DNA of 64,000 bases from positions 620,001 through 684,000 of the forward strand of contig NZ_CP109796.1 in assembly GCF_038725785.1 (NCBI RefSeq). Reading direction: 5' to 3'. Numbering within the stretch: the stretch's first letter is position 1; each line of letters starts with the position of its first letter. The translations under genes and the position numbers were made by a program. Origin of the DNA: Termitidicoccus mucosus (GTDB lineage Bacteria; Verrucomicrobiota; Verrucomicrobiia; Opitutales; Opitutaceae). This document shows positions 1-64,000 of the stretch, one piece after another. A model generated the notes under the pieces. It was not told where the DNA came from and searched no databases. It saw only the letters and a program-made list of their open reading frames with translations.

Positions 1-875
1 ACGCGCTCGAAGCCATTGCCAAGCGCATCCAGACCTCACGCGCCGGCCTCGACAACCCGAGCAAACCCATCGGCGTCTTCATGCTCGCCGGCACCAGCGG
101 CGTCGGCAAGACGGAGACCGCCCTCGCCCTCGCCGAGACGCTCTACGGCGGCGAGCAAAACGTCATCACCATCAACATGAGCGAATTTCAGGAGGCGCAC
201 ACGGTTTCCACGCTCAAGGGCGCGCCTCCCGGCTACGTCGGCTACGGAGAGGGCGGCATCCTCACCGAGGCCGTCCGCCGCCGCCCCTACAGCATCGTGT
301 TGCTCGACGAAGTCGAAAAGGCGCATCCCGACGTGCACGAAATCTTCTTCCAGGTTTTCGACAAAGGCTGGATGGAGGATGGCGAAGGCCGCCTCATCGA
401 TTTCAAGAACACGATCATCCTCCTCACCACCAACGTCGGCAGCGATCTCATCATGAATCTCTGCAAGGACCCCGAGCTCATGCCCGACGCCGACGGCATC
501 GCGAAGGCCCTGCGTCCCGCGCTGCTGAAGGCGTTTCCTGCTGCGCTGCTCGGCCGCCTCGTCACCGTGCCCTATTTCCCGCTCAGTGACGAAATGCTCC
601 GCGCCATCATCAGGCTCCAACTCGGACGCATCGTGCGACGCATCGCGGCCAACCGCAACATCGCGCTCACCTACGGCGATGATGTCGTCGCGCATATCTC
701 GGCCCGCTGCACGGAAAACGAAAGCGGCGGCCGCATGGTCGATGCCATCCTCACGCAAACCCTGCTCCCTGACATCAGCCGCGAAATCCTCACCCGCATG
801 ATGGACGGCCTCAACCTGAAAGCCATCCACATCGGCGTGAAGGACTCCGCCTTCACCTACGCCTACAAGGAATAA
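1..875 (+). CDS. clpV: Type VI secretion ATPase ClpV/TssH (3' part)
   Basis: This is the C-terminal AAA+ module of the hexameric ATPase that disassembles contracted T6SS sheaths (TssB/C) for recycling in the cytoplasm. The reading frame is open from base 3 and runs off the left edge, so the N-terminal domain and first AAA+ module are missing. Visible motifs are Walker A GTSGVGKT (bases about 90-113), the pore-loop region PPGYVGYGEGG, Walker B IVLLDEVEKAHP and a sensor-1-like TTNVGSD. The segment FQVFDKGWMEDGEGR separates ClpV from the disaggregase ClpB, which has a different sequence at this place. vgrG follows 81 bp downstream on the same strand, supporting a T6SS locus continuing to the left. 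Confidence 0.93.
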   Translation, partial: ALEAIAKRIQTSRAGLDNPSKPIGVFMLAGTSGVGKTETALALAETLYGGEQNVITINMSEFQEAHTVSTLKGAPPGYVGYGEGGILTEAVRRRPYSIVLLDEVEKAHPDVHEIFFQVFDKGWMEDGEGRLIDFKNTIILLTTNVGSDLIMNLCKDPELMPDADGIAKALRPALLKAFPAALLGRLVTVPYFPLSDEMLRAIIRLQLGRIVRRIAANRNIALTYGDDVVAHISARCTENESGGRMVDAILTQTLLPDISREILTRMMDGLNLKAIHIGVKDSAFTYAYKE

Positions 876-956
876 ACGGCTGAAGGACTGAGCTCCTCGC
901 GTCCTCCGGCGCCCCGGTCTCCCTCCGCATCCGGCCCTCCCTCCAGATTTTTCGCC

Positions 957-3245
957 ATGTCCGACGAAACCTATACGCAAGACAACCGCGCCGCCCGCAT
1001 CACCACTCCGCTCGGGAAGGACAAGCTCCTCCTCCGCAGCGTCCGCGGGGTCGAACGCCTCGGCGGACTTTTCGAATACGAGGCCCGGCTGCTCAGCACC
1101 GATGTGGACATCGACTATAAACAAATTCTCGGCAAGGAAATCACCATCACCATCGAAAGCCCGATGAAGGACGGCGGCACGCGCCACATCAACGGCATCG
1201 TGCGTAGTTTCGGCCAGACTGGCTCCGCCGCCACCCTGGCCAAATACACCGCCATCATCGTCCCCAAGCTCTGGCTCACCACCCGCACCGTCGACTGCCG
1301 CATTTTCCAGAAAAAGACCGCCAAGGACATCCTTTCCGAGATTATAAAAAACGACGCCGGCATCACTGATTACAAGGACTCCGCCTCATCCTCCGGCTCC
1401 GCCGAGCGCGCCTATTGCGTCCAGTATCGTGAAAGTGACTTTGCCTTCGCCAGCCGCCTCATGGAGGAGGAGGGCATTTATTATTATTTCGAGCACGCCG
1501 ATGGCAGCCACACCATGGTGCTTTGCGACGCGCCGGCCTCGCACTCCGCCGCGCCCGATGCCGCCAGCATTCCCTTCCACGGTCGGACCGGCGCCAACGA
1601 CGAGCAGGCCTTCCATTCCTGGGGCATGCGCCATGACGTCAACACCGGCGCCTATGTGCTCGCCGATTACAATTACACCACCCCCGGCACCGTTCTCCGT
1701 TCCAACGCCGTAGAAAGCCGCGGGCACCCCGAGGACGCCCACGAAGTGTTTGACTATCCCGGCATGTTTGCCGTCGCCGACGACGGCGAGCGTCTCGCCA
1801 AGATCCGCCTCGGCTCCCTCCAGGCCCGCCACACCACCTACAGTGGACTCACCACCGCGCTCACGCTCGCGACCGGCACGAAATTCACCCTCATCGACCA
1901 CCCCAACAGCGCCTACAACGCCGAGTATCTCGTCATCGAAAACGAACTGGCCGTCGAAAACCCGCCCTATTCCGAGGACGAGACCGGTCGCGATTTCGCC
2001 TTCAAGTCCCGTGTCACCGCCATCCCCGCCTCCCAGCAATACCGCCCCCCGCAGGCCACGCCCGTCCCCGACCTTCGCGGCCCCCACAGCGCCGTTGTCA
2101 CCGGCGCCGAGGACGATGAAATCCACACCGACAAATACGGCTGCGTGAAAGTTCGTTTCCACTGGGATCGCGACGACGAGAAAAAAGGCGAGGACAGCAC
2201 CGTTTACCTCCGCGCCGCCCAAATGTGGACCGGCAAAAACTGGGGAACGCTCTTCATCCCCCGCGTCGGACAGGAAGTCATTGTCGAATTCCTCGACGGC
2301 CATCCCGACCGCCCGGTTATCACCGGCTGTCTCTACAACGAGGAAAACCTCCCCCCCTACGCGCTCCCCGATCACAAGACCCGTTCCACGATCAAAACCC
2401 AAACCACCCCCGAAGGCGGCAAATACAATGAAATCCGCTTCGAGGACAAAAAAGACGAGGAACAACTCCTCATCCACGCCGCCAAGGACCACGAAATCAT
2501 CATTGCCAACGATCGGGTCGAGCAGGTCGGCAACGAATCCCATCTCGCCGTCCAGGGCGACACGCTCGAATTATACAACAAGGATCACCACCTCACCGTC
2601 GCCGGCAACCAGCACATCACCATCGGCGTCGGCGCGCAGGATCAGGAGGGCGACGCCAACATCGGCGACGGCTCCGGCGAGGGGGAAAAGGCGCAGGAAG
2701 GCGGCGGCCAGTTTGTCACCATCAAAGGCCCGAGCGTCGTCGAAATCACCGGCAAATCCTCCCGCACCGTCAAGGACGACGCCGGTGAGAAGTTTGAGAA
2801 GAATTATGCCACTTCCGTCACCGAACAACGCTACGTCAAGGCGAAGGAAATCATCCTCGAAGGCACCGAGAACATCACACTCAAGGTCGGCGGCACCTCC
2901 ATCGCCATCAACGCCGACGGCGTCAAAATCAAAACCGGCGGTGAAATCTTCCTCGACGCCGGCAAGGACATCACCGTCAAGAGCGGCGCGAACATCGCCC
3001 AGACCGCCACCCAGAACATTACCGCCGAGGCCACCTCCAGCCTCGAAATGAAGGGCACCGCCGGCGTGAAAATCGAGTCCAGCGCGAACCTCGACGCCAA
3101 GGCAGGCGCCAACCTCGCCCTTGAGGGCACCGCCCAGGCCATCATGAAAGGCAACGCCAAGCTCGGACTGGAGGGCGGCGCGATGGCCGAGCTTAAGGCC
3201 TCCGGCATCCTCACCATCCAAGGCGCGCTTGTTAATATAAACTGA
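957..3245 (+). CDS. vgrG: Type VI secretion tip protein VgrG/TssI
   Basis: This 762-residue protein forms the trimeric spike at the tip of the T6SS tube. It shows the family order: a phage gp27-like base (residues about 15-350), a gp5-like OB fold (about 390-450, with KYGCVKVRFHWD and the conserved segment WGTLFIPRVGQEV followed by DGHPDRP), then a long beta-helical needle (about 480-762) of alternating short strands resembling the DUF2345-type extension. No enzymatic effector domain is obvious at the C-terminus, so it is probably structural or carries separate cargo. The ATG at 957 lacks a clear Shine-Dalgarno sequence but matches the expected VgrG N-terminus. Two paralogous genes and an HTH gene follow after an AT-rich gap and are candidate linked cargo. 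Confidence 0.95.
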   Translation: MSDETYTQDNRAARITTPLGKDKLLLRSVRGVERLGGLFEYEARLLSTDVDIDYKQILGKEITITIESPMKDGGTRHINGIVRSFGQTGSAATLAKYTAIIVPKLWLTTRTVDCRIFQKKTAKDILSEIIKNDAGITDYKDSASSSGSAERAYCVQYRESDFAFASRLMEEEGIYYYFEHADGSHTMVLCDAPASHSAAPDAASIPFHGRTGANDEQAFHSWGMRHDVNTGAYVLADYNYTTPGTVLRSNAVESRGHPEDAHEVFDYPGMFAVADDGERLAKIRLGSLQARHTTYSGLTTALTLATGTKFTLIDHPNSAYNAEYLVIENELAVENPPYSEDETGRDFAFKSRVTAIPASQQYRPPQATPVPDLRGPHSAVVTGAEDDEIHTDKYGCVKVRFHWDRDDEKKGEDSTVYLRAAQMWTGKNWGTLFIPRVGQEVIVEFLDGHPDRPVITGCLYNEENLPPYALPDHKTRSTIKTQTTPEGGKYNEIRFEDKKDEEQLLIHAAKDHEIIIANDRVEQVGNESHLAVQGDTLELYNKDHHLTVAGNQHITIGVGAQDQEGDANIGDGSGEGEKAQEGGGQFVTIKGPSVVEITGKSSRTVKDDAGEKFEKNYATSVTEQRYVKAKEIILEGTENITLKVGGTSIAINADGVKIKTGGEIFLDAGKDITVKSGANIAQTATQNITAEATSSLEMKGTAGVKIESSANLDAKAGANLALEGTAQAIMKGNAKLGLEGGAMAELKASGILTIQGALVNIN

Positions 3246-3804
3246 CGCCTGCAACCGGCCCCTGGCTTGAAATCCCCGCATGGTTACAAACAAACCCGAT
3301 CGTTATAATTACAATAGACTTTATTAATCATCAGTCATGTGTGACTTCTTCCCGTAACCCACAGCCTCAACTAACAAATCGCCATGGCAAATAAGCATCT
3401 TTGGAACAGCACTGGCAGGAAAGTTGCGCGGAGTTCGAAAAACTCACGCTGAAATATTTTCCGCGTGGGGAAAAGGTATGCGACACACTCGATGGCATTG
3501 ACACGGCGCACAACAGCCAATTAAAAAAGATAAAGGCGAGCCCGAAGAGACATTAATCGTTTGCATATAAAATATATATAATCATGGACGCGAAGGACGG
3601 AACCGAAATCGAACCCGAAGCCATAGAGAAACCACCCCTCCTCCCTCGCAAGGTGGACGAACGTCTTGACAAGGAGGGAGGGAGCGACACTTGACGAGCT
3701 CCTTGGCCGGGTAAATTCAGATCCATCGAGAGGCGTCATTTGCCGGTGCCTCTAGGATGAAAATAAGTCAGTTATATAATATACAAATAATATCTATATA
3801 CACC
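3246..3804 (+). other. AT-richer gap with decayed-looking small reading frames
   Basis: This 559-bp stretch after vgrG has no convincing gene and is clearly more AT-rich than its surroundings, with TATATA runs near 3566-3582 and 3771-3801. Two short plus-strand frames look more protein-like than random. 3401-3556 would start at TTG and give 51 residues, including FEKLTLKYFPRGEK, with a stop immediately upstream. 3584-3694 starts at ATG and gives 36 very charged residues. Neither resembles a family I recognise. They could be remnants of a gene broken by deletions, or tiny genes. A minus-strand frame overlapping 3521-3739 looks spurious. Confidence 0.3.
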
Positions 3805-4590
3805 ATGGCCATCAAACTTCCACCGAAACTTCCCGCGCCCTATGCGCTCAATGATTGGCTGGCGCTGGGATATGACAAGGATCCCAAATTCACCAAAAAC
3901 CACAAGCAACTCGGCAAGGTGTTGATCGCGCTCAAAAAAACCAGGCCGCCGACGGCGGAGGCGTTTCAGGAGTTTACCGAGTGCACCGCCTATGCCATCA
4001 AGCGCATCAGGAAACTTCTCAAGGCGCCCGAGCTGCCGGAGGCGGTGCTGGAATTTTGCCAGCCGTTTTTAAAGATCCTCCTCAAATGGCAAAAGGGCGC
4101 TGTCAAGGCGCAGGATATCATCATGGAGGCCGACGAGGAAAACGCGGCCGAAACTGCCGCAATGGAAAAGGGCTTTTCGCAGGCCGCCAGGCAGGCGGAG
4201 AGCTGCATGAGTGGATATATCAAGCTCGCCGGCGCGGTTCAAAAACGTCGCAAGGAACTGGACACGCTGGGCAAGGTGATCAAATCGGGCGCCTCATCCG
4301 CCAAGATAGACGCCTTGATCAAGGGGCTTCGCGGAGGGGCGCTGGTCAAGTCGCTGGAGGTCGATTATGGGAAATGCGCAAACTTGCAGAAAGCACTGCC
4401 CGATGACAAGGCGCTCAGAATCGCCCGGCAGTCGGTGGACCCCGGCAAAAACGCGGGCCTCGCAAAACAAATCCAGGCCGTTTCGGTTGCCGTGGCTGGA
4501 ATTGATAAAATCGCGCGTCAAATCGAAAAAAGTCTGGCCGAATGCGGCAGGACGGTGGAGGCGATCCTCAAGGCCTATGATTCGAGATGA
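3805..4590 (+). CDS. Hypothetical helical protein, T6SS-linked paralog A
   Basis: This protein of 261 residues has no family I can name. It is rich in Lys, Ala and Leu, appears all-alpha, and has no signal peptide or membrane segment. I prefer the ATG at 3805 (MAIKLPPKLPAP) over an in-frame ATG at 3757, because the latter would add an unlikely AT-rich leader of 16 residues and because the 3805 start aligns with the paralog at 5338. Ungapped alignment of the two N-termini matches the Pro-Pro pair at positions 6-7, Pro10 and Trp18, and nearby hydrophobic spacing. It lies 0.56 kb after vgrG and 165 bp before an HTH gene. A VgrG-linked cargo, adaptor or immunity role is possible but is inferred from position only. 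Confidence 0.6.
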   Translation: MAIKLPPKLPAPYALNDWLALGYDKDPKFTKNHKQLGKVLIALKKTRPPTAEAFQEFTECTAYAIKRIRKLLKAPELPEAVLEFCQPFLKILLKWQKGAVKAQDIIMEADEENAAETAAMEKGFSQAARQAESCMSGYIKLAGAVQKRRKELDTLGKVIKSGASSAKIDALIKGLRGGALVKSLEVDYGKCANLQKALPDDKALRIARQSVDPGKNAGLAKQIQAVSVAVAGIDKIARQIEKSLAECGRTVEAILKAYDSR

Positions 4591-4755
4591 GTTCCCGCAA
4601 CCGTCATACTTTTCATTTAAGTCCCGCAACGATCGATAAGTCTGTCTGATGAAAACCCCCTTATTCCTCATACACCTGTCGGGAACGGCATCCGGCAGCA
4701 GCCCTGAAGCGCCGCGGCCTTCCGGGCGTGCTTCGACAACCTGAAAAAGTCCAGC

Positions 4756-5226
4756 ATGGATTCGCACGACGTCGTAAAACAGATCCTCAAGGAGATCCCC
4801 GCCAAGCAAATTGCCGCCGAGCTGGGGGTTTCGTTGTCGCTGGTTTACAAATGGGCCGAGCCGCCACTCGTCGGCAGCGGGGCGAGCAACCCTCTGGATC
4901 GCACCGAGGTGCTCACGCGCATTTCCGGCAGCATCGCTCCGCTCGAATGGCTTTGCGCGCGCATGAATGGCACGTTTGTGCCGGGGGCACCGCCGGAGGT
5001 GCCCGAACTGCATGTCCATCGGATCGGCCCTGAACTCGTGCGCGAGCTGGGCCGGTTGCTGGGCGAGCTTTCCGAGACCGCGACGGAGGGCGATATTGGC
5101 AAGGCCAAGATAAAATCGCTGCGCAAACAATGGGAGCACGTCAAAAAAATCGCGGAGATGTATGTCCAAGCCGCCGAAAAGGGGCGTTTGAAGACAATCC
5201 CCACGAATAGCAAACCGATGCCATGA
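4756..5226 (+). CDS. Small helix-turn-helix protein (phage CII-like)
   Basis: This is a 156-residue cytoplasmic protein. Residues about 5-35 form a convincing helix-turn-helix (KQIAAELGVSLSLVYKWAE), of the kind used by phage CII-like and related small regulators. Residues 95-145 are a charged helical tail suited to oligomerisation. The sequence resembles small HTH proteins that I recall as common in Verrucomicrobia, but I cannot assign a target. The frame is open upstream to 4708 but offers no ATG, GTG or TTG before 4756. It sits between the two paralogous helical genes, which suggests local regulation of that cassette or a phage-derived origin. Confidence 0.65.
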   Translation: MDSHDVVKQILKEIPAKQIAAELGVSLSLVYKWAEPPLVGSGASNPLDRTEVLTRISGSIAPLEWLCARMNGTFVPGAPPEVPELHVHRIGPELVRELGRLLGELSETATEGDIGKAKIKSLRKQWEHVKKIAEMYVQAAEKGRLKTIPTNSKPMP

Positions 5227-5337
5227 ATACGAAAAACTGTAAAATGTTTCATTCAAGAACACCGGGCGCATGAATAAATGTCAGATCGCGGCAGCCCGCG
5301 AATAACCATCCAAACCCTGCACGCCTTATTTCCCGCC

Positions 5338-6150
5338 ATGCCGGTCTACAAGCCACCAGAAATTCCACTCATCCTTACCCGCAAATACTGGGATTCAAGC
5401 AAGGACCTTGATCCGGAATTGCGGGCGTCATCTCCATGCAAAGATGCGCTCGAAAAACTGGACAAGGCTTATACACGGGTTGATTTCAAGAAACTGAATG
5501 TATTTTTGAATGCCACCGTCACGTGGGCAAAATATGATTTTTCCCATTGGAGCAAGGAATGTGACGATCTCTGCAAGGAATTTATTGTAAACGGTGTGAT
5601 GGATTTGCGTGTGGCAATCAAAAATGTTGGATTGGCCGCCGTTGCGACTGAGAAGAAAGCAGGCAAAAAGGACAAGGATAGCGTTGTCCTGCTCAAAAAG
5701 ATGGCAAAAGCGGCCGATGATTTCGTGAAGGAGTTTCGTCCCGAGGATATTGAAAAACTCATTCGGGCCAAGGAATCTGAAGTGAACACCGCGATGCATG
5801 CGTTTGCCTCCCGCCCCGGTGATGTGGTCCGGCAGCTTTTGGCCAAGGCCAAGACCGCGGCCGCTGCGCTCATGAAACATCCCGATCCCGCCATTTTTAA
5901 CAAAACCCTCGGACACGGAAGCGCGGGCTTGGTGCAGGCATTGGTGCAAGCCACCAGCATGATGGCGCAGATGCCGGACAAAGGCATCTCCTATGAGGGC
6001 GCGGGTGCGGCCAGGAATATTGCCAAGGTGCTGGCGGCGATGAAGCCACTGCCGGATGGAGCTGCCGAGGCGGATGTCATCAAAGCCTTGAAGATCGTGC
6101 TCACCTGCCTGGGCGAGGCCGCGAAGCTGCCAAAACTGAAAACATTTTAA
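5338..6150 (+). CDS. Hypothetical helical protein, T6SS-linked paralog B
   Basis: This protein of about 270 residues is predicted to be mostly helical, with no recognised family. Its N-terminus (MPVYKPPEIPLIL) aligns with that of the gene at 3805 (Pro-Pro at 6-7, Pro10, Trp18), so the two are diverged paralogs from duplication. For that reason I chose ATG 5338; an in-frame ATG at 5278 would add 20 residues. The central part (residues about 90-150) is Lys-rich and may form a long helix pair. Base composition is less GC-rich than in the downstream sugar genes, matching the preceding two genes and suggesting that the three-gene cassette was acquired together. Confidence 0.6.
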   Translation: MPVYKPPEIPLILTRKYWDSSKDLDPELRASSPCKDALEKLDKAYTRVDFKKLNVFLNATVTWAKYDFSHWSKECDDLCKEFIVNGVMDLRVAIKNVGLAAVATEKKAGKKDKDSVVLLKKMAKAADDFVKEFRPEDIEKLIRAKESEVNTAMHAFASRPGDVVRQLLAKAKTAAAALMKHPDPAIFNKTLGHGSAGLVQALVQATSMMAQMPDKGISYEGAGAARNIAKVLAAMKPLPDGAAEADVIKALKIVLTCLGEAAKLPKLKTF

Positions 6151-6319
6151 TATCCGCTTTATTAAAGATCTCGAGCAGCGGGATTACCCTTGAATTTCAG
6201 ACAGAGAAAGCAGGTCACTTGCCTCCGTCGCGAACTTTTTTAAACGCCATCTCCGCAGCCGGGTCCTTGCGGCAGAACCGCGAGAGCAGAGTTATTATGC
6301 GTTTGAAAGCGAAATGGTA

Positions 6320-7405
6320 TCAGATAATTTCCAGTTTGTCTTTGGACGGGAGCGGCGGGAAGGGGGTGGCGGGCGGGGATTGATACCAGTAGGCGACGGA
6401 GGCAATGTCGTCTTGCAGCGGGAGGTAACGGCGGCCGGAACGCCATCCGAGGGCCTGGATGGTGACGCGGATGTTTTTCTCGAAACGCACCGGATCCATG
6501 ATGTGCCAGCGATACATCCCGAAGCGGGTTTGCGAGCGATAGACGCCGTCGGGGCGAAGAACTTGCGGAAGACCGGCATAGGGCGTCGAGTATTCCTGAT
6601 ACTGCTTCGTCTCCCGGTTCTCGAAATTGAAGGAACCGCAGAAATAATCCTCCGTGCCCGTGCCGCAGATGGTCGGAAACTCGCCGTCGCCGTCGAGGTA
6701 GAACTTGATTTCGCCCTCGCCCCACCAGCCGGAGTTGTTCACGCCCCATGCCATGTAGGTGCCGGCGTAGTGGCCGCGGCCCTCGATACCGTCAAGGATT
6801 GTATAAACTTGTTTGCAGGGGAGGGGATTGACGCGACGGAACTGGGCGTGGAAATACGCCGCCTCGGCGGGGATTTCCTGGAGCGAGTAGTCGATTTGAT
6901 AAAACAGCAGCATGTCCTCGCCCGCGATGTTTTCAAAGGTAACGCGGCAGCGTTTGCGAAAGGGCATCGGCCAGTAGCAATTGAAGGCGCTGCCGGGATT
7001 CACGCACACGGCGAGCGATGAGACCGGGGCGAACTTGTCCCAGCCGCATGCAAAAAAATCACCGGCGGGACACTCGATGGCGGGGCTGGGGTTGTCGTCC
7101 CAATAAAACCTCAAAATGCAGAAGCGCCATGAGCTGGCGGCAGGGGTCAGCCAGATGTGCTGGATGAGGCCGGGGCCCTCGATGCTGGCGAGTTCGAAGG
7201 TGCTCCCGGCGGCGATTTTCACGCTGGGAGAAACTTTCCATCCACGCCCGAGTTCGCGGGCGGCGTGCGCGCCTTCGCCTTCCGTCGCCATGCCGCCCGC
7301 GCCTTTTGCGCCGGTGAAATTTTCCGGGCTGATGGAGCGCGAGCGGGCGGTGCTCAGGAGGGGGAGCGTGGCGAGCGAGGAGATGAAGGGGTGCGGCGGG
7401 TGCAT
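6320..7405 (-). CDS. GH172-type (DUF2961) glycoside hydrolase
   Basis: This 361-residue protein belongs to the DUF2961 family, now GH172, whose characterised members include alpha-D-arabinofuranosidases and difructose-anhydride enzymes acting as oligomers of double jelly rolls. Diagnostic segments are the N-terminal ARSRSISPENFTGAKGAGGMA, the middle IEGPGLIQHIWLTP, and GWWGEGEIKFYLDGDGEFP followed by GTGTEDYF, where conserved acidic residues form the active site. Length fits the family. No signal peptide is evident. It lies 57 bp downstream of the giant gene at 7463-12199 on the same strand, so the two are probably co-transcribed from the divergent promoter region near 12200-12500. Substrate specificity cannot be read from sequence. 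Confidence 0.88.
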   Translation of the reverse strand: MHPPHPFISSLATLPLLSTARSRSISPENFTGAKGAGGMATEGEGAHAARELGRGWKVSPSVKIAAGSTFELASIEGPGLIQHIWLTPAASSWRFCILRFYWDDNPSPAIECPAGDFFACGWDKFAPVSSLAVCVNPGSAFNCYWPMPFRKRCRVTFENIAGEDMLLFYQIDYSLQEIPAEAAYFHAQFRRVNPLPCKQVYTILDGIEGRGHYAGTYMAWGVNNSGWWGEGEIKFYLDGDGEFPTICGTGTEDYFCGSFNFENRETKQYQEYSTPYAGLPQVLRPDGVYRSQTRFGMYRWHIMDPVRFEKNIRVTIQALGWRSGRRYLPLQDDIASVAYWYQSPPATPFPPLPSKDKLEII

Positions 7406-7462
7406 GGGAATAACAGGACTGATGGGACTAGTGAGGTCAATGCGGGCAGATGCACGGCGTTT

Positions 7463-10400
7463 TTATTTTTCGGGAGGAAGCGGAAAACGCAGCAGGCGGC
7501 GGGTGCCGGTGTCGGCGATGTGGAGCCATTCGACGCCCGCGGTGTCGGTGAGAATGGCGACGCCGGCAGGCTGGTTGAGCAAAAGCCGGGCCTCTCCCTC
7601 CGCAAGCGGCAGATCGGCGAAGCTGCCGAAGGTTTGTTTTAGTTCGCCGGTGGCGGCGTCGAGGCGGAGCAGCTGGTGGCGCGTCGGATCGGTCACCCAG
7701 AGATTGCCCCGGGCGTCGGCGGTGATGCCGAGGGGGCAGCGGAGATCGGTGTAGCCGGGGGGCGCCCCGCGCTGGCGGCGGGTTTCCCAACGGACTTTGC
7801 CGTCGGGCGCGAGCCGCCAGATCGCGCGGGCATGTCCGCCGGCGACAAGGATGTCGCCGTCCGGAAGGACATGCAGGCCGAGTTCGCCGGAGCCGGTGTC
7901 AATCTTGCCAAAATCGACGAGAGGCCTGGGCGCGGCGTTTGTATCTAAATTCCAACTACAGAGCGCGTGCGTGGCGGGTTTTTTCGGGTCGGCGCTTGGG
8001 CGGGAGCCGAGGACGAGGAGATTGCCGCCGGCGTCGAAGGCGAGGTCGGCGGCCACGTAATCGGGGCCGGCGACGAGCGGTTTGCCGTTGTTGAGGTATT
8101 CGGGCGCGGACCAGCCGGGACCGGCGGCGTTTTTTGCGCAGCGATAGAGGTTCACGCCGCGGGCGGAGCCGTTCCAGTGCGAAGCGAGGTAGAGATCGCC
8201 GCCGGGTGCGAAGGCGAAGGACTCGAAACCTTCGGTTTTGAAGGCGGGGCCGGGGTCGTAGGCGACGACGGGGGCGGCGTTGCGTGACGGGTGCATGGGC
8301 GAGTCACCCATGCCACTCGAGCCCACGGGCGGGACGCCCGTGCCACGCAATCCGGCAATGCCGCCGTTTTCCAGTCGCATGAGTTTGCCGCGGGCAATGT
8401 AGTGGAGCGCGCCGTCGCGGACCTTGAGCTGGGTAAACCCGCCGAGGCTGCGCGAGGCGGCGGGCGCGGTGATTTTTTTCGAGAGAGCCGCGACGCCTGG
8501 GGGCAATGGTTTCGCGGGGGGAAGTTGCACGGGCTCGCCATATATGGTGGGGCGGGTGCGCCCGGTGGCGGGGTCGAGGAGCGAGAGGCTTTTGCCTTGC
8601 TTGACGAGAAGGAGCGCGGGCGGGCTTGTATCCGGTTTATAAATACGGACCGCCTCGACGGGCGGCGACAGGGGCTGAGGGAGCGCGGGGTGCTGCACGG
8701 TGCCGGCCTCGAAGGCGTGGGGGACGAACACGGTGAGGTTGCGTTTCCATTCGCCCGTGACCGCATCGAAGGCGGAGAGGCCGTCGGCGGAGGCGACCCA
8801 GAGGGTGTTGCTTTCCTCGTCGAGCGCGGCGTCGCGTGCGTCGCGGACGGCGGCGGGGTGGCCGTCGAGGAGGGTTTGGAGCGGACGGGGCTGCGCGTCG
8901 GTGAAATCGGGCACGCCGGGCGGCACGCTGCGGTTGAGGACGCCGGGGATGTAGCGTCCGCTGGTGTATTCGAAGCGCGTGGCGGCGAGGCGCGTGAGCT
9001 GCCCGCGCGCGGTCCAATAGTGCCCGGCCGCGAAGGCGGCGATGGCGGCGTCGAGTTGCGCGATGGCTTCGCGAGCGTCGGGGCCTGACGCTTCGGGAAC
9101 GATGCGGCGCGAGGCGATGTCGTCGCGCAGGCGGCGCGCGCCCTCGATTTGCGGGCGGAGTTTTTCGACGTAATCCGGAGGCGTCTCGACGCGGCAGTGC
9201 GCAAGCGTGCCGCCGGTCATGCGGAAGGAGCGCAGCATGTAGGGCTCGATGACAAGGCGGAGCGAGGCGTTTGGGGTTTCGATCCTGGTGTTTCCGGCGG
9301 CGGTGCGCACTTCGGGCGACGCGCCGTCGAGCGAGAATGTTGTCGTGACCGGAACCGGAAGGCGGTTGACGGCATAGAACCAGACCGTCCCGTCGGCGGC
9401 GCGGTGCCGCCACACGGCGACGGGGTCGGTCGCGCCGGGGAGCCGCTCGAAACGGGCGTCGGGGATGGCGAGGTATTCACGGAGGAAAGGGCGCACGATT
9501 TCGGGCGTGCCAAACATGCAGCCGTTGCCGCCGGTCATGATGAGCGAGGGGTCCTGGTCGGCGAGCATGAGGGAGTAGAGTTCGAGCTCGTTGGCGGTGG
9601 TGGGCAGGCAGGCGTCGAAGGCGGCGACGCCGGTGCGCGCGCCGAAGTTTTCCCATCCGAGGTTTTTGTTCACTTCGAAATAGCGTCCGGTGAAGGCGGC
9701 GGTGCGGGAGTCGAGATTGATTTTTTTGATGTCGGCGGCCCAGAGCGGGTCGGAGGCGTCGGCATCGGCCAGCGGGGTGGAGTAGCGGCGACCGTAGGGA
9801 ATGCTCGCTATGAAACGAATGCCGGGCTCGGCGGTGTAACGCGGCTCGTCGATGCCCTGCTCGCGCATCTGTCCGATGAGGTCGCGCGAGTAAACGGCGC
9901 CGGGGTCCTGCCGGTAGTAGGCGATGACGAGGTCGGCGTCGGCGCGGGCCTGGCGGATGCGGTCGCGGAGTTTTTGGTGAAAGGCGAAGAGGCGGTCGCA
10001 GCGCCACGCGAGCCAGCGTTCGCGGACGGCGTCGTCGCCGCGCACGAGGTGGTTGTAGCGCTGGTGGAAGCGATCGGGCGAGGTCGTGTCGGCGGCGGTC
10101 GGAACGGCGGTGCCGGTGTCGCGGACAAACTGGCCGATGGTCCAGTCGTCGTAGCCCCAGTCAAGTCCGGGCAGCGCGCTCCACGCCTGGAATTGCCACG
10201 TGAACATGAGGCGGGTGGAAATGCCGGCGAAGGCGGGGCTGTCGCCGAGCATGTCGGCGACCTCGCCGACGATGTCGGCATACATTTGCTGCACGCGCGG
10301 GTGGAGCGGGTTGTAGACAAAGGCCTCCCAGGCGCAGGTGAGCTTGCCGTCGCGGTTGCGCAGCACGATGTCGCGCGCTTCGGGCGTCATGAAGGCGACG

Positions 10401-12199
10401 CCGTCGGGCGCGGTTTTGTCGAGCTTGAGGCCCATGACGCGGCGGTCGAACCAAGTTTGCCCGGTGGGGTAGAGCTCGGGGATGATGCGGCAGCCGTGGC
10501 GTTCGGCGACGAGGGTGGCGAGGCGGGTTTCGTTGAGCTGCACGGCTCCGTAGCCGTCCATGATGCGGGTGGGGTAGTGGACGCCTTGGTAGATGTTGAC
10601 CGTGGGAAACATGAGGTTTGCGCCGAGGTGGCTGAGGGTTTGCGCGTAGTGTTCGAGGGTCTTGAGGTGCTCGGAGGGGCTCGTGTTTTCACCGCCGAAA
10701 AAGCGAAGCCAGCGGCCGTTTTCCTCGAACCAGTAGCCGAACTCGCGCCCGCGCGAGGGGCCGGCGGGCGCGGGCGGGAGCGGGGTATCCACGATATCGA
10801 TACGGATGCGCGCGGCGGCGGCCCTGAGGCCGGGGACGAGGTTGATGACGGCGACGACGAGATCCTTGGTCCGCAGCGGGTGGAAAAACGCCTCGTGCGT
10901 GAGCATGGCGCCGGTGAGCGGGTAGCGGTCGCCGGTCTCGATGCCGCCGGTGTTGATGACGCCGGTGGCGTTGCCGGCGGACATGGTGTTGTCGGTCACC
11001 CAGAAGCCCATGGTGCGGCGGTCGTTGTCGGGATAATCGACGCGGAGCCGGTAAAGGCGCCCGGGTTCGGGCAGGTCGAACTTGTAGGAAAACCCGTCGG
11101 TGCCCCAGCCGGGCACGGTGCCCCGGCCGGTGCTCTCGCGGTAGCGTCCGGCAGGGGAATCGACGACGCGGGCCGGGCCGTATTTTTCAAAATAGCGGCC
11201 GCGCGGCGGCTCGGCGGCGCAGTCGATGTCGATGACGGTGCGGTAAGAGGTGTCGCCGGACGGGCCGGTGGCGTAGGCGGGGCGGTTTTTCGTGTCGATG
11301 GCGACATAGAGCCCGGCCTTCATGTCGGCGGGGCGCAGGAGTTTTTTCGTTTTCGGGTCGCGGGCGACGACGCGAAACACGCCTTGGCGCGGGAAGGTGA
11401 TGCTGACGGTTTTGACGACGGGGTTCTTAGTAATTGGAAACTGGATACTGGCGAGCGGGACGGGCGCGGCGTCCGCCGCGGGCGCGGGAACGCCGGAGGC
11501 ATCGGCGGCGGCGGGGCTGGTTTCGTCGAGGGCGACGAGTTCGTAGGCGAGCGGCGCGGCGGGCGAGCCGCCTTCGAGGGTGAGCGGGATGGGCTCGCCC
11601 GCGCGGACGACGTTTTGCGCGGCGGGGCGCGAGGCCTCGGCGGCGGTCCCGGGGATGACGACGCGGACATTGCCCGCGGGCGAGCGCGGGTCGGCGGGGC
11701 GCAGTTCCCAGGCGTCGGGAAGCTCGTGATACCAGATGGTGCGGCGCAGGCGGAGCGTGTGTTTGCCGGGCGCGAGCCAGAGATTGGTTTCCTTGAACCA
11801 GGATTTGCGCTTGTCGAATTTCCCGCCGCCCTCGACATCGGCGGGGACGGAGTTGGAGAGCCAGCGGACGGGGCGTCCGTCGAGCCAGAACTCGCGCGTC
11901 CATTCGAGGGGCATGCCGCGCAGCCAAAGCTCGTGCCAGCCGCCGGGCGCGGCGATCTCGAAGTCGTATTCGAGCCAACCCGCGATGCCGGTCATGGTGC
12001 CGGCAGCGCGCTGGGCCTCGGCGTCCACGCCGTCGGCCCAGCCGAGGTCGGAGCGTTCGGCGCTCCAGCCGTTGCGATGGATGACGGAGGCGGCGGGCGG
12101 GGCGGAAAAAACCGCGGGCTGGAGGCCGGGGGCGGAAAGCGCGAAGGCGAGTGCGAGGAGCCGGAGTGCGTTGCGGTGAGGCTGGCGTGTGTCGTGCAT
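7463..12199 (-). CDS. Giant secreted glycosidase-like protein with NHL propeller
   Basis: With start ATG at 12199 (MHDTRQPHRN, then a hydrophobic signal-like stretch) this protein has 1578 residues. The frame is open further upstream to 12754, but that extension would run through the divergent promoter and overlap the receptor gene. N-terminal beta-sandwich modules (about 30-450) precede a probable TIM-barrel region (about 500-900, with GLDWGYDDWTIGQF and conserved Trp, Asp and Glu residues), which is clearly paralogous to the protein at 31941-36146. Residues about 1050-1578 form a beta-propeller with NHL-like repeats (GITADARGNLWVTDPTRHQL), absent from the paralog. I do not recognise a CAZy family. 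A palindromic repeat is inserted in frame at 8290-8346. Role: probable extracytoplasmic glycan processing. Confidence 0.75.
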   Translation of the reverse strand: MHDTRQPHRNALRLLALAFALSAPGLQPAVFSAPPAASVIHRNGWSAERSDLGWADGVDAEAQRAAGTMTGIAGWLEYDFEIAAPGGWHELWLRGMPLEWTREFWLDGRPVRWLSNSVPADVEGGGKFDKRKSWFKETNLWLAPGKHTLRLRRTIWYHELPDAWELRPADPRSPAGNVRVVIPGTAAEASRPAAQNVVRAGEPIPLTLEGGSPAAPLAYELVALDETSPAAADASGVPAPAADAAPVPLASIQFPITKNPVVKTVSITFPRQGVFRVVARDPKTKKLLRPADMKAGLYVAIDTKNRPAYATGPSGDTSYRTVIDIDCAAEPPRGRYFEKYGPARVVDSPAGRYRESTGRGTVPGWGTDGFSYKFDLPEPGRLYRLRVDYPDNDRRTMGFWVTDNTMSAGNATGVINTGGIETGDRYPLTGAMLTHEAFFHPLRTKDLVVAVINLVPGLRAAAARIRIDIVDTPLPPAPAGPSRGREFGYWFEENGRWLRFFGGENTSPSEHLKTLEHYAQTLSHLGANLMFPTVNIYQGVHYPTRIMDGYGAVQLNETRLATLVAERHGCRIIPELYPTGQTWFDRRVMGLKLDKTAPDGVAFMTPEARDIVLRNRDGKLTCAWEAFVYNPLHPRVQQMYADIVGEVADMLGDSPAFAGISTRLMFTWQFQAWSALPGLDWGYDDWTIGQFVRDTGTAVPTAADTTSPDRFHQRYNHLVRGDDAVRERWLAWRCDRLFAFHQKLRDRIRQARADADLVIAYYRQDPGAVYSRDLIGQMREQGIDEPRYTAEPGIRFIASIPYGRRYSTPLADADASDPLWAADIKKINLDSRTAAFTGRYFEVNKNLGWENFGARTGVAAFDACLPTTANELELYSLMLADQDPSLIMTGGNGCMFGTPEIVRPFLREYLAIPDARFERLPGATDPVAVWRHRAADGTVWFYAVNRLPVPVTTTFSLDGASPEVRTAAGNTRIETPNASLRLVIEPYMLRSFRMTGGTLAHCRVETPPDYVEKLRPQIEGARRLRDDIASRRIVPEASGPDAREAIAQLDAAIAAFAAGHYWTARGQLTRLAATRFEYTSGRYIPGVLNRSVPPGVPDFTDAQPRPLQTLLDGHPAAVRDARDAALDEESNTLWVASADGLSAFDAVTGEWKRNLTVFVPHAFEAGTVQHPALPQPLSPPVEAVRIYKPDTSPPALLLVKQGKSLSLLDPATGRTRPTIYGEPVQLPPAKPLPPGVAALSKKITAPAASRSLGGFTQLKVRDGALHYIARGKLMRLENGGIAGLRGTGVPPVGSSGMGDSPMHPSRNAAPVVAYDPGPAFKTEGFESFAFAPGGDLYLASHWNGSARGVNLYRCAKNAAGPGWSAPEYLNNGKPLVAGPDYVAADLAFDAGGNLLVLGSRPSADPKKPATHALCSWNLDTNAAPRPLVDFGKIDTGSGELGLHVLPDGDILVAGGHARAIWRLAPDGKVRWETRRQRGAPPGYTDLRCPLGITADARGNLWVTDPTRHQLLRLDAATGELKQTFGSFADLPLAEGEARLLLNQPAGVAILTDTAGVEWLHIADTGTRRLLRFPLPPEK
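8290..8346. repeat. Palindromic repeat inserted in frame in a CDS
   Basis: Two adjacent palindromes, GCATGGGCGAGTCACCCATGC (one short of full symmetry) and a CACGGGCG...CGCCCGTG element, lie inside the giant glycosidase-like gene. On the coding strand they add GTGVPPVGSSGMGDSPMHP without breaking the frame. The same elements occur intergenically at 21612-21712. The position falls in a loop of the propeller region, where an insertion could be tolerated. Confidence 0.8.
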
Positions 12200-12340
12200 G
12201 AGGAGGGCAGGGTGAAAAACGGAAGCGCGAAAATATATGAACGGAAAATGGAGCGGGGAAATCAACGGGCGTGCAGATTCGGGGAAAAAGGATATGTTTT
12301 CAAAAACAACACGCGACGGCCCCGGGCAATCCGCATCATC

Positions 12341-12353
12341 CTTAATAGTTAAG
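12341..12353. promoter_or_regulatory. Putative LacI-type operator 1
   Basis: CTTAATAGTTAAG is a perfect inverted repeat, CTTAA-N3-TTAAG. It lies in the divergent region between the giant gene (start 12199) and the TonB receptor (about 12507), 36 bp (start to start) from a second copy. It is the best-conserved of seven such sites in the window. Confidence 0.55.
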
Positions 12354-12376
12354 CGGCGTGCGTTCGACGATCCATG

Positions 12377-12389
12377 CTTAACGATAAAG
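12377..12389. promoter_or_regulatory. Putative LacI-type operator 2
   Basis: CTTAACGATAAAG matches the shared 13-bp motif (CTTAA-N3-TTAAG with one mismatch). It pairs with the site at 12341, about three helical turns away on the same face, which would permit cooperative binding or a small loop controlling both divergent operons. Confidence 0.55.
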
Positions 12390-12506
12390 AAGGAAAGGCG
12401 TTGAGGCAGAGCCGGGCAAAAACAAAGAAATGCCCTGCACGCAGGTCGCGTGATCCCGCCCCTTCCCGATACGCCCTCCCCGCAACCAACTCTTATCCCG
12501 CTCCGT

Positions 12507-15500
12507 ATGCACACCGCTCCCTCCCTCCGCCCATCCCATCCTTCCAGCCCGTTCCTCGGCTCGCCGGACATGCAAGTCCTCCCCTCGCTTCCCCTCCGCG
12601 TCGCGGCCACCATGTTCCTTGCCGCCGTCCTGACCGCCGGATTGCCCGGACAAGCGGTGAACCCCGCCCCTGGCGAGAGCGCAAACCCCGATGCCAGCGC
12701 CAGCGCAAACGACCACAAAAAGGAAGAGGAAGTCGTCGTGATGGATGTCTTCACTGTCGAGCGCGAGCGCGACCACGGCTATCAGGCCACCAGCACGCTC
12801 GCCGGCTCGCGCATGGCCACACTCCTCAAGGAAACACCGGCGGTCATCAGCGTGCTCACCAAGGAGTTCATGGACGACGTCGGCGTCACCGACATCTCCG
12901 AACTGGCCTCATGGGGACCGAATGTTTACGTGGACGAGGTTGACACCAACAGCGCCTACACCGAAAGCCTCGTGAATTTCGGACGCCCCGTGGTCACACG
13001 CGGCATCTCCAGCAACCAGGGCCGCGCGCGCAATTATTTCATCAGCATTGTGCCCGGCGATGTGTTCGAGACCGAGGCCATCGAAATCGCCCGAGGCCCC
13101 AACGCTGCCCTCTACGGCGACGGCTCGCTCGGCGGCCTCGTCAGTACCGCAACCAAGCGCGCCAAGCTCCAGCGCGACTTCGCCAAGGTTGAGGTGAAGC
13201 CCGACAGTTGGGGCGGCATTCGCACGAGCATGGACACCAACGCCTCGATGGGCCGCTTCGCCGCCCTCCGCGCGAACTTCCTCTACGAAAGCATGGAGGG
13301 CTGGCGCGACGCGCAATATTCCGAGCGCCGCGCCACGCAAATCTCGGCCACCTTCCGTCCGTTCAAGCGCACGCAGTTGTTCGTCGAGTATTCCGGCGGC
13401 CACGGCGAAAGCAGCGCGCCGCGCGAGAATTTCAAGGACATGTATTCCACCTACAATCCCAACTGGGATTGGTCCGACACCACGCGACTCAAAACCGACT
13501 ATTCCAGCTCTATCAATGGCCCCTATTACACCGCCGCCGAATACGCTCTCCTTGCCAACAACCAGGTCAAATACGCTTGGGACACCTCCGACGCCCCCGT
13601 CGCCGCCGACAGGGTCACCGCCAATGTCGCCCCCGCCGATGTCGGCATCGGGCGCAACGTCGGCACCGTCAGCCCCCACCTCGTTTTCATGAGCAACAAC
13701 GACCCCTACAACCCAGCCCGCTCCATTCCGCTCATGAACTGGGCCGACGCCGTCCGCTCCTCTGGTCTCGGCACCAATTACCCCATTTATCCCACGCAGT
13801 CCGAGAACGCCGCCATCTACACCGGACGCGAAAATTACCCCATGTCGCTCCCCAGCCGCGAATACAGCCACACTCCGAGCAAGACGCCCCTCGGCGAGTC
13901 CGACTGGTATCTCTGGGGTGCCTACCTCACCCAAAGCATCGGCAACCTCGCTATTGAGGTCGGCATGAACCTCCAGCATCGCGACTCCAGCAACTTCCTC
14001 TCTGGCATCAACGAGGTCATCTACTACGACCTCAACGAATACCTCCCCGAGCGAAAGGACGCCCTCACCACTGGCACGAACGAAACCGCTGAAAACACCA
14101 ACCCTAACGCTGGCCGCGCCTTCACCGACACGCACTACGCCCGCGCCTACTCCCGCAATTGGGCTAAGGACTTCCGCCTCATGCTCGCCTACCCCCTCCG
14201 CCTCGGCTTTATGGAGCAGCGCATCGTCGGCATCCTCGGACGCCGCGAGGAATACACCGACTACACCACCAAGGGTTGGGTCCGCACCAACAACGGCAGC
14301 ATAGACACCGATGCCAACCGCGTCTATGTCCGCCGCTACCTCGACGACGGCGACGCTCCTATCCTCAGCGAACCACGCAGCTTCGGCGCCTACGAGGTGG
14401 ACTACCTCACCTACGACCGCTCACTCTCCAAAACCCGCATGAACTACATGCAGGCCGCCATGCAGGGCCGCTATTGGGACGGCATCCTCTCCACCACCCT
14501 CGGCATCCGCCACGACGACTACAAACAGGACCTCACCGACCGCATCAACGGCCGCGGCGGCATCGGCGACCCCACTTACGACCCCGGCACCGGCACATGG
14601 AGCTACGTCAACCCTAGCACCATCGCCATCAACCCCTCCGACCCCGCGAACAACGACGTCCGCTTCCTCTGGCGCGGCGACAATCCCGTCCGCGCCAACG
14701 ACGGCGACCCCACCAACGACTACCCCTCCTCCTTCGGCATGAACTCCGCCATGGCCGGCGTCGTTCTCTGGCCCGTCAAATGGCTCGGCCTCTTCGCCAA
14801 CTACTCCGAAGGCTTCACCTCCGCCGCCAAGGCCAACGACATCCACGGCAACCCCATCGAGCAACCACGCAACAAAGGCGTGGACCTCGGCCTCAAATTC
14901 GAGCTCTTCGACGGCAAAATCTCCGGCCGCATCGGCTACTATAAAAGTAAATCCCGCGGCGCCAACAGCAGCTTCGCCAATGGCCTCGCCGACTCCTTCG
15001 CCACCAACACCAACGGCTCCGACATGTGGGATCGGGCCAAGGAAATCTACCTCTCCGCCTATAACGCCACCCAGGAACAACAGTGGCTCGACAAATACGA
15101 CCGCGCCGAGCAACTCGACGCCGCCATGCGCGCCTACGTGGACTCCATTGACATCGACGCCAACGGCTGGGAACTCGACTTCACCCTCAACCCCACCCGC
15201 GCTTGGGCCATCACCCTCAACGGCGCCCTCACCGACAACGCCCAGAACAACGCCATGCCCGACACCAAGGCCTACTGGAACGAGCACCTCCCCGAATGGC
15301 TCGAACTCGCCAACACCGAAGCCGGCCATGCCGGCGCCTACAACGCCACCGTCGCCGGCAGAATGTCCGAGGGTATCGCTTACGTTGACATGGTCCTCCG
15401 CAACAAGCGCGACGGACGCCCCCTCAATGGCACCCCCGACTACACCGCCAACATCTTCACCTCCTACACCTTCCTCTACGGCCCCCTTAAGGGCCTCCGC

Positions 15501-16004
15501 GTTGGCGCCGGCGCCCAATTCATCGGCCCCCGCATCCTCGGCATCAAAAAATACTGGGATCCCGACGTCCGCAACGGTGTCCCCGACGCCGACGGCAACC
15601 CCACCGACAAAAACGCCGCCGGTCAGGAAGTCCCCCGCGGCTACTGGCGCGAGGAACCCGGCTACGGCTACAAAACCGACTCCTCCGTCCTCGCCAACGC
15701 CATGCTCCGCTACACCTTCAAGCTCTGGCGCCGCGAATTCGTCCTCCAGCTCAACATCAGCAACCTCCTCGGCTTCGACGAATACATCTACTCCGGCGGC
15801 GTCGGCAACGCCACTGCCAGCATGAACTACAACTGGGCGCAACTCGACGAGCACGGCATGCCTGTGAAAAAAGCTGCCTCCGCCAAGATAGACGACAGCG
15901 GCACCACTACCAACATCCAGTATGCCGGCGGCGCCCAAATCCCGACCGGCTTCCGTTACTCCGTCCCGCGCAAGTTCATCCTTACCTTAAGCACCAGCTT
16001 CTAA
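12507..16004 (+). CDS. TonB-dependent outer-membrane receptor
   Basis: This outer-membrane beta-barrel receptor of about 1165 residues would import oligosaccharides or siderophore-like ligands using TonB energy. A signal peptide is visible (RVAATMFLAAVLTAGLPGQA), followed by a TonB-box-like EEVVVMDVFTVE, then the plug domain (SRMATLLKETPAVISVLTKE; IEIARGPNAALYGDGSLGG) and a long barrel ending in the terminal aromatic residue, LTLSTSF. The start is uncertain: GTG 12450, ATG 12507 and ATG 12570 are all in frame, and none has a strong ribosome site; 12570 would start just before the signal peptide. No SusD-like partner follows, as is usual for Verrucomicrobia. Two putative operators lie upstream, and an autotransporter follows after 24 bp, probably in the same operon. 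Confidence 0.92.
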   Translation: MHTAPSLRPSHPSSPFLGSPDMQVLPSLPLRVAATMFLAAVLTAGLPGQAVNPAPGESANPDASASANDHKKEEEVVVMDVFTVERERDHGYQATSTLAGSRMATLLKETPAVISVLTKEFMDDVGVTDISELASWGPNVYVDEVDTNSAYTESLVNFGRPVVTRGISSNQGRARNYFISIVPGDVFETEAIEIARGPNAALYGDGSLGGLVSTATKRAKLQRDFAKVEVKPDSWGGIRTSMDTNASMGRFAALRANFLYESMEGWRDAQYSERRATQISATFRPFKRTQLFVEYSGGHGESSAPRENFKDMYSTYNPNWDWSDTTRLKTDYSSSINGPYYTAAEYALLANNQVKYAWDTSDAPVAADRVTANVAPADVGIGRNVGTVSPHLVFMSNNDPYNPARSIPLMNWADAVRSSGLGTNYPIYPTQSENAAIYTGRENYPMSLPSREYSHTPSKTPLGESDWYLWGAYLTQSIGNLAIEVGMNLQHRDSSNFLSGINEVIYYDLNEYLPERKDALTTGTNETAENTNPNAGRAFTDTHYARAYSRNWAKDFRLMLAYPLRLGFMEQRIVGILGRREEYTDYTTKGWVRTNNGSIDTDANRVYVRRYLDDGDAPILSEPRSFGAYEVDYLTYDRSLSKTRMNYMQAAMQGRYWDGILSTTLGIRHDDYKQDLTDRINGRGGIGDPTYDPGTGTWSYVNPSTIAINPSDPANNDVRFLWRGDNPVRANDGDPTNDYPSSFGMNSAMAGVVLWPVKWLGLFANYSEGFTSAAKANDIHGNPIEQPRNKGVDLGLKFELFDGKISGRIGYYKSKSRGANSSFANGLADSFATNTNGSDMWDRAKEIYLSAYNATQEQQWLDKYDRAEQLDAAMRAYVDSIDIDANGWELDFTLNPTRAWAITLNGALTDNAQNNAMPDTKAYWNEHLPEWLELANTEAGHAGAYNATVAGRMSEGIAYVDMVLRNKRDGRPLNGTPDYTANIFTSYTFLYGPLKGLRVGAGAQFIGPRILGIKKYWDPDVRNGVPDADGNPTDKNAAGQEVPRGYWREEPGYGYKTDSSVLANAMLRYTFKLWRREFVLQLNISNLLGFDEYIYSGGVGNATASMNYNWAQLDEHGMPVKKAASAKIDDSGTTTNIQYAGGAQIPTGFRYSVPRKFILTLSTSF

Positions 16005-16028
16005 CCACAACCGAAAGCATCACCTGCC

Positions 16029-19000
16029 ATGAAAAACAGCTCGCCTTCGCAACGGAAACTTTCGCGCCTCCTCCCGCTTCTCCTCTGCCTCGCCCCGCAC
16101 CTCGAGGGGGCGAATCGCGAATGGGCCGCCACCGGCACCGGCGATTTCGCCGACATGGGCAACTGGAAGGACGCCGCCCCGCCCGCCGCCGGAGACACCG
16201 TACTCATCAACAACGGAGGCACCGCCGTCATCAACGGTGCCTCCATCACCATCAGCCGCCTTGAGGCAGGCGGCACTGGCAAGGACGCTTACGGCGCGCT
16301 CAACATCATCAACGGAGGTACCCTCACCATCGCCACCTATGCCATGATCGGCTACAACAGCGGCAACGCCTCCCAATGGGGCAGTGCCGGCCTCGGTGCC
16401 GTCACCGTCAGCGGCACCGGATCCGTTCTCAAAACCACCTCCAACTCCATTTTCGTCGGACGCGGCAACAAGGCCGTCCTCAACATCATCAACGGCGGAA
16501 CCGCCATCTCTGCTGGCGAGTTCGCCATCGGCGAATCCGCCTCCGGCGTTCTCCCCGACGGCGGCAGCGGCACCGTCAACATCACCGGCGCTGGCTCAAA
16601 CCTCACCGCCACCACCGCCAACATCGGCAAAAACCGCGCAGGCACCATGTTCATCTCCGACGGCGGCTCCGCCAACTTTACCGGCGATGTCACCATCGGC
16701 AACGCCGCCAACTCCGTCGGCGAACTCCACGTCAACGCTGGCGGCCTCTTCAGCATCGCCAATAACAAGGGCCTCTTCGTCGGCGGCAACACCAGCGGCG
16801 CCGGCGTCCTCGGCAGCCGCTCCGGCCTCCTCGCCGGCACCGGCACCCTCAACCTCGGCACCGGCATTGTCACCGTCTCCCGCAACGGCACCCTCTCCGC
16901 CGGCGACAACCCCGGCGAAATCGGCACCCTCTTTATCATCGGCAGCCTCAACCTCGGCACCGTTGCCGACGGTGGCAATGAGAAGTCCGCCCGCCTCAAC
17001 ATTGACCACAACTCCGCCACCGCCGACCTCATCAACCTCTCCGGTGCCGTCACCTTCGGCAGCATCATAAAATTAGACCTCTCCTCGCTCGCCAGCATCG
17101 CCGCCGTTCCCATCATCACCGCTGGCGCCAACCTCCCCGCGCTCCCCGCCGATATCCGTTTTACCATCAACGGTGCCGCCTTCTCTACCCTCGACCGCCT
17201 CGCCGGTGCGCTGCCCTCTGCCTCGCTCTCCGTCAGCGGCTCCCAACTCCTCATGACCGTCGCCTCCACCGCCGCCAACAAACACCTCGTCTGGACGGGC
17301 GCGGTCGGCAACACATGGAACCTCACCGGTACCAACTGGCGCGAAGTCGGCGGAGGTTCTCTTGCCTTTCTCACCGGCGACTCCGTCACCTTCTCCACCC
17401 TTGGTGGCGTGACCAGCGCCACCATCACCGCCGACATCGGCCAGACCGTCTCCCAACTCGCCCTTGTCGGCGACACCAGCTATACTCTCGCCGGCAACTT
17501 CAGTGCCGACGGCTCCCTCGGCAACACCCTCCTCACCGGCACTTCCGGCAAACTCCTTCTCGGCGCGAGCGGTACCGCTTTCAACGGCACGCTCACTCTC
17601 ACCGGCAACAACAACTTCCTCGGTGGCGTGGAACTCCACTCCGGCACCCTCAGCGTCGCCACCGTCCGCAACCTCGGCGCCAGCCTCTCCAGCGTCACCT
17701 TCGCCGGCACCGATGCGAGCGCTTCCACCCTGCTCATCACCGACGACATCACCTTCGATTTCTACTCTAACGCCTCTGGTGACCCCGTCGGGTCGGACAA
17801 CTTGCTAATCAACCCCGGCGTAAACGCCACCGTCCAGATGGCTGCCGGCAAATCGCTCACCTTCGCCCAAAACAGCGGCGGCATGTTTGGCCCGGCCATT
17901 GTCAATCAGGGCAATCTCGCCATCCGCACCGATGGCGGCACGGTCACTTTCGATAGCCTCAATGCAAGCACACCCACTGCCTACGGCGGGGCGGTTGCCA
18001 ACCCCGGCACCCTCTCCATCGACGACGCCCTCTTCATCTCCAACACCGTGGGCGGTCGTGGCGGGGCCATCTATAACTCCGGTAATCTCACCCTCCACAC
18101 GACCCACACCGCCGCCCACACCGGCAACGCCGCCTTGGGTGAAGGCTCCACCGCCGCCGCCTCTGCAGGCGGCTTCCTCTACATGGGGAACAATTCCACC
18201 GCCACCCTCGACATCACCGGCCGCCTCACCATCGGAGACGCCTCCTCGCTCGCAAACCAAACCGACTCCATCGCCAGCCTCAATGCCGACGCGACCCTCA
18301 CCAAGACCGGCACCGGCACCCTCGTCCTCAACGCCGACAACACCCACTACACCGGCGCATTCAACCTCGTCGCCGGCACCGTGCAGGTCAATGGCGCCAG
18401 CGCCCTCTTCGGCGGCGCCATCAACGGCGCGGGCAACCTTGTCCTCAACAACACCGGCGACAACCTCGCCTTCGCCTCCGGCGACTTCCACGGCACCCTC
18501 CGGCTTCAGGGCACCGCTGGCGGCGGGGCCAGCTATCACCTCGACACCGTCGCCGGCATGGCCCCGACCAGAAGCATACTCGCCGCCTCCCATCTCCAAC
18601 TCGCCACCGGCGGCACGCTCTCCATCGGCAGCGGCTCCTACGCCCTCCGCGGACTCGACTTCGCCGGCGGCGATTTCCACACCACCCGCGACGGCTTCGC
18701 CTTTTCCGGCACTCTCCGTGTCGGCGGCACCCTCGCGCTCAGCGACCCGGTGAGCAGCAAAATCATCTTCGACGACTTCAACCCTGGCGACTCGATGGGC
18801 AGTCTCTACACCGGCGGCGGCGGCAGCGTCTTTTCCCTCGACGAAGCCGGAGCCAATGCCGTCCTCCTCATCGCCGCCGACACCCTCGCCGCCGGCCACG
18901 CTGGCCGCACCGTCAAACTCTACGCCAACGACGGCGCCACCGCCATCGCCACCTCTCAAACCATCGCCCTCGACGCCAACGCCGTCGGCACCTTCGAAAA

Positions 19001-21560
19001 CATGGCCGTCGCCATCACCGGCAGCGCCGGCGCGGGCCTCTACATGGATTCTCTCCTCCAAAAAATCGAAATCCTCCTCGGCAAAACCTTCACCCTCGCC
19101 TCCGATTCCGCCACCGACAACGCCCTCCTTAACACCACCATCACCGGCGCGGGCAACCTCTCCATTGCCGCCACCGGCACCCATATCACCCTCGGCGCGG
19201 CCAACAGTTACACCGGCGAGACCCGCGTCACCACCGGCACCTTGCGCCTCACCGCCGCCGGCGCCCTCGGCGACACCTCCGACCTCGTCATCCAGTCCGG
19301 CGCCGGCGTCCTCCTCGACGGCGACACCGTTTACGGCAACACCCAGTCCATCGGCGCCTACACCGGCACGGCCGGCGCGCGGCTCAGCCTCGGCACCGGC
19401 ACCCTTGCCGTGACCGCCGCCAAGGGCACCGGCCTCTTCAACGACAACGGCGCGACCACCGACCTCGGCGCCGCCGGACACCTCATCCTCAACGGCGGCC
19501 ACATCACCGGCGTCCTCACCGCCGACGCCGCCAACGCCGCCCTCCTCGACATCGCCACCGGCACCACCACCATCGGCTCCGCCAACACCGCCTTGAACAT
19601 CACCGCCACCATCGCAGCCGGGGCCACCCTGCGTCTCACCGACGGCGGGGCGCTCGGCACCGGTGCCATCGCCTTCGACGGCACGCTGGAACTCGCCGCC
19701 ACCGGCGCAAACACCCATTTCCACAATACCTTTGCCGGCGTCACCGGCACCGCCGCCGTCGGCCACGGCACCATCCTAAAAACCGGCTCCGGCGCGATGA
19801 CCATCGCCAGTTCAAACCCGGACTTGAACGTCCCCGTCGTCATCGAACAAGGCCGGCTCGTCGCGGGCGCGTTCGACGCGCTCGGCGTGAGCGTCATCAC
19901 CACGCAAGCCGGCGGCGTGATGGAATTCAGCGGCGTCGAGGGCACCCTCACCAACACCATCGCCGGCGACGGCACCCTTGCCTTCACCAACGGCGCCCGC
20001 GTGACCATCGACAGCGAATACGCCATCCCCAGCATCGAAATCAGCAGCGCCGCCGCCGTCACCGCCGGCCACCTCCTCGCCCTCGGCGGCACGACCTCCA
20101 AAATCAGCGTCACCGGCGGCGCCAGCCTCATCATCGACACCTACGACAACGCCACCCGGAATTTCGACCTCGGCGAACTCCACCTCTCCGGCGGTGGCGC
20201 CCTCCGTTTCACTCCTGCCGGCACCACTTTTCGCAAGGCCATCGTCAACCGGCTCACCGGCTCGGGCGGCGTCCTCGCCTTCAACGTCGATTTCAAGACC
20301 GTGCGCGACCAAGCCACCGCGGCCCTCTCTCCCGTCATCCCCGTGGGCCGCGCCGCCAACCACGTCACCGTCACGACCGCCGGGACCGGCACCCACGGCG
20401 TGTTTGTCATCAACGCCAACCCCGCCTTCACCGCCCCGCTCGACGGCTCCTTTACGCCCCTCATCGACACCGCCTCGGGCGATGCCACGCGTTTCCAGTT
20501 GGTCGATGCCGCCGGCGCGCCGATTCCCTACTACGAGTCCGGCCTCGTCGCGCTCAAACTCGTGAAGGGCGGCGAGGACGAGTCCACCTACACCGACAAC
20601 CCCGACCGTTGGTATCTCGCCGACAGCGGCCTGGCCTCCGTGGCCGACGCCATCATCGGCACCGCCGCCATGGCCGGCAAGGACTGGCACTACTCCGTTG
20701 ACGCCCTTTACCTGCGCATGGGCGACGTGCGCGCCGGCCTGGCGGAATCGGATTCCGGCCGCACCGGCAACGTGTGGGCGCGCGGGCGCGGCTACCGCCT
20801 GAAGGCAAACTACAAGCTCCTCGGGCGCCCCTTCGACGAGACGCTTTACGGCGTCACCGCTGGCGCGGACTGCACTTTCCGCCCGCACGAGGAGGTCACC
20901 CTGCTCGCCGGCGTGTTCTTTGACGGAGGCCGCGTGACCCGCGATTTTGTCAACTACGGCAGCGGCGAAAGCAGCACTTTTGGCGCGGGCGTCTATGGTT
21001 CCATCCTCTTCGAAAGCGGCTGGCATGGCGACCTCGTGCTGAAAAGCGACCGCTCCAAGAACAGCTTCGATGCCCGCACCGTGGACGGCCGTGTGACCAA
21101 CGGCGACTACAACAGCAACGCCGAGGGTTTCTCCGCCGAACTCGGACGCCGCTTCCAGCTCAAGCACGACTGGTGGTTCGAGTCCTCCGTGCAACTCGCG
21201 ACGGCCTGGCTCAACGGCGTGGACTACGAGGCGCTGACCTCGGAAAGTCCCATCCCCGTGCGCGTGGACGGCTCCCGCTCCACCCAGTATCGCGGCGGCC
21301 TGCGCGTCGGGCGCGATCTCGGGCGCCTGAACCCCTATGCAAAAATCGCCTGGGCCAAAACCGACACCTCCGGCGGTGTCATCCACGCCCACACCCGTGC
21401 CTTCGATCCCGGCATGAACGGCTGGCGCTTCGAGACCGGCGCCGGCGTGTCCATCCGTCTCTCCGACCGCAGCGCGTTGTATCTGGACTATGAATACGCA
21501 ACGGCTGACGCCTATCAGCGCCCCTGGAGCTTCAATCTCGGCTACCGCACGCTATGGTAA
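16029..21560 (+). CDS. Giant type V autotransporter, beta-helical passenger
   Basis: This 1843-residue protein starts with a signal peptide (LSRLLPLLLCLAPHLEGA). The passenger (about 30-1530) is made of Gly, Thr, Asn and Ala-rich repeats such as LNIINGGTLTIA and GTGTLVLNADNTHYTGAFNL, typical of autotransporter-associated beta-strand repeats and a right-handed beta-helix. The last 280 or so residues form the translocator barrel (GNVWARGRGYRLKANYKLLG; ADCTFRPHEEVTLLAGVFFD), ending in GYRTLW with the terminal aromatic needed for outer-membrane insertion. No protease or lipase motif is seen, so adhesion, substrate binding or a surface scaffold is more likely than catalysis. It directly follows the TonB receptor, suggesting co-expression with glycan uptake. 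Confidence 0.92.
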   Translation: MKNSSPSQRKLSRLLPLLLCLAPHLEGANREWAATGTGDFADMGNWKDAAPPAAGDTVLINNGGTAVINGASITISRLEAGGTGKDAYGALNIINGGTLTIATYAMIGYNSGNASQWGSAGLGAVTVSGTGSVLKTTSNSIFVGRGNKAVLNIINGGTAISAGEFAIGESASGVLPDGGSGTVNITGAGSNLTATTANIGKNRAGTMFISDGGSANFTGDVTIGNAANSVGELHVNAGGLFSIANNKGLFVGGNTSGAGVLGSRSGLLAGTGTLNLGTGIVTVSRNGTLSAGDNPGEIGTLFIIGSLNLGTVADGGNEKSARLNIDHNSATADLINLSGAVTFGSIIKLDLSSLASIAAVPIITAGANLPALPADIRFTINGAAFSTLDRLAGALPSASLSVSGSQLLMTVASTAANKHLVWTGAVGNTWNLTGTNWREVGGGSLAFLTGDSVTFSTLGGVTSATITADIGQTVSQLALVGDTSYTLAGNFSADGSLGNTLLTGTSGKLLLGASGTAFNGTLTLTGNNNFLGGVELHSGTLSVATVRNLGASLSSVTFAGTDASASTLLITDDITFDFYSNASGDPVGSDNLLINPGVNATVQMAAGKSLTFAQNSGGMFGPAIVNQGNLAIRTDGGTVTFDSLNASTPTAYGGAVANPGTLSIDDALFISNTVGGRGGAIYNSGNLTLHTTHTAAHTGNAALGEGSTAAASAGGFLYMGNNSTATLDITGRLTIGDASSLANQTDSIASLNADATLTKTGTGTLVLNADNTHYTGAFNLVAGTVQVNGASALFGGAINGAGNLVLNNTGDNLAFASGDFHGTLRLQGTAGGGASYHLDTVAGMAPTRSILAASHLQLATGGTLSIGSGSYALRGLDFAGGDFHTTRDGFAFSGTLRVGGTLALSDPVSSKIIFDDFNPGDSMGSLYTGGGGSVFSLDEAGANAVLLIAADTLAAGHAGRTVKLYANDGATAIATSQTIALDANAVGTFENMAVAITGSAGAGLYMDSLLQKIEILLGKTFTLASDSATDNALLNTTITGAGNLSIAATGTHITLGAANSYTGETRVTTGTLRLTAAGALGDTSDLVIQSGAGVLLDGDTVYGNTQSIGAYTGTAGARLSLGTGTLAVTAAKGTGLFNDNGATTDLGAAGHLILNGGHITGVLTADAANAALLDIATGTTTIGSANTALNITATIAAGATLRLTDGGALGTGAIAFDGTLELAATGANTHFHNTFAGVTGTAAVGHGTILKTGSGAMTIASSNPDLNVPVVIEQGRLVAGAFDALGVSVITTQAGGVMEFSGVEGTLTNTIAGDGTLAFTNGARVTIDSEYAIPSIEISSAAAVTAGHLLALGGTTSKISVTGGASLIIDTYDNATRNFDLGELHLSGGGALRFTPAGTTFRKAIVNRLTGSGGVLAFNVDFKTVRDQATAALSPVIPVGRAANHVTVTTAGTGTHGVFVINANPAFTAPLDGSFTPLIDTASGDATRFQLVDAAGAPIPYYESGLVALKLVKGGEDESTYTDNPDRWYLADSGLASVADAIIGTAAMAGKDWHYSVDALYLRMGDVRAGLAESDSGRTGNVWARGRGYRLKANYKLLGRPFDETLYGVTAGADCTFRPHEEVTLLAGVFFDGGRVTRDFVNYGSGESSTFGAGVYGSILFESGWHGDLVLKSDRSKNSFDARTVDGRVTNGDYNSNAEGFSAELGRRFQLKHDWWFESSVQLATAWLNGVDYEALTSESPIPVRVDGSRSTQYRGGLRVGRDLGRLNPYAKIAWAKTDTSGGVIHAHTRAFDPGMNGWRFETGAGVSIRLSDRSALYLDYEYATADAYQRPWSFNLGYRTLW

Positions 21561-21611
21561 GAGCCGCGTCCTCCCAACGGGACTCCCGGGACCGCGTCAG
21601 CGACTGGGAGC

Positions 21612-21712
21612 GCCGGCTTCCAGCCGGCAGGTTTGCCGGGTCGGGTGGCACGGGCGTCCCGCCCGTGGGTTTGAAGGCTCCGCGCCGTCCATGGGCGGCT
21701 CGCCCATGCCGC
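21612..21712. repeat. Cluster of three short palindromes
   Basis: Three palindromes lie in tandem after the autotransporter gene: GCCGGCTTCCAGCCGGC (21612-21628), a CACGGGCG...CGCCCGTG unit (21647-21667) and CATGGGCGGCTCGCCCATG (21690-21708). The last two are the same families as those inside the coding sequence at 8290-8346. They may be mobile REP-like elements and could also act as a terminator. No gene is present in 21561-21786. Confidence 0.8.
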
Positions 21713-21786
21713 TCAATCCACAAACCTACCCGCCCCCTTTTTTACTGAACACAGCACAGCCTCCCTTTTGATAATACCCAAATACC

Positions 21787-23328
21787 ATGAGACACCGTCC
21801 GCTTATCGCCTGCCTGTTGTCCTGTGCCGCCGCGTGCATATTCCCGCCCGCCGCTCCCGCCGCGCCGATTCCCGCCCGGGTGTTTTCCGACCACATGGTG
21901 TTGCAGCGCGACATGCGCGCGCCGGTCTGGGGCTGGGCCGCGCCGGGGGAAACGGTGACAGTCTCTTTCAAGGGGCAAACAGTTTCCGCCACGGCGGATT
22001 CCGGCGGGCGCTGGCGCGTGGACCTGGCGCCGCTGCCCGCGTCTGCCGAGCCGGCGCAAATGCGCATCACCGGCGACCGCGACACCGGCGGCGGCGGCGT
22101 GGTGATTTCCGATATCGTCGTGGGTGACGTGTGGCTTTGCTCGGGCCAGTCCAACATGGAATGGCAGGTCTCGCGCAGCGACAACGCGGCGGCGGAAATC
22201 GCCGCCGCGGATTTTCCGCTTATCCGCCATTTCGAGGTGAGCCGCGAGCCGGTCACGATGGAGCCGAAAAAAACCTATGATAAATGGATGGTCTGCTCGC
22301 CCGCGACGGCGGGGGACTTCACCGGCATCGGATATTATTTCGCCCGCGACATTTTCCGGCGGCACAACGTCCCCGTCGGTCTCGTCAACAGTTCGTGGGG
22401 CGGCACCGGCATCGAGACATGGATGAGCGAACATGCGATTCTCGCGGACCGGAGCTTCAGGATCACATTCTATAAATGGATCGAGGAAATCACCGCCTAT
22501 CCCGAACGCCTCGCCGCCTACGACCGCGCGCTGGCAAACTGGAAATCCGATGCCGCCAAGGCCGGGGCCGCCGGAAAGAAGTTCGCCAAACAACCGCCCC
22601 GCCCGCCCGAGTCGCTTTACGGGCAAAACAAACCCGCCCGCCTGTTTTCCGCCATGATCGCCCCCGTCATACCCTGCGCGCTCAAGGGCGCGGTCTGGTA
22701 TCAGGGCGAGCACAACGCGGGCCGCCCCGACGGCTACGGCGCGCTCCTGTCCGCGATGCTCCGCGACTGGCGCGCGAGGTGGGGGCAGGGGGATTTTCCC
22801 TTCGTCATCATGCAACTGCCGAATTACAAATCAGGCGATGCCAGCAGTATAAAATGGGCGCGCCTGCGCGAGGAGCAGGAACGCGTGGCCAAAACCGAGC
22901 CCAACACCGAACTCGTGGTGATGATCGACCTCGGCAACCCGGACGACGTGCATCCCACCAACAAACTTGAGGCCGGCCTGCGGCTCGCCCGGACGGTGCG
23001 GGCGCGCGTGTATGGCGAGCCCATCGAACACATGGGGCCTGCGTTCGCGCGCGCGGAGGCGGAAGGCGCGGGCATGCGCGTGCATTTCTCCCATGCCGAC
23101 GGCCTGCACGCAAAAGGCGGCGGCCCGGCGCCGGGTTTTGAGATTGCCGGGGCCGACCGGGAATTTGTCTGGGCCCCCGCGCGCATCGAGGGAGCGACGG
23201 TTTATATAAGCAGCCCGAAGGTGGCGAAACCCGTGGCGGTGCGCTATGCGTGGAGAAACGCGCCGGAAACCGATTTATATAACAAAGCCGGCCTGCCCGC
23301 CGCGCCCTTCCGCACCGACGATTGGTGA
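21787..23328 (+). CDS. Sialate O-acetylesterase-like SGNH esterase
   Basis: This secreted esterase of 513 residues is of the SASA (DUF303) type, removing O-acetyl groups from sugars so that glycosidases can act. A signal peptide spans about residues 1-25 (LLSCAAACIFPPAAPA). A beta-sandwich insertion (VFSDHMVLQRDMRAPVWGWA) is typical of the family. The catalytic Ser lies in GQSNMEW (about residue 122), the oxyanion region in VWYQGEHNAGR, and the likely catalytic Asp/His pair in DDVHPTNK. Length is usual. The substrate may be any acetylated sugar, not necessarily sialic acid. It precedes the MFS and UroD-like genes by 120 bp containing an inverted repeat. Confidence 0.9.
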   Translation: MRHRPLIACLLSCAAACIFPPAAPAAPIPARVFSDHMVLQRDMRAPVWGWAAPGETVTVSFKGQTVSATADSGGRWRVDLAPLPASAEPAQMRITGDRDTGGGGVVISDIVVGDVWLCSGQSNMEWQVSRSDNAAAEIAAADFPLIRHFEVSREPVTMEPKKTYDKWMVCSPATAGDFTGIGYYFARDIFRRHNVPVGLVNSSWGGTGIETWMSEHAILADRSFRITFYKWIEEITAYPERLAAYDRALANWKSDAAKAGAAGKKFAKQPPRPPESLYGQNKPARLFSAMIAPVIPCALKGAVWYQGEHNAGRPDGYGALLSAMLRDWRARWGQGDFPFVIMQLPNYKSGDASSIKWARLREEQERVAKTEPNTELVVMIDLGNPDDVHPTNKLEAGLRLARTVRARVYGEPIEHMGPAFARAEAEGAGMRVHFSHADGLHAKGGGPAPGFEIAGADREFVWAPARIEGATVYISSPKVAKPVAVRYAWRNAPETDLYNKAGLPAAPFRTDDW

Positions 23329-23435
23329 TTGCCCGCGGAACACACGGAAAAGAGAAAGCATGCTTTTCGGGCATCGGAATCAGCGGCGAACAAATAATAA
23401 TTTCTTCTGTGTATTCCGTGTGTTTCGTGGGCAAT
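23328..23435. repeat. Long imperfect inverted repeat after esterase gene
   Basis: A 22-bp arm beginning ATTGCCCGCGGAACACACGG (23328-23349) is matched by its near complement ending GTTTCGTGGGCAAT (23414-23435), with about 64 bp between. The arms contain the short unit ACACGGAA. It starts on the last base of the esterase stop codon and could fold into a long hairpin that ends or stabilises the transcript. It resembles intergenic repeats known from environmental bacteria. Confidence 0.7.
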
Positions 23436-23448
23436 ACCATCTCAAAAA

Positions 23449-24735
23449 ATGAAATCTCCCTCTCTTGAATCCGGCGGCCCGAATGCCGCCGCCCCGGGGT
23501 TGAGCAGTCCGGAGATGATGGCCTACTACGGCAACCGGGGGCTGATGTGGCGAAATTTTTCCATGATTCTGCTGCTCAATCTCGGCTGGGCGGTGAGTTT
23601 CACGGTGATAAACCCCCTCATACAACTGCGCCTCAACAACGCGGGCGTGAGCGAGGCGGGCATCGGCAATATCGGGGCGGTGAACCACTGGGTGTATTGT
23701 TACGCGGTGATGTTTTTCGCATGGAAAAGCGACCACACCGTCACGCGGTTCGGGCGGCGGATCCCGTATCTGTTTCTTTCCGCGCCCTTCATCGTGTTTG
23801 CCATCGTGATGTTCCCCTTCTGCGAGTTGAAATGGGTGCTCATCGGCCTCGCGCTGCTGCAGATGTTTTTCATGGATATAAAGGCGGCGACCATCCCGTT
23901 GCTCAATATAGACTGCATGCCGCGAAAACTCCTTGCGCGCATGGACGCCCCCTCGAAGATGGCGATGGCGGCGCTGAGTTTTCTCGCGCTGCGCCACGGC
24001 ATGAAGCTCTCCGACCAGTCCGAGACGCTGCCCTTCCTGCTCGCCGGCGCGATCCTCGTGGCGACCACGCTCATCGGCGGATTTGCCATAAAAGAACCGC
24101 CCGTGCGCAACCCTTCGACCGAGGGCTTCCGCCCGTTTTCCGCCATGAAAATCGCGTGGCGCGACAAGCGCGCGGTGGTGTTGATGATTTCGGTGTCGCT
24201 GTTCGAGACCTTCCAGATTGCGTTTGTCACATGGGTCTGGCTCTACGCGCAGAACGCGCTCGGCATGACGCGGGCGCAGACGGGCCTGTGCGTCTCGTGG
24301 GGCATCTTGTTCTCGATGTGCGCGGCCTTTCCGCTGGGCTGGCTGATTGACAGGGTGAGTCCCTACAGGCTGCTCCCGGTGTTCTGCCTGATTTGCGCGG
24401 GCGCGGCGTATTGCGTGCTGCACGCGCGCACGCCGCTGTTTCTCACCCTCGCCGCGTGCCTGTCCTACACGCTCAATGTTTTCTACGGCGCGTCCGACAT
24501 CATGGTTTACCGCAACGCGGCGCCGGCGGAAATCGGCTCGGTGACCTCGACCAACTCGTTTTTGCGCGGCGCCTACCGGGGTGTCATGGCGCTGCTGATG
24601 GGACACCTCATCTCCCGGTCGGGAGGCTGTTATGATTATGTTTTCATACTGGCCGCCGCGCTGACCGTCGCCGGCCTCGTGCCGTTGTTTATTTATCGAA
24701 GACTGATGGCACAGCCTCCCCGAAAAGAATCATGA
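23449..24735 (+). CDS. MFS sugar transporter
   Basis: This 428-residue inner-membrane protein has about twelve hydrophobic segments, the first near SMILLLNLGWAVSFTVINPL and the last near FILAAALTVAGLVPLF. The loop after the second segment carries a basic motif, DHTVTRFGRRIPY, equivalent to the major facilitator signature between TM2 and TM3. It is related to sugar-type MFS permeases often found in Verrucomicrobial carbohydrate loci; the substrate is unknown. Its stop overlaps the start of the UroD-like gene by 4 bp (ATGA), so the two are translationally coupled. Confidence 0.85.
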   Translation: MKSPSLESGGPNAAAPGLSSPEMMAYYGNRGLMWRNFSMILLLNLGWAVSFTVINPLIQLRLNNAGVSEAGIGNIGAVNHWVYCYAVMFFAWKSDHTVTRFGRRIPYLFLSAPFIVFAIVMFPFCELKWVLIGLALLQMFFMDIKAATIPLLNIDCMPRKLLARMDAPSKMAMAALSFLALRHGMKLSDQSETLPFLLAGAILVATTLIGGFAIKEPPVRNPSTEGFRPFSAMKIAWRDKRAVVLMISVSLFETFQIAFVTWVWLYAQNALGMTRAQTGLCVSWGILFSMCAAFPLGWLIDRVSPYRLLPVFCLICAGAAYCVLHARTPLFLTLAACLSYTLNVFYGASDIMVYRNAAPAEIGSVTSTNSFLRGAYRGVMALLMGHLISRSGGCYDYVFILAAALTVAGLVPLFIYRRLMAQPPRKES

Positions 24736-25718
24736 AGAGCACCCGTGGAGAAGACATGCGCGCCGCGCTCGCCTGCAAGCAGCCGCCCTCGGCCGTGCCC
24801 GTGTGGGAGCTTGAGTTCCAGGCGTGGGACAACGTCTCGGGCCGGCACCTCGTGCTGGGCCGGGAATTCGCCGCCCTTTCCTCCGCCGAAAAAGAGAAAA
24901 CCATGCACGCCAACGCGGAGATTATAATCTCCGTCTGCCGCCGCCTGCATTTCGCCGCGCTCACCATGCCCGGCTGCTATTGGGAAACAGCGCCCGGCGT
25001 TCCCGCCTATTACTGGCTGCCTGACGGTGATCGCGAAAAACAAATCGCCATATTAAAGCGCCTCTGCGAGTCCGAGGGCATTCTGACCGTCGTCAATCGC
25101 TCCTCGCTCGTCCAAATGCCCGGCAGCGCCGACAACTACGAGGAATTTTGTTACATGCTGATGGACCGCCCGGAAGAGATGGACGCGCATGCGGGCAGGT
25201 TATTGGAATCGGCCATCGAGACCGCGAAACGCCTGGCCGACGCCGGTCACGAGGCCGTGCTGACCGCCTCCGACATCGCCGACAATCGCGGTTTGTTTTT
25301 CAGCCCCGCGCAGATGGACCGGTGGTTTTTTCCGCATTTGGAAAAATGGGCGTCCGCGTTGAAAAAGCTCGGGCTGTTCAGTATCCTGCATACCGACGGA
25401 AACATTTCCGCCATTGTGGAAAAGCTCGCCGCCAGCCCGCTCGACGCCGTGCAGGCGCTGGATCCGGTCGCGGGCATGGATATTGCCGAAGTGAAACAAA
25501 AAACACAGGGCCGCCTCTGTCTTTGCGGCAATATAGAAAGCGGCCTCCTGATGACCGGCGTGCCCGCCGCCATTTACGAAAAAACCCGAGCCACGCTCGC
25601 GGCCTGCAAGGCAGGCGGCGGCTACGTCCTCGGCGCTTCCAACGCCTGCTATCCCGCCACTCCGCCAGAAAACTACGCCGCCCTGCTCGCCGCCTGGCAA
25701 GAGCACGGACAATATTAA
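24732..25718 (+). CDS. UroD/MtaA-superfamily protein in sugar operon
   Basis: This 328-residue cytoplasmic protein has the (beta/alpha)8 fold of uroporphyrinogen decarboxylases and corrinoid methyltransferases. Characteristic segments are DIADNRGLFFSP, HTDGNISAIVEKL and LCLCGNIESGLL. The HxC zinc-ligand pair of MtaA-like methyltransferases is replaced by HTD, so methyl transfer to a thiol is doubtful, and haem synthesis is unlikely in this context. It overlaps the MFS gene by 4 bp and ends the operon. A second family member, not closely similar, lies at 48734-49822 in another sugar module. Function unknown; a role in sugar metabolism is inferred from context. Confidence 0.8.
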   Translation: MKSTRGEDMRAALACKQPPSAVPVWELEFQAWDNVSGRHLVLGREFAALSSAEKEKTMHANAEIIISVCRRLHFAALTMPGCYWETAPGVPAYYWLPDGDREKQIAILKRLCESEGILTVVNRSSLVQMPGSADNYEEFCYMLMDRPEEMDAHAGRLLESAIETAKRLADAGHEAVLTASDIADNRGLFFSPAQMDRWFFPHLEKWASALKKLGLFSILHTDGNISAIVEKLAASPLDAVQALDPVAGMDIAEVKQKTQGRLCLCGNIESGLLMTGVPAAIYEKTRATLAACKAGGGYVLGASNACYPATPPENYAALLAAWQEHGQY

Positions 25719-25794
25719 AGTTTAAGGGTAGCCTTGTAAGTGTGTCGTTCGAGCCGGCGCGTGGCGTGGCCCTTCAAAAACTGACAGCCAATGC

Positions 25795-25808
25795 AGGGCC
25801 TGTGCCCT
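25795..25808. terminator. Weak hairpin between convergent genes
   Basis: AGGGC-CTGT-GCCCT forms a 5-bp stem with a 4-base loop at the junction of the convergent UroD-like and SGNH genes. There is no U-tract, so this is only a possible bidirectional terminator. Confidence 0.25.
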
Positions 25809-27121
25809 TAGTTCTGCCGGGACATGACGCCATTTTCGCGCACACTCTCCAACTGTAACGTGTGCCGCACGGGCTGGAGGGCGGCGCGGACGGCGGCTTG
25901 TTGTTCGACGGATTTTTTCACCACTTTCTCGCGACGAAGGGCGGAGGACGCCTGCTCCTCGGGGAAATACTTTTCCCATGTGCCAAGCGAGGAGAGGATG
26001 ATTTTCACGGCGTCGGTCTCGTAGTCCTGCTTCTCGCGCACGGCGGCGGTGAGCCGGGCGAAGCTTTCGCAAAAGGGGTTGTCCAGAAAATCGGCGGCGA
26101 GGTTGACGCCTCGCGCCAGCTCGCCGGCGGTGTAAACACGCGACCACTCCCCCCACGATACGCGCATGCGCGGGGCGGGGGCGTTTTTCACGACGAGGAT
26201 GAGGCTGTTCAGCTCCTCGTTGAACGGCAGCACGTCGAGGATGGTGCGCGACGCCGGCGGTTTGTTCGGCGGGGCGGCGATGAAGCAAAACGGATGGCGC
26301 GTGGACTCGATTTCAAGCGTCCCGTCCGTTACGGAGAGCACGCGGTGCCCCGGCGTCGCCTCGGCGCGGCGGGCCGCGCAGTCCCAGGTGAGCGTGCCGA
26401 TCCGCCCGTCGCAGCCGAGCGCCTTGAGCAATGTGTGGGTGATGACGAGGTGGCCGTTCGCGCCGGGGTGCACGCCGTCGTCGCCGCCGACCTCATACGC
26501 GGCGCCCTTGGCCGCCTTGGCTTTTTCCATGACGCGCTTCATCGCGCCGTGCACGTCGGCGAAGCGCGCGCCCTCGCGCTCCGCGACTTCGCGCGCGATG
26601 GCGGCGAGCAGGTCGAGCGTCTGGTTGTATTCAACAGGGTCGCCGCGCTTGAAGGTCGCCGGGTCTACCAGGGTCGGCGAGGCGATGATGATCTCGCGCG
26701 CGCCGGCGGCGCGGAATTCCCCGACGATGCCGCGCAGCGACTCGCGATAGCGTTCAGCGCGGTCGCCGAGTCTGCCGGGCGGCAGGTAGCCGCCGTCGTT
26801 CATGCCGAAGAGCACGGTCGCGACATCCGGGGCAAAGGGCGCCGTATTTTTCCGCAGCCGCGACAGGAATCCCCAGGTCGTGTCGCCGTTCATGCCGAAC
26901 TGCATCGTCCTGAGGTTCGCCGCAGGCTGGCAGGCCAGCAGATAGGTCTCCATGAAAACGGTGTAGTGTTTTTGCTCGGTGAGGGAGTCTCCGCAGGGGG
27001 CGACGAGGTCGCCGTCACGGAGGACGGCGCTCCCGGCGCCGGCACGCGCGACGCAGGGCGCGAGCGCGAGGATCGCGGCGAGCAGGGGGAGGACGAGGGA
27101 CGGAGTGGGACGGGGGCGCAT
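25808..27121 (-). CDS. Secreted SGNH/GDSL hydrolase
   Basis: This 437-residue protein has a signal peptide (LVLPLLAAILALAPCVARAG). It is an SGNH-fold esterase: the nucleophile Ser46 lies in CGDSLTE, block II and III residues appear in MNGDTTW and VLFGMNDGG, and the catalytic Asp/His pair in DGVHPGANGH. It resembles secreted carbohydrate esterases that remove acyl groups from polysaccharides. A C-terminal extension of about 180 residues with a long helical, charged tail has no recognised domain. It is transcribed convergently to the UroD-like gene and divergently from the GH2 gene. Confidence 0.85.
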   Translation of the reverse strand: MRPRPTPSLVLPLLAAILALAPCVARAGAGSAVLRDGDLVAPCGDSLTEQKHYTVFMETYLLACQPAANLRTMQFGMNGDTTWGFLSRLRKNTAPFAPDVATVLFGMNDGGYLPPGRLGDRAERYRESLRGIVGEFRAAGAREIIIASPTLVDPATFKRGDPVEYNQTLDLLAAIAREVAEREGARFADVHGAMKRVMEKAKAAKGAAYEVGGDDGVHPGANGHLVITHTLLKALGCDGRIGTLTWDCAARRAEATPGHRVLSVTDGTLEIESTRHPFCFIAAPPNKPPASRTILDVLPFNEELNSLILVVKNAPAPRMRVSWGEWSRVYTAGELARGVNLAADFLDNPFCESFARLTAAVREKQDYETDAVKIILSSLGTWEKYFPEEQASSALRREKVVKKSVEQQAAVRAALQPVRHTLQLESVRENGVMSRQN

Positions 27122-27130
27122 GGCGGGAAC

Positions 27131-27158
27131 GTTATATTAATGTTGTATATAATAAAAC
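27131..27158 (-). promoter_or_regulatory. AT-rich promoter-like stretch
   Basis: In an otherwise GC-rich divergent region, 27131-27158 is nearly all A/T and on the minus strand contains TATACA and TATAAC hexamers 10-35 bp before the SGNH gene start at 27121. These could serve as the -10 element. No clear -35 box is seen. Confidence 0.3.
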
Positions 27159-27283
27159 GCGGGCGACTTTGCGCGGACGCTGGCGACAGTCAACAGTCCC
27201 GGGCCTGCCTCCACCGCCGTCGCCGGGATTTTATTATGAACACGGGCGCATTTTGAGAGGGAAGGGGAGGGGCGGGGCGAACA

Positions 27284-27296
27284 TTTAACGATAAAG
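27284..27296. promoter_or_regulatory. Putative LacI-type operator 3
   Basis: TTTAACGATAAAG matches the shared motif with two arm changes. It lies 136 bp upstream of the GH2 gene and 162 bp from the divergent SGNH gene. The rest of 27122-27432 contains no gene. Confidence 0.5.
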
Positions 27297-27432
27297 TGAA
27301 TTGCATGTTGCGGAGCGGCGGGAACGCCGGGATTTTCGCGGACCAATGCCCTTGCCCGATCCCCGCCAGCCCTCAATCCGCCGCGCCGCGCGACGGCATG
27401 GCTTGAGTCGCGGCGGGGGCCGCCCCTAATTT

Positions 27433-29976
27433 ATGCATCGCATGACAACACAACTGCTGACAGGTGACTCGTGGAGTTTCCGGGAGCGCTCGCCGGGGGC
27501 GCAGTGGCATCCGGCGGTGACACCGGGCTGCGTGCACACGGACTTGCTCCGCAACAAGCTCATCCCCGATCCGTTCTGGGGACGCAACGAACTCGACCTC
27601 CAGTGGATCGAGGAGCGCGACTGGGAATACCGGCTGCGTTTCGAGGCGGACGAGGCGTTGTTGCTCGAGGAAGCGGTCGAGCTGGCGGCGGATGGCGTGG
27701 ACACGTTTGCGACCTTTTTTCTCAACGGCCGCGAGATCGGCCGCGCGGACAACATGTTCGCCGCATGGCGCTGGGACGTGAAGGCGCGCCTGCGTCCGGG
27801 GCCGAACGAGCTGCGCATCGTGTTCGGCAGCGCGATGAAATACATCCGCGCCAACAATCATCGTTTCGCGGTGCCGTGGGAGTTCAATGATCCGGTGGGC
27901 GGCTGCGTGCTGGCGCGCAAGCAGCAGAGCCAGTTTGGCTGGGACTGGGGGCCGCGTTTCGTGACGTGCGGGGTGTGGCGCGAAATCCGGCTTGAGGGCT
28001 GGTCGGGCAACCGCTTCGCGCACGTGGAAATTTCCCAGCATCATCGCGCGCCGCGCAAGGGCGGCGGAGGGGCGGGAGGGCGCGCGGTCGCGTTGCGGCT
28101 GCGTCCGGAGATGCGGCGCCCGGCGCGCAGGCTGGCTTACGAGGCGGTCGTCACGCTGCGCGGAAGCGAGGTGGCGGCGGCGGGACCGTCCGCGCTCAAG
28201 GCCGGCGCGTTCGAAATCACGGTGCCGGACGCCGAACTCTGGTGGCCGTCCGGGCTGGGCGCGCAGCCATTGCACGAGGTCACGGTGCGCGCGCTCGACC
28301 GCGACGGGCGCGTGGTGGACGCGTGGACGCGCCGCGTCGGATTGCGCACGCTGGAATTGGTGCGCGAGCCCGACGAATGGGGCGAGTCGTTCAAGTTTGT
28401 CGTGAACGGCACGCCGGTGTTCATCAAGGGCGCGAACTGGATTCCGGCGGACAGTTTTGTGGCGGGGCTGGATCGCGGGCGTTACGCGCGCGACGTGCGC
28501 GCGGCGGCGGCGGCGAATTTCAACTGCCTGCGCGTGTGGGGCGGGGGCATTTATGAGAGCGAGGATTTTTATGATTTGTGCGACGAACTCGGCCTGCTCG
28601 TATGGCAGGATTTCATGTTCGCCTGCACGCTGTATCCCTCCGACCGCGCGTTTTTGAAAAGCGTGGAGGCCGAGGCGCGCCACCAGGTGCGGCGGCTGCA
28701 TCACCGCGCGTGTCTCGCGCTCTGGTGCGGCAACAACGAGCTCGTGATGACCAACGGCCCGCGGCTGCGCGGAAAACTCAAGCGCGGCTACGAGGAGTTG
28801 TTTCACAAGCTGCTGCCGGAGGCCGTGCGCGCGCACGGCGCGGGGACGGCCTACTGGCCGACGTCGCCCTGGCGCGGCGACTGGAGGCACGGCACGGGCC
28901 GCGAGGCGGGCGAGCAGCGCGGCGACACGCACTATTGGGACGTGTGGCACGCGCGGCATCCGGCGCGCGATTACGAGAAATGGAAATTCCGCTTCGTCTC
29001 GGAATTTGGCATGCAGAGTTTTTGCACGCCGAAAACACAGGCGACCTACTGCCCGCCGGACGACGCGAACGTGTTCGGCCCGAGCAACGAAAATCACCAG
29101 AAAAACCGGGCCGGCAACCAGATCATTCTCGATTATGTGTCGCGCCGCTATCGTTTCCCGAAGAACCAGGCGGCGCTGGGCTACCTGTCGCAGTTGAACC
29201 AGGCATATGCCATGCAGATCGCGGTGGAGCACTACCGGCGGCTGATGCCGCGCTGCATGGGCGCCCTTTACTGGCAGTTGAACGACTGCTGGCCGGTCGC
29301 GTCGTGGAGTTCCATCGAATACACCGGCGAATGGAAGGCGCTGCACCACGCGGCGCGGCGTTTCTACGCAAGCGCGGCGGTGAGCGCGCACATCATCGGC
29401 GACGAGGCCACCATCACCGGCAACTACCGCCGTTCCACGGTGGAGCGCGTCGATTTATACACCGTCTATGACGGCCCCGGAAAAAAGGACGCTACGCTGG
29501 CCTGGGAGATTTTTCACATCGATGGGCGCGTGCTCGCGGGCGGACGCCGGAAAGTCACGCTGCGCAACGGCGAGTCGCAGCGGCGGCGGAGCCTTGACCC
29601 GCGCAAACTCATGGCCGCGCACGGACGGGACAACCTCGTGCTGCGCATCGCGCTCGAGGTCGGCGGCGCGTGCGTGGGCGAGGACAGCGTGTTCCTCGTG
29701 CCGCCGCGCTTCATCGCGCTGCGCCGTGGCGAAACCCGCGTGACGGTGAAACGCGGCGCGGACGCGCGCCATTTCGCGCTCACGTTTGTGTCGCGCGAAT
29801 TCCAGCACCGTTTTCATTTTGACCTCGACGGGTTCGCGCACGCCTCGTCGGACAATTATTTCGAACTGTTCCCCGGACGCGCGAAGACCGTGGAAGTCAC
29901 GCTTGACCGTCCGGCGACCGCGGCCGGGGTGCGCGCCGCCCTGCGGTTCGGCTCGCTGGTGGACAGCTACGAGTGA
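27433..29976 (+). CDS. GH2 beta-mannosidase
   Basis: This 847-residue enzyme is of the beta-mannosidase branch of GH2, releasing terminal beta-mannose from mannans or N-glycans. It has an N-terminal jelly roll (residues 1-200; DGVDTFATFFLNGREIGRAD and SQFGWDWGPRF), an immunoglobulin-like domain (about 200-310), a TIM barrel (about 310-620) and C-terminal beta domains. The acid/base Glu is in LWCGNNEL (about residue 437) and the nucleophile Glu in FVSEFGMQSF (about 523). The segment WQLNDCWPVASWSSIEY is typical. No signal peptide is seen, so it is probably cytoplasmic or periplasmic by an unrecognised route. Start ATG 27433; ATG 27442 is an alternative. Confidence 0.93.
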   Translation: MHRMTTQLLTGDSWSFRERSPGAQWHPAVTPGCVHTDLLRNKLIPDPFWGRNELDLQWIEERDWEYRLRFEADEALLLEEAVELAADGVDTFATFFLNGREIGRADNMFAAWRWDVKARLRPGPNELRIVFGSAMKYIRANNHRFAVPWEFNDPVGGCVLARKQQSQFGWDWGPRFVTCGVWREIRLEGWSGNRFAHVEISQHHRAPRKGGGGAGGRAVALRLRPEMRRPARRLAYEAVVTLRGSEVAAAGPSALKAGAFEITVPDAELWWPSGLGAQPLHEVTVRALDRDGRVVDAWTRRVGLRTLELVREPDEWGESFKFVVNGTPVFIKGANWIPADSFVAGLDRGRYARDVRAAAAANFNCLRVWGGGIYESEDFYDLCDELGLLVWQDFMFACTLYPSDRAFLKSVEAEARHQVRRLHHRACLALWCGNNELVMTNGPRLRGKLKRGYEELFHKLLPEAVRAHGAGTAYWPTSPWRGDWRHGTGREAGEQRGDTHYWDVWHARHPARDYEKWKFRFVSEFGMQSFCTPKTQATYCPPDDANVFGPSNENHQKNRAGNQIILDYVSRRYRFPKNQAALGYLSQLNQAYAMQIAVEHYRRLMPRCMGALYWQLNDCWPVASWSSIEYTGEWKALHHAARRFYASAAVSAHIIGDEATITGNYRRSTVERVDLYTVYDGPGKKDATLAWEIFHIDGRVLAGGRRKVTLRNGESQRRRSLDPRKLMAAHGRDNLVLRIALEVGGACVGEDSVFLVPPRFIALRRGETRVTVKRGADARHFALTFVSREFQHRFHFDLDGFAHASSDNYFELFPGRAKTVEVTLDRPATAAGVRAALRFGSLVDSYE

Positions 29977-30025
29977 GCGCCCGGTTCCCGCGGCCCGGAC
30001 CTTTGATCCCAAAACACACACAATC

Positions 30026-31858
30026 ATGAAATCCCTGAAATTCATTTTCCTTCCCCGGCTGGTGTTGGTGCTCCTGTTGTCCGCGACATTCGCGCGCGCG
30101 GCGGATGGCGAGCGCGTGCGGCACGACCTCGTCGTGGTGGGCGCGACGCCGGCCGGCATCACCGCGGCCATCGCGGCGGCGCGCGAAGGCCGCGGCGTGC
30201 TCGTGCTGGAACGCACCAACCACATCGGCGGTCTGCCCGCGAACGGCCTCGGCGCGACCGACATCGTCACGCGCGGCGCGACCGGCGGATTGTTTCTCGA
30301 ATTCACGGGCCGTGTGCGCGCGCATTACGCCGCCGCCTACGGTGAGAAATCAGGGCAGGTGGAAATCAGCCGCGACGGGTATCACTTCGAATCTTCGGTC
30401 GCGGAAAAAGTGCTCGCCCGGATGCTCGCGGAGCATCCCGCCATCGAGGTGCGGCTGATGCGGCAGTTCGACGCCGACCCGGCGAATGTCACTCTCGTGA
30501 ATGGCCGCCTCGCGGCCATCCGCGTGATCAACCGCGAGACCGGCGCGGTCGAGGAAGCCGCGGGCAGAATTTTCATTGATGCCACCTACGAGGGCGATCT
30601 CGCCGCCGCGGCGGGCGCGCCGTATCGCGTGGGACGCGAAGGCCGGGCCGAGCATGGCGAGGCGCTCGCGGGCCGCCTTTATAAACCCTGGGCCGCCGAA
30701 CCCGGCCCCGGCTCCACCGGCCTCGCCGACAACGCCGTGCAAGCCTACAACTACCGCCTGCCATTGACCAAGGTGCCAGAAAACCGCGTGCCCATCCGCA
30801 AGCCCGCCGCGTATAATCGTGACGATTATGTCTCGCTCATCGAGGACATCCGCCTGAACCGCGACGCGGCGCCCGTGCCTCCGCATCCGAACCGCGTGAG
30901 CACGATCGCCCGCATCCTCAACATCATTGAGCTGCCCAATGGAAAAATCGACGGCAACAACCACCACGCCTGCTTCATCTCCACCGACCTGCCGGAGGAA
31001 AACTGGCCGTGGCCGACCTCCGGCTGGGCCTGGCGCGACCGTTTCGCCGTCCGCCTGCGCGACTACACGCTCGGACTGCTCTGGTTCTGCCAGAACGACG
31101 CGGAACTCCCGGAGGCGTTTCGCGCCGACTGCTCGCAGTGGGGGCTCTCGCGCGACGAGTTTGCCGACAACGGGCATTTCCCCCGCCAGGTGTATGTGCG
31201 CGAAGGCCGCCGCATCATGGGCGAGTATCTTTTCACCGCCGCCGACGCGCTGCCCGTCGCCGAGGGCAAACGCCCCCCGCTGCACCGCGACAGCATCACG
31301 GCCAGCCATTACGCGCTCGACTCGCACCCCGTGCGCAAACGCGAGCCGGGGCGCGGCCACCTCGACGGCATGTTCTCGCAGGACACCGTGCCCTACACCG
31401 TGCCGTATGGCGTCATCGTGCCGAAGGGCGTGGACGGCCTGCTCGTCCCGGTCGCCGTCTCCGCCACGCATGTCGGCCTGAGCACGCTGCGCATGGAGCC
31501 GTGCTGGATGGCGCTCGGCGAGGCCGCCGGGACCGCCGCCCACCTTTCGCTCGCCGGGGAAACGGGATTGAGAAATGTATCCGTAAATAAAATACAGGAT
31601 TCGCTCCTGCGCCACGGCGCGGTGCTGGTCTGGTTTCGCGACATGAAACCCTCGCATCCGGCGTGGCCCGTCGTGCAAAAGCTCGCCCTGCGCGGAGCCA
31701 TTGAGGGCTGGCGGGTGGACGCGGACAAGCCGCTCGATGCGGACACCGCCGCCGCCTGGCGCGGGGCGCTCGGCCTGGGCGTGGCCTCCGCGCCGGAAAT
31801 CACTCGCGGCGAATACCTGGGAAAACTTCGGGACGAACTCGGCGGCGCGAAAGACTGA
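30026..31858 (+). CDS. Secreted FAD-dependent oxidoreductase
   Basis: This protein of 610 residues, start ATG 30026, has a clear signal peptide (MKSLKFIFLPRLVLVLLLSA, cleavage near ARA). The mature protein opens with a dinucleotide-binding fold, DLVVVGATPAGITAAIAA followed by ERTNHIGGLPANGLGATD, typical of the FAD-dependent oxidoreductase family common in Verrucomicrobia and Planctomycetes sugar loci. IFIDATYEGDLAAAAG and VPYGVIVPKGVDGLLVPVAVS are further family segments. The acceptor and substrate are unknown. The frame is open upstream inside the GH2 gene, but only the 30026 start gives a signal peptide. It follows GH2 by 49 bp, so the two probably form one operon. Confidence 0.88.
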   Translation: MKSLKFIFLPRLVLVLLLSATFARAADGERVRHDLVVVGATPAGITAAIAAAREGRGVLVLERTNHIGGLPANGLGATDIVTRGATGGLFLEFTGRVRAHYAAAYGEKSGQVEISRDGYHFESSVAEKVLARMLAEHPAIEVRLMRQFDADPANVTLVNGRLAAIRVINRETGAVEEAAGRIFIDATYEGDLAAAAGAPYRVGREGRAEHGEALAGRLYKPWAAEPGPGSTGLADNAVQAYNYRLPLTKVPENRVPIRKPAAYNRDDYVSLIEDIRLNRDAAPVPPHPNRVSTIARILNIIELPNGKIDGNNHHACFISTDLPEENWPWPTSGWAWRDRFAVRLRDYTLGLLWFCQNDAELPEAFRADCSQWGLSRDEFADNGHFPRQVYVREGRRIMGEYLFTAADALPVAEGKRPPLHRDSITASHYALDSHPVRKREPGRGHLDGMFSQDTVPYTVPYGVIVPKGVDGLLVPVAVSATHVGLSTLRMEPCWMALGEAAGTAAHLSLAGETGLRNVSVNKIQDSLLRHGAVLVWFRDMKPSHPAWPVVQKLALRGAIEGWRVDADKPLDADTAAAWRGALGLGVASAPEITRGEYLGKLRDELGGAKD

Positions 31859-31876
31859 CCCGGAGCCGGGATCACA

Positions 31877-31889
31877 CTTAACGATAAAA
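31877..31889. promoter_or_regulatory. Putative LacI-type operator 4
   Basis: CTTAACGATAAAA matches the shared motif (left arm CTTAA intact). It lies 18 bp after the FAD oxidoreductase stop and 51 bp before the second giant glycosidase-like gene, a position suited to blocking a promoter for the following operon. Confidence 0.5.
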
Positions 31890-31940
31890 CCATGCCCCTC
31901 TTGCCGGCCTTTTTCACCCCGTGTTTGGTAGCCGCAATTG

Positions 31941-37539
<5,599 letters not shown>

Positions 37540-37615
37540 CACCGCCGTCCGCCGCGTCCGTGAATATAAACATTATAAAATATAACACCCCCGCATTTTT
37601 TCACCCTCTCACCAC

Positions 37616-38689
37616 ATGAAAAACAAAATCCGCTTCGGACTTTTTGGCTGCAATATGTATCGCACGCGCGACCTCATGGACGCCTCGAAAGCCGCCGCCG
37701 CCGGCACCGTCGAGATCGCCGCCTGTTTCGACATCGACCAGGCGAAGGCCCGCCATGCCGCCGAGAAATACGGCGGGCGCGCCTTCGCCACCGAGAAGGA
37801 GTTTCTCGCCTGTCCGGAGGTCGATGTCGTGTTGATCAGCCTCCCGCCGTATTTGCACGCCGACGCCTTCGCGCGCGCCGCCCGCGCCGGGAAGGATGTC
37901 TATTTGGAAAAACCGGTCTGCGTCGACCGGGCGGGCCGCGAGAAAATCCTCGCCGCGTACAAGCAATGGCCCGTGCGTTGCTATGTCGGCCTGTCCTACC
38001 GCTACGTCACACCGTATCGCAAGGTCGCCGAGATTCTCCGGCGCCCCGAGGCGGGCCGCATCCTCGGCGTGCACCACCACTGGCTCACGCCGGAACGGGC
38101 GCCGGTCGACCCCTCGCAATACGGCTGGCGCCAGCGCCTCGAACAATCCGGCGGCGAACTCCTGCAACACTGCTGCCACGTGTTTGACTGGCTCTGGTGG
38201 CTTGGCGGCCCGATGGACTCGGTGACGGCCACGGCCTACACCCCGCCCGGCGCGCCGCTCCCGCACGAGGAGCGCGAGGTCACCGCCGCCTTTTTATACA
38301 ACAAGGGCGGCATGGCCGTCTTCACCCTCTCCCAGAACAGCCACCAATACGTGCAGCGCGGCACGGTGCACGCGGAGGGGCTCGGCATCCAGTATCAATG
38401 GGGCAAGGACACCTTTGTGCGTGTATATAAAAACCGCGCCCGCGCCGCCGAGGAAACCTATGAGTGGTCGTTGTCAAGCGAACCCGGCGACGGCGGCGAG
38501 ATCGACCGGAATTCGGCGCAGATGAAGGATTTCATCGACGCATGGCTCGCCGGGCGCGCGATGCCGGTCGGCATAGAGGACGGCATCCGCGCCTATGACT
38601 ACACCTGCGCGATCCGCGAAAGCTACCGCTCCGGGCGGCGCGTGGATGTTTCCAGGGCGGGCGGCGGCGCGTTCAATCCCGGCGCGTGA
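37616..38689 (+). CDS. Gfo/Idh/MocA-type oxidoreductase
   Basis: This 357-residue protein is an NAD(P)-dependent sugar or polyol dehydrogenase. The Rossmann motif is RFGLFGCNMYRTRD, the conserved EKP motif occurs in YLEKPVCVD (about residue 98), and the C-terminal domain has GGELLQHCCHVFDWLWWLGG, with the His expected at the active site. It may oxidise a keto or hydroxyl group of a sugar released by the neighbouring glycosidases. It is the first gene after a 76-bp gap from GH1 and the next gene starts 5 bp after its stop, so it is coupled to the mutarotase-like protein. Confidence 0.88.
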   Translation: MKNKIRFGLFGCNMYRTRDLMDASKAAAAGTVEIAACFDIDQAKARHAAEKYGGRAFATEKEFLACPEVDVVLISLPPYLHADAFARAARAGKDVYLEKPVCVDRAGREKILAAYKQWPVRCYVGLSYRYVTPYRKVAEILRRPEAGRILGVHHHWLTPERAPVDPSQYGWRQRLEQSGGELLQHCCHVFDWLWWLGGPMDSVTATAYTPPGAPLPHEEREVTAAFLYNKGGMAVFTLSQNSHQYVQRGTVHAEGLGIQYQWGKDTFVRVYKNRARAAEETYEWSLSSEPGDGGEIDRNSAQMKDFIDAWLAGRAMPVGIEDGIRAYDYTCAIRESYRSGRRVDVSRAGGGAFNPGA

Positions 38690-38694
38690 TTCGC

Positions 38695-39684
38695 ATGAAA
38701 AAATTTCCGCCGCTTTTGCCGGTTGTTGCCATGATCTCTACCGCCGCCTCCCAAACACCGGCGCCGCTCCCGCTGCCCGGCACGCGCGTGCTGGCGCGGG
38801 GCGGCCTTGTGGTGGAAGTCATGGACCCGGCGGCGCCCGACCGCTACCACGCCGGCACGCGTTTTTCGCCCGTCGCCAATGTGCTGCGCGCGCGCCTGGG
38901 CGGGCGCGAGTTTTTGTTCGCCCCGCCGGAGCACGACCCGCTGCGCGACAACGGCGGGCTCGCGATGGAATTTGACATCCAGACACCCGGCGGGCCGCCC
39001 GGCTTCGCCGAGGCCGGAATCGGCGGCGGCTACCTGAAGATCGGCGTGGGCACTCTGCGCAAGCGCGCGGAAAACTACGAATTCTACACGCCGCAGGAAC
39101 TCGTCGAGCCCGCGCGAACCGGGGTGGAGTGGGGGACCGACCGGGCGGTGTTCCGGCAGGTGTGCGCACCGGTCAATGGCTACGCCTGCGCGCTCATGGC
39201 CGAGGTGCTCGTCGGCGACGCGCGCGTGGAGGTGCGCTGCGTGCTGGAGAACACGGGCGAAAAGCCGTTCGGCACCGAACAATACGCTCATAATTATTTC
39301 CTGTTCGACGGCGCGCCTATCGGTCCCGGCTACCAGCTCAAGTTTCCGTTTGAATTTGAGGCCGGCGGGCTTGGCGATGGAGCGGCGCAGGACGGGCGGA
39401 AAATCGTTTTCACCGCCGCGCCCGCGGGAGCCGTCAATCTCCGCGTCGCGCCGCCCGCGGGCGCGCCCAACATGGTCGCGGTGCGCAACACGCGCACGGG
39501 CCAGCGCGTGCTGGCCCGGGTGTCGCGCCCCGCCTCGCGCGTGGCGGTGCACGCGACCGCGCGCTATCTCTGCCCGGAGCAGTTTGTCCGCATCACGCTC
39601 GCGCCCGGCGAAAAAGCGGAATGGACGCGCGGCTACGATTTTTCAAACGACGCCGGCGCGGACCGGGAGCACTCCACTTTATGA
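38695..39684 (+). CDS. Secreted aldose-epimerase-like protein
   Basis: This 329-residue protein starts at ATG 38695 with a signal peptide (KKFPPLLPVVAMISTAAS). The rest is all-beta, with EQYAHNYFLFDGAPIGPGY and EVRCVLENTGEKPF resembling the galactose-mutarotase-like superfamily. Clear catalytic His/Glu assignment is not possible by eye, so the label is by fold and context. It could interconvert sugar anomers or simply bind sugars in the periplasm. It overlaps the SSF symporter by 4 bp (ATGA), which supports a role feeding that transporter. Confidence 0.65.
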   Translation: MKKFPPLLPVVAMISTAASQTPAPLPLPGTRVLARGGLVVEVMDPAAPDRYHAGTRFSPVANVLRARLGGREFLFAPPEHDPLRDNGGLAMEFDIQTPGGPPGFAEAGIGGGYLKIGVGTLRKRAENYEFYTPQELVEPARTGVEWGTDRAVFRQVCAPVNGYACALMAEVLVGDARVEVRCVLENTGEKPFGTEQYAHNYFLFDGAPIGPGYQLKFPFEFEAGGLGDGAAQDGRKIVFTAAPAGAVNLRVAPPAGAPNMVAVRNTRTGQRVLARVSRPASRVAVHATARYLCPEQFVRITLAPGEKAEWTRGYDFSNDAGADREHSTL

Positions 39685-41702
39685 AATTAAGCCCATACGA
39701 TGTTCTCATCATCCTGGTGCCGCTGGCATTTGTCCTGGGAATTTCGATCTATCTGAAACGCTACATGCGCAGCGTGGCCGATTTCCTTGCGGCCAGCCGC
39801 TGCGCCGGGCGCTATCTGATTTGCACCGCGCTGGCCGAGACCGGCTCCAGTGTGATGCTGCTCATCACGGCGCTGGAGGTTTTTTCCAAAACCGGGTTTT
39901 CGCTGAATTTTTGGAACACCGCCCGCGACATCATTTTTTTCTTCGTGGCCGTGTTCGGCCTTGTCGTCTATCGATTCCGCGAGACGCGGGCCCTGACGTT
40001 CCACCAGTTTTTCGAAATGCGTTACAGCCGGGGGCTGCGCGTGTTCGCGAGTTTCCTCGCCGTGTTCTCGGGCATATTCAACTTCGGCGTGCAGCCGGCG
40101 GTCGGGGCCCGGTTCTTTGTCTATTTTTGCGATCTGCCCAGGCACATGTTCATCGGGCCGCTTCAAGTGCCCACGTATGTTGTCATCATGTTTGTGCTGA
40201 TGGGCATCTCGCTCTACTTCGCGCTCAGCGGCGGCCAGATCAGCGTGATGATCACCGACTGCATCGAAGGTGTCATATCCGGCTTCTTTTATCTGATAAT
40301 AGCGATTTTTATCATCTGCACCATTTCCGTCTCGCAGATGCACGACGCGCTCACCTCCGGCGTGCCGGGCGCGTCGTTTGTCGATCCGTTCGAGATTGGC
40401 GGGCGGCAGGATTTCAACGGCATTTACATACTGCTGAGCATCGCGCTGAGCTTTTATTATTATCGCGGGACCGCGTGGCAGCAGGGTTTCGCGGCGGCGG
40501 CGAAGACGGCGCACGAGGGGCGGATGGCGCAGATTCTCGGCAACTGGCGCGGTTACAGTTATATTGCGATGAGCGTGCTCATATCCATCGCCGCGTTCAC
40601 CGTGCTGCATCACGCCGATTTCGCCCCGCAGCAGGCGATGGTGAGGGACGGGCTGGCAACCATCGACAACGCGCAGCTCCGCACGCAGATGAGCATGCCG
40701 ATGGCCCTGGGCGCGTTTCTCGCGCCGGGTGTGAAAGGATGCCTGCTCTCGATTCTGCTGTTCGGGCTGCTGGCCGCGCAGGGCGTGCAGTTGCACGGCC
40801 ACGGCTCGACCATCCTCCAGGATGTCATCATGCCGTTGCGCAAAAAACCGTTCGAACCCCGGGCGCACGTGCGCTGGCTGAAGGTCACGGTGTTTTGCGT
40901 GGCGGCCTTCGCGTGCTTCTTCAGCATCATATTCAAGCCCGTCGATTACCTTGTGATGATCGTGGCGCTCATCGGCGCGATTTACCTCGGCGGCATCGGC
41001 TTTGTGGTGTGGGGCGGTTTGTATTGGAAGCGGGGCACCAATGCCGGCGCCTGGACGGCCATGATCATCGGCTCCAGCCTCGGCGTCACGTTCAATATCG
41101 TGCAGCAATTCTGGAAGCCTCTCGCGCAGTGGCTCGCGGGTGTCGTTTCGCCGGGCGGCGCAGTCGGGGGATTCCTGGCGGCGAATCCGGAAAACTGCCC
41201 GTTCAACGGCGTGCAGCTTTCGGCGTTCATCGCCGCCGTGGCCGGCTCGTCCTATGTCATCGTGTCGCTCCTCACCTGCCGCCAGCCATTCAATTTGGAC
41301 AAGATGCTGCATCGCGGAATATACAAGCTGGAATACGCCGCCAAGGTCGCCAGACCCGTGCGAAAGAACTGGCTCACCCGGCTCCTGAACATCGACGAGA
41401 ATTTCACGCGCGGCGACAAGGCGATCACGATCGGCATCGTCGGCTGGACGGTGGGGCTCAACGTGCTCGCCGTCGGCATCCTGCTGTGGACGCTCTTTGT
41501 TGGACGCCTTTCGGAGGACTGGTGGTTCGATTATGCGATGATCACGTCGGTATGGGTTTGCCTTGTGATGGCCATAATAACCACGATCTGGTTTGCCATT
41601 GGCGTCTGGAAGGATTTGCGCAGCCTGTTTCGCCAGCTCGACTCGGTGAGACGCGAGGATGCCGATGATGGCACCGTGGTGAAGAGTGAACCGGGAAAAT
41701 AA
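39681..41702 (+). CDS. SSF-family sodium/solute symporter
   Basis: This inner-membrane protein of 673 residues, start ATG 39681 overlapping the previous stop, has about thirteen to fifteen hydrophobic segments. Typical features of the sodium:solute symporter family are the early ADFLAASRCAGRYLICTALAE region (the sodium-site helix), TWWQ-like AWQQGFAAAAKT and a long C-terminal tail. Members import sugars, acids or nucleosides with Na+. The gene lies among a mutarotase-like protein, dehydrogenases and isomerase, so import of a sugar or sugar acid is likely. The C-terminal tail after the last helix is charged and cytoplasmic. Confidence 0.88.
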   Translation: MKLSPYDVLIILVPLAFVLGISIYLKRYMRSVADFLAASRCAGRYLICTALAETGSSVMLLITALEVFSKTGFSLNFWNTARDIIFFFVAVFGLVVYRFRETRALTFHQFFEMRYSRGLRVFASFLAVFSGIFNFGVQPAVGARFFVYFCDLPRHMFIGPLQVPTYVVIMFVLMGISLYFALSGGQISVMITDCIEGVISGFFYLIIAIFIICTISVSQMHDALTSGVPGASFVDPFEIGGRQDFNGIYILLSIALSFYYYRGTAWQQGFAAAAKTAHEGRMAQILGNWRGYSYIAMSVLISIAAFTVLHHADFAPQQAMVRDGLATIDNAQLRTQMSMPMALGAFLAPGVKGCLLSILLFGLLAAQGVQLHGHGSTILQDVIMPLRKKPFEPRAHVRWLKVTVFCVAAFACFFSIIFKPVDYLVMIVALIGAIYLGGIGFVVWGGLYWKRGTNAGAWTAMIIGSSLGVTFNIVQQFWKPLAQWLAGVVSPGGAVGGFLAANPENCPFNGVQLSAFIAAVAGSSYVIVSLLTCRQPFNLDKMLHRGIYKLEYAAKVARPVRKNWLTRLLNIDENFTRGDKAITIGIVGWTVGLNVLAVGILLWTLFVGRLSEDWWFDYAMITSVWVCLVMAIITTIWFAIGVWKDLRSLFRQLDSVRREDADDGTVVKSEPGK

Positions 41703-41728
41703 AGGGTTGTCCGTTTGTTTTTGATAAA

Positions 41729-42715
41729 ATGAAACCGAAAATCGGCGTGATAATAAACAAGCCCCTCCGCGAAAACCTGTTTGATGAGGTCGCATGGAGG
41801 CGTTTGCATGACATCGGCGAGGTGATGGCGACCGACGCGGCCGAGCCGGTATCCCGGCCCGAGGCGATGGAGATTCTGCGCGATTGCGACATTGCCGTCG
41901 GCTCCTGGTGGGCGCCGCCGCCGTCCGCCGAGTTGTTATCCGTCGCACCGGCGCTCCGACTTTGGGAGCACGTGGGCGGAAGCGTGAAGCACTTTTTTGC
42001 GGAGGACTGGGGCGGACGCGAACTGACGGTCGCCTCGTGCAAGGGGGCGATCGCCGAAAGCGTGGCCGAGATGGTCGTCGGCGAGCTGATTGTCGGATTG
42101 CGCCAGATCATCCCCAATGCGCACGCAAACCGTCTAGGGGCGGCGGACAGGCCCGCCAACCTGAAAATCCTCTCCGCCAGCCGCGTGGCGGTCATCGGCG
42201 CCTCCGAGGTCGGCAAGGCGGTGATGGAGCGCCTGCGACCTTTCGGCTGCGAGATCGCTTTATATGATCCGTATATAAAATCCGGCGACGCGGCGCGCCT
42301 GGGCGCGAGGCTTGTCCCGGACTTGGTTGAATTGTGCAGGCAGGCCGACGCGGTGACCCTGCACACTCCCGCGCTTCCCTCCACGCGCGGGCTGCTGGGC
42401 AGGGACCATTTTCAAGCCATGCGTGATGATGCCATTTTTATCAATACGTCGCGAGGCGAGTGCCTCGACGAAGCCGCGCTCGCGGGCGAGCTGGCCAAGG
42501 GGCGCCTGTGGGCGTTCCTCGATGTTTCGTCCCCGGAGCCGGCGGCGGCGGACAGTCCGCTGCGCAAATTGCCGAATGTATATTACACATCGCACCTGGC
42601 CGGCCCCGCGGCCCATAACATGGGACACCGCGCCGTGGCGGACATCGAGGCGTTCCTCTCCGGGAAACCGCCGCAATGCGTGGTCACACGCGACATGCTG
42701 GAGCGCATCGCATGA
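41729..42715 (+). CDS. D-isomer 2-hydroxyacid dehydrogenase
   Basis: This 328-residue NAD(P)-dependent dehydrogenase acts on D-2-hydroxyacids or their keto forms. The nucleotide-binding motif is degenerate (RVAVIGASEVGKAVMERL). The conserved INTSRGE with the substrate-binding Arg, and a C-terminal His in YYTSHLAG that fits the catalytic position, are both present. The second half of the family signature (LHTPALPSTRGLLG) is clear. In this operon it may reduce or oxidise a sugar-acid intermediate. It overlaps the next gene by 4 bp (ATGA). Confidence 0.85.
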   Translation: MKPKIGVIINKPLRENLFDEVAWRRLHDIGEVMATDAAEPVSRPEAMEILRDCDIAVGSWWAPPPSAELLSVAPALRLWEHVGGSVKHFFAEDWGGRELTVASCKGAIAESVAEMVVGELIVGLRQIIPNAHANRLGAADRPANLKILSASRVAVIGASEVGKAVMERLRPFGCEIALYDPYIKSGDAARLGARLVPDLVELCRQADAVTLHTPALPSTRGLLGRDHFQAMRDDAIFINTSRGECLDEAALAGELAKGRLWAFLDVSSPEPAAADSPLRKLPNVYYTSHLAGPAAHNMGHRAVADIEAFLSGKPPQCVVTRDMLERIA

Positions 42716-43551
42716 ATATAATCTTTTCAATCTATCCGAAATTTTTCCGCACCCTGAGCCTGCCGGAACTGGCCGGCGTGGCGCGCGACTGCGGGCTGGA
42801 TGCCGTGAACCTCGTGGTTCGCGACGGATACTGGTGCGAGCCCGCCACGCTGGGGCGCGACACGCGGAAGTTTGTCCGTTTTATGAAAGCCGAGGGATTG
42901 TCCGTCCTCTTCGCCACGGCGGGCTGGAGTCTGGAGGACATCGAAAAGAATCCTGGGATGCTGGATATACTGGCCGAAAACGACATCCGTGAATTCCGTC
43001 TCGCCTACTTTCCCGCGGCCAGCGGGGAAACGCTTCCCTCCCTTGAGGTCGCGCGCGGGGCGATGGAAAAAATCGCCGGTCATTGCGCCCGGCGCGGGGT
43101 TCGCGCCATTTATCAAGTTCACCACACGATGCTGGTTTCCAGCGCGTCGGCGGCGTGGCAGCTTGTGCGCGGCCTGCCCGCCTCCGCGGTCGGCATCGAA
43201 CTCGACCCCGGCAACCAGTCGTTCGAGGGTTTTGAGGATTGGGAAAAATCCGTCTCGCTGCTCGGGGATTATCTTCGCGCCTTCGGCATCAAGGACACCA
43301 TGCCCGTGCGCGATGAGTCCCTTCGCGGGACGCCCGCCAAGGGCTGGTCGCGGCAGTGGTGCCCGGCAAGCGAAGGTGTGGTGAACTGGCACGAGGTCGT
43401 GCGCCCGCTGGTGCGCCGCCGGTGGGCTGGCACTTTTGTGTTCATGCCGTTTTATCATGAGGACGACATGCGGCGGCAGGCAGCCGTGCTGAAACAGGAG
43501 GTCGCCTATGTGCGCGGCGTCGTGGCGGCGGAGACAAAATCCGACAAATGA
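42712..43551 (+). CDS. Sugar isomerase/epimerase-like TIM barrel
   Basis: This 279-residue protein of the xylose-isomerase-like TIM barrel family (AP endonuclease 2 fold) probably isomerises or epimerises a sugar or sugar acid. Predicted metal-ligand positions appear in VGIELDPGN and FGIKDTMP, with His residues in IYQVHHTML. The start at ATG 42712 overlaps the dehydrogenase stop; a further upstream start would overlap more. The product is unknown. Coupling to the dehydrogenase suggests that they act on consecutive intermediates. Confidence 0.78.
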   Translation: MNIIFSIYPKFFRTLSLPELAGVARDCGLDAVNLVVRDGYWCEPATLGRDTRKFVRFMKAEGLSVLFATAGWSLEDIEKNPGMLDILAENDIREFRLAYFPAASGETLPSLEVARGAMEKIAGHCARRGVRAIYQVHHTMLVSSASAAWQLVRGLPASAVGIELDPGNQSFEGFEDWEKSVSLLGDYLRAFGIKDTMPVRDESLRGTPAKGWSRQWCPASEGVVNWHEVVRPLVRRRWAGTFVFMPFYHEDDMRRQAAVLKQEVAYVRGVVAAETKSDK

Positions 43552-43558
43552 TTTTCAT

Positions 43559-45589
43559 ATGAAACCAAATTCCACACCGCTCCGCTTCCGGCAGGTTCAT
43601 CTTGATTTCCACACCTCGCCCGCGATTTCCGGCATCGGCTCGCGTTTTGACAAAAAACGCTGGCAGGCCATGCTTCGCGAGGCGGCGGTCGATTCCATCA
43701 CGCTGTTTTCCAAATGCCACCACGGCTGGAGCTATCACCCGACCAAGGTGGGGCGGACGCATCCCGGCCTTTCGTTCGACCTGCTCCGCGCGCAATACGA
43801 CGCCTGCAAGGAGATCGGCGTCAACGCCCCCATCTATCTGTCCGCCGGCCTTGACAACGTCATGTCGCACGAGCATCCTGAGTGGCGCGAGATCGACGCC
43901 GACGGGCGCGTCGTCGGGGCGCCCCCGCTCCAGGCCGGTTTCCACAAGATGGATTTCCTGTCGCCCTACCTCGACTACCTGTGCGACCAGATTGCGGAGA
44001 CGGCCCGCCTGTTTCCCGATTGCGACGGCATTTTCCTCGACATCGTGTCGCCCTTTCCCGGCTGCTCGCGCTGGGCGCTCGACCACATGGCGAAACTGGG
44101 GCTCGATCCGCGCGACGAATCGCACCGCCGCCGTTGCGCGGAGGACGCGTTCCGCATTTATTGCGAGAAAACCAATGCCGCGGCCCGCGTCCAGCGCGCC
44201 GACATGCCCGTGTTTCACAACTCCGGGCACATCCCGCGCGGACGCCGCGATCTTCTCGCGTATCAAAGCCGCCTCGAGCTCGAATCGCTCCCCACGGGCG
44301 GCTGGGGTTACGATCATTTTCCCGAGAGTGCCGCCTACGTTTCGCAACTCGGCCTGTCCTACCTTGGCATGACGGGAAAGTTCCACACCACCTGGGGGGA
44401 GTTCGGCGGGCTCAAGCACCCCAACGCGCTCAAATACGAATGCGCCGCGATGCTCGCCTTCGGCGCGCGTTGCAGCGTCGGCGACCAGCTCCACCCGGAC
44501 GGGGCGCTCGACGAAAGCACCTACGCCATCATCGGCGCCGCCTATCGCGATGTGCGCGACAAGGAGCCTTGGTGCGCGAACGCGCGGCCGGTCGCCCAGA
44601 TCGCGGTTTTGTCCAGCGAATCCGAGCATCCCGGCACCACCCGGCACAACGCGTCCGATACCGGCGCCGTCCGCGTGCTGCTCGAAGAACATCATGCGTT
44701 CGCGATGGTTGACCGCGACAGCGACTGGTCGCCCTACGAAGTCGTCGTCTTTCCCGACGACATCCGCGTGGATGCGGCGCTGGAAAAGAAAACCCGCGCC
44801 TTCCTCGGTGCGGGCGGAAAACTTTTCCTCACCGGCGAAAGCGGCCTGCGCGCGGACGGCTCCGGTTTCGCCTTCGACATCGGCGCCGGATGGGACGGCG
44901 CGAGCGAATATAATCCCGAGTATATTCTCCCGCGCGCCGGATTGCGGCCCGATTTCATGAGCACGCCCTTCGTCGTTTATCCGCGCTCGCAACGCATCCG
45001 TGTCACCACCGGGGAGAGCCTCGGCGACGTGCACGAACCCTGGTTCAACCGCACCTTCGAGCACTTTTGCAGCCACCAGCACGCGCCCTTCCGCCGCGAA
45101 CCCTCCGGCCGAGCCGCCGGCGTGCGCAAGGGCGGCATCCTCTGCCTTGCCCATGCCGCCTTCACCGGCTACCGCACGCACGGGCAGGCGGTTTACCGTC
45201 ATTTCATCGGCGCCTGCCTGCGACTGCTGCTCGACGGGCGCGATTTGATCCGGACCAGCCTGCCCTCCACCGCGCGCGTCACGCTCGCGCGGCAGGAAAA
45301 ACAAAACCGCCACATCGCGCATCTCCTTTACGCCAATACCGTCAGTCGCGGCGGCGCATTCAAACTCGACGGCGGCAACGCCAATATTTCCGGAGACGGC
45401 ATTGAGATCATCGAGGATTTGACACCGCTTTTCGACGTGCGGCTCGCGGTGCGCCTCCCCGCGCCGCCCGCCCGCGTCACCTTGGAACCCCAGGGCCGGG
45501 AAATACCATTTGAAACCGGCGCGGATGGCCGGACGGTTGTTACCGTCCCGCGTCTCGAATGCCACCAGATGGTGGTTTTTCATCAATAG
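43559..45589 (+). CDS. GHL6-like glycosidase with trimerisation-like domain
   Basis: This 676-residue protein has at its N-terminus the hypothetical glycosyl hydrolase 6 (GHL6) signature: DSITLFSKCHHGWSYHP with KVGRTHPGL. The middle carries a region like the beta-galactosidase trimerisation/GATase domain (about 360-560; YEVVVFPDDIRVD, FLGAGGKLFLTGESG), and the C-terminus is a beta domain. GHL6 is a hypothetical family with no activity that I know of. Candidate catalytic acids are Asp in CDGIFLDIVSP and Glu in LELESLPTGG. No signal peptide is seen, so it probably acts in the cytoplasm on imported oligosaccharides. It starts 7 bp after the isomerase gene. Confidence 0.78.
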   Translation: MKPNSTPLRFRQVHLDFHTSPAISGIGSRFDKKRWQAMLREAAVDSITLFSKCHHGWSYHPTKVGRTHPGLSFDLLRAQYDACKEIGVNAPIYLSAGLDNVMSHEHPEWREIDADGRVVGAPPLQAGFHKMDFLSPYLDYLCDQIAETARLFPDCDGIFLDIVSPFPGCSRWALDHMAKLGLDPRDESHRRRCAEDAFRIYCEKTNAAARVQRADMPVFHNSGHIPRGRRDLLAYQSRLELESLPTGGWGYDHFPESAAYVSQLGLSYLGMTGKFHTTWGEFGGLKHPNALKYECAAMLAFGARCSVGDQLHPDGALDESTYAIIGAAYRDVRDKEPWCANARPVAQIAVLSSESEHPGTTRHNASDTGAVRVLLEEHHAFAMVDRDSDWSPYEVVVFPDDIRVDAALEKKTRAFLGAGGKLFLTGESGLRADGSGFAFDIGAGWDGASEYNPEYILPRAGLRPDFMSTPFVVYPRSQRIRVTTGESLGDVHEPWFNRTFEHFCSHQHAPFRREPSGRAAGVRKGGILCLAHAAFTGYRTHGQAVYRHFIGACLRLLLDGRDLIRTSLPSTARVTLARQEKQNRHIAHLLYANTVSRGGAFKLDGGNANISGDGIEIIEDLTPLFDVRLAVRLPAPPARVTLEPQGREIPFETGADGRTVVTVPRLECHQMVVFHQ

Positions 45590-45660
45590 ATCATGGAATA
45601 ACATAATGCGTTTTCATCTGCTTTTCCATGACCCTGCTAAACACCCGAAAACATCCCGCC

Positions 45661-46413
45661 ATGAATATAAAAAACAACCAAACCGCCACCTTCCGCCGCG
45701 CCGTTCTGGGCGCGTTTCTCCTGCTCGCCACGCTCGCGCCGTCCCGGGTGGCGGCATTTGAATTCGACACCGCAAAAACCTTCGGGGAGAATTTCCGCGA
45801 GGTTCACAGTTTCAATAATAAAAAACTGTCGTGGGACAAGGCCGGCAAAGACATGAAGGCCATGCCGCCGATGTCCGCCACCTATATATACGATACCACG
45901 CCGGCGGACGCCGCTGCCGGAACGCAAAACACCTTCGCGGTCTCGCAAGCGGACACGCTGACCGTCAAGGTGTCGCTTGCCATGGGCACGGCCAAGTCCT
46001 CCATCGGCATCTATCTCATCGACCCGGCCAACGAGCGCAAGGGGCTCCTCGCCCTCTACAATGTGGACAATGACGGCGGAGACGACGTGATACGCTTCGT
46101 CTCCAACGCCATACCCGTGACCGGCGGGGCCGGCGGCGTGGACAGGGCGGAAAACCACAAAAGCCCCGGCATCGCGCCCAATGAAACCGGCACGCTGGTT
46201 CTCACCTATGGCATCGATGCGCAGAACAAGGGCGTCATGACGCTCAAAATGCTGAACAGCGAGGGCAGGGAGGTGCATTCCGCCAGCCACACCGTGAAGG
46301 AATTCCGCACACCCCTCAGCCCGGTCGAGGTGGGCCTCCGAGTGGCCGCACAAAACGGCCAGGGCGTTTACGTGCTCAAGAGCTTCGAGGCCGCCATCGG
46401 TCCCGCGCGTTGA
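45661..46413 (+). CDS. Secreted protein of unknown function
   Basis: This 250-residue protein starts at ATG 45661 and has a signal peptide (AVLGAFLLLATLAPSRVAA). The remainder is predicted all-beta, with YIYDTTPADAAAG, TLTVKVSLAMG and SPVEVGLRVAAQNGQGVYVL in repeated short strands, resembling a jelly-roll or concanavalin-like carbohydrate-binding domain. No known family can be assigned with confidence and no catalytic motif is seen. It is 28 bp before an SGNH hydrolase, so it may bind the same polysaccharide in the periplasm or outside the cell. Confidence 0.65.
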   Translation: MNIKNNQTATFRRAVLGAFLLLATLAPSRVAAFEFDTAKTFGENFREVHSFNNKKLSWDKAGKDMKAMPPMSATYIYDTTPADAAAGTQNTFAVSQADTLTVKVSLAMGTAKSSIGIYLIDPANERKGLLALYNVDNDGGDDVIRFVSNAIPVTGGAGGVDRAENHKSPGIAPNETGTLVLTYGIDAQNKGVMTLKMLNSEGREVHSASHTVKEFRTPLSPVEVGLRVAAQNGQGVYVLKSFEAAIGPAR

Positions 46414-46441
46414 ACCGGCGCACGCGATGCGTTGATTTTTT

Positions 46442-47218
46442 ATGATAAACGAATCCTCCATCACGATTAATATAAACCGGGCCTGCCTCGCGCTGCTCGT
46501 CCTGTTCCTGGCCGCTGGCGTCCCCGCGCGCGCTTCCCGACTGGTGGACAACCTGAAGGCGGGCCGGAGCCAGACGGTGGTCGCCTACGGCACCAGCCTC
46601 ACGGCGACCGGCCAGTGGCGCGCCGATCTGGCCGGCTGGCTCAACACCCTCGACCCGGAAGGGAAGGCGAAAGCCGTGGTCCATAACAGCGGGCTTTCCG
46701 GGCAGGCCTCGCAATCGGGCCTCAACAATCTGCAAGGCAAGGTGATCAAGTTCAAGCCGGACACTGTGTTTATAGAATTTGCCATCAACGATGCCTATAG
46801 CGGCCCGAATTATTCCCCGAAGCATCCTGACTACGGCATGACGGTGGAAAAGAGTATGGCGAATCTCTCCCGCATGATAGAGACGCTCAAGGAGGCGCTG
46901 CCCGGCGTGGAAATAATCATACAAACGATGAATCCGGTGTGGGATTCCCCGCATGGCAGCGGGGTCTCCGCCAAATCACGCCCAGAGCTTGACGCCTATT
47001 ATGAAGGCTACCGGCAGGTTGCAAAAGAATACGGTCTGCTTCTCATCGACCATCATCCGAATTGGGTCAGGCTTCGCGAAGCCGACCCGGAATTGTTTCA
47101 AACTTACATTCGCGACGGCACTCACCCGACGCCGGCGGGTTCCACCGCCATCACAACCCCGCAACTCAAGGAGTCGCTTGCGATGCCCGCCGCGTCCGCG
47201 CGGGGATGCTGCCAATAG
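46442..47218 (+). CDS. Secreted SGNH hydrolase
   Basis: This 258-residue protein has a signal peptide (ACLALLVLFLAAGVPARA). SGNH blocks are present: the nucleophile Ser52 in YGTSLT, the Gly block in VVHNSGLSGQAS, the Asn in FAINDAYS, and Asp/His in DGTHPTPAGS. It is a carbohydrate esterase or lipase-like enzyme, likely deacylating a polysaccharide. The C-terminus is short with two adjacent Cys residues (GCCQ), which is unusual. It is 33 bp before the GH29 gene, consistent with joint removal of acyl and fucose groups. Confidence 0.85.
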   Translation: MINESSITININRACLALLVLFLAAGVPARASRLVDNLKAGRSQTVVAYGTSLTATGQWRADLAGWLNTLDPEGKAKAVVHNSGLSGQASQSGLNNLQGKVIKFKPDTVFIEFAINDAYSGPNYSPKHPDYGMTVEKSMANLSRMIETLKEALPGVEIIIQTMNPVWDSPHGSGVSAKSRPELDAYYEGYRQVAKEYGLLLIDHHPNWVRLREADPELFQTYIRDGTHPTPAGSTAITTPQLKESLAMPAASARGCCQ

Positions 47219-47251
47219 CATCGCCGCCGCGCATCACACCTTTCCGCCCCT

Positions 47252-48457
47252 ATGACGACATGGTTCAGCACCGCCCGCTACGGCATGTTCATCCATTACG
47301 GTCCCTACTCGGCCGCCGCGCGCGGCGAGTGGGTGGCCAACCGCGAGTCATATACGAAGGACTGCTATATAAAAGACTGCGTGCTTCCATTTGCCGCTTC
47401 GCGCTGCGACCCGCGCGAATGGGCGCGGCTCGCGCGGGATGCCGGCATGGGCTATCTCGTGCTCACCACCAGGCATCACGACGGATTCTGCCTCTGGGAC
47501 ACGGGCACCACGGAGTTCAAGGCCACCCGCCTCGGCCCCCGGCGCGACCTTGTGCGCGAATACGTTGACGCCGTCCGCGCGGCCGGCCTCAAGGTCGGCT
47601 TTTATTATTCCACGGCAGACTGGTTTCATCCCGATTATCCCGGGGCGCATCATCGCGACTGGCCCCATGGCTGGCCCGACGAGGCGGGGCGAAAACGTTT
47701 TATACAATACTGCCGAGCCCAGTTGGAGGAATTGATGACCCGCTACGGGAAGATCGATCTGCTCTGGCACGACGGGTGCATCCCGGAGCCCTTTGATGGA
47801 ATTGAGACCAATGCCCTGGTCAAGCGCTTGCAGCCGCATATAATGATAAACAACCGTGCCGGCGAACCGTGCGATTTTTATTCCTGCGAGCAGGCCATCA
47901 AGCCCGCCGCTCCCGGCAGGCTGTGGGAGGCCTGCATGACACTGAATGACAATTGGGGCTATCACGCCGGCGACAATAATTGGAAAACTCCGCGGCAGGT
48001 CATTCGCATGCTCCTCGAAACATCCGGCAACGCGGGCAACCTGCTTCTCAATGTCGGCCCGCGCGCAGATGGCACGATCCCGGAGGAATCCGAGCGCATC
48101 CTCCGCGAGGCCGGTGACTGGCTGCGGCGCAACCGCGAGTTCCTGCCAGACTCGGAGCGCTCGCCTTTCAGTTGGAACAACTGGGGGCGCGTCACCACTC
48201 GGGGCAATCGCATTTATCTGCACATAATAAACAGCACGGGCGCGACCCTGCGCCAGCCTGACATCAAGAACCGTGTTTTACGTGCCTTTTGTCTCGATGG
48301 CGGCAGGGAAGTGCCGTTCGTCCAGGAGGCGGATATGATCACGCTGCGCGATCTGCCGGTCCCGTTGCGCGACCCGATCGCCACGACCATCGTCCTCGAA
48401 GTGGAGGGCGCGCCAGAGACAACCCGCAAGCAAACCAGTTTCTGGATTCCGGGATGA
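47252..48457 (+). CDS. GH29 alpha-L-fucosidase
   Basis: This 401-residue cytoplasmic glycosidase has the GH29 signature: WFSTARYGMFIHYGPYSAAA at the N-terminus, RHHDGFCLWDT, and LLWHDG with the predicted nucleophile Asp about residue 174. WEACMTLNDNWGYHAGD and NAGNLLLNVGPRADG are further family segments. It would remove alpha-linked fucose from glycans. The protein has a short C-terminal beta domain (residues about 300-401) but lacks the large extra domains of some homologs. It ends the long operon; a run of inverted repeats follows. Confidence 0.92.
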   Translation: MTTWFSTARYGMFIHYGPYSAAARGEWVANRESYTKDCYIKDCVLPFAASRCDPREWARLARDAGMGYLVLTTRHHDGFCLWDTGTTEFKATRLGPRRDLVREYVDAVRAAGLKVGFYYSTADWFHPDYPGAHHRDWPHGWPDEAGRKRFIQYCRAQLEELMTRYGKIDLLWHDGCIPEPFDGIETNALVKRLQPHIMINNRAGEPCDFYSCEQAIKPAAPGRLWEACMTLNDNWGYHAGDNNWKTPRQVIRMLLETSGNAGNLLLNVGPRADGTIPEESERILREAGDWLRRNREFLPDSERSPFSWNNWGRVTTRGNRIYLHIINSTGATLRQPDIKNRVLRAFCLDGGREVPFVQEADMITLRDLPVPLRDPIATTIVLEVEGAPETTRKQTSFWIPG

Positions 48458-48509
48458 GCATCCATCCGTTCCTCGACTTTTCATGTCTGGATAAACTGAA
48501 GCATTTCTT

Positions 48510-48604
48510 TGGACAGAATTAACAGAATGAAAGAAAATGAACAAAATGAGTTTTGTAATAAAAACCGTATTTCGTCCATTCCATTAAATTCTGTCCATTC
48601 TGTC
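48510..48604. repeat. Imperfect inverted repeat, unit GACAGAAT
   Basis: The left arm GGACAGAATTAACAGAATG and a right arm including CATTAAATTCTGTCCATTCTG form a long imperfect hairpin with about 50 bases between. It lies after the fucosidase gene and, together with the next repeat, fills 48458-48733, which has no gene. It may act as a terminator or be a mobile palindrome. Confidence 0.65.
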
Positions 48605-48626
48605 TAAAAATAACGAACTATTATTT

Positions 48627-48708
48627 TTAACAGGATGAACGAGATTTTCAGGATTATCATGATTAAAACCCAATCCTGTTAATTCTGAAAAATCCTGCAA
48701 TCCTGTCC
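48627..48708. repeat. Imperfect inverted repeat, unit AACAGGAT
   Basis: The left arm TTAACAGGATGAACGAGATT and a right arm starting AATCCTGTTAATTCTG, ending AATCCTGTCC, are complementary with small mismatches. Similar AACAGGAT/ATCCTGTT repeats are known in intergenic DNA of several environmental phyla. It ends 25 bp before the next start. Confidence 0.65.
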
Positions 48709-48733
48709 AAAACCCCAAGCCATTTTCATCAAC

Positions 48734-49822
48734 ATGACACCCAGGGAAAGATTTCTCAACACGCTCAATTACCAACCTGTCGATCAACGACCTTGCTACC
48801 TTGCCTGGCCGTGGTTTGACACGCTGGCCCGCTGGCGGCGCGAGGGGTTGCCGGATGGAGTGACGGATGTCCACGAGCACCTTGGCGTCAGCGGATTGGG
48901 TTATCGTGTCAGCAACATCACGCCGGCGGCTGGTGTGTTTCCCGACTATCCGGTGAAAATCCTGCGCGAGGACGGGGAGTTTATATATAAAACCGATCGA
49001 TACGGACGCACGGCCAAGGAATTCAAGGACCATTCCTCTTTTCCGGAATGGCTGGAGTTTCCCGTGAAAACACCGGAGGATTTGCGGCGGCTCCTGGACG
49101 AGCATTTCGACGTGGACAACCTCGACGCCCGCTTCCCCGCCGACTGGCTGGAGCAGGTTCACGCCGCCGAACAGCGCGGGGATGTCATCCTGATCGATGG
49201 CGGCTGTTACTACTGGACGCTGCGCTCGGTGGCGGGCGTGGACGGGGCCGGGTATTTGTTATACGACGCGCCGGAGCTGGTGGGCGAGTTGTTCGAGCGC
49301 TACCACGCGGTTGTCATGGAGGGCCTGCGCCGCGCGGTGAAGGTGACGCGGGTGGACATAATCGGATTCGGAGAGGACTTCGCGTGCAAAAGCGGCCCGC
49401 TGCTTTCGCCCGCGATGTTCCGCGACATGATTTTGCCTCATTATAAAAAGGTGATGGACTTCGCCCATGCGCATGACGTCCGGCTGACCTGGCATGACAG
49501 CGACGGCGACTACCGCCTCCTGCTGCCGGACATGCTTTCCGCCGGCGTGAACAGCACCTGCCCGTGCGAGGTGGCCTCCGGCATGGAGCCGGTCGGGCTG
49601 CGGCGTCAGTTCGGGCGCGAGTTGCGCATCGGCGGCGGTTTCGACAAGCGCATCGTGCCGCTGGGCCGGAGCGCGGTGGCGGCGGAGTTTGCGCGCCTGC
49701 GCCCCGTCATCGAGGAGGGCGGCTATATTCCCGGCATCGACCACTCCATCCCCGCCGACGTCTCCTACGACCGCTATCGCGAATACGTTGATGAATTGGT
49801 GAAAGTGTCCGCATGGGTGTGA
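48734..49822 (+). CDS. UroD-superfamily protein, sugar-operon type
   Basis: This 362-residue cytoplasmic protein has the uroporphyrinogen decarboxylase fold: MTPRERFLNTLNYQPVDQRP at the start, then FGEDFACKSGPLLSPAMF and TWHDSDGDYRLLLPDML, which is the usual DGD/DGN-like region. Zinc-ligand HxC is not seen (HDSD instead). Such proteins in Verrucomicrobial carbohydrate loci are not haem enzymes by context; their function is unknown. It is divergent from the protein at 24732-25718. It precedes the operator at 49852 and appears to be a single gene or the end of the preceding run. Confidence 0.78.
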   Translation: MTPRERFLNTLNYQPVDQRPCYLAWPWFDTLARWRREGLPDGVTDVHEHLGVSGLGYRVSNITPAAGVFPDYPVKILREDGEFIYKTDRYGRTAKEFKDHSSFPEWLEFPVKTPEDLRRLLDEHFDVDNLDARFPADWLEQVHAAEQRGDVILIDGGCYYWTLRSVAGVDGAGYLLYDAPELVGELFERYHAVVMEGLRRAVKVTRVDIIGFGEDFACKSGPLLSPAMFRDMILPHYKKVMDFAHAHDVRLTWHDSDGDYRLLLPDMLSAGVNSTCPCEVASGMEPVGLRRQFGRELRIGGGFDKRIVPLGRSAVAAEFARLRPVIEEGGYIPGIDHSIPADVSYDRYREYVDELVKVSAWV

Positions 49823-49851
49823 GCGGGCCGGTGTCCGCCGGTTCCGCGGGG

Positions 49852-49864
49852 CTTAACGATCAAG
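49852..49864. promoter_or_regulatory. Putative LacI-type operator 5
   Basis: CTTAACGATCAAG matches the shared motif (arm pairs 4 of 5). It lies 48 bp upstream of the GH67-like gene, which is followed by a LacI-family regulator, so negative autoregulation is likely. Confidence 0.55.
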
Positions 49865-49912
49865 CATCGGCTTCGTTGCCCGGACGGTGAGGCCAAGGCG
49901 TGTTTTCCACGC

Positions 49913-51535
49913 ATGACAGTTGCTCTCCCGTCCATCCCGGCACCCTGCATCCTCGACATGGTGCACCACAATCCCGGCGAGCCGCCTTACGAAACCAAAT
50001 ATGAATCGCCCGGCGTGATCCGCGCGATGGGCTTTGGCGGGAAAGTGTATCATCTTTTCGATTCGCCCATGCTTGCGGTGAACTGGGAGGCGGTCGATCC
50101 GGATATTTTTCCAAAAGACTCCGACGCCCGCGCCTGGGTGGACGCCAAGGCCGCGCGCATCGACGCGCAGCACGCGGCTTGCGCAGCGGCGGGCGTCGGC
50201 ATTTATGCGATGAGCGACCTGGTCCTTTTTCCGCGCCGCCTGGTCGAGAAATATAATCTCGGGCGCGAAATGGGGAATCCGCTCAATCCCTCCACCGCGC
50301 ATTTCCTGCGCCTGCTGGTTGCCCAGATGTTTGACCGGTTCCCATTGCTGGACGGGCTCGTGGTGCGCATCGGCGAGACTTATCTGCACGACGCTCCCTG
50401 GCATGTGGGCAAAATCGAAAACCGGAACGACTGGCGCGCGACCATCGCGCCGCTCATGCGGCTCATGCGCGAGGAGTTGTGCGTGAAACGCGGACGGCAT
50501 TTGATCTTTCGCGCGTGGCTGAGTTTCGACACGGATTTGGAAACCTACCGCGCCGTCAGCGACGCCGTCGAACCGCATCCGCTGCTCACGATCTCGGTGA
50601 AGCACTGCGAGGGTGATTTTCACCGGGGAAATCCTTTCAGCAAAGTGATCGGGGAGGGGCGGCACCGGCAGTTGATCGAGGTGCAGTGCGCGCGCGAATA
50701 CGAGGGCAAGGGCGCGTATCCGAACTATATCGCGCGCGGCGTGATCGAGGGGTTCGCGGAGCACCGGCGGCTGGCGGAACGAGGGGCGTTGTGGAGCATC
50801 GGCGAATTCGCCCGCGCCCGCCCTGATTTGTTCGCGGGCGTCTGGACCTGGTCCCGCGGCGGCGGCTGGCAGGGGCCTTATATAAAAAATGAATTCTGGT
50901 GCGATCTGAACGCTTGGGTGATGGCGCGATGGGCCGCCGACCCGGCACAACCGGAGGAGGCCGTCTTTGCGCGCCATGCCGCCGATGTGCTCGGGTTGCG
51001 CGGCGCGGATGCGGCGCGGTTTCGCCGCCTGTGTTTGCTGTCTTCCGACGCGGCGTTTCTCGGACGGCGTTCGGCGTGCTGTGACATCGATCCGTGGTGG
51101 AGCCGCGACGAATTTTTTGGCAAACCCGTGCTGCCGGACGGCGCGGATTGCGGGGAAAAAACCGGGCGCATCCTGTCCGAAAAAGACGAGGCGGTCGCGA
51201 TGTGGGAGGAAATCGCCGCGCTGTCCGCGCAAATCGGATTTCCGGATGGGGAGACAAAGGTGCACGTCGTCGCATCGTGCGAATACGGTCTGCGGCTGTG
51301 CCGCATCATGCGCGCGATATTCCGGCTGGCGGCGGCGGAAAGCCGCGATGCCCGTCCGGGAGAATTGCGCGCGCTGCTCGGCGATTATGATGAGGTCTGG
51401 CGTTCCTACCGGCGATTGCCGGAGGATCATCCATCGTGCGCGACGCTGTATAAGGAGCGCGGTTCGCCATGGGGCCCGCCGCCAGGCGTCGAGGCATGGA
51501 TACCGCGATTGCGTGAAAAAGCCGTTCCATTTTAA
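49913..51535 (+). CDS. GH67-like protein, uncertain glycosidase
   Basis: This 540-residue protein has no signal peptide. Its layout resembles a TIM-barrel glycosidase such as the alpha-glucuronidase families GH67 and GH115: DGLVVRIGETYLHD, TISVKHCEGDFHRG, and VQCAREYEGKGAYPNYIARG followed by a helical C-terminus (residues about 320-540). The GH67 match is only in segment order, so the family call is tentative. Candidate acids are Glu in RIGETY and Glu in CAREYEG. An operator precedes it and a LacI-family regulator follows after 39 bp. If the call is right it would remove a uronic acid or related cap from oligosaccharides. Confidence 0.5.
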   Translation: MTVALPSIPAPCILDMVHHNPGEPPYETKYESPGVIRAMGFGGKVYHLFDSPMLAVNWEAVDPDIFPKDSDARAWVDAKAARIDAQHAACAAAGVGIYAMSDLVLFPRRLVEKYNLGREMGNPLNPSTAHFLRLLVAQMFDRFPLLDGLVVRIGETYLHDAPWHVGKIENRNDWRATIAPLMRLMREELCVKRGRHLIFRAWLSFDTDLETYRAVSDAVEPHPLLTISVKHCEGDFHRGNPFSKVIGEGRHRQLIEVQCAREYEGKGAYPNYIARGVIEGFAEHRRLAERGALWSIGEFARARPDLFAGVWTWSRGGGWQGPYIKNEFWCDLNAWVMARWAADPAQPEEAVFARHAADVLGLRGADAARFRRLCLLSSDAAFLGRRSACCDIDPWWSRDEFFGKPVLPDGADCGEKTGRILSEKDEAVAMWEEIAALSAQIGFPDGETKVHVVASCEYGLRLCRIMRAIFRLAAAESRDARPGELRALLGDYDEVWRSYRRLPEDHPSCATLYKERGSPWGPPPGVEAWIPRLREKAVPF

Positions 51536-51574
51536 ACAAACAAAACTTGATAACCACCGCGCGCGGCGCAACGT

Positions 51575-52654
51575 GTGCGCACCGTGAACAACAGCCCCGC
51601 ACGCCGTCCGACATTGAAGGAGATCGCACTGAAAGTGGGACTCACCCCGGCGGCCGTGTCACTCGCGCTGCGCGGCGACCCGAGCATTCCGCGCGCGACG
51701 GGCGAGCGCGTGATGAAGGCGGCGGCGGAACTCGGCTACACGCCCGACCCGGAGCTGGGGCGGCTGATGTCGTATCTGCGCAGGCATCGCGAGGCGCGCA
51801 TCGTGTCGGCGCTGGGGTTGCTGAGCTTGCACCGGGATCCGTCGTTGTGGGCAAAAAACAGTTTTTTGCGGCGGCTGCATGAGAACATGGTGAAACGCGC
51901 GGGCGAGCTCGGGTTTCTGACGGAGGATTTTTTCCTGAACGATCCAAAAATCTCGGCGACGCGCATGCGCGACATCATGGTGGCGCGCGGCATCAAGGGG
52001 CTCGTCATCGTATGCGGGCCGGCGCCGGTCGATTCGATCGGTCTGGACCTCGCGCCATTTGCATCGGTGACCATCGGCTATGGCGTGGGCCTGCCGCTGC
52101 ACCGCGTCTGCCAGCATCAATACGAGGAGATGTTTCAATTGCTGGCGCGTCTCCGCGGGCTCGGTTACAAACGGCCCGGATTGGTCATCGAGACAGAGAC
52201 CGACCGGCGCACGCGGTTTCATTACACGTCGGCCTACTCGATCGCGGGCCGGGCGCGGGGGAAAAAGGCCGTCCCCGCGCTGCTCGGGACGGAAATCACG
52301 CGGGATGTGTTTTCCAAATGGGTGAGGCGGCACGCGCCCGACGCGGTGATCGCGCACGGGAGCGCGGCGGCGCATGTGTATTCCGGGTGGCTCGCGCGGA
52401 TGGGCAAAAAAACACCCGGCGACATCGGGCTCGCCGCGCTGGACGTGGACACGTTTGCCAGCGAGCGCTGCTCGGGCATCGTGCAGGACTACGAGCAGGT
52501 CGCGGCGGCGGCGGTGGAACTGGCGGCATCGCAGGTGCGCGCCGGCGAGAAAGGCATTCCGGCGACGCCGAAGGTGCTGATGATAGAGGGCCGCTGGCAG
52601 GACGGAGGCACCACGCGCCGCCAGCGCCAGGGAAGTCGCGCTCCCATTTCCTGA
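51575..52654 (+). CDS. LacI-family regulator, paralog 1
   Basis: This 359-residue repressor starts at GTG 51575 (GTG 51584 is an alternative). The HTH is in residues 13-35 (TLKEIALKVGLTPAAVSLAL), followed by an unusual hinge PDPELGRLMSYLR where the usual ARSL hinge is absent. The C-terminal half is a periplasmic-binding-protein-like sugar sensor (LVIVCGPAPVDSIGLDLAPF; IAHGSAAAHVYSGWLARMG). It is nearly collinear with the regulator at 60920, with almost the same recognition helix, so both should recognise the same half-site. The candidate is the CTTAA-N3-TTAAG motif found seven times here. It ends the short operon led by the GH67-like gene. Confidence 0.9.
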   Translation: MRTVNNSPARRPTLKEIALKVGLTPAAVSLALRGDPSIPRATGERVMKAAAELGYTPDPELGRLMSYLRRHREARIVSALGLLSLHRDPSLWAKNSFLRRLHENMVKRAGELGFLTEDFFLNDPKISATRMRDIMVARGIKGLVIVCGPAPVDSIGLDLAPFASVTIGYGVGLPLHRVCQHQYEEMFQLLARLRGLGYKRPGLVIETETDRRTRFHYTSAYSIAGRARGKKAVPALLGTEITRDVFSKWVRRHAPDAVIAHGSAAAHVYSGWLARMGKKTPGDIGLAALDVDTFASERCSGIVQDYEQVAAAAVELAASQVRAGEKGIPATPKVLMIEGRWQDGGTTRRQRQGSRAPIS

Positions 52655-52685
52655 ACGCGGACAGCCGAGGACGGCACGAGCCGGT

Positions 52686-53504
52686 TCACGCGCGCGCATA
52701 CCCGCGCTCTTGCAGCCAGGCGCGGCAGGCGGATGTCCAGCGGTGCATGCGCCCGTCGGGCGTGGCGGCAAGGCCGATGCCGTGCGCGCCTTTTTCATAA
52801 ATGTGCAACTCGAACGGCACGCCCGCTTCTTTCAACGCGGCGGCAAACATCTGCGAATTTTCCGCGGGCACGCCGTCATCCTCCCACGTGTGCCAGATGA
52901 AGCACGGCGGCGTCCCCGGCGTGACTTGCCGCTCGCACGACAGCAATTCGCGCAACGCTTGCGGCGCGTCCGCGCCGATGACGTTGTCGCGCGATCCGGC
53001 GTGGGTTTTTTCGCCCATCGTGATGACCGGATAGCAGAGAATGCCAAGGCCGGGGCGCGAGCTTTGCCGCGCCACCGGATCGTTCGCGCCGGGAATGCCG
53101 TCGTCGAAATGCACGAGGAGCGTCGCCGCGAGGTGGCCGCCGGCGCTGGAACCCATCACGCCGACACGCGCGGGATCGATTTTCCATTCGGCGGCGCGGG
53201 CGCGGACGAGGCGCACGGCGCGCGCGGCGTCGTGCAGCATCGCGGGATGCCGGTAGCCATGCGCGCCGAGACGGTATTTCACGACAAACCCGGTGATGCC
53301 GAGGTTCGCCAGCCAGCGCGCGTAGCCTTCGCCCTCGTGGTCGGACAAACCGACGTATCCGCCGCCGGGAAAAATCACCATCGCCGCGCCCGTGGCCTTG
53401 TCCGGCGCGGCGGGGAAAAGCGAGAGCGCGGGGTTGTCGCCGAGCGCGCCGGGCGCGGCGTCGGGCCAGAGTGGAATCGTGGGCGGAGGTGATGCCGGTT
53501 GCAT
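52686..53504 (-). CDS. Alpha/beta-hydrolase acyl esterase
   Basis: This 272-residue esterase is of the acetyl-xylan or BD-FAE-like alpha/beta hydrolase type. FPGGGYVGLSDHEG supplies the oxyanion hole, GSSAGGHLA the nucleophile (about Ser120), WEDDGVPAENS the Asp and KGAHGIGLA the His. No signal peptide is obvious, so it may act on imported acylated sugars in the cytoplasm. It is transcribed from the minus strand, after the unknown 872-residue gene (86 bp gap), probably in one operon starting near 56209. Confidence 0.86.
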   Translation of the reverse strand: MQPASPPPTIPLWPDAAPGALGDNPALSLFPAAPDKATGAAMVIFPGGGYVGLSDHEGEGYARWLANLGITGFVVKYRLGAHGYRHPAMLHDAARAVRLVRARAAEWKIDPARVGVMGSSAGGHLAATLLVHFDDGIPGANDPVARQSSRPGLGILCYPVITMGEKTHAGSRDNVIGADAPQALRELLSCERQVTPGTPPCFIWHTWEDDGVPAENSQMFAAALKEAGVPFELHIYEKGAHGIGLAATPDGRMHRWTSACRAWLQERGYARA

Positions 53505-53590
53505 GAGTGGAACGGGGAAAGGAGCGCGGGGATTGGATTATTTTTTCGTGCTCTCGTGATTAATCTTTCGGTTATCAATCTGAAATGGGG

Positions 53591-56209
53591 TCAGGCCGCC
53601 ACCCAAAGCGCATGGAGGGCGGCGATGAAGCCGCGCTCATCCCACCAGCGCAGAATTTGTTTTTGATCGGTGGCCAGATGAATGGCGAGGCGTCCGCGTG
53701 AATCGAGATCGGCGTCGTCGGCCTCAAACGCAAAAAATGTCCGTGCATCGTCCGGTGTCACGGGGACGGACCAGCGGCCGGCATCGCGTTTCGACCGGCC
53801 CACTTTCACCCGATACGCGGCATCGAGCCCGAACGGATCGAAAGAGTGCAGCAGCACTGTCCAGCGCGAGGCGCCGGTGGCGGCGGGAAGCCCGCTGATG
53901 CGCGCGCACAGGCCGCGCGGATGATACCAAAAGGCCCTGCCGGGTCCGAGCGAGATGACGCCGTCGCCAAACTCCCGCGCGATGATGGCCTCGCCGCCGG
54001 GCCGCGCGACGGCGATGTCGTGCGCCTCGGCCCGGCTGCGCGTGCCGAGCGGAAGCGCCGCGCCGCAAAAGGTCGCGTGCAGGATTTTTTTGCCGGCCAG
54101 CGCGGGATGTTTCGCGGCGGCCTCGCCGAGCCCGGCGTTGTGGAGCGCGATTTGTTTTTCCCAATCGGCCCCGGCGGGCAGCAGGTGCGGGGCGAGCGCG
54201 CGGTCGGTTTCACCGGCCGTCGGCAGCACGATGTCGGCGGGTTCGCAGTCGAGGAGGCGATACCAGGATTTCAACGGGCCAAACACAAGCGTGAGCGGGC
54301 CGGCTCCGCGCGGCCCGGGATCGCCCGCCGCGCCCGGGCCTTCGACGCGGGCGGGTTTGCGCAATGTGATTTGCACGGGCGCGTCGGCGATGAGCGGCGC
54401 GTCGAGATGCAGGTAAACATGGCGCGGGTCCGTGTCGGTTTCCCCGGTGTCTTTTCGTCCGAATGCCTGCGCGCGCCAGCGGCCTTGCTCGACGCGTCCG
54501 GGACGCGTCGCGAGCGGACGGAGCGCGAGTTCGGCATGTCCGCTCCACCCGGCGGGCGCTTCGAGGAGCGTAATGGCGCGGGCGTCGTCGAGCGGCGCGA
54601 GCGGAAGCGGGCGGAAGGCCAGCGGAGAGCCCGATGCCGTTGCGTTTTCCACCGGCGCGGCATCCCAGAGCGCGAAGGGGATGGCCCGCGGCAGCGGCAC
54701 GGCGGCGGTGATGATGGCGCGGTCACGGGCCGGGGAAATATCCACGCGCAACGCGGCGGCGCAGGCGGCGGCGTGGTCGCGCGGGGCGGCGGTGTCGTTG
54801 GTGGCGAAGGCCCAGCGTTCGCGATAATCGTAATAAAGCCACGGCAGCGGGGAGTCCTCGCGGATGAGCGCTTTGTAGCCGTCGAGTTCGAGCACAATGG
54901 AGTCGCCCGCCTGCCCGGGTTTGCCGTTGACGGTGACGCCCACCCACGAGTCACGCTGACGGAAAACGCGCTGCGCAAGCACGGGCACATGGCGTTGGTG
55001 GTAGGCGCGGACGTCGCCGCTGGTGGCAAACACCAGCTTTTCATCCTGCGCGAGCGCGAGGAGCCGGCGCAGCCCAGCACGATTCCACGCGGTCATGTCG
55101 GCGGTGCCGAAGGTGCGGCCAAACTCGAACCCGGCCACGAAAAAAAACGGCGCGTCTCCGACGGGCGTGCCGCCGCGCACGATGTCGGCGAGAAACTGGC
55201 GGAAACGGCGCGATTCGCCGCCGGAATCCGCCGCGCGCAGCCAGCGCGTGAAATGCGAGGGCGAGAGCACAAAGTCTCCCCAGTGCGTAAGGTGCGGCGC
55301 GAGCACATGGTAGTGGTTCATCGTCATGCCAAGGACGGGCGGGCGCGCACCGCCGTCGCGGGAGCCGGCCTTGCGGTAGTCGTCCCCGGCGATCCAGAAC
55401 GGGCAGGTGGGCATGCCCCAGTGGTTGATGGACCAGTCGCCGTCGGACCAGTTTTGCTCGGGCACGAGCGAATGCAGCACGCCGATGCCGGCGCGCGCGC
55501 ACGCCTCGACAAAGCGGTTCGACGGCGTGTAGCTGGCCACGCGGTCAAGCGGCGCGAAGCCGCGCGCGAGCCACCAGCCTTGCAGGGCGGCGAGCCGCGC
55601 GTCGATCTGCGCGGGCGGCAGCGAGTCCCAGTTCGGGTCGTCATGCGCGAGCGCGGGCGCGATGGCGCCGAACGCGTCGGCCATCACGTGCGGATGGATG
55701 GCGTCGCCATGCAGCCGTTCAGAGCCCGCCCAGCGCGGGTCGGAGCAGGTGAAGTCGTCCGCGGCCCCGGCGGCGAAGCCCGTGACATAATAATCCGCGG
55801 CCACGCCCGCCGGATGGATGATATCCGCAAAATCCTCGCTTGTGAAGGCCCCGACGGTGATCTGGCAGACGGCCCACTCGCGCGTGACGACGGCGAACGG
55901 GCGGCGCAGCACTTCGCCGCCGTCCGTCGTAAACTCGGCCAGCCACATGCCGCACTCCGGCGGCGTCCACTCCCAGCCGCCTCCGCGTCCGGCCGCCGTG
56001 CCCGTGGGAGCGAGTCGCGCGCGGGCGATCTCGGCAAAGCCCCCGCGCAAACCGCGCCGCAGCACCAGCCCGCCGCCGGCGGTGGCGGTGAAGCGCACGC
56101 GCTCGCTGGCGCGCAGCAACCCGCCGGGTTCAAGGCAAAGCCGCGCGGGCGGCGGGGCGGCGGATGTGTCGGGCGGAAGAGGCGGGGAGGGCGGCGGCAG
56201 TTCGCTCAT
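53591..56209 (-). CDS. Unrecognised 872-residue protein, carbohydrate context
   Basis: The start ATG at 56209 (MSELPPPSPPLPPDTSAAPP) is preferred over an upstream extension to 56284. The N-terminus is a beta-sandwich (residues 30-130); the middle (about 130-480) carries motifs like TIM-barrel enzymes (ITVGAFTSEDFADIIHPAG, VLGMTMNHYHVLAPHLTHWG, FFFVAGFEFGRTFGTADM), and the C-terminus is beta-rich. I do not recognise a family. It has no signal peptide and no transmembrane segment. It shares a divergent region with the enolase-type gene, with two operators, so it is probably a LacI-regulated glycan-related enzyme. Confidence 0.6.
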   Translation of the reverse strand: MSELPPPSPPLPPDTSAAPPPARLCLEPGGLLRASERVRFTATAGGGLVLRRGLRGGFAEIARARLAPTGTAAGRGGGWEWTPPECGMWLAEFTTDGGEVLRRPFAVVTREWAVCQITVGAFTSEDFADIIHPAGVAADYYVTGFAAGAADDFTCSDPRWAGSERLHGDAIHPHVMADAFGAIAPALAHDDPNWDSLPPAQIDARLAALQGWWLARGFAPLDRVASYTPSNRFVEACARAGIGVLHSLVPEQNWSDGDWSINHWGMPTCPFWIAGDDYRKAGSRDGGARPPVLGMTMNHYHVLAPHLTHWGDFVLSPSHFTRWLRAADSGGESRRFRQFLADIVRGGTPVGDAPFFFVAGFEFGRTFGTADMTAWNRAGLRRLLALAQDEKLVFATSGDVRAYHQRHVPVLAQRVFRQRDSWVGVTVNGKPGQAGDSIVLELDGYKALIREDSPLPWLYYDYRERWAFATNDTAAPRDHAAACAAALRVDISPARDRAIITAAVPLPRAIPFALWDAAPVENATASGSPLAFRPLPLAPLDDARAITLLEAPAGWSGHAELALRPLATRPGRVEQGRWRAQAFGRKDTGETDTDPRHVYLHLDAPLIADAPVQITLRKPARVEGPGAAGDPGPRGAGPLTLVFGPLKSWYRLLDCEPADIVLPTAGETDRALAPHLLPAGADWEKQIALHNAGLGEAAAKHPALAGKKILHATFCGAALPLGTRSRAEAHDIAVARPGGEAIIAREFGDGVISLGPGRAFWYHPRGLCARISGLPAATGASRWTVLLHSFDPFGLDAAYRVKVGRSKRDAGRWSVPVTPDDARTFFAFEADDADLDSRGRLAIHLATDQKQILRWWDERGFIAALHALWVAA

Positions 56210-56327
56210 GGAATTCGGATATGAATTTACCGGCGGGATTTTGGGAAACCAAAACCGGCTCGGGCGGGATGCGGGAATACGCAAGAAATGACCTCATCCC
56301 GCGGGCCAACTGGCAATGCGGGCCTGC

Positions 56328-56340
56328 CTTGATGGTTAAG
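56328..56340. promoter_or_regulatory. Putative LacI-type operator 6
   Basis: Reading the minus strand gives CTTAACCATCAAG, matching the shared motif. It lies in the divergent region 56210-56566 between the unknown gene (start 56209) and the enolase-type gene (start 56567), 49 bp from operator 7. No gene is present in this interval. Confidence 0.5.
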
Positions 56341-56376
56341 TGAAGGCGAGGAGGCGGGGATTTTGTATTTTTTCCG

Positions 56377-56389
56377 CTTAACGACTAAG
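56377..56389. promoter_or_regulatory. Putative LacI-type operator 7
   Basis: CTTAACGACTAAG matches the shared motif (arm pairs 4 of 5). It is the right-hand member of a pair with the site at 56328, arranged like the pair in the other divergent region at 12341/12377. Confidence 0.5.
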
Positions 56390-56566
56390 CCAGCCTTCTG
56401 TTGCGAGCGGTCATCCATTCCGGTTTCAGTGGCGGAGTGAATGGGCTGGCTGCTTTAACTCCAAAGCATTTCCCGACCCCGCCTTTGCGGATCACGGTGT
56501 CCGCACGCGACGGCGCAGGAGGGCGATCCCGTATCCGGAAGCCTTTCACGATTCCATCCTTCTTTC

Positions 56567-57955
56567 ATGAAAATCAAAGGCGTCAGATTGTATTTTCTTC
56601 CCGTGAAAACCCGCGTGCCGTTTCACTTCGGGCACGAGTCGATGACCGAGGTCATTTGCGCGCGCGCCGCCGTGGATGCCGAGGCTGCGGACGGAAAACA
56701 CGCGACAGGCTGGGGCGAGACGCCGCTCAATGTCCAGTGGATGTGGCCCTCCGCGCTGCCCTACGGCGCGCGCGCGGCGGCGCTGCGAGAATTTTGCCTG
56801 CGGCTGGCAAAGGCCTGGGCCGCGGTCGCGGATGACGGGCATCCGTTCGAGCTGGGCTCGGCGTTCATCGAACGCGCGCTTCCGGAGTTGTTGCGCGAGT
56901 TCAACGCCGCCCGCGCCGGAGCGGAGCCCATGCCGTGGCTGGCCGCGCTCGTGTGCTGCTCGGCGTTCGACCTCGCGCTGTATGACGCGTTTGGCATGCT
57001 CGCGGGCAAGCCGGTTTTCGAGACATTGGGGCGCGGGTGGCTCGCGACGGACTTGTCCGCCCGCCTGCAACCGGCCGGGGGCGCGGCGGTTTCGTTTGCC
57101 GGGAAATACCCCGCCGATTTTCTGCGGCCGGCTCCGAAAAAGCTGGTTGCCTGGCATACGGTCGGCAGCGGCGACGCGCTGGAGGAAACCGACCTGAACG
57201 GCTGCGAACCCGAGGACGGGCACCCGGTGCTCCTGCGCGACTGGATCAAACGCGACGGACTCCGGTGCCTGAAAATCAAACTGCACGGCAACGACGCCGC
57301 ATGGGATTACGCGCGCCTCGTGCGCATCGCCGAAATCGGCCGCGGACTCGGCGTGCTCTGGCTGTGCGCCGACTACAACTGCGCCGTCGCCGACCCCGCG
57401 TATGTGACTGCCATGCTCGACCGCCTGCTCGCCGACGAGCCGGCGATTTACGGCATGCTGCTCTACGTGGAGCAGCCCTTCCCCTACGAGCTGGAGGAGC
57501 ACCCGATCGACGTGCACGCGGTCACGGCGCGCAAACCGCTCTTCATGGACGAAAGCGCGCACGACTGGCGCTTCGTGCGGCGCGGGCGCGAACTCGGCTG
57601 GAGCAGCGTCGCGCTCAAAACCTGCAAAACCCTCACCGGCGCGCTGCTCTCGCTTTGCTGGGCGCGCGCGCACGGCATGACGCTCATGGTGCAGGACCTC
57701 ACCAACCCCATGCTCGCGATGATTCCGCACGCGCTCCTCGCGGCCCATGCCGGGACCATCATGGGCGTGGAAACCAACGCCCCGCAATACTACCCCGACG
57801 CGTCCCGCGCCGAGGAGTCGGCCCATCCGGGGCTCTACCGCCGCCGCGAGGGCAGCGTCGACCTGTCCACGCTCACCGGCCCCGGTTTCGGCTATCATCT
57901 CGACCGCATCAAACGCGAGCTGCCGCCCCCCGCCGCCGCGCACGGGAATTTCTGA
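56567..57955 (+). CDS. Enolase-superfamily dehydratase/racemase-like enzyme
   Basis: This 462-residue protein has the MR/MLE enolase-superfamily layout: an N-terminal capping domain, then a barrel with LKIKLHGND (base Lys pair), LCADYNC (metal Asp), LYVEQPFPYE (metal Glu), MDESAHDW (third acidic ligand) and VALKTCKT (second base Lys). It probably abstracts a proton next to a carboxylate, as in sugar-acid dehydratases, racemases or cycloisomerases. The exact substrate is unknown. The sequence begins with KGVRLYFLPVKTRVPFHFG, typical of this group. It heads the enolase, GH13, Gfo/Idh/MocA, LacI operon, with operators upstream. Confidence 0.85.
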   Translation: MKIKGVRLYFLPVKTRVPFHFGHESMTEVICARAAVDAEAADGKHATGWGETPLNVQWMWPSALPYGARAAALREFCLRLAKAWAAVADDGHPFELGSAFIERALPELLREFNAARAGAEPMPWLAALVCCSAFDLALYDAFGMLAGKPVFETLGRGWLATDLSARLQPAGGAAVSFAGKYPADFLRPAPKKLVAWHTVGSGDALEETDLNGCEPEDGHPVLLRDWIKRDGLRCLKIKLHGNDAAWDYARLVRIAEIGRGLGVLWLCADYNCAVADPAYVTAMLDRLLADEPAIYGMLLYVEQPFPYELEEHPIDVHAVTARKPLFMDESAHDWRFVRRGRELGWSSVALKTCKTLTGALLSLCWARAHGMTLMVQDLTNPMLAMIPHALLAAHAGTIMGVETNAPQYYPDASRAEESAHPGLYRRREGSVDLSTLTGPGFGYHLDRIKRELPPPAAAHGNF

Positions 57956-57967
57956 TCAAACTCCACC

Positions 57968-59593
57968 ATGTCCAAGCAGCAACCTTCATGGCTGAAAGAG
58001 GCGGTATTTTATCAAATCTATCCGCAAAGCTTTTATGATTCCAACGGTGACGGCATGGGCGACATCGCGGGCATCATGCAAAAGCTCGATTATATAAAGA
58101 GCATCGGGTGCAACGCCGTGTGGCTCGGCCCGGTGTTTGTGTCGCCCTTCCACGACGGCGGCTACGACATCGCCGATCACCGCCGTGTCGATCCGCGCTA
58201 CGGCACCAACGACGACCTCGTGCGCCTCTTCGCCGCCGCGCACGAGCGCGGCATGCGGATCGTGCTCGACCTCGTCGCCGGGCACACCTCCGTCGAGCAT
58301 CCGTGGTTCAGGCGATCCATGCGCGCCGGGCGCAATGAATACACCGACCGTTACCTCTGGATCGAGCCGGTGTGGCGCGAAAAGCCCGCGCACCTCGCCG
58401 CGGTCAGCGGCTACGCCGAGCGCAACGGCGCCTACGTGGCCAACTTCTTCTGGTGCCAGCCCGCGCTAAACTACGGCTACGCCGACCCCGATCCCGCCAA
58501 CCCGTGGGAAAAACCGCTCGATCATCCCGCATGCCAGGCCACGCTCCGGGAACTGCGCGGCACGATGGAATTCTGGCTGCAACTCGGCGCGGACGGTTTC
58601 CGCGTGGACATGGCGCAGTCGCTTGTGCGCGGCCACGACGAGGCCCGTCGCATCAGCGCCCTCCAGACGCTCTGGCGGGGCATCCGCCGCTGGCTTGACC
58701 GGGATTATCCCGAGGCCCTGCTCATGGCCGAGTGGTCCTATCCCAAGCACGCCATCGCCGCCGGCTTCCACGTGGATTTCATGATCCACTTTGAGACCGT
58801 CGCGTATAATTCGCTTTTCCGCAACCACCGTCCCGAGCTGATTTCCGCGCTACCGCGCGGCAACACCTACTTTGACCGCAACGCCAACGGCGACATCCGC
58901 CTCTTCGCCGACATCTTTCTGGAACACTACAATGCCACGCGCGGCCGGGGCTACATCAGCGTGCCCACCGGCAACCACGACGTGCCGCCGCGCCTCGCCG
59001 AGGATCGCTCGCCCGACGAACTCAAGTGCGCGCTGCTCTTCCTGCTCATGCTGCCCGGCATCCCGTTCATCTATTACGGCGACGAAATCGGCATGCGCTA
59101 CATCCACGGACTCGCCTCGAAGGAAGGCGGCTACGAACGCACCGGCGTGCGCACTCCCATGCAATGGGACGCCACGAAAAACGCCGGTTTCTCCACCGCC
59201 GACCCCGCCAGGCTTTACCTGCCCGTCGAGGCCGACCCCGAGGATCGCACCGTCGAGGCCGCGCAGCGCGACCCCGGCTCCGTGCTGCATTTCGTGCGCC
59301 ACCTCATCACGCTGCGCAAGGGGCACGGGGCGCTCGGCGCGGACGGGGATTTCCGGCTGATCTACGCCGAGAAAGGCGGCTATCCGTTCGTCTTTGAACG
59401 CGCCGCCGGGGGCGAACGCTTCTGGATCGCCGTGAACCCGTCCGGCACGCCGCGCTCCGCCGACTGGAAAAACGACGCCGCCTCGGCGCGTCCCCTTGTG
59501 CGGGGCAGGGCCGCGCTCACCCTCGACAACGGCACCGCCCGCGTCGAGCTCCCCGGCGGCGGCTTCGGCCTCTGGAAAATCGAAGGGAAATAA
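57968..59593 (+). CDS. GH13 alpha-amylase-family glycosidase
   Basis: This 541-residue cytoplasmic enzyme has the GH13 oligo-1,6-glucosidase/alpha-glucosidase-like layout: EAVFYQIYPQSFYDSNGDG at the N-terminus, nucleophile Asp in DGFRVDMAQS (about residue 213), acid/base Glu in MAEWSYP (about 254) and the transition-state Asp in PTGNHDVPP (about 338). It would act on alpha-glucosidic bonds in disaccharides or oligosaccharides. It starts 12 bp after the enolase-type gene and is followed 57 bp later by an oxidoreductase, so it is in the same operon. Confidence 0.93.
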   Translation: MSKQQPSWLKEAVFYQIYPQSFYDSNGDGMGDIAGIMQKLDYIKSIGCNAVWLGPVFVSPFHDGGYDIADHRRVDPRYGTNDDLVRLFAAAHERGMRIVLDLVAGHTSVEHPWFRRSMRAGRNEYTDRYLWIEPVWREKPAHLAAVSGYAERNGAYVANFFWCQPALNYGYADPDPANPWEKPLDHPACQATLRELRGTMEFWLQLGADGFRVDMAQSLVRGHDEARRISALQTLWRGIRRWLDRDYPEALLMAEWSYPKHAIAAGFHVDFMIHFETVAYNSLFRNHRPELISALPRGNTYFDRNANGDIRLFADIFLEHYNATRGRGYISVPTGNHDVPPRLAEDRSPDELKCALLFLLMLPGIPFIYYGDEIGMRYIHGLASKEGGYERTGVRTPMQWDATKNAGFSTADPARLYLPVEADPEDRTVEAAQRDPGSVLHFVRHLITLRKGHGALGADGDFRLIYAEKGGYPFVFERAAGGERFWIAVNPSGTPRSADWKNDAASARPLVRGRAALTLDNGTARVELPGGGFGLWKIEGK

Positions 59594-59650
59594 CCAGCGC
59601 ATCCCGAAAACGCGCGCCTTGAACGAACATCTCCCGCGTCAATTCCAACC

Positions 59651-60826
59651 ATGCCAACCGCCCCATTCGCGTCACCGCTCCGTTTCGGTCTCATTGGCCT
59701 CGGCAACATCGGCAAAGTCCACTGCGCCAATTTCGCCGCCGGCAAAATCCCGCGCGGCGTCCTTGCCGCCGCCAGCGATCTCCGCCCGCCGCCGTCCGGC
59801 ACGCTTCCCGGCGGCGTGCGTTTCTTCCCCGACGCGGACGCCATGCTCGCCTCCGGCCTGGTTGACGCCGTCATCGTCGCCACGCCCCATCCGCTGCACC
59901 GGACGCTCGGTGAAAAAGTCCTCTCCGCCGGCCTGCACCTCATGATGGAAAAACCCCTCGCCGCCACCAAGCTCGACGGCGAACGCCTGCTCGCGCACCC
60001 GCGCAAGCCGGGCCAGTGCTTCGCCATCATGATGAACCTGCGCACCCACCCGCACTACCGCCGCATCCGCGCCCTTCTCGACCACGGCGCGCTCGGCAAA
60101 CTCCAGCGCGTGCAGTGGACCATCACCAACTGGTTCCGGCCCGAGGCCTACTACGCCCTCTCCGACTGGCGCGCGACGTGGAGAGGCGAGGGCGGCGGCG
60201 TGCTTGTCAACCAGGCGCTCCACAACCTCGACATCCTCCAGTGGCTCTGCGGCATGCCCGTTTCGCTGCGGGCCTTCTGCCAGTTCGGACGCGACCACGA
60301 CATCGAGGTGGAGGACGCCGTCACCGCGTTCCTCCACTACGAAAACGGCGCCACCGGCGTCTTCACCACCGCCACGGGCGAGGCGCCCGGCGTCAACCGC
60401 CTCGAAATTGCCGGCACGCGCGGCCTCGTCATCCTCGAAAACGAAAGGCTCCTCTTCGCCGAAAATGAGCGGGACGCCGCCGACCACAGCCGCTCCACCG
60501 ACGACGCCTTCGGCGCGCCCGGCACCACCGTGCGCGAACTCGAATGCGAGGCCGGCAATCCCTCGCACGCCGGCGTGCTGGCGAATTTTGTTGAAACCAT
60601 TCTCGACGGCGCGCCGCTCCTCGCCGACGCCGCCGAGGGGCTGAAGTCCGTCGAGCTCGCCAATGCGATGCTCTATTCCACGTGGAAAAACGAAACCGTC
60701 GCGCTGCCGCTCGACTCCGCCGCGTATCAGGCCGCCCTCGACCGCGCCGCCGCCGTCGCGCCGCCTCGCCGCCGCATCATCCGCGCCGCCAATGTGGACA
60801 TGGCCAAATCCTTCTCGACGAAATAA
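59651..60826 (+). CDS. Gfo/Idh/MocA-type oxidoreductase 2
   Basis: This 391-residue NAD(P)-dependent oxidoreductase has a Rossmann motif FGLIGLGNIGKVH at the start, EKPLA at about residue 100, and GGGVLVNQALHNLDILQWL with the conserved C-terminal-domain His. Its substrate may be a sugar, polyol or sugar acid. It is only distantly related to the gene at 37616. It lies in the operon with the enolase-type and GH13 genes, 93 bp upstream of the second LacI-family regulator. Confidence 0.88.
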   Translation: MPTAPFASPLRFGLIGLGNIGKVHCANFAAGKIPRGVLAAASDLRPPPSGTLPGGVRFFPDADAMLASGLVDAVIVATPHPLHRTLGEKVLSAGLHLMMEKPLAATKLDGERLLAHPRKPGQCFAIMMNLRTHPHYRRIRALLDHGALGKLQRVQWTITNWFRPEAYYALSDWRATWRGEGGGVLVNQALHNLDILQWLCGMPVSLRAFCQFGRDHDIEVEDAVTAFLHYENGATGVFTTATGEAPGVNRLEIAGTRGLVILENERLLFAENERDAADHSRSTDDAFGAPGTTVRELECEAGNPSHAGVLANFVETILDGAPLLADAAEGLKSVELANAMLYSTWKNETVALPLDSAAYQAALDRAAAVAPPRRRIIRAANVDMAKSFSTK

Positions 60827-60919
60827 AAACCTCCCGGGCAAGCCGCGAGGCATGGGAGCGGCGGCGCCGCCGCCGCTTCGACGAACCCGGATGGCCCGGC
60901 CCCGGGCCGGACAAATCGC

Positions 60920-62035
60920 ATGACGATGAGCGCGGACAAAGGACGAAACCGGCTTGCGCGACAGAAGGAGGGCTTGCAGAGTCCCGGCACCGTGAGCGAA
61001 GCCGCGCCACCACCCACTCTGAAACAAATCGGCCAGAAGGTCGGTCTTACGTCCGCCGCCGTGTCGCTCGCATTGCGTGGGGATCCGAGCATCCCGCCCG
61101 AGACTTGCAAACGCGTTCGCGAGGCCGCCGAGACGCTTGGCTACAAACCCGATCCCGAACTCGGGCGCCTCATGTCGTATTTGCGCAAGCACCGCTCCGT
61201 GCGCAATATTTCCGTCCTCGGCCTGCTGTCGTTGCATCCCGAGCGGTCCACGTGGAAAGAAAACGGCTTCCTGCGCCGCCTGCACGCGGGGGTGGCCCGG
61301 CGCGCGACCGAGCTCGGCTACCAGACCGAAGAATTTTTCATCGCCGCCTCGAAGATCCCTCCCAAGCGCATGGGTGACATTCTGGTTTCGCGCGGCATCA
61401 AGGCGCTCGTGGTCGTGGACGGCCCGATTCGCGTGGACACCATCGGCCTCAACCTCGCGCCGTTTGCCACCGTCACCATCGGCTACGGCATCGGCCTGCC
61501 GTTGCATCGCGTTTGCCAGCACCAATACCAGGAAATGCTGCGCGTGCTCCGTCGCCTGGGCGAGGCCGGCTACCGCCGCCCCGGCCTCGTGCTGGAGACC
61601 GAAACCAACGAACGCACGCAGTATCACTACACTTCCGCCTTCGCCAGCGCGCACCAGTTCGGGCTGGAAACCAAAGTGCCCGTGCTCTGCGAGGAGAGGA
61701 TAACCGCGGCGGCGTTCACCCGCTGGGTGCGAAGCCATGAGCCCGACGTCATCATCGGCCAGAGCAGCCCCGCCGCACTCAACTACACGGTGTGGCTTTC
61801 GCACATGGGCCTGTGCGTGCCCGACGACATCGGCATGGTCGCGCTCGACGTGGACACCGAGGCGAATCACAGCTGTTCCGGCATTGTGCAGGACTACGAG
61901 CATGTCGCCGCCGCCGCGGTTGAACTGGTGGCCTCGGAGGTGCGTTGTGGCGAGAAAGGCATGCCCGCCACCCCGAAAGTCCTGCTCATCGAAGGCCGAT
62001 GGCAGGATGGCGGCACGACAAGGAGCACGCGGTGA
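60920..62035 (+). CDS. LacI-family regulator, paralog 2
   Basis: This 371-residue repressor has the HTH at residues about 32-55 (TLKQIGQKVGLTSAAVSLAL), where only one residue of the recognition segment differs from the regulator at 51575, and the same odd hinge PDPELGRLMSYLR. The effector domain is collinear (LVVVDGPIRVDTIGLNLAPF; SSPAALNYTVWLSHMG) but more diverged, which would allow a different inducer on a common operator. The N-terminus has an extra 20-residue basic leader. It ends the operon that begins at 56567 and is preceded by a pair of operators there. Confidence 0.9.
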   Translation: MTMSADKGRNRLARQKEGLQSPGTVSEAAPPPTLKQIGQKVGLTSAAVSLALRGDPSIPPETCKRVREAAETLGYKPDPELGRLMSYLRKHRSVRNISVLGLLSLHPERSTWKENGFLRRLHAGVARRATELGYQTEEFFIAASKIPPKRMGDILVSRGIKALVVVDGPIRVDTIGLNLAPFATVTIGYGIGLPLHRVCQHQYQEMLRVLRRLGEAGYRRPGLVLETETNERTQYHYTSAFASAHQFGLETKVPVLCEERITAAAFTRWVRSHEPDVIIGQSSPAALNYTVWLSHMGLCVPDDIGMVALDVDTEANHSCSGIVQDYEHVAAAAVELVASEVRCGEKGMPATPKVLLIEGRWQDGGTTRSTR

Positions 62036-62123
62036 TGCCAGGCTTTGTTTTCGACTTATAAAGTCCCTTGGGTCGATGCCCGGCTTGGCAAACGGCCAGG
62101 TTGTATTGAAAGGCAACACGTGC

Positions 62124-62152
62124 CCCGCCAATGGCAGGAAAGCATTGGCGGG
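62124..62152. terminator. Perfect hairpin after LacI gene
   Basis: CCCGCCAATG and CATTGGCGGG form a 10-bp perfect stem with a 9-base loop, 88 bp after the LacI-type stop. No U-run follows, so intrinsic termination is unproven. Confidence 0.4.
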
Positions 62153-62214
62153 ACCGGATCCAATCGGATCTGATTATTTGGTTCCTCGCTATTTCGAATG
62201 GCTGGTTTGCTTAT

Positions 62215-62289
62215 TTAACCGCAGAGAACGCAAAGAACTCATGGGAAAACAGGATTGTTTCCTGCGCTCTTTGCGTTCTTTGCGGTTAA
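62215..62289. repeat. Long hairpin, unit CGCAAAGAA
   Basis: The left arm TTAACCGCAGAGAACGCAAA and a right arm ending TTCTTTGCGGTTAA are complementary over about 22 bp with one mismatch; an inner GGAAAAC/GTTTCC stem lies between. It sits between the convergent LacI and pyrC genes, so it may also end both transcripts. It resembles widespread intergenic repeats with CGCAAAGAACGC units. No gene is seen in 62036-62330. Confidence 0.7.
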
Positions 62290-62330
62290 TTTCTTGTTGT
62301 TTCCAGACATCGAAAACAGTGGAAAACCGA

Positions 62331-63623
62331 TTATTTTATCCTGCCATTATCAAACACGATACGGCCGCCAACGATGGTGGTTTTCACGCGGCCGGTGAGG
62401 GTTTGATTGTGCCAGGGGGAGTTGGCGGATTTGCTTTGGCCGGCTTTCGCGTCATACACCCATTTCTCGGCGGGATCGAAGAGGCAGATGTCGGCGGGAG
62501 CGCCTTCGGCAAGGACGCCGGCGTTCAGCTTCAATAATTCCGCGGGGCGGCGGGTCATCAGGTCGATGAGCTTGGGAAGCTTGAATCTTGAGCGGCGCAC
62601 GAGCACATCGAGCACGACGGGGAGCGCGGTTTCGAGGCCGATGATGCCGTTGGGCGCGAAGTCGAACTCGCGGTCCTTTTCGTAGTCGGTGTGCGGGGCG
62701 TGGTCGGTGGCGATGATGTCAATGGCGCCGTCGCGCAGGCCCTCGATGATGGCGAGCCGGTCCTCCTCGGTGCGGACCGGCGGGTTCATCTTGAAATGGG
62801 TGTCGTAGGAGGCGAGGGCTTTGTCGGTCAGCGCGATGTGGTGCGGCGTGGCCTCGGCGGTGACACGCACACCGCGGGACTTGGCGCGGCGGATGAGCTC
62901 GACGGAATATTTGGATGAGATGTGCTGGCAGTGGATGTGCGCGCCGGTGTAGTGCGAGAGGATGACGTTGCGGGAGACGATGATGTCCTCGGCCGCGTGG
63001 GGCCAGCCGCGCAGGCCGAGGCGGGTGGACATGACGCCTTCGTTCATCACGGCGCCCTGGGTGAGGGCGTGGTCCTGACAGTGGTCCATCACGGGAAGGT
63101 CGAACATTTTCGCGTATTCGACGGCGGAGCGCATGAGCTGGTTGGACTGGACGCAGTCGCCGTCGTCGGTGATGGCGACGACACCGGCGCGCTTGAGCGA
63201 GCCGATGGGGGCGAGGCTCTGGCCCTTCATGCCGGCGGTGATGCAGCCGGTGGGGTAAACGCGCACGACGGCGTCGCGCGCGGCGGCGTCCTTGATCGCC
63301 TGGATGGTGCCGGCGTTGTCCGCGGGAGGCGTGGTGTTGGGCATGCAGACCACCGTGGCAAAACCGCCCGCGGCGGCGGCGCGCGAGCCGGTGGCGATGG
63401 TTTCCTTGTGGGTCTGGCCGGGCTCGCGGAAGTGGACGTGGATATCGACGAGGCCGGGGCAGGCGACGAGGCCGGCGGCGTCGATCTTGCGCGCGCGTTT
63501 TTTTGCGGCGGCGGAAAGGGACGGGACGATCTTGCCGGCGTCGTTGACGCAGAGGTCGCCGGTGGCGTCGCGTTTGGAGGCGGGGTCGATGATGCGGGCG
63601 TTTTGGATCCAGAGGGAAGGCAT
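62331..63623 (-). CDS. pyrC: Dihydroorotase
   Basis: This 430-residue zinc amidohydrolase of pyrimidine synthesis cyclises carbamoyl-aspartate to dihydroorotate. DIHVHFREPGQTHKE gives the HxH zinc ligands, VVCMPNTTPPADN and HCQDHALT follow, and IIATDHAPHTDYEK has the catalytic Asp. GLETALPVVLD and MTRRPAELL are typical of the class I long form. Length matches bacterial dihydroorotase. It is 84 bp downstream of pyrB on the minus strand, the usual pyrBC arrangement, and lies at the far end of the glycan region. Confidence 0.96.
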   Translation of the reverse strand: MPSLWIQNARIIDPASKRDATGDLCVNDAGKIVPSLSAAAKKRARKIDAAGLVACPGLVDIHVHFREPGQTHKETIATGSRAAAAGGFATVVCMPNTTPPADNAGTIQAIKDAAARDAVVRVYPTGCITAGMKGQSLAPIGSLKRAGVVAITDDGDCVQSNQLMRSAVEYAKMFDLPVMDHCQDHALTQGAVMNEGVMSTRLGLRGWPHAAEDIIVSRNVILSHYTGAHIHCQHISSKYSVELIRRAKSRGVRVTAEATPHHIALTDKALASYDTHFKMNPPVRTEEDRLAIIEGLRDGAIDIIATDHAPHTDYEKDREFDFAPNGIIGLETALPVVLDVLVRRSRFKLPKLIDLMTRRPAELLKLNAGVLAEGAPADICLFDPAEKWVYDAKAGQSKSANSPWHNQTLTGRVKTTIVGGRIVFDNGRIK

Positions 63624-63629
63624 GGTGTG

Positions 63630-63663
63630 GAAATGCGGAATGCGGAGTTCGGAATGCGGAATT
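63630..63663. repeat. Tandem repeat, unit GGAATGCGGA
   Basis: The pyrB-pyrC gap contains AAATGCGGAATGCGGAGTTC and then GGAATGCGGAATT, a short tandem array of GGAATGCGGA-like units. It lies directly upstream of the pyrC start. Confidence 0.6.
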
Positions 63664-63707
63664 ATTGGAAACAGGGCGGCGCCAGGACTGAGCGGGCAGG
63701 AGGGATT

Positions 63708-64000
63708 TTAGTCTGAGGTGCCGATCACGTTTTCCGGTTGGCCTCCCGAGCACAGGTAGAGGACAGCCATGCGGACGGCGATGCCGTTGGTCACTTGCTC
63801 GAGGATCACGCTGTTGGGGCCGTCGGCGAGGTCGTTGTCGATCTCGACGCCGCGATTGATCGGGCCGGGGTGCATGATGAGGGCGCGGGGGTTGAGCCAG
63901 GATGCGCGGGTCTTGTTCAGGCCGAACATGCCGGTGTATTCGCCGAGCGAGGGGAAATGGGCGCCGCCCTGGCGTTCGTGCTGTATCCGAAGAAGCATGA
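63708..64000 (-). CDS. pyrB: Aspartate carbamoyltransferase (C-terminal part)
   Basis: This is the last 97 or so residues of the pyrimidine-synthesis enzyme that makes carbamoyl-aspartate. [26 protein letters not shown] and [15 protein letters not shown] are diagnostic C-terminal segments, including the conserved HPGP-NRG aspartate-binding region. The gene runs off the right edge of the window. It precedes pyrC in the same direction. Confidence 0.95.

Follow-up and report, generated by a model that had tools for sequence, protein, structure and literature searches.

The question raised by this locus is what a very large protein, P0003, does in a sugar-catabolic island of Termitidicoccus mucosus. 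It is encoded in a stretch of 64,000 bp (contig NZ_CP109796.1, positions 620,001 to 684,000), which is referred to here as the window, and all coordinates below are counted within it. A sequence-only reading had described P0003 as a giant glycosidase-like protein with a core that could not be placed in a CAZy family and is shared by a second protein of the window, and with an NHL propeller at its C-terminus. Our analysis showed that the P0003 core is an uncharacterised branch within a known group of glycosidase-like barrels, and that its propeller swap is unique among the members examined.

The P0003 gene and its domains

Translation of the window revealed an intact open reading frame of 1578 codons at 7463..12199, in agreement with the claimed 1578-residue protein. 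It lies on the minus strand, which the earlier description had left out; a plus-strand gene was ruled out by stops in plus-strand frame 1. The reading frame is open upstream as far as a GTG at 12754. The ATG at 12199 is the likely start, because a signal-peptide-like stretch then follows and two operator-like sites (12342 and 12377) are located upstream of it.

The core was modelled by AlphaFold2 on 32 homologues (pLDDT 80.2, pTM 0.88; core-model numbering + 72 = P0003 numbering). In the model, an eight-stranded barrel (P0003 about 486-915) is preceded by beta-sandwiches and followed by a beta domain and a helical segment, which bears out the beta-sandwiches and the glycosidase-like TIM barrel that had been proposed. 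From its N-terminus, P0003 is made up of a signal-peptide-like start, beta-sandwiches, the TIM barrel, a C-terminal beta domain, the helical segment and an NHL-type propeller:

7463..12199, minus strand: P0003, 1578 aa, stop codon within the coordinates (translation, AlphaFold2 models)
12104..12199, minus strand: signal-peptide-like stretch, aa 1-32 (read from the sequence by eye)
10745..11983, minus strand: all-beta N-terminal region with several beta-sandwiches, aa 73-485 (model secondary structure)
9455..10744, minus strand: (beta/alpha)8 barrel core, aa 486-915 (model; VIA; GHL10 match below cut-off)
9185..9424, minus strand: post-barrel beta domain, amylase/GH42-C-like, aa 926-1005 (model)
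8951..9178, minus strand: helical segment, aa 1008-1083 (model secondary structure)
7472..8446, minus strand: NHL-type beta-propeller, aa 1252-1576 (Pfam NHL, VIA, model)

For the post-barrel beta domain, Pfam gave weak Malt_amylase_C matches in 3 of 32 members and GH42C in 1 of 32. The first part of the N-terminal beta region is common to P0003, its paralogue P0001 and an esterase fusion of a sister genome. In that fusion (L060, 292-2748, plus strand), a P0003-type N-terminal sandwich is joined to a SASA-type esterase (30% identity, 263 columns). Both P0003 and P0001 are probably secreted proteins.

The paralogue P0001 and the age of the pair

31941..36146, plus strand: P0001, 1401 aa, intact; core as in P0003, C-terminal region (aa about 1090-1401) different
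36136..38689, plus strand: genes for GH1 and GFO/IDH proteins, downstream of that for P0001 (Pfam; 93% and 92% identity in the sister genome, L044)

The core said to be common to P0003 and the 1401-residue protein at 31941-36146 was confirmed: their alignment spans 1079 columns with 31% identity (E 6e-107). No third match to the core (E <= 0.001) was found in the 7.92 Mb, 2-contig genome. A scan of genome contigs led to one locus, that of the P0001 orthologue of the sister genome, in which P0001, GH1, GFO/IDH and the next gene are found in the same order at 84-93% identity. In a tree of 34 rows, P0003 groups with P0001 and this orthologue (support 100/99), with a warning by the program of long branches meeting. 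P0003 and P0001 are 2.16 changes per site apart in the tree, a distance that makes any duplication behind the pair an old one.

The operator-like motif and the sugar-catabolic island

12342..12388: pair of operator-like sites in the gap that separates P0003 from the divergent TonB-receptor gene (motif; the second, TTAACGATAAA, at about 12377)
27284..27295, plus strand: operator-like site upstream of the GH2 gene (TTAACGATAAA)
31877..31888, plus strand: operator-like site upstream of P0001 (TTAACGATAAA)
49852 and 56329-56388: other CTTAACGATNAA-like motif places in the window
51575..52654, plus strand: LacI-family regulator (Pfam), candidate reader of the operator-like sites
6320..7405, minus strand: DUF2961 (GH172-type) gene directly downstream of P0003, with a gap of 57 bp (Pfam 318.6 bits)

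The exact motif TTAACGATAAA occurs at three places in 7.92 Mb, all of them in the window, beside P0003 (12378), the GH2 gene (27285) and P0001 (31878); its reversed pattern occurs at two places in the genome. When one mismatch was allowed, the motif was found at 32 genome places vs 38 for the reversed control, i.e. without excess. Seven of the 32 places of this CTTAACGATNAA-like motif are in the window, all seven in gaps between listed genes, and none of 100 window shuffles reached 7 matches. What is unusual about the motif is its clustering in the window and its exact form, not its genome-wide count. Its test was not blind, the motif having first been spotted on visual inspection of intergenic DNA. 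A perfect CG-centred palindrome was also considered as operator and dropped, as it gave no useful site.

It had been proposed that P0003 and P0001 belong to one regulon, and this is supported: TTAACGATAAA stands beside both paralogues and is found nowhere outside the window, which suggests that the two are regulated together. The genes of the island include those for GH172-type (DUF2961), GH2, GH1, GH29 and GH13 proteins, a SASA esterase, the TonB receptor and transporters. Esterases and sugar-acid-type enzymes (MR_MLE, 2-hydroxyacid dehydrogenase) are encoded as well. There are hints that the substrate is among furanoside-containing glycans.

Several other genes of the window were recorded, all on the plus strand. 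A VgrG-like gene (957-3245; Phage_GPD, Gp5 trimer domain) lies near the island, and two URO-D-family genes (24732-25718 and 48734-49822) lie within it. The TonB-receptor gene is adjoined, within the island, by a gene for an 1843-aa autotransporter with a PATR repeat (16029-21560). A further unassigned glycosidase-like protein, of 693 aa, is encoded at 43508-45589; it matches GHL6 and, weakly, the GH42 trimerisation domain.

Distribution of the core family

With the P0003 core as query, matches were found in 2 of 57 genomes, own genome included. When 387 genomes sampled from across the phylum were searched with the profile of P0003 and P0001, 48 matched, again with the own genome included; only one of the 47 others, with a weak match, is from T. 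mucosus's own class. In a different class of the phylum, to which G282 belongs, 47 of 197 genomes matched the core at E <= 1e-30, and 32 of these 47 did so at two to four places each, counts for which up to four candidates per genome were scored and in which pieces of one gene may count twice. The core family is thus not confined to this locus, since homologues are frequent in another class. By these counts, the P0003/P0001 pair is an outlier in its own class, and transfer from the other class is a possibility.

A tandem pair of core-family genes was observed in the other class as well (L054 of G319, 401-4201 and 4298-8257, minus strand), and the C-terminal modules of its two members differ (LamG vs P0001-type). 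Ten neighbours of distant core homologues gave no common substrate hint. We found no description of the core family among the top-ranked results in open-licence literature, and no characterised close relative of the P0003 core was found.

The C-terminal slot and the NHL propeller

Pfam matched NHL in P0003 in one stretch only, 1486-1510, at 24.2 bits (gathering score 20), and at 29.8 bits when the C-terminal part was searched alone. The modelled propeller (P0003 about 1252-1576) matched the NHL domain of TRIM2 in VIA (7qrv_B, Z 24.6, 251 aligned, 3.1 A, model residues 169-493). This fold match is to be taken with caution because the confidence of the propeller model is low (mean pLDDT 61.5, pTM 0.56).

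The C-terminal segments of 45 homologues and P0003 were then compared; 5 of 50 ORFs were omitted as having <150 aa after the barrel, and 7 duplicate or fragment ORFs had been set aside before members were counted. Among these 46 segments, Pfam (E <= 0.01, matches possibly overlapping) gave malectin in 17, CBM9 in 10, CBM4_9 in 3, malectin-like in 2, LamG in 1 and NHL in 1, the sole NHL match being P0003 itself. The homologues were fetched largely for length, and therefore 1 in 46 is not a frequency in nature. The propeller profile had no match in 50 other core-family ORFs. The statement that the propeller is found only here therefore holds among the family members examined (1/46 segments, 0/50 other ORFs), but not for the genome, in which 13 other places match P0003's NHL end.

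LamG was found inside the aligned region in 22 of 32 members. The C-terminal region of P0001 is common to L016, L017, L018 and the second gene of L054, while the first gene of L054 has LamG in this slot instead. For P0003, the simplest reading would be the exchange of one accessory C-terminal module for another. Of the duplication plus domain gain suggested before, the paralogous pair stands; a plain gain is less likely than a module swap in P0003, because the duplication is old and P0001-type C-termini are present in other homologues.

In L142 (G433), the gene immediately adjoining a core-family gene encodes a protein with NHL repeats (277-2451, minus strand). Acquisition of the propeller by fusion with such an adjacent NHL gene was considered and set aside, as the L142 neighbour matches the P0003 propeller unconvincingly (E 0.037); this neighbour does not recur among 99 ORFs >=700 aa in the fetched stretches.

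As a first guess, the propeller may be a docking module. A second catalytic domain is a very improbable alternative, by which P0003 would be bifunctional, the barrel cleaving a glycoside and a lactonase-type or other propeller enzyme acting on the product. VIA also aligned the propeller with a putative SMP-30-type lactonase (2p4o), a lactonase (8djf) and paraoxonase-1 (6g82) at Z 22-23, and the island has sugar-acid-type genes (MR_MLE, 2-hydroxyacid dehydrogenase). But non-enzymatic NHL domains score equal or higher against the propeller, Pfam gives NHL and neither SGL nor Lactonase in P0003, and all of these fold scores come from the same model of low confidence.

An in-frame REP-like repeat in the propeller

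8283..8350, minus strand: palindromic REP-like repeat, in frame within the P0003 propeller (about aa 1284-1306; limits set by eye)

This repeat overlaps the segment of the propeller model with pLDDT<50 (198-226). Exact copies of a 21-mer from the repeat number 51 in the genome, against 0 for its reversed control. We examined 46 of the 51 copies, leaving out one in the window and four elsewhere. Thirteen of the 46, at 12 loci, have a coding-like frame open on both sides, and all 13 are in one phase relative to the repeat. In coding genes this phase reads GTGVPPV in sense and HGRDARA in antisense, and the 21-mer, checked by eye, is without stop in all six frames. REP elements within ORFs, Rickettsia included, are already reported in a passage of PMC3733652, and the in-frame repeat in P0003 is therefore a known kind of event. 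A further copy of the REP-like repeat was seen in the window at 21647-21710.

Fold and family placement of the barrel

The core was compared with Pfam profiles and with solved structures. VIA ranked PgaB first for the core model (Z 15.2), followed by Cwp19 (15.1), GH42 (13.6), GH156 (11.4) and GH35 (11.1). By Foldseek E-value, GH13 and GH2 proteins came first, with low TM-scores. The two orders differ, and therefore the nearest family of the core depends on the aligner. In a profile search of solved structures, the barrel region got only weak and partial matches, the best being a GH13-type enzyme at E 0.01, and the NCBIfam comparison gave no lead.

Against the Pfam profile GHL10 (PF02638, cut-off 27.9), P0003 scored 19.7 bits at full length and 21.0 as core, and P0001 17.8, none of them over the cut-off. 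GHL10 matches at E <= 0.01 were found in 18 of 32 core members. Single scores were obtained for 22 of the 32, namely P0003, P0001 and 20 others, and 18 of these 22 (16 of the 20 others) were below the cut-off. The four that passed it, L016 (35.0 bits), L017 (34.7), L019 (33.3) and L018 (30.6), share a 9-row tree clade with P0003 and P0001, and their matches are confined to profile positions of about 68-227 out of 311. An outright exclusion from GHL10 was dropped since four near relatives exceed its cut-off. Profile-profile comparison (hhalign) of the core with true GHL10 proteins gave P 88% with 4 rows and P 87% with 34 rows, covering the strands up to about 5; global runs extended to strand 7 at little confidence. 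True GHL10 genes were found in 120 of 194 genomes of the phylum, and none was found in the own genome.

The earlier view that the core cannot be placed can thus be narrowed: the core is loosely placed with the PgaB/GHL10/GH42 barrels, with P0003 and P0001 themselves under the GHL10 cut-off.

Conserved residues of the barrel

Residue counts were taken over 44 non-redundant core members (64 rows less those >95% identical). The two acids of most interest are:

10724..10726, minus strand: E492, just past barrel strand 1 (Glu in 44/44 non-redundant members; D/E at 493 also in 44/44)
9674..9676, minus strand: E842, near the C-terminal end of barrel strand 7 (Glu in 42/44, two members being without it)

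Strands are those of the model, in which Y537 (Tyr in 44/44) ends strand 2. R733 is Arg in 44/44, D784 is Asp in 43/44 and D883 is Asp in 42/44. Strand 4 (659-665) has no conserved acid, with acidic residues in 2/44 at 663, 0/44 at 664 and 2/44 at 665. D685, about 20 residues past strand 4, is acidic in 44/44 and could be a stand-in for the absent strand-4 acid. From conservation and strand position we infer that E492 and E842 may be the catalytic pair. A pair of acids on strands 1 and 7 is unusual, and therefore one of them may be structural, or the barrel may be non-catalytic.

In GHL10 proteins, as described in the relevant part of PMC5765458, strand 4 bears the Asp proposed to be catalytic (Asp196 of Cwp19) and strand 7 a Gly. 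Unlike this, the core has no acid counterpart of the strand-4 Asp pair, either in the hhalign register or without gaps. Whether 4 or 34 GHL10 proteins were used, hhalign paired the first part of strand 4 and then introduced a gap, the Asp pair falling on non-acidic loop columns; the gap-free register puts it on R663-L664 of P0003. On strand 7, the conserved Gly of Cwp19 stands against Glu in 42/44 core members, the strands being matched by counting, as local hhalign stops short of strand 7. With no conserved acid ending strand 4, and near-invariant acids after strand 1 and on strand 7, the active site looks different from that of GHL10. The sequence-only reading had named, as evidence against itself, a known GH family with the catalytic residues in place. 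This was not clearly found: a family was approached, and the GHL10 catalytic Asp was not seen at its place.

It is possible, if doubtful, that the core is a divergent GHL10, or a recent CAZy family absent from Pfam, with that family's mechanism, so that a "new family" would be an unlabelled known one. The four relatives at 30.6-35.0 bits favour this, D685 could take over from the strand-4 Asp, and the family comparison covered the families present in Pfam. But the GHL10 matches are partial, P0003 and P0001 stay below the cut-off, strand 7 has Glu instead of Gly by strand counting, and no solved structure matches the barrel region convincingly in sequence.

The missing strand-4 acid also bears on an unlikely alternative, in which P0003 is a non-catalytic carbohydrate-binding or scaffold protein whose pseudo-enzyme barrel provides a pocket that, with the sandwiches and the propeller, captures glycan for the adjoining TonB receptor. 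Binding-type modules are numerous in the family, two of the propeller's VIA matches are "auxiliary nutrient binding proteins" of Bacteroides (4hw6, 3tc9), and the TonB-receptor gene lies divergent beside P0003. Against it, the strand-end acids are near-invariant across 44 diverged members, and the two to four places per genome in 32 of the 47 other-class genomes fit enzymes better, although gene pieces may count twice there.

Proposed function

Our favoured reading, at a probability of about 0.58, makes P0003 a glycoside hydrolase, secreted or periplasmic, from an uncharacterised branch akin to the PgaB(GH153)/GHL10/GH42 barrels. This reading is based on the predicted TIM barrel, the near-invariant acids, the carbohydrate-binding modules in the C-terminal slot of many homologues and its place in the sugar-catabolic island of clustered motifs by a GH172-type gene. 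As such a hydrolase, P0003 would be controlled by a LacI-type regulator and would trim a side chain or an oligosaccharide, and E492 (after strand 1) and E842 (strand 7) would be its catalytic pair. The NHL propeller would replace a carbohydrate-binding module and dock or position the substrate, and P0001 would be a paralogue with a different specificity.

Only tentatively do we go further and suggest that the core represents a glycoside hydrolase family of its own, with many members in another class. Such a family would have lost the strand-4 acid, would use a strand-1/strand-7 acid pair and would freely swap its C-terminal modules (malectin, CBM9, LamG and, in P0003 alone of the members examined, NHL), the propeller docking a glycan or a surface.

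If the activity of a single member were established, many giant, probably secreted proteins would be annotated by it, the core having matched 47 of 197 genomes in one class. It would also tell whether a GHL10/PgaB-type barrel works without the usual strand-4 acid. P0003 and P0001 offer a compact natural test of module swapping, as they share the core, have promoters linked by the motif and differ in their C-terminal ends.

Comparison with known systems

The C-terminal domain of PgaB (GH153) is the best barrel match of P0003 (4p7l, Z 15.2, 336 aligned, 3.5 A; 6au1, Z 14.9), but the identity is about 10%. According to a section of PMC5933820, D474 of Bordetella PgaB is the proposed catalytic residue and D326 a binding-site residue. 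E492 would fall on D326, judging from the starts of the alignment ranges and assuming no gap. No counterpart of D474 was seen, as no conserved acid ends core strand 4.

Cwp19, of GHL10, is like the core in its barrel (5oq2_B, Z 15.1) and in its profile and profile-profile matches.

The GH156 exosialidase 6s00 matches the P0003 barrel at Z 11.4. Its catalytic base is Asp14, as given in part of PMC6811678. Judging from the starts of the alignment ranges (412 to 6), which correspond in register, E492 would coincide with Asp14 if there is no gap. Position 663 is His in 23/44 core members, and Arg in P0003 and P0001.

GH42 aligns with both the barrel and the part that follows it (1kwg, Z 13.6, 376 aligned, 5.1 A). 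In this family, the Glu at the end of strand 4 is the acid/base and the strand-7 Glu is the nucleophile. By the strands of the model, the core would resemble GH42 in its strand-7 Glu (42/44) and would differ from it at strand 4, which no conserved acid ends.

The P0003 propeller is similar to NHL propellers such as those of TRIM2, PknD and Pizza6, with Pfam NHL over the cut-off and a fold Z of 24.6 to TRIM2. Unlike them, it is fused to a glycosidase-like barrel and carries an in-frame, repeat-derived loop.
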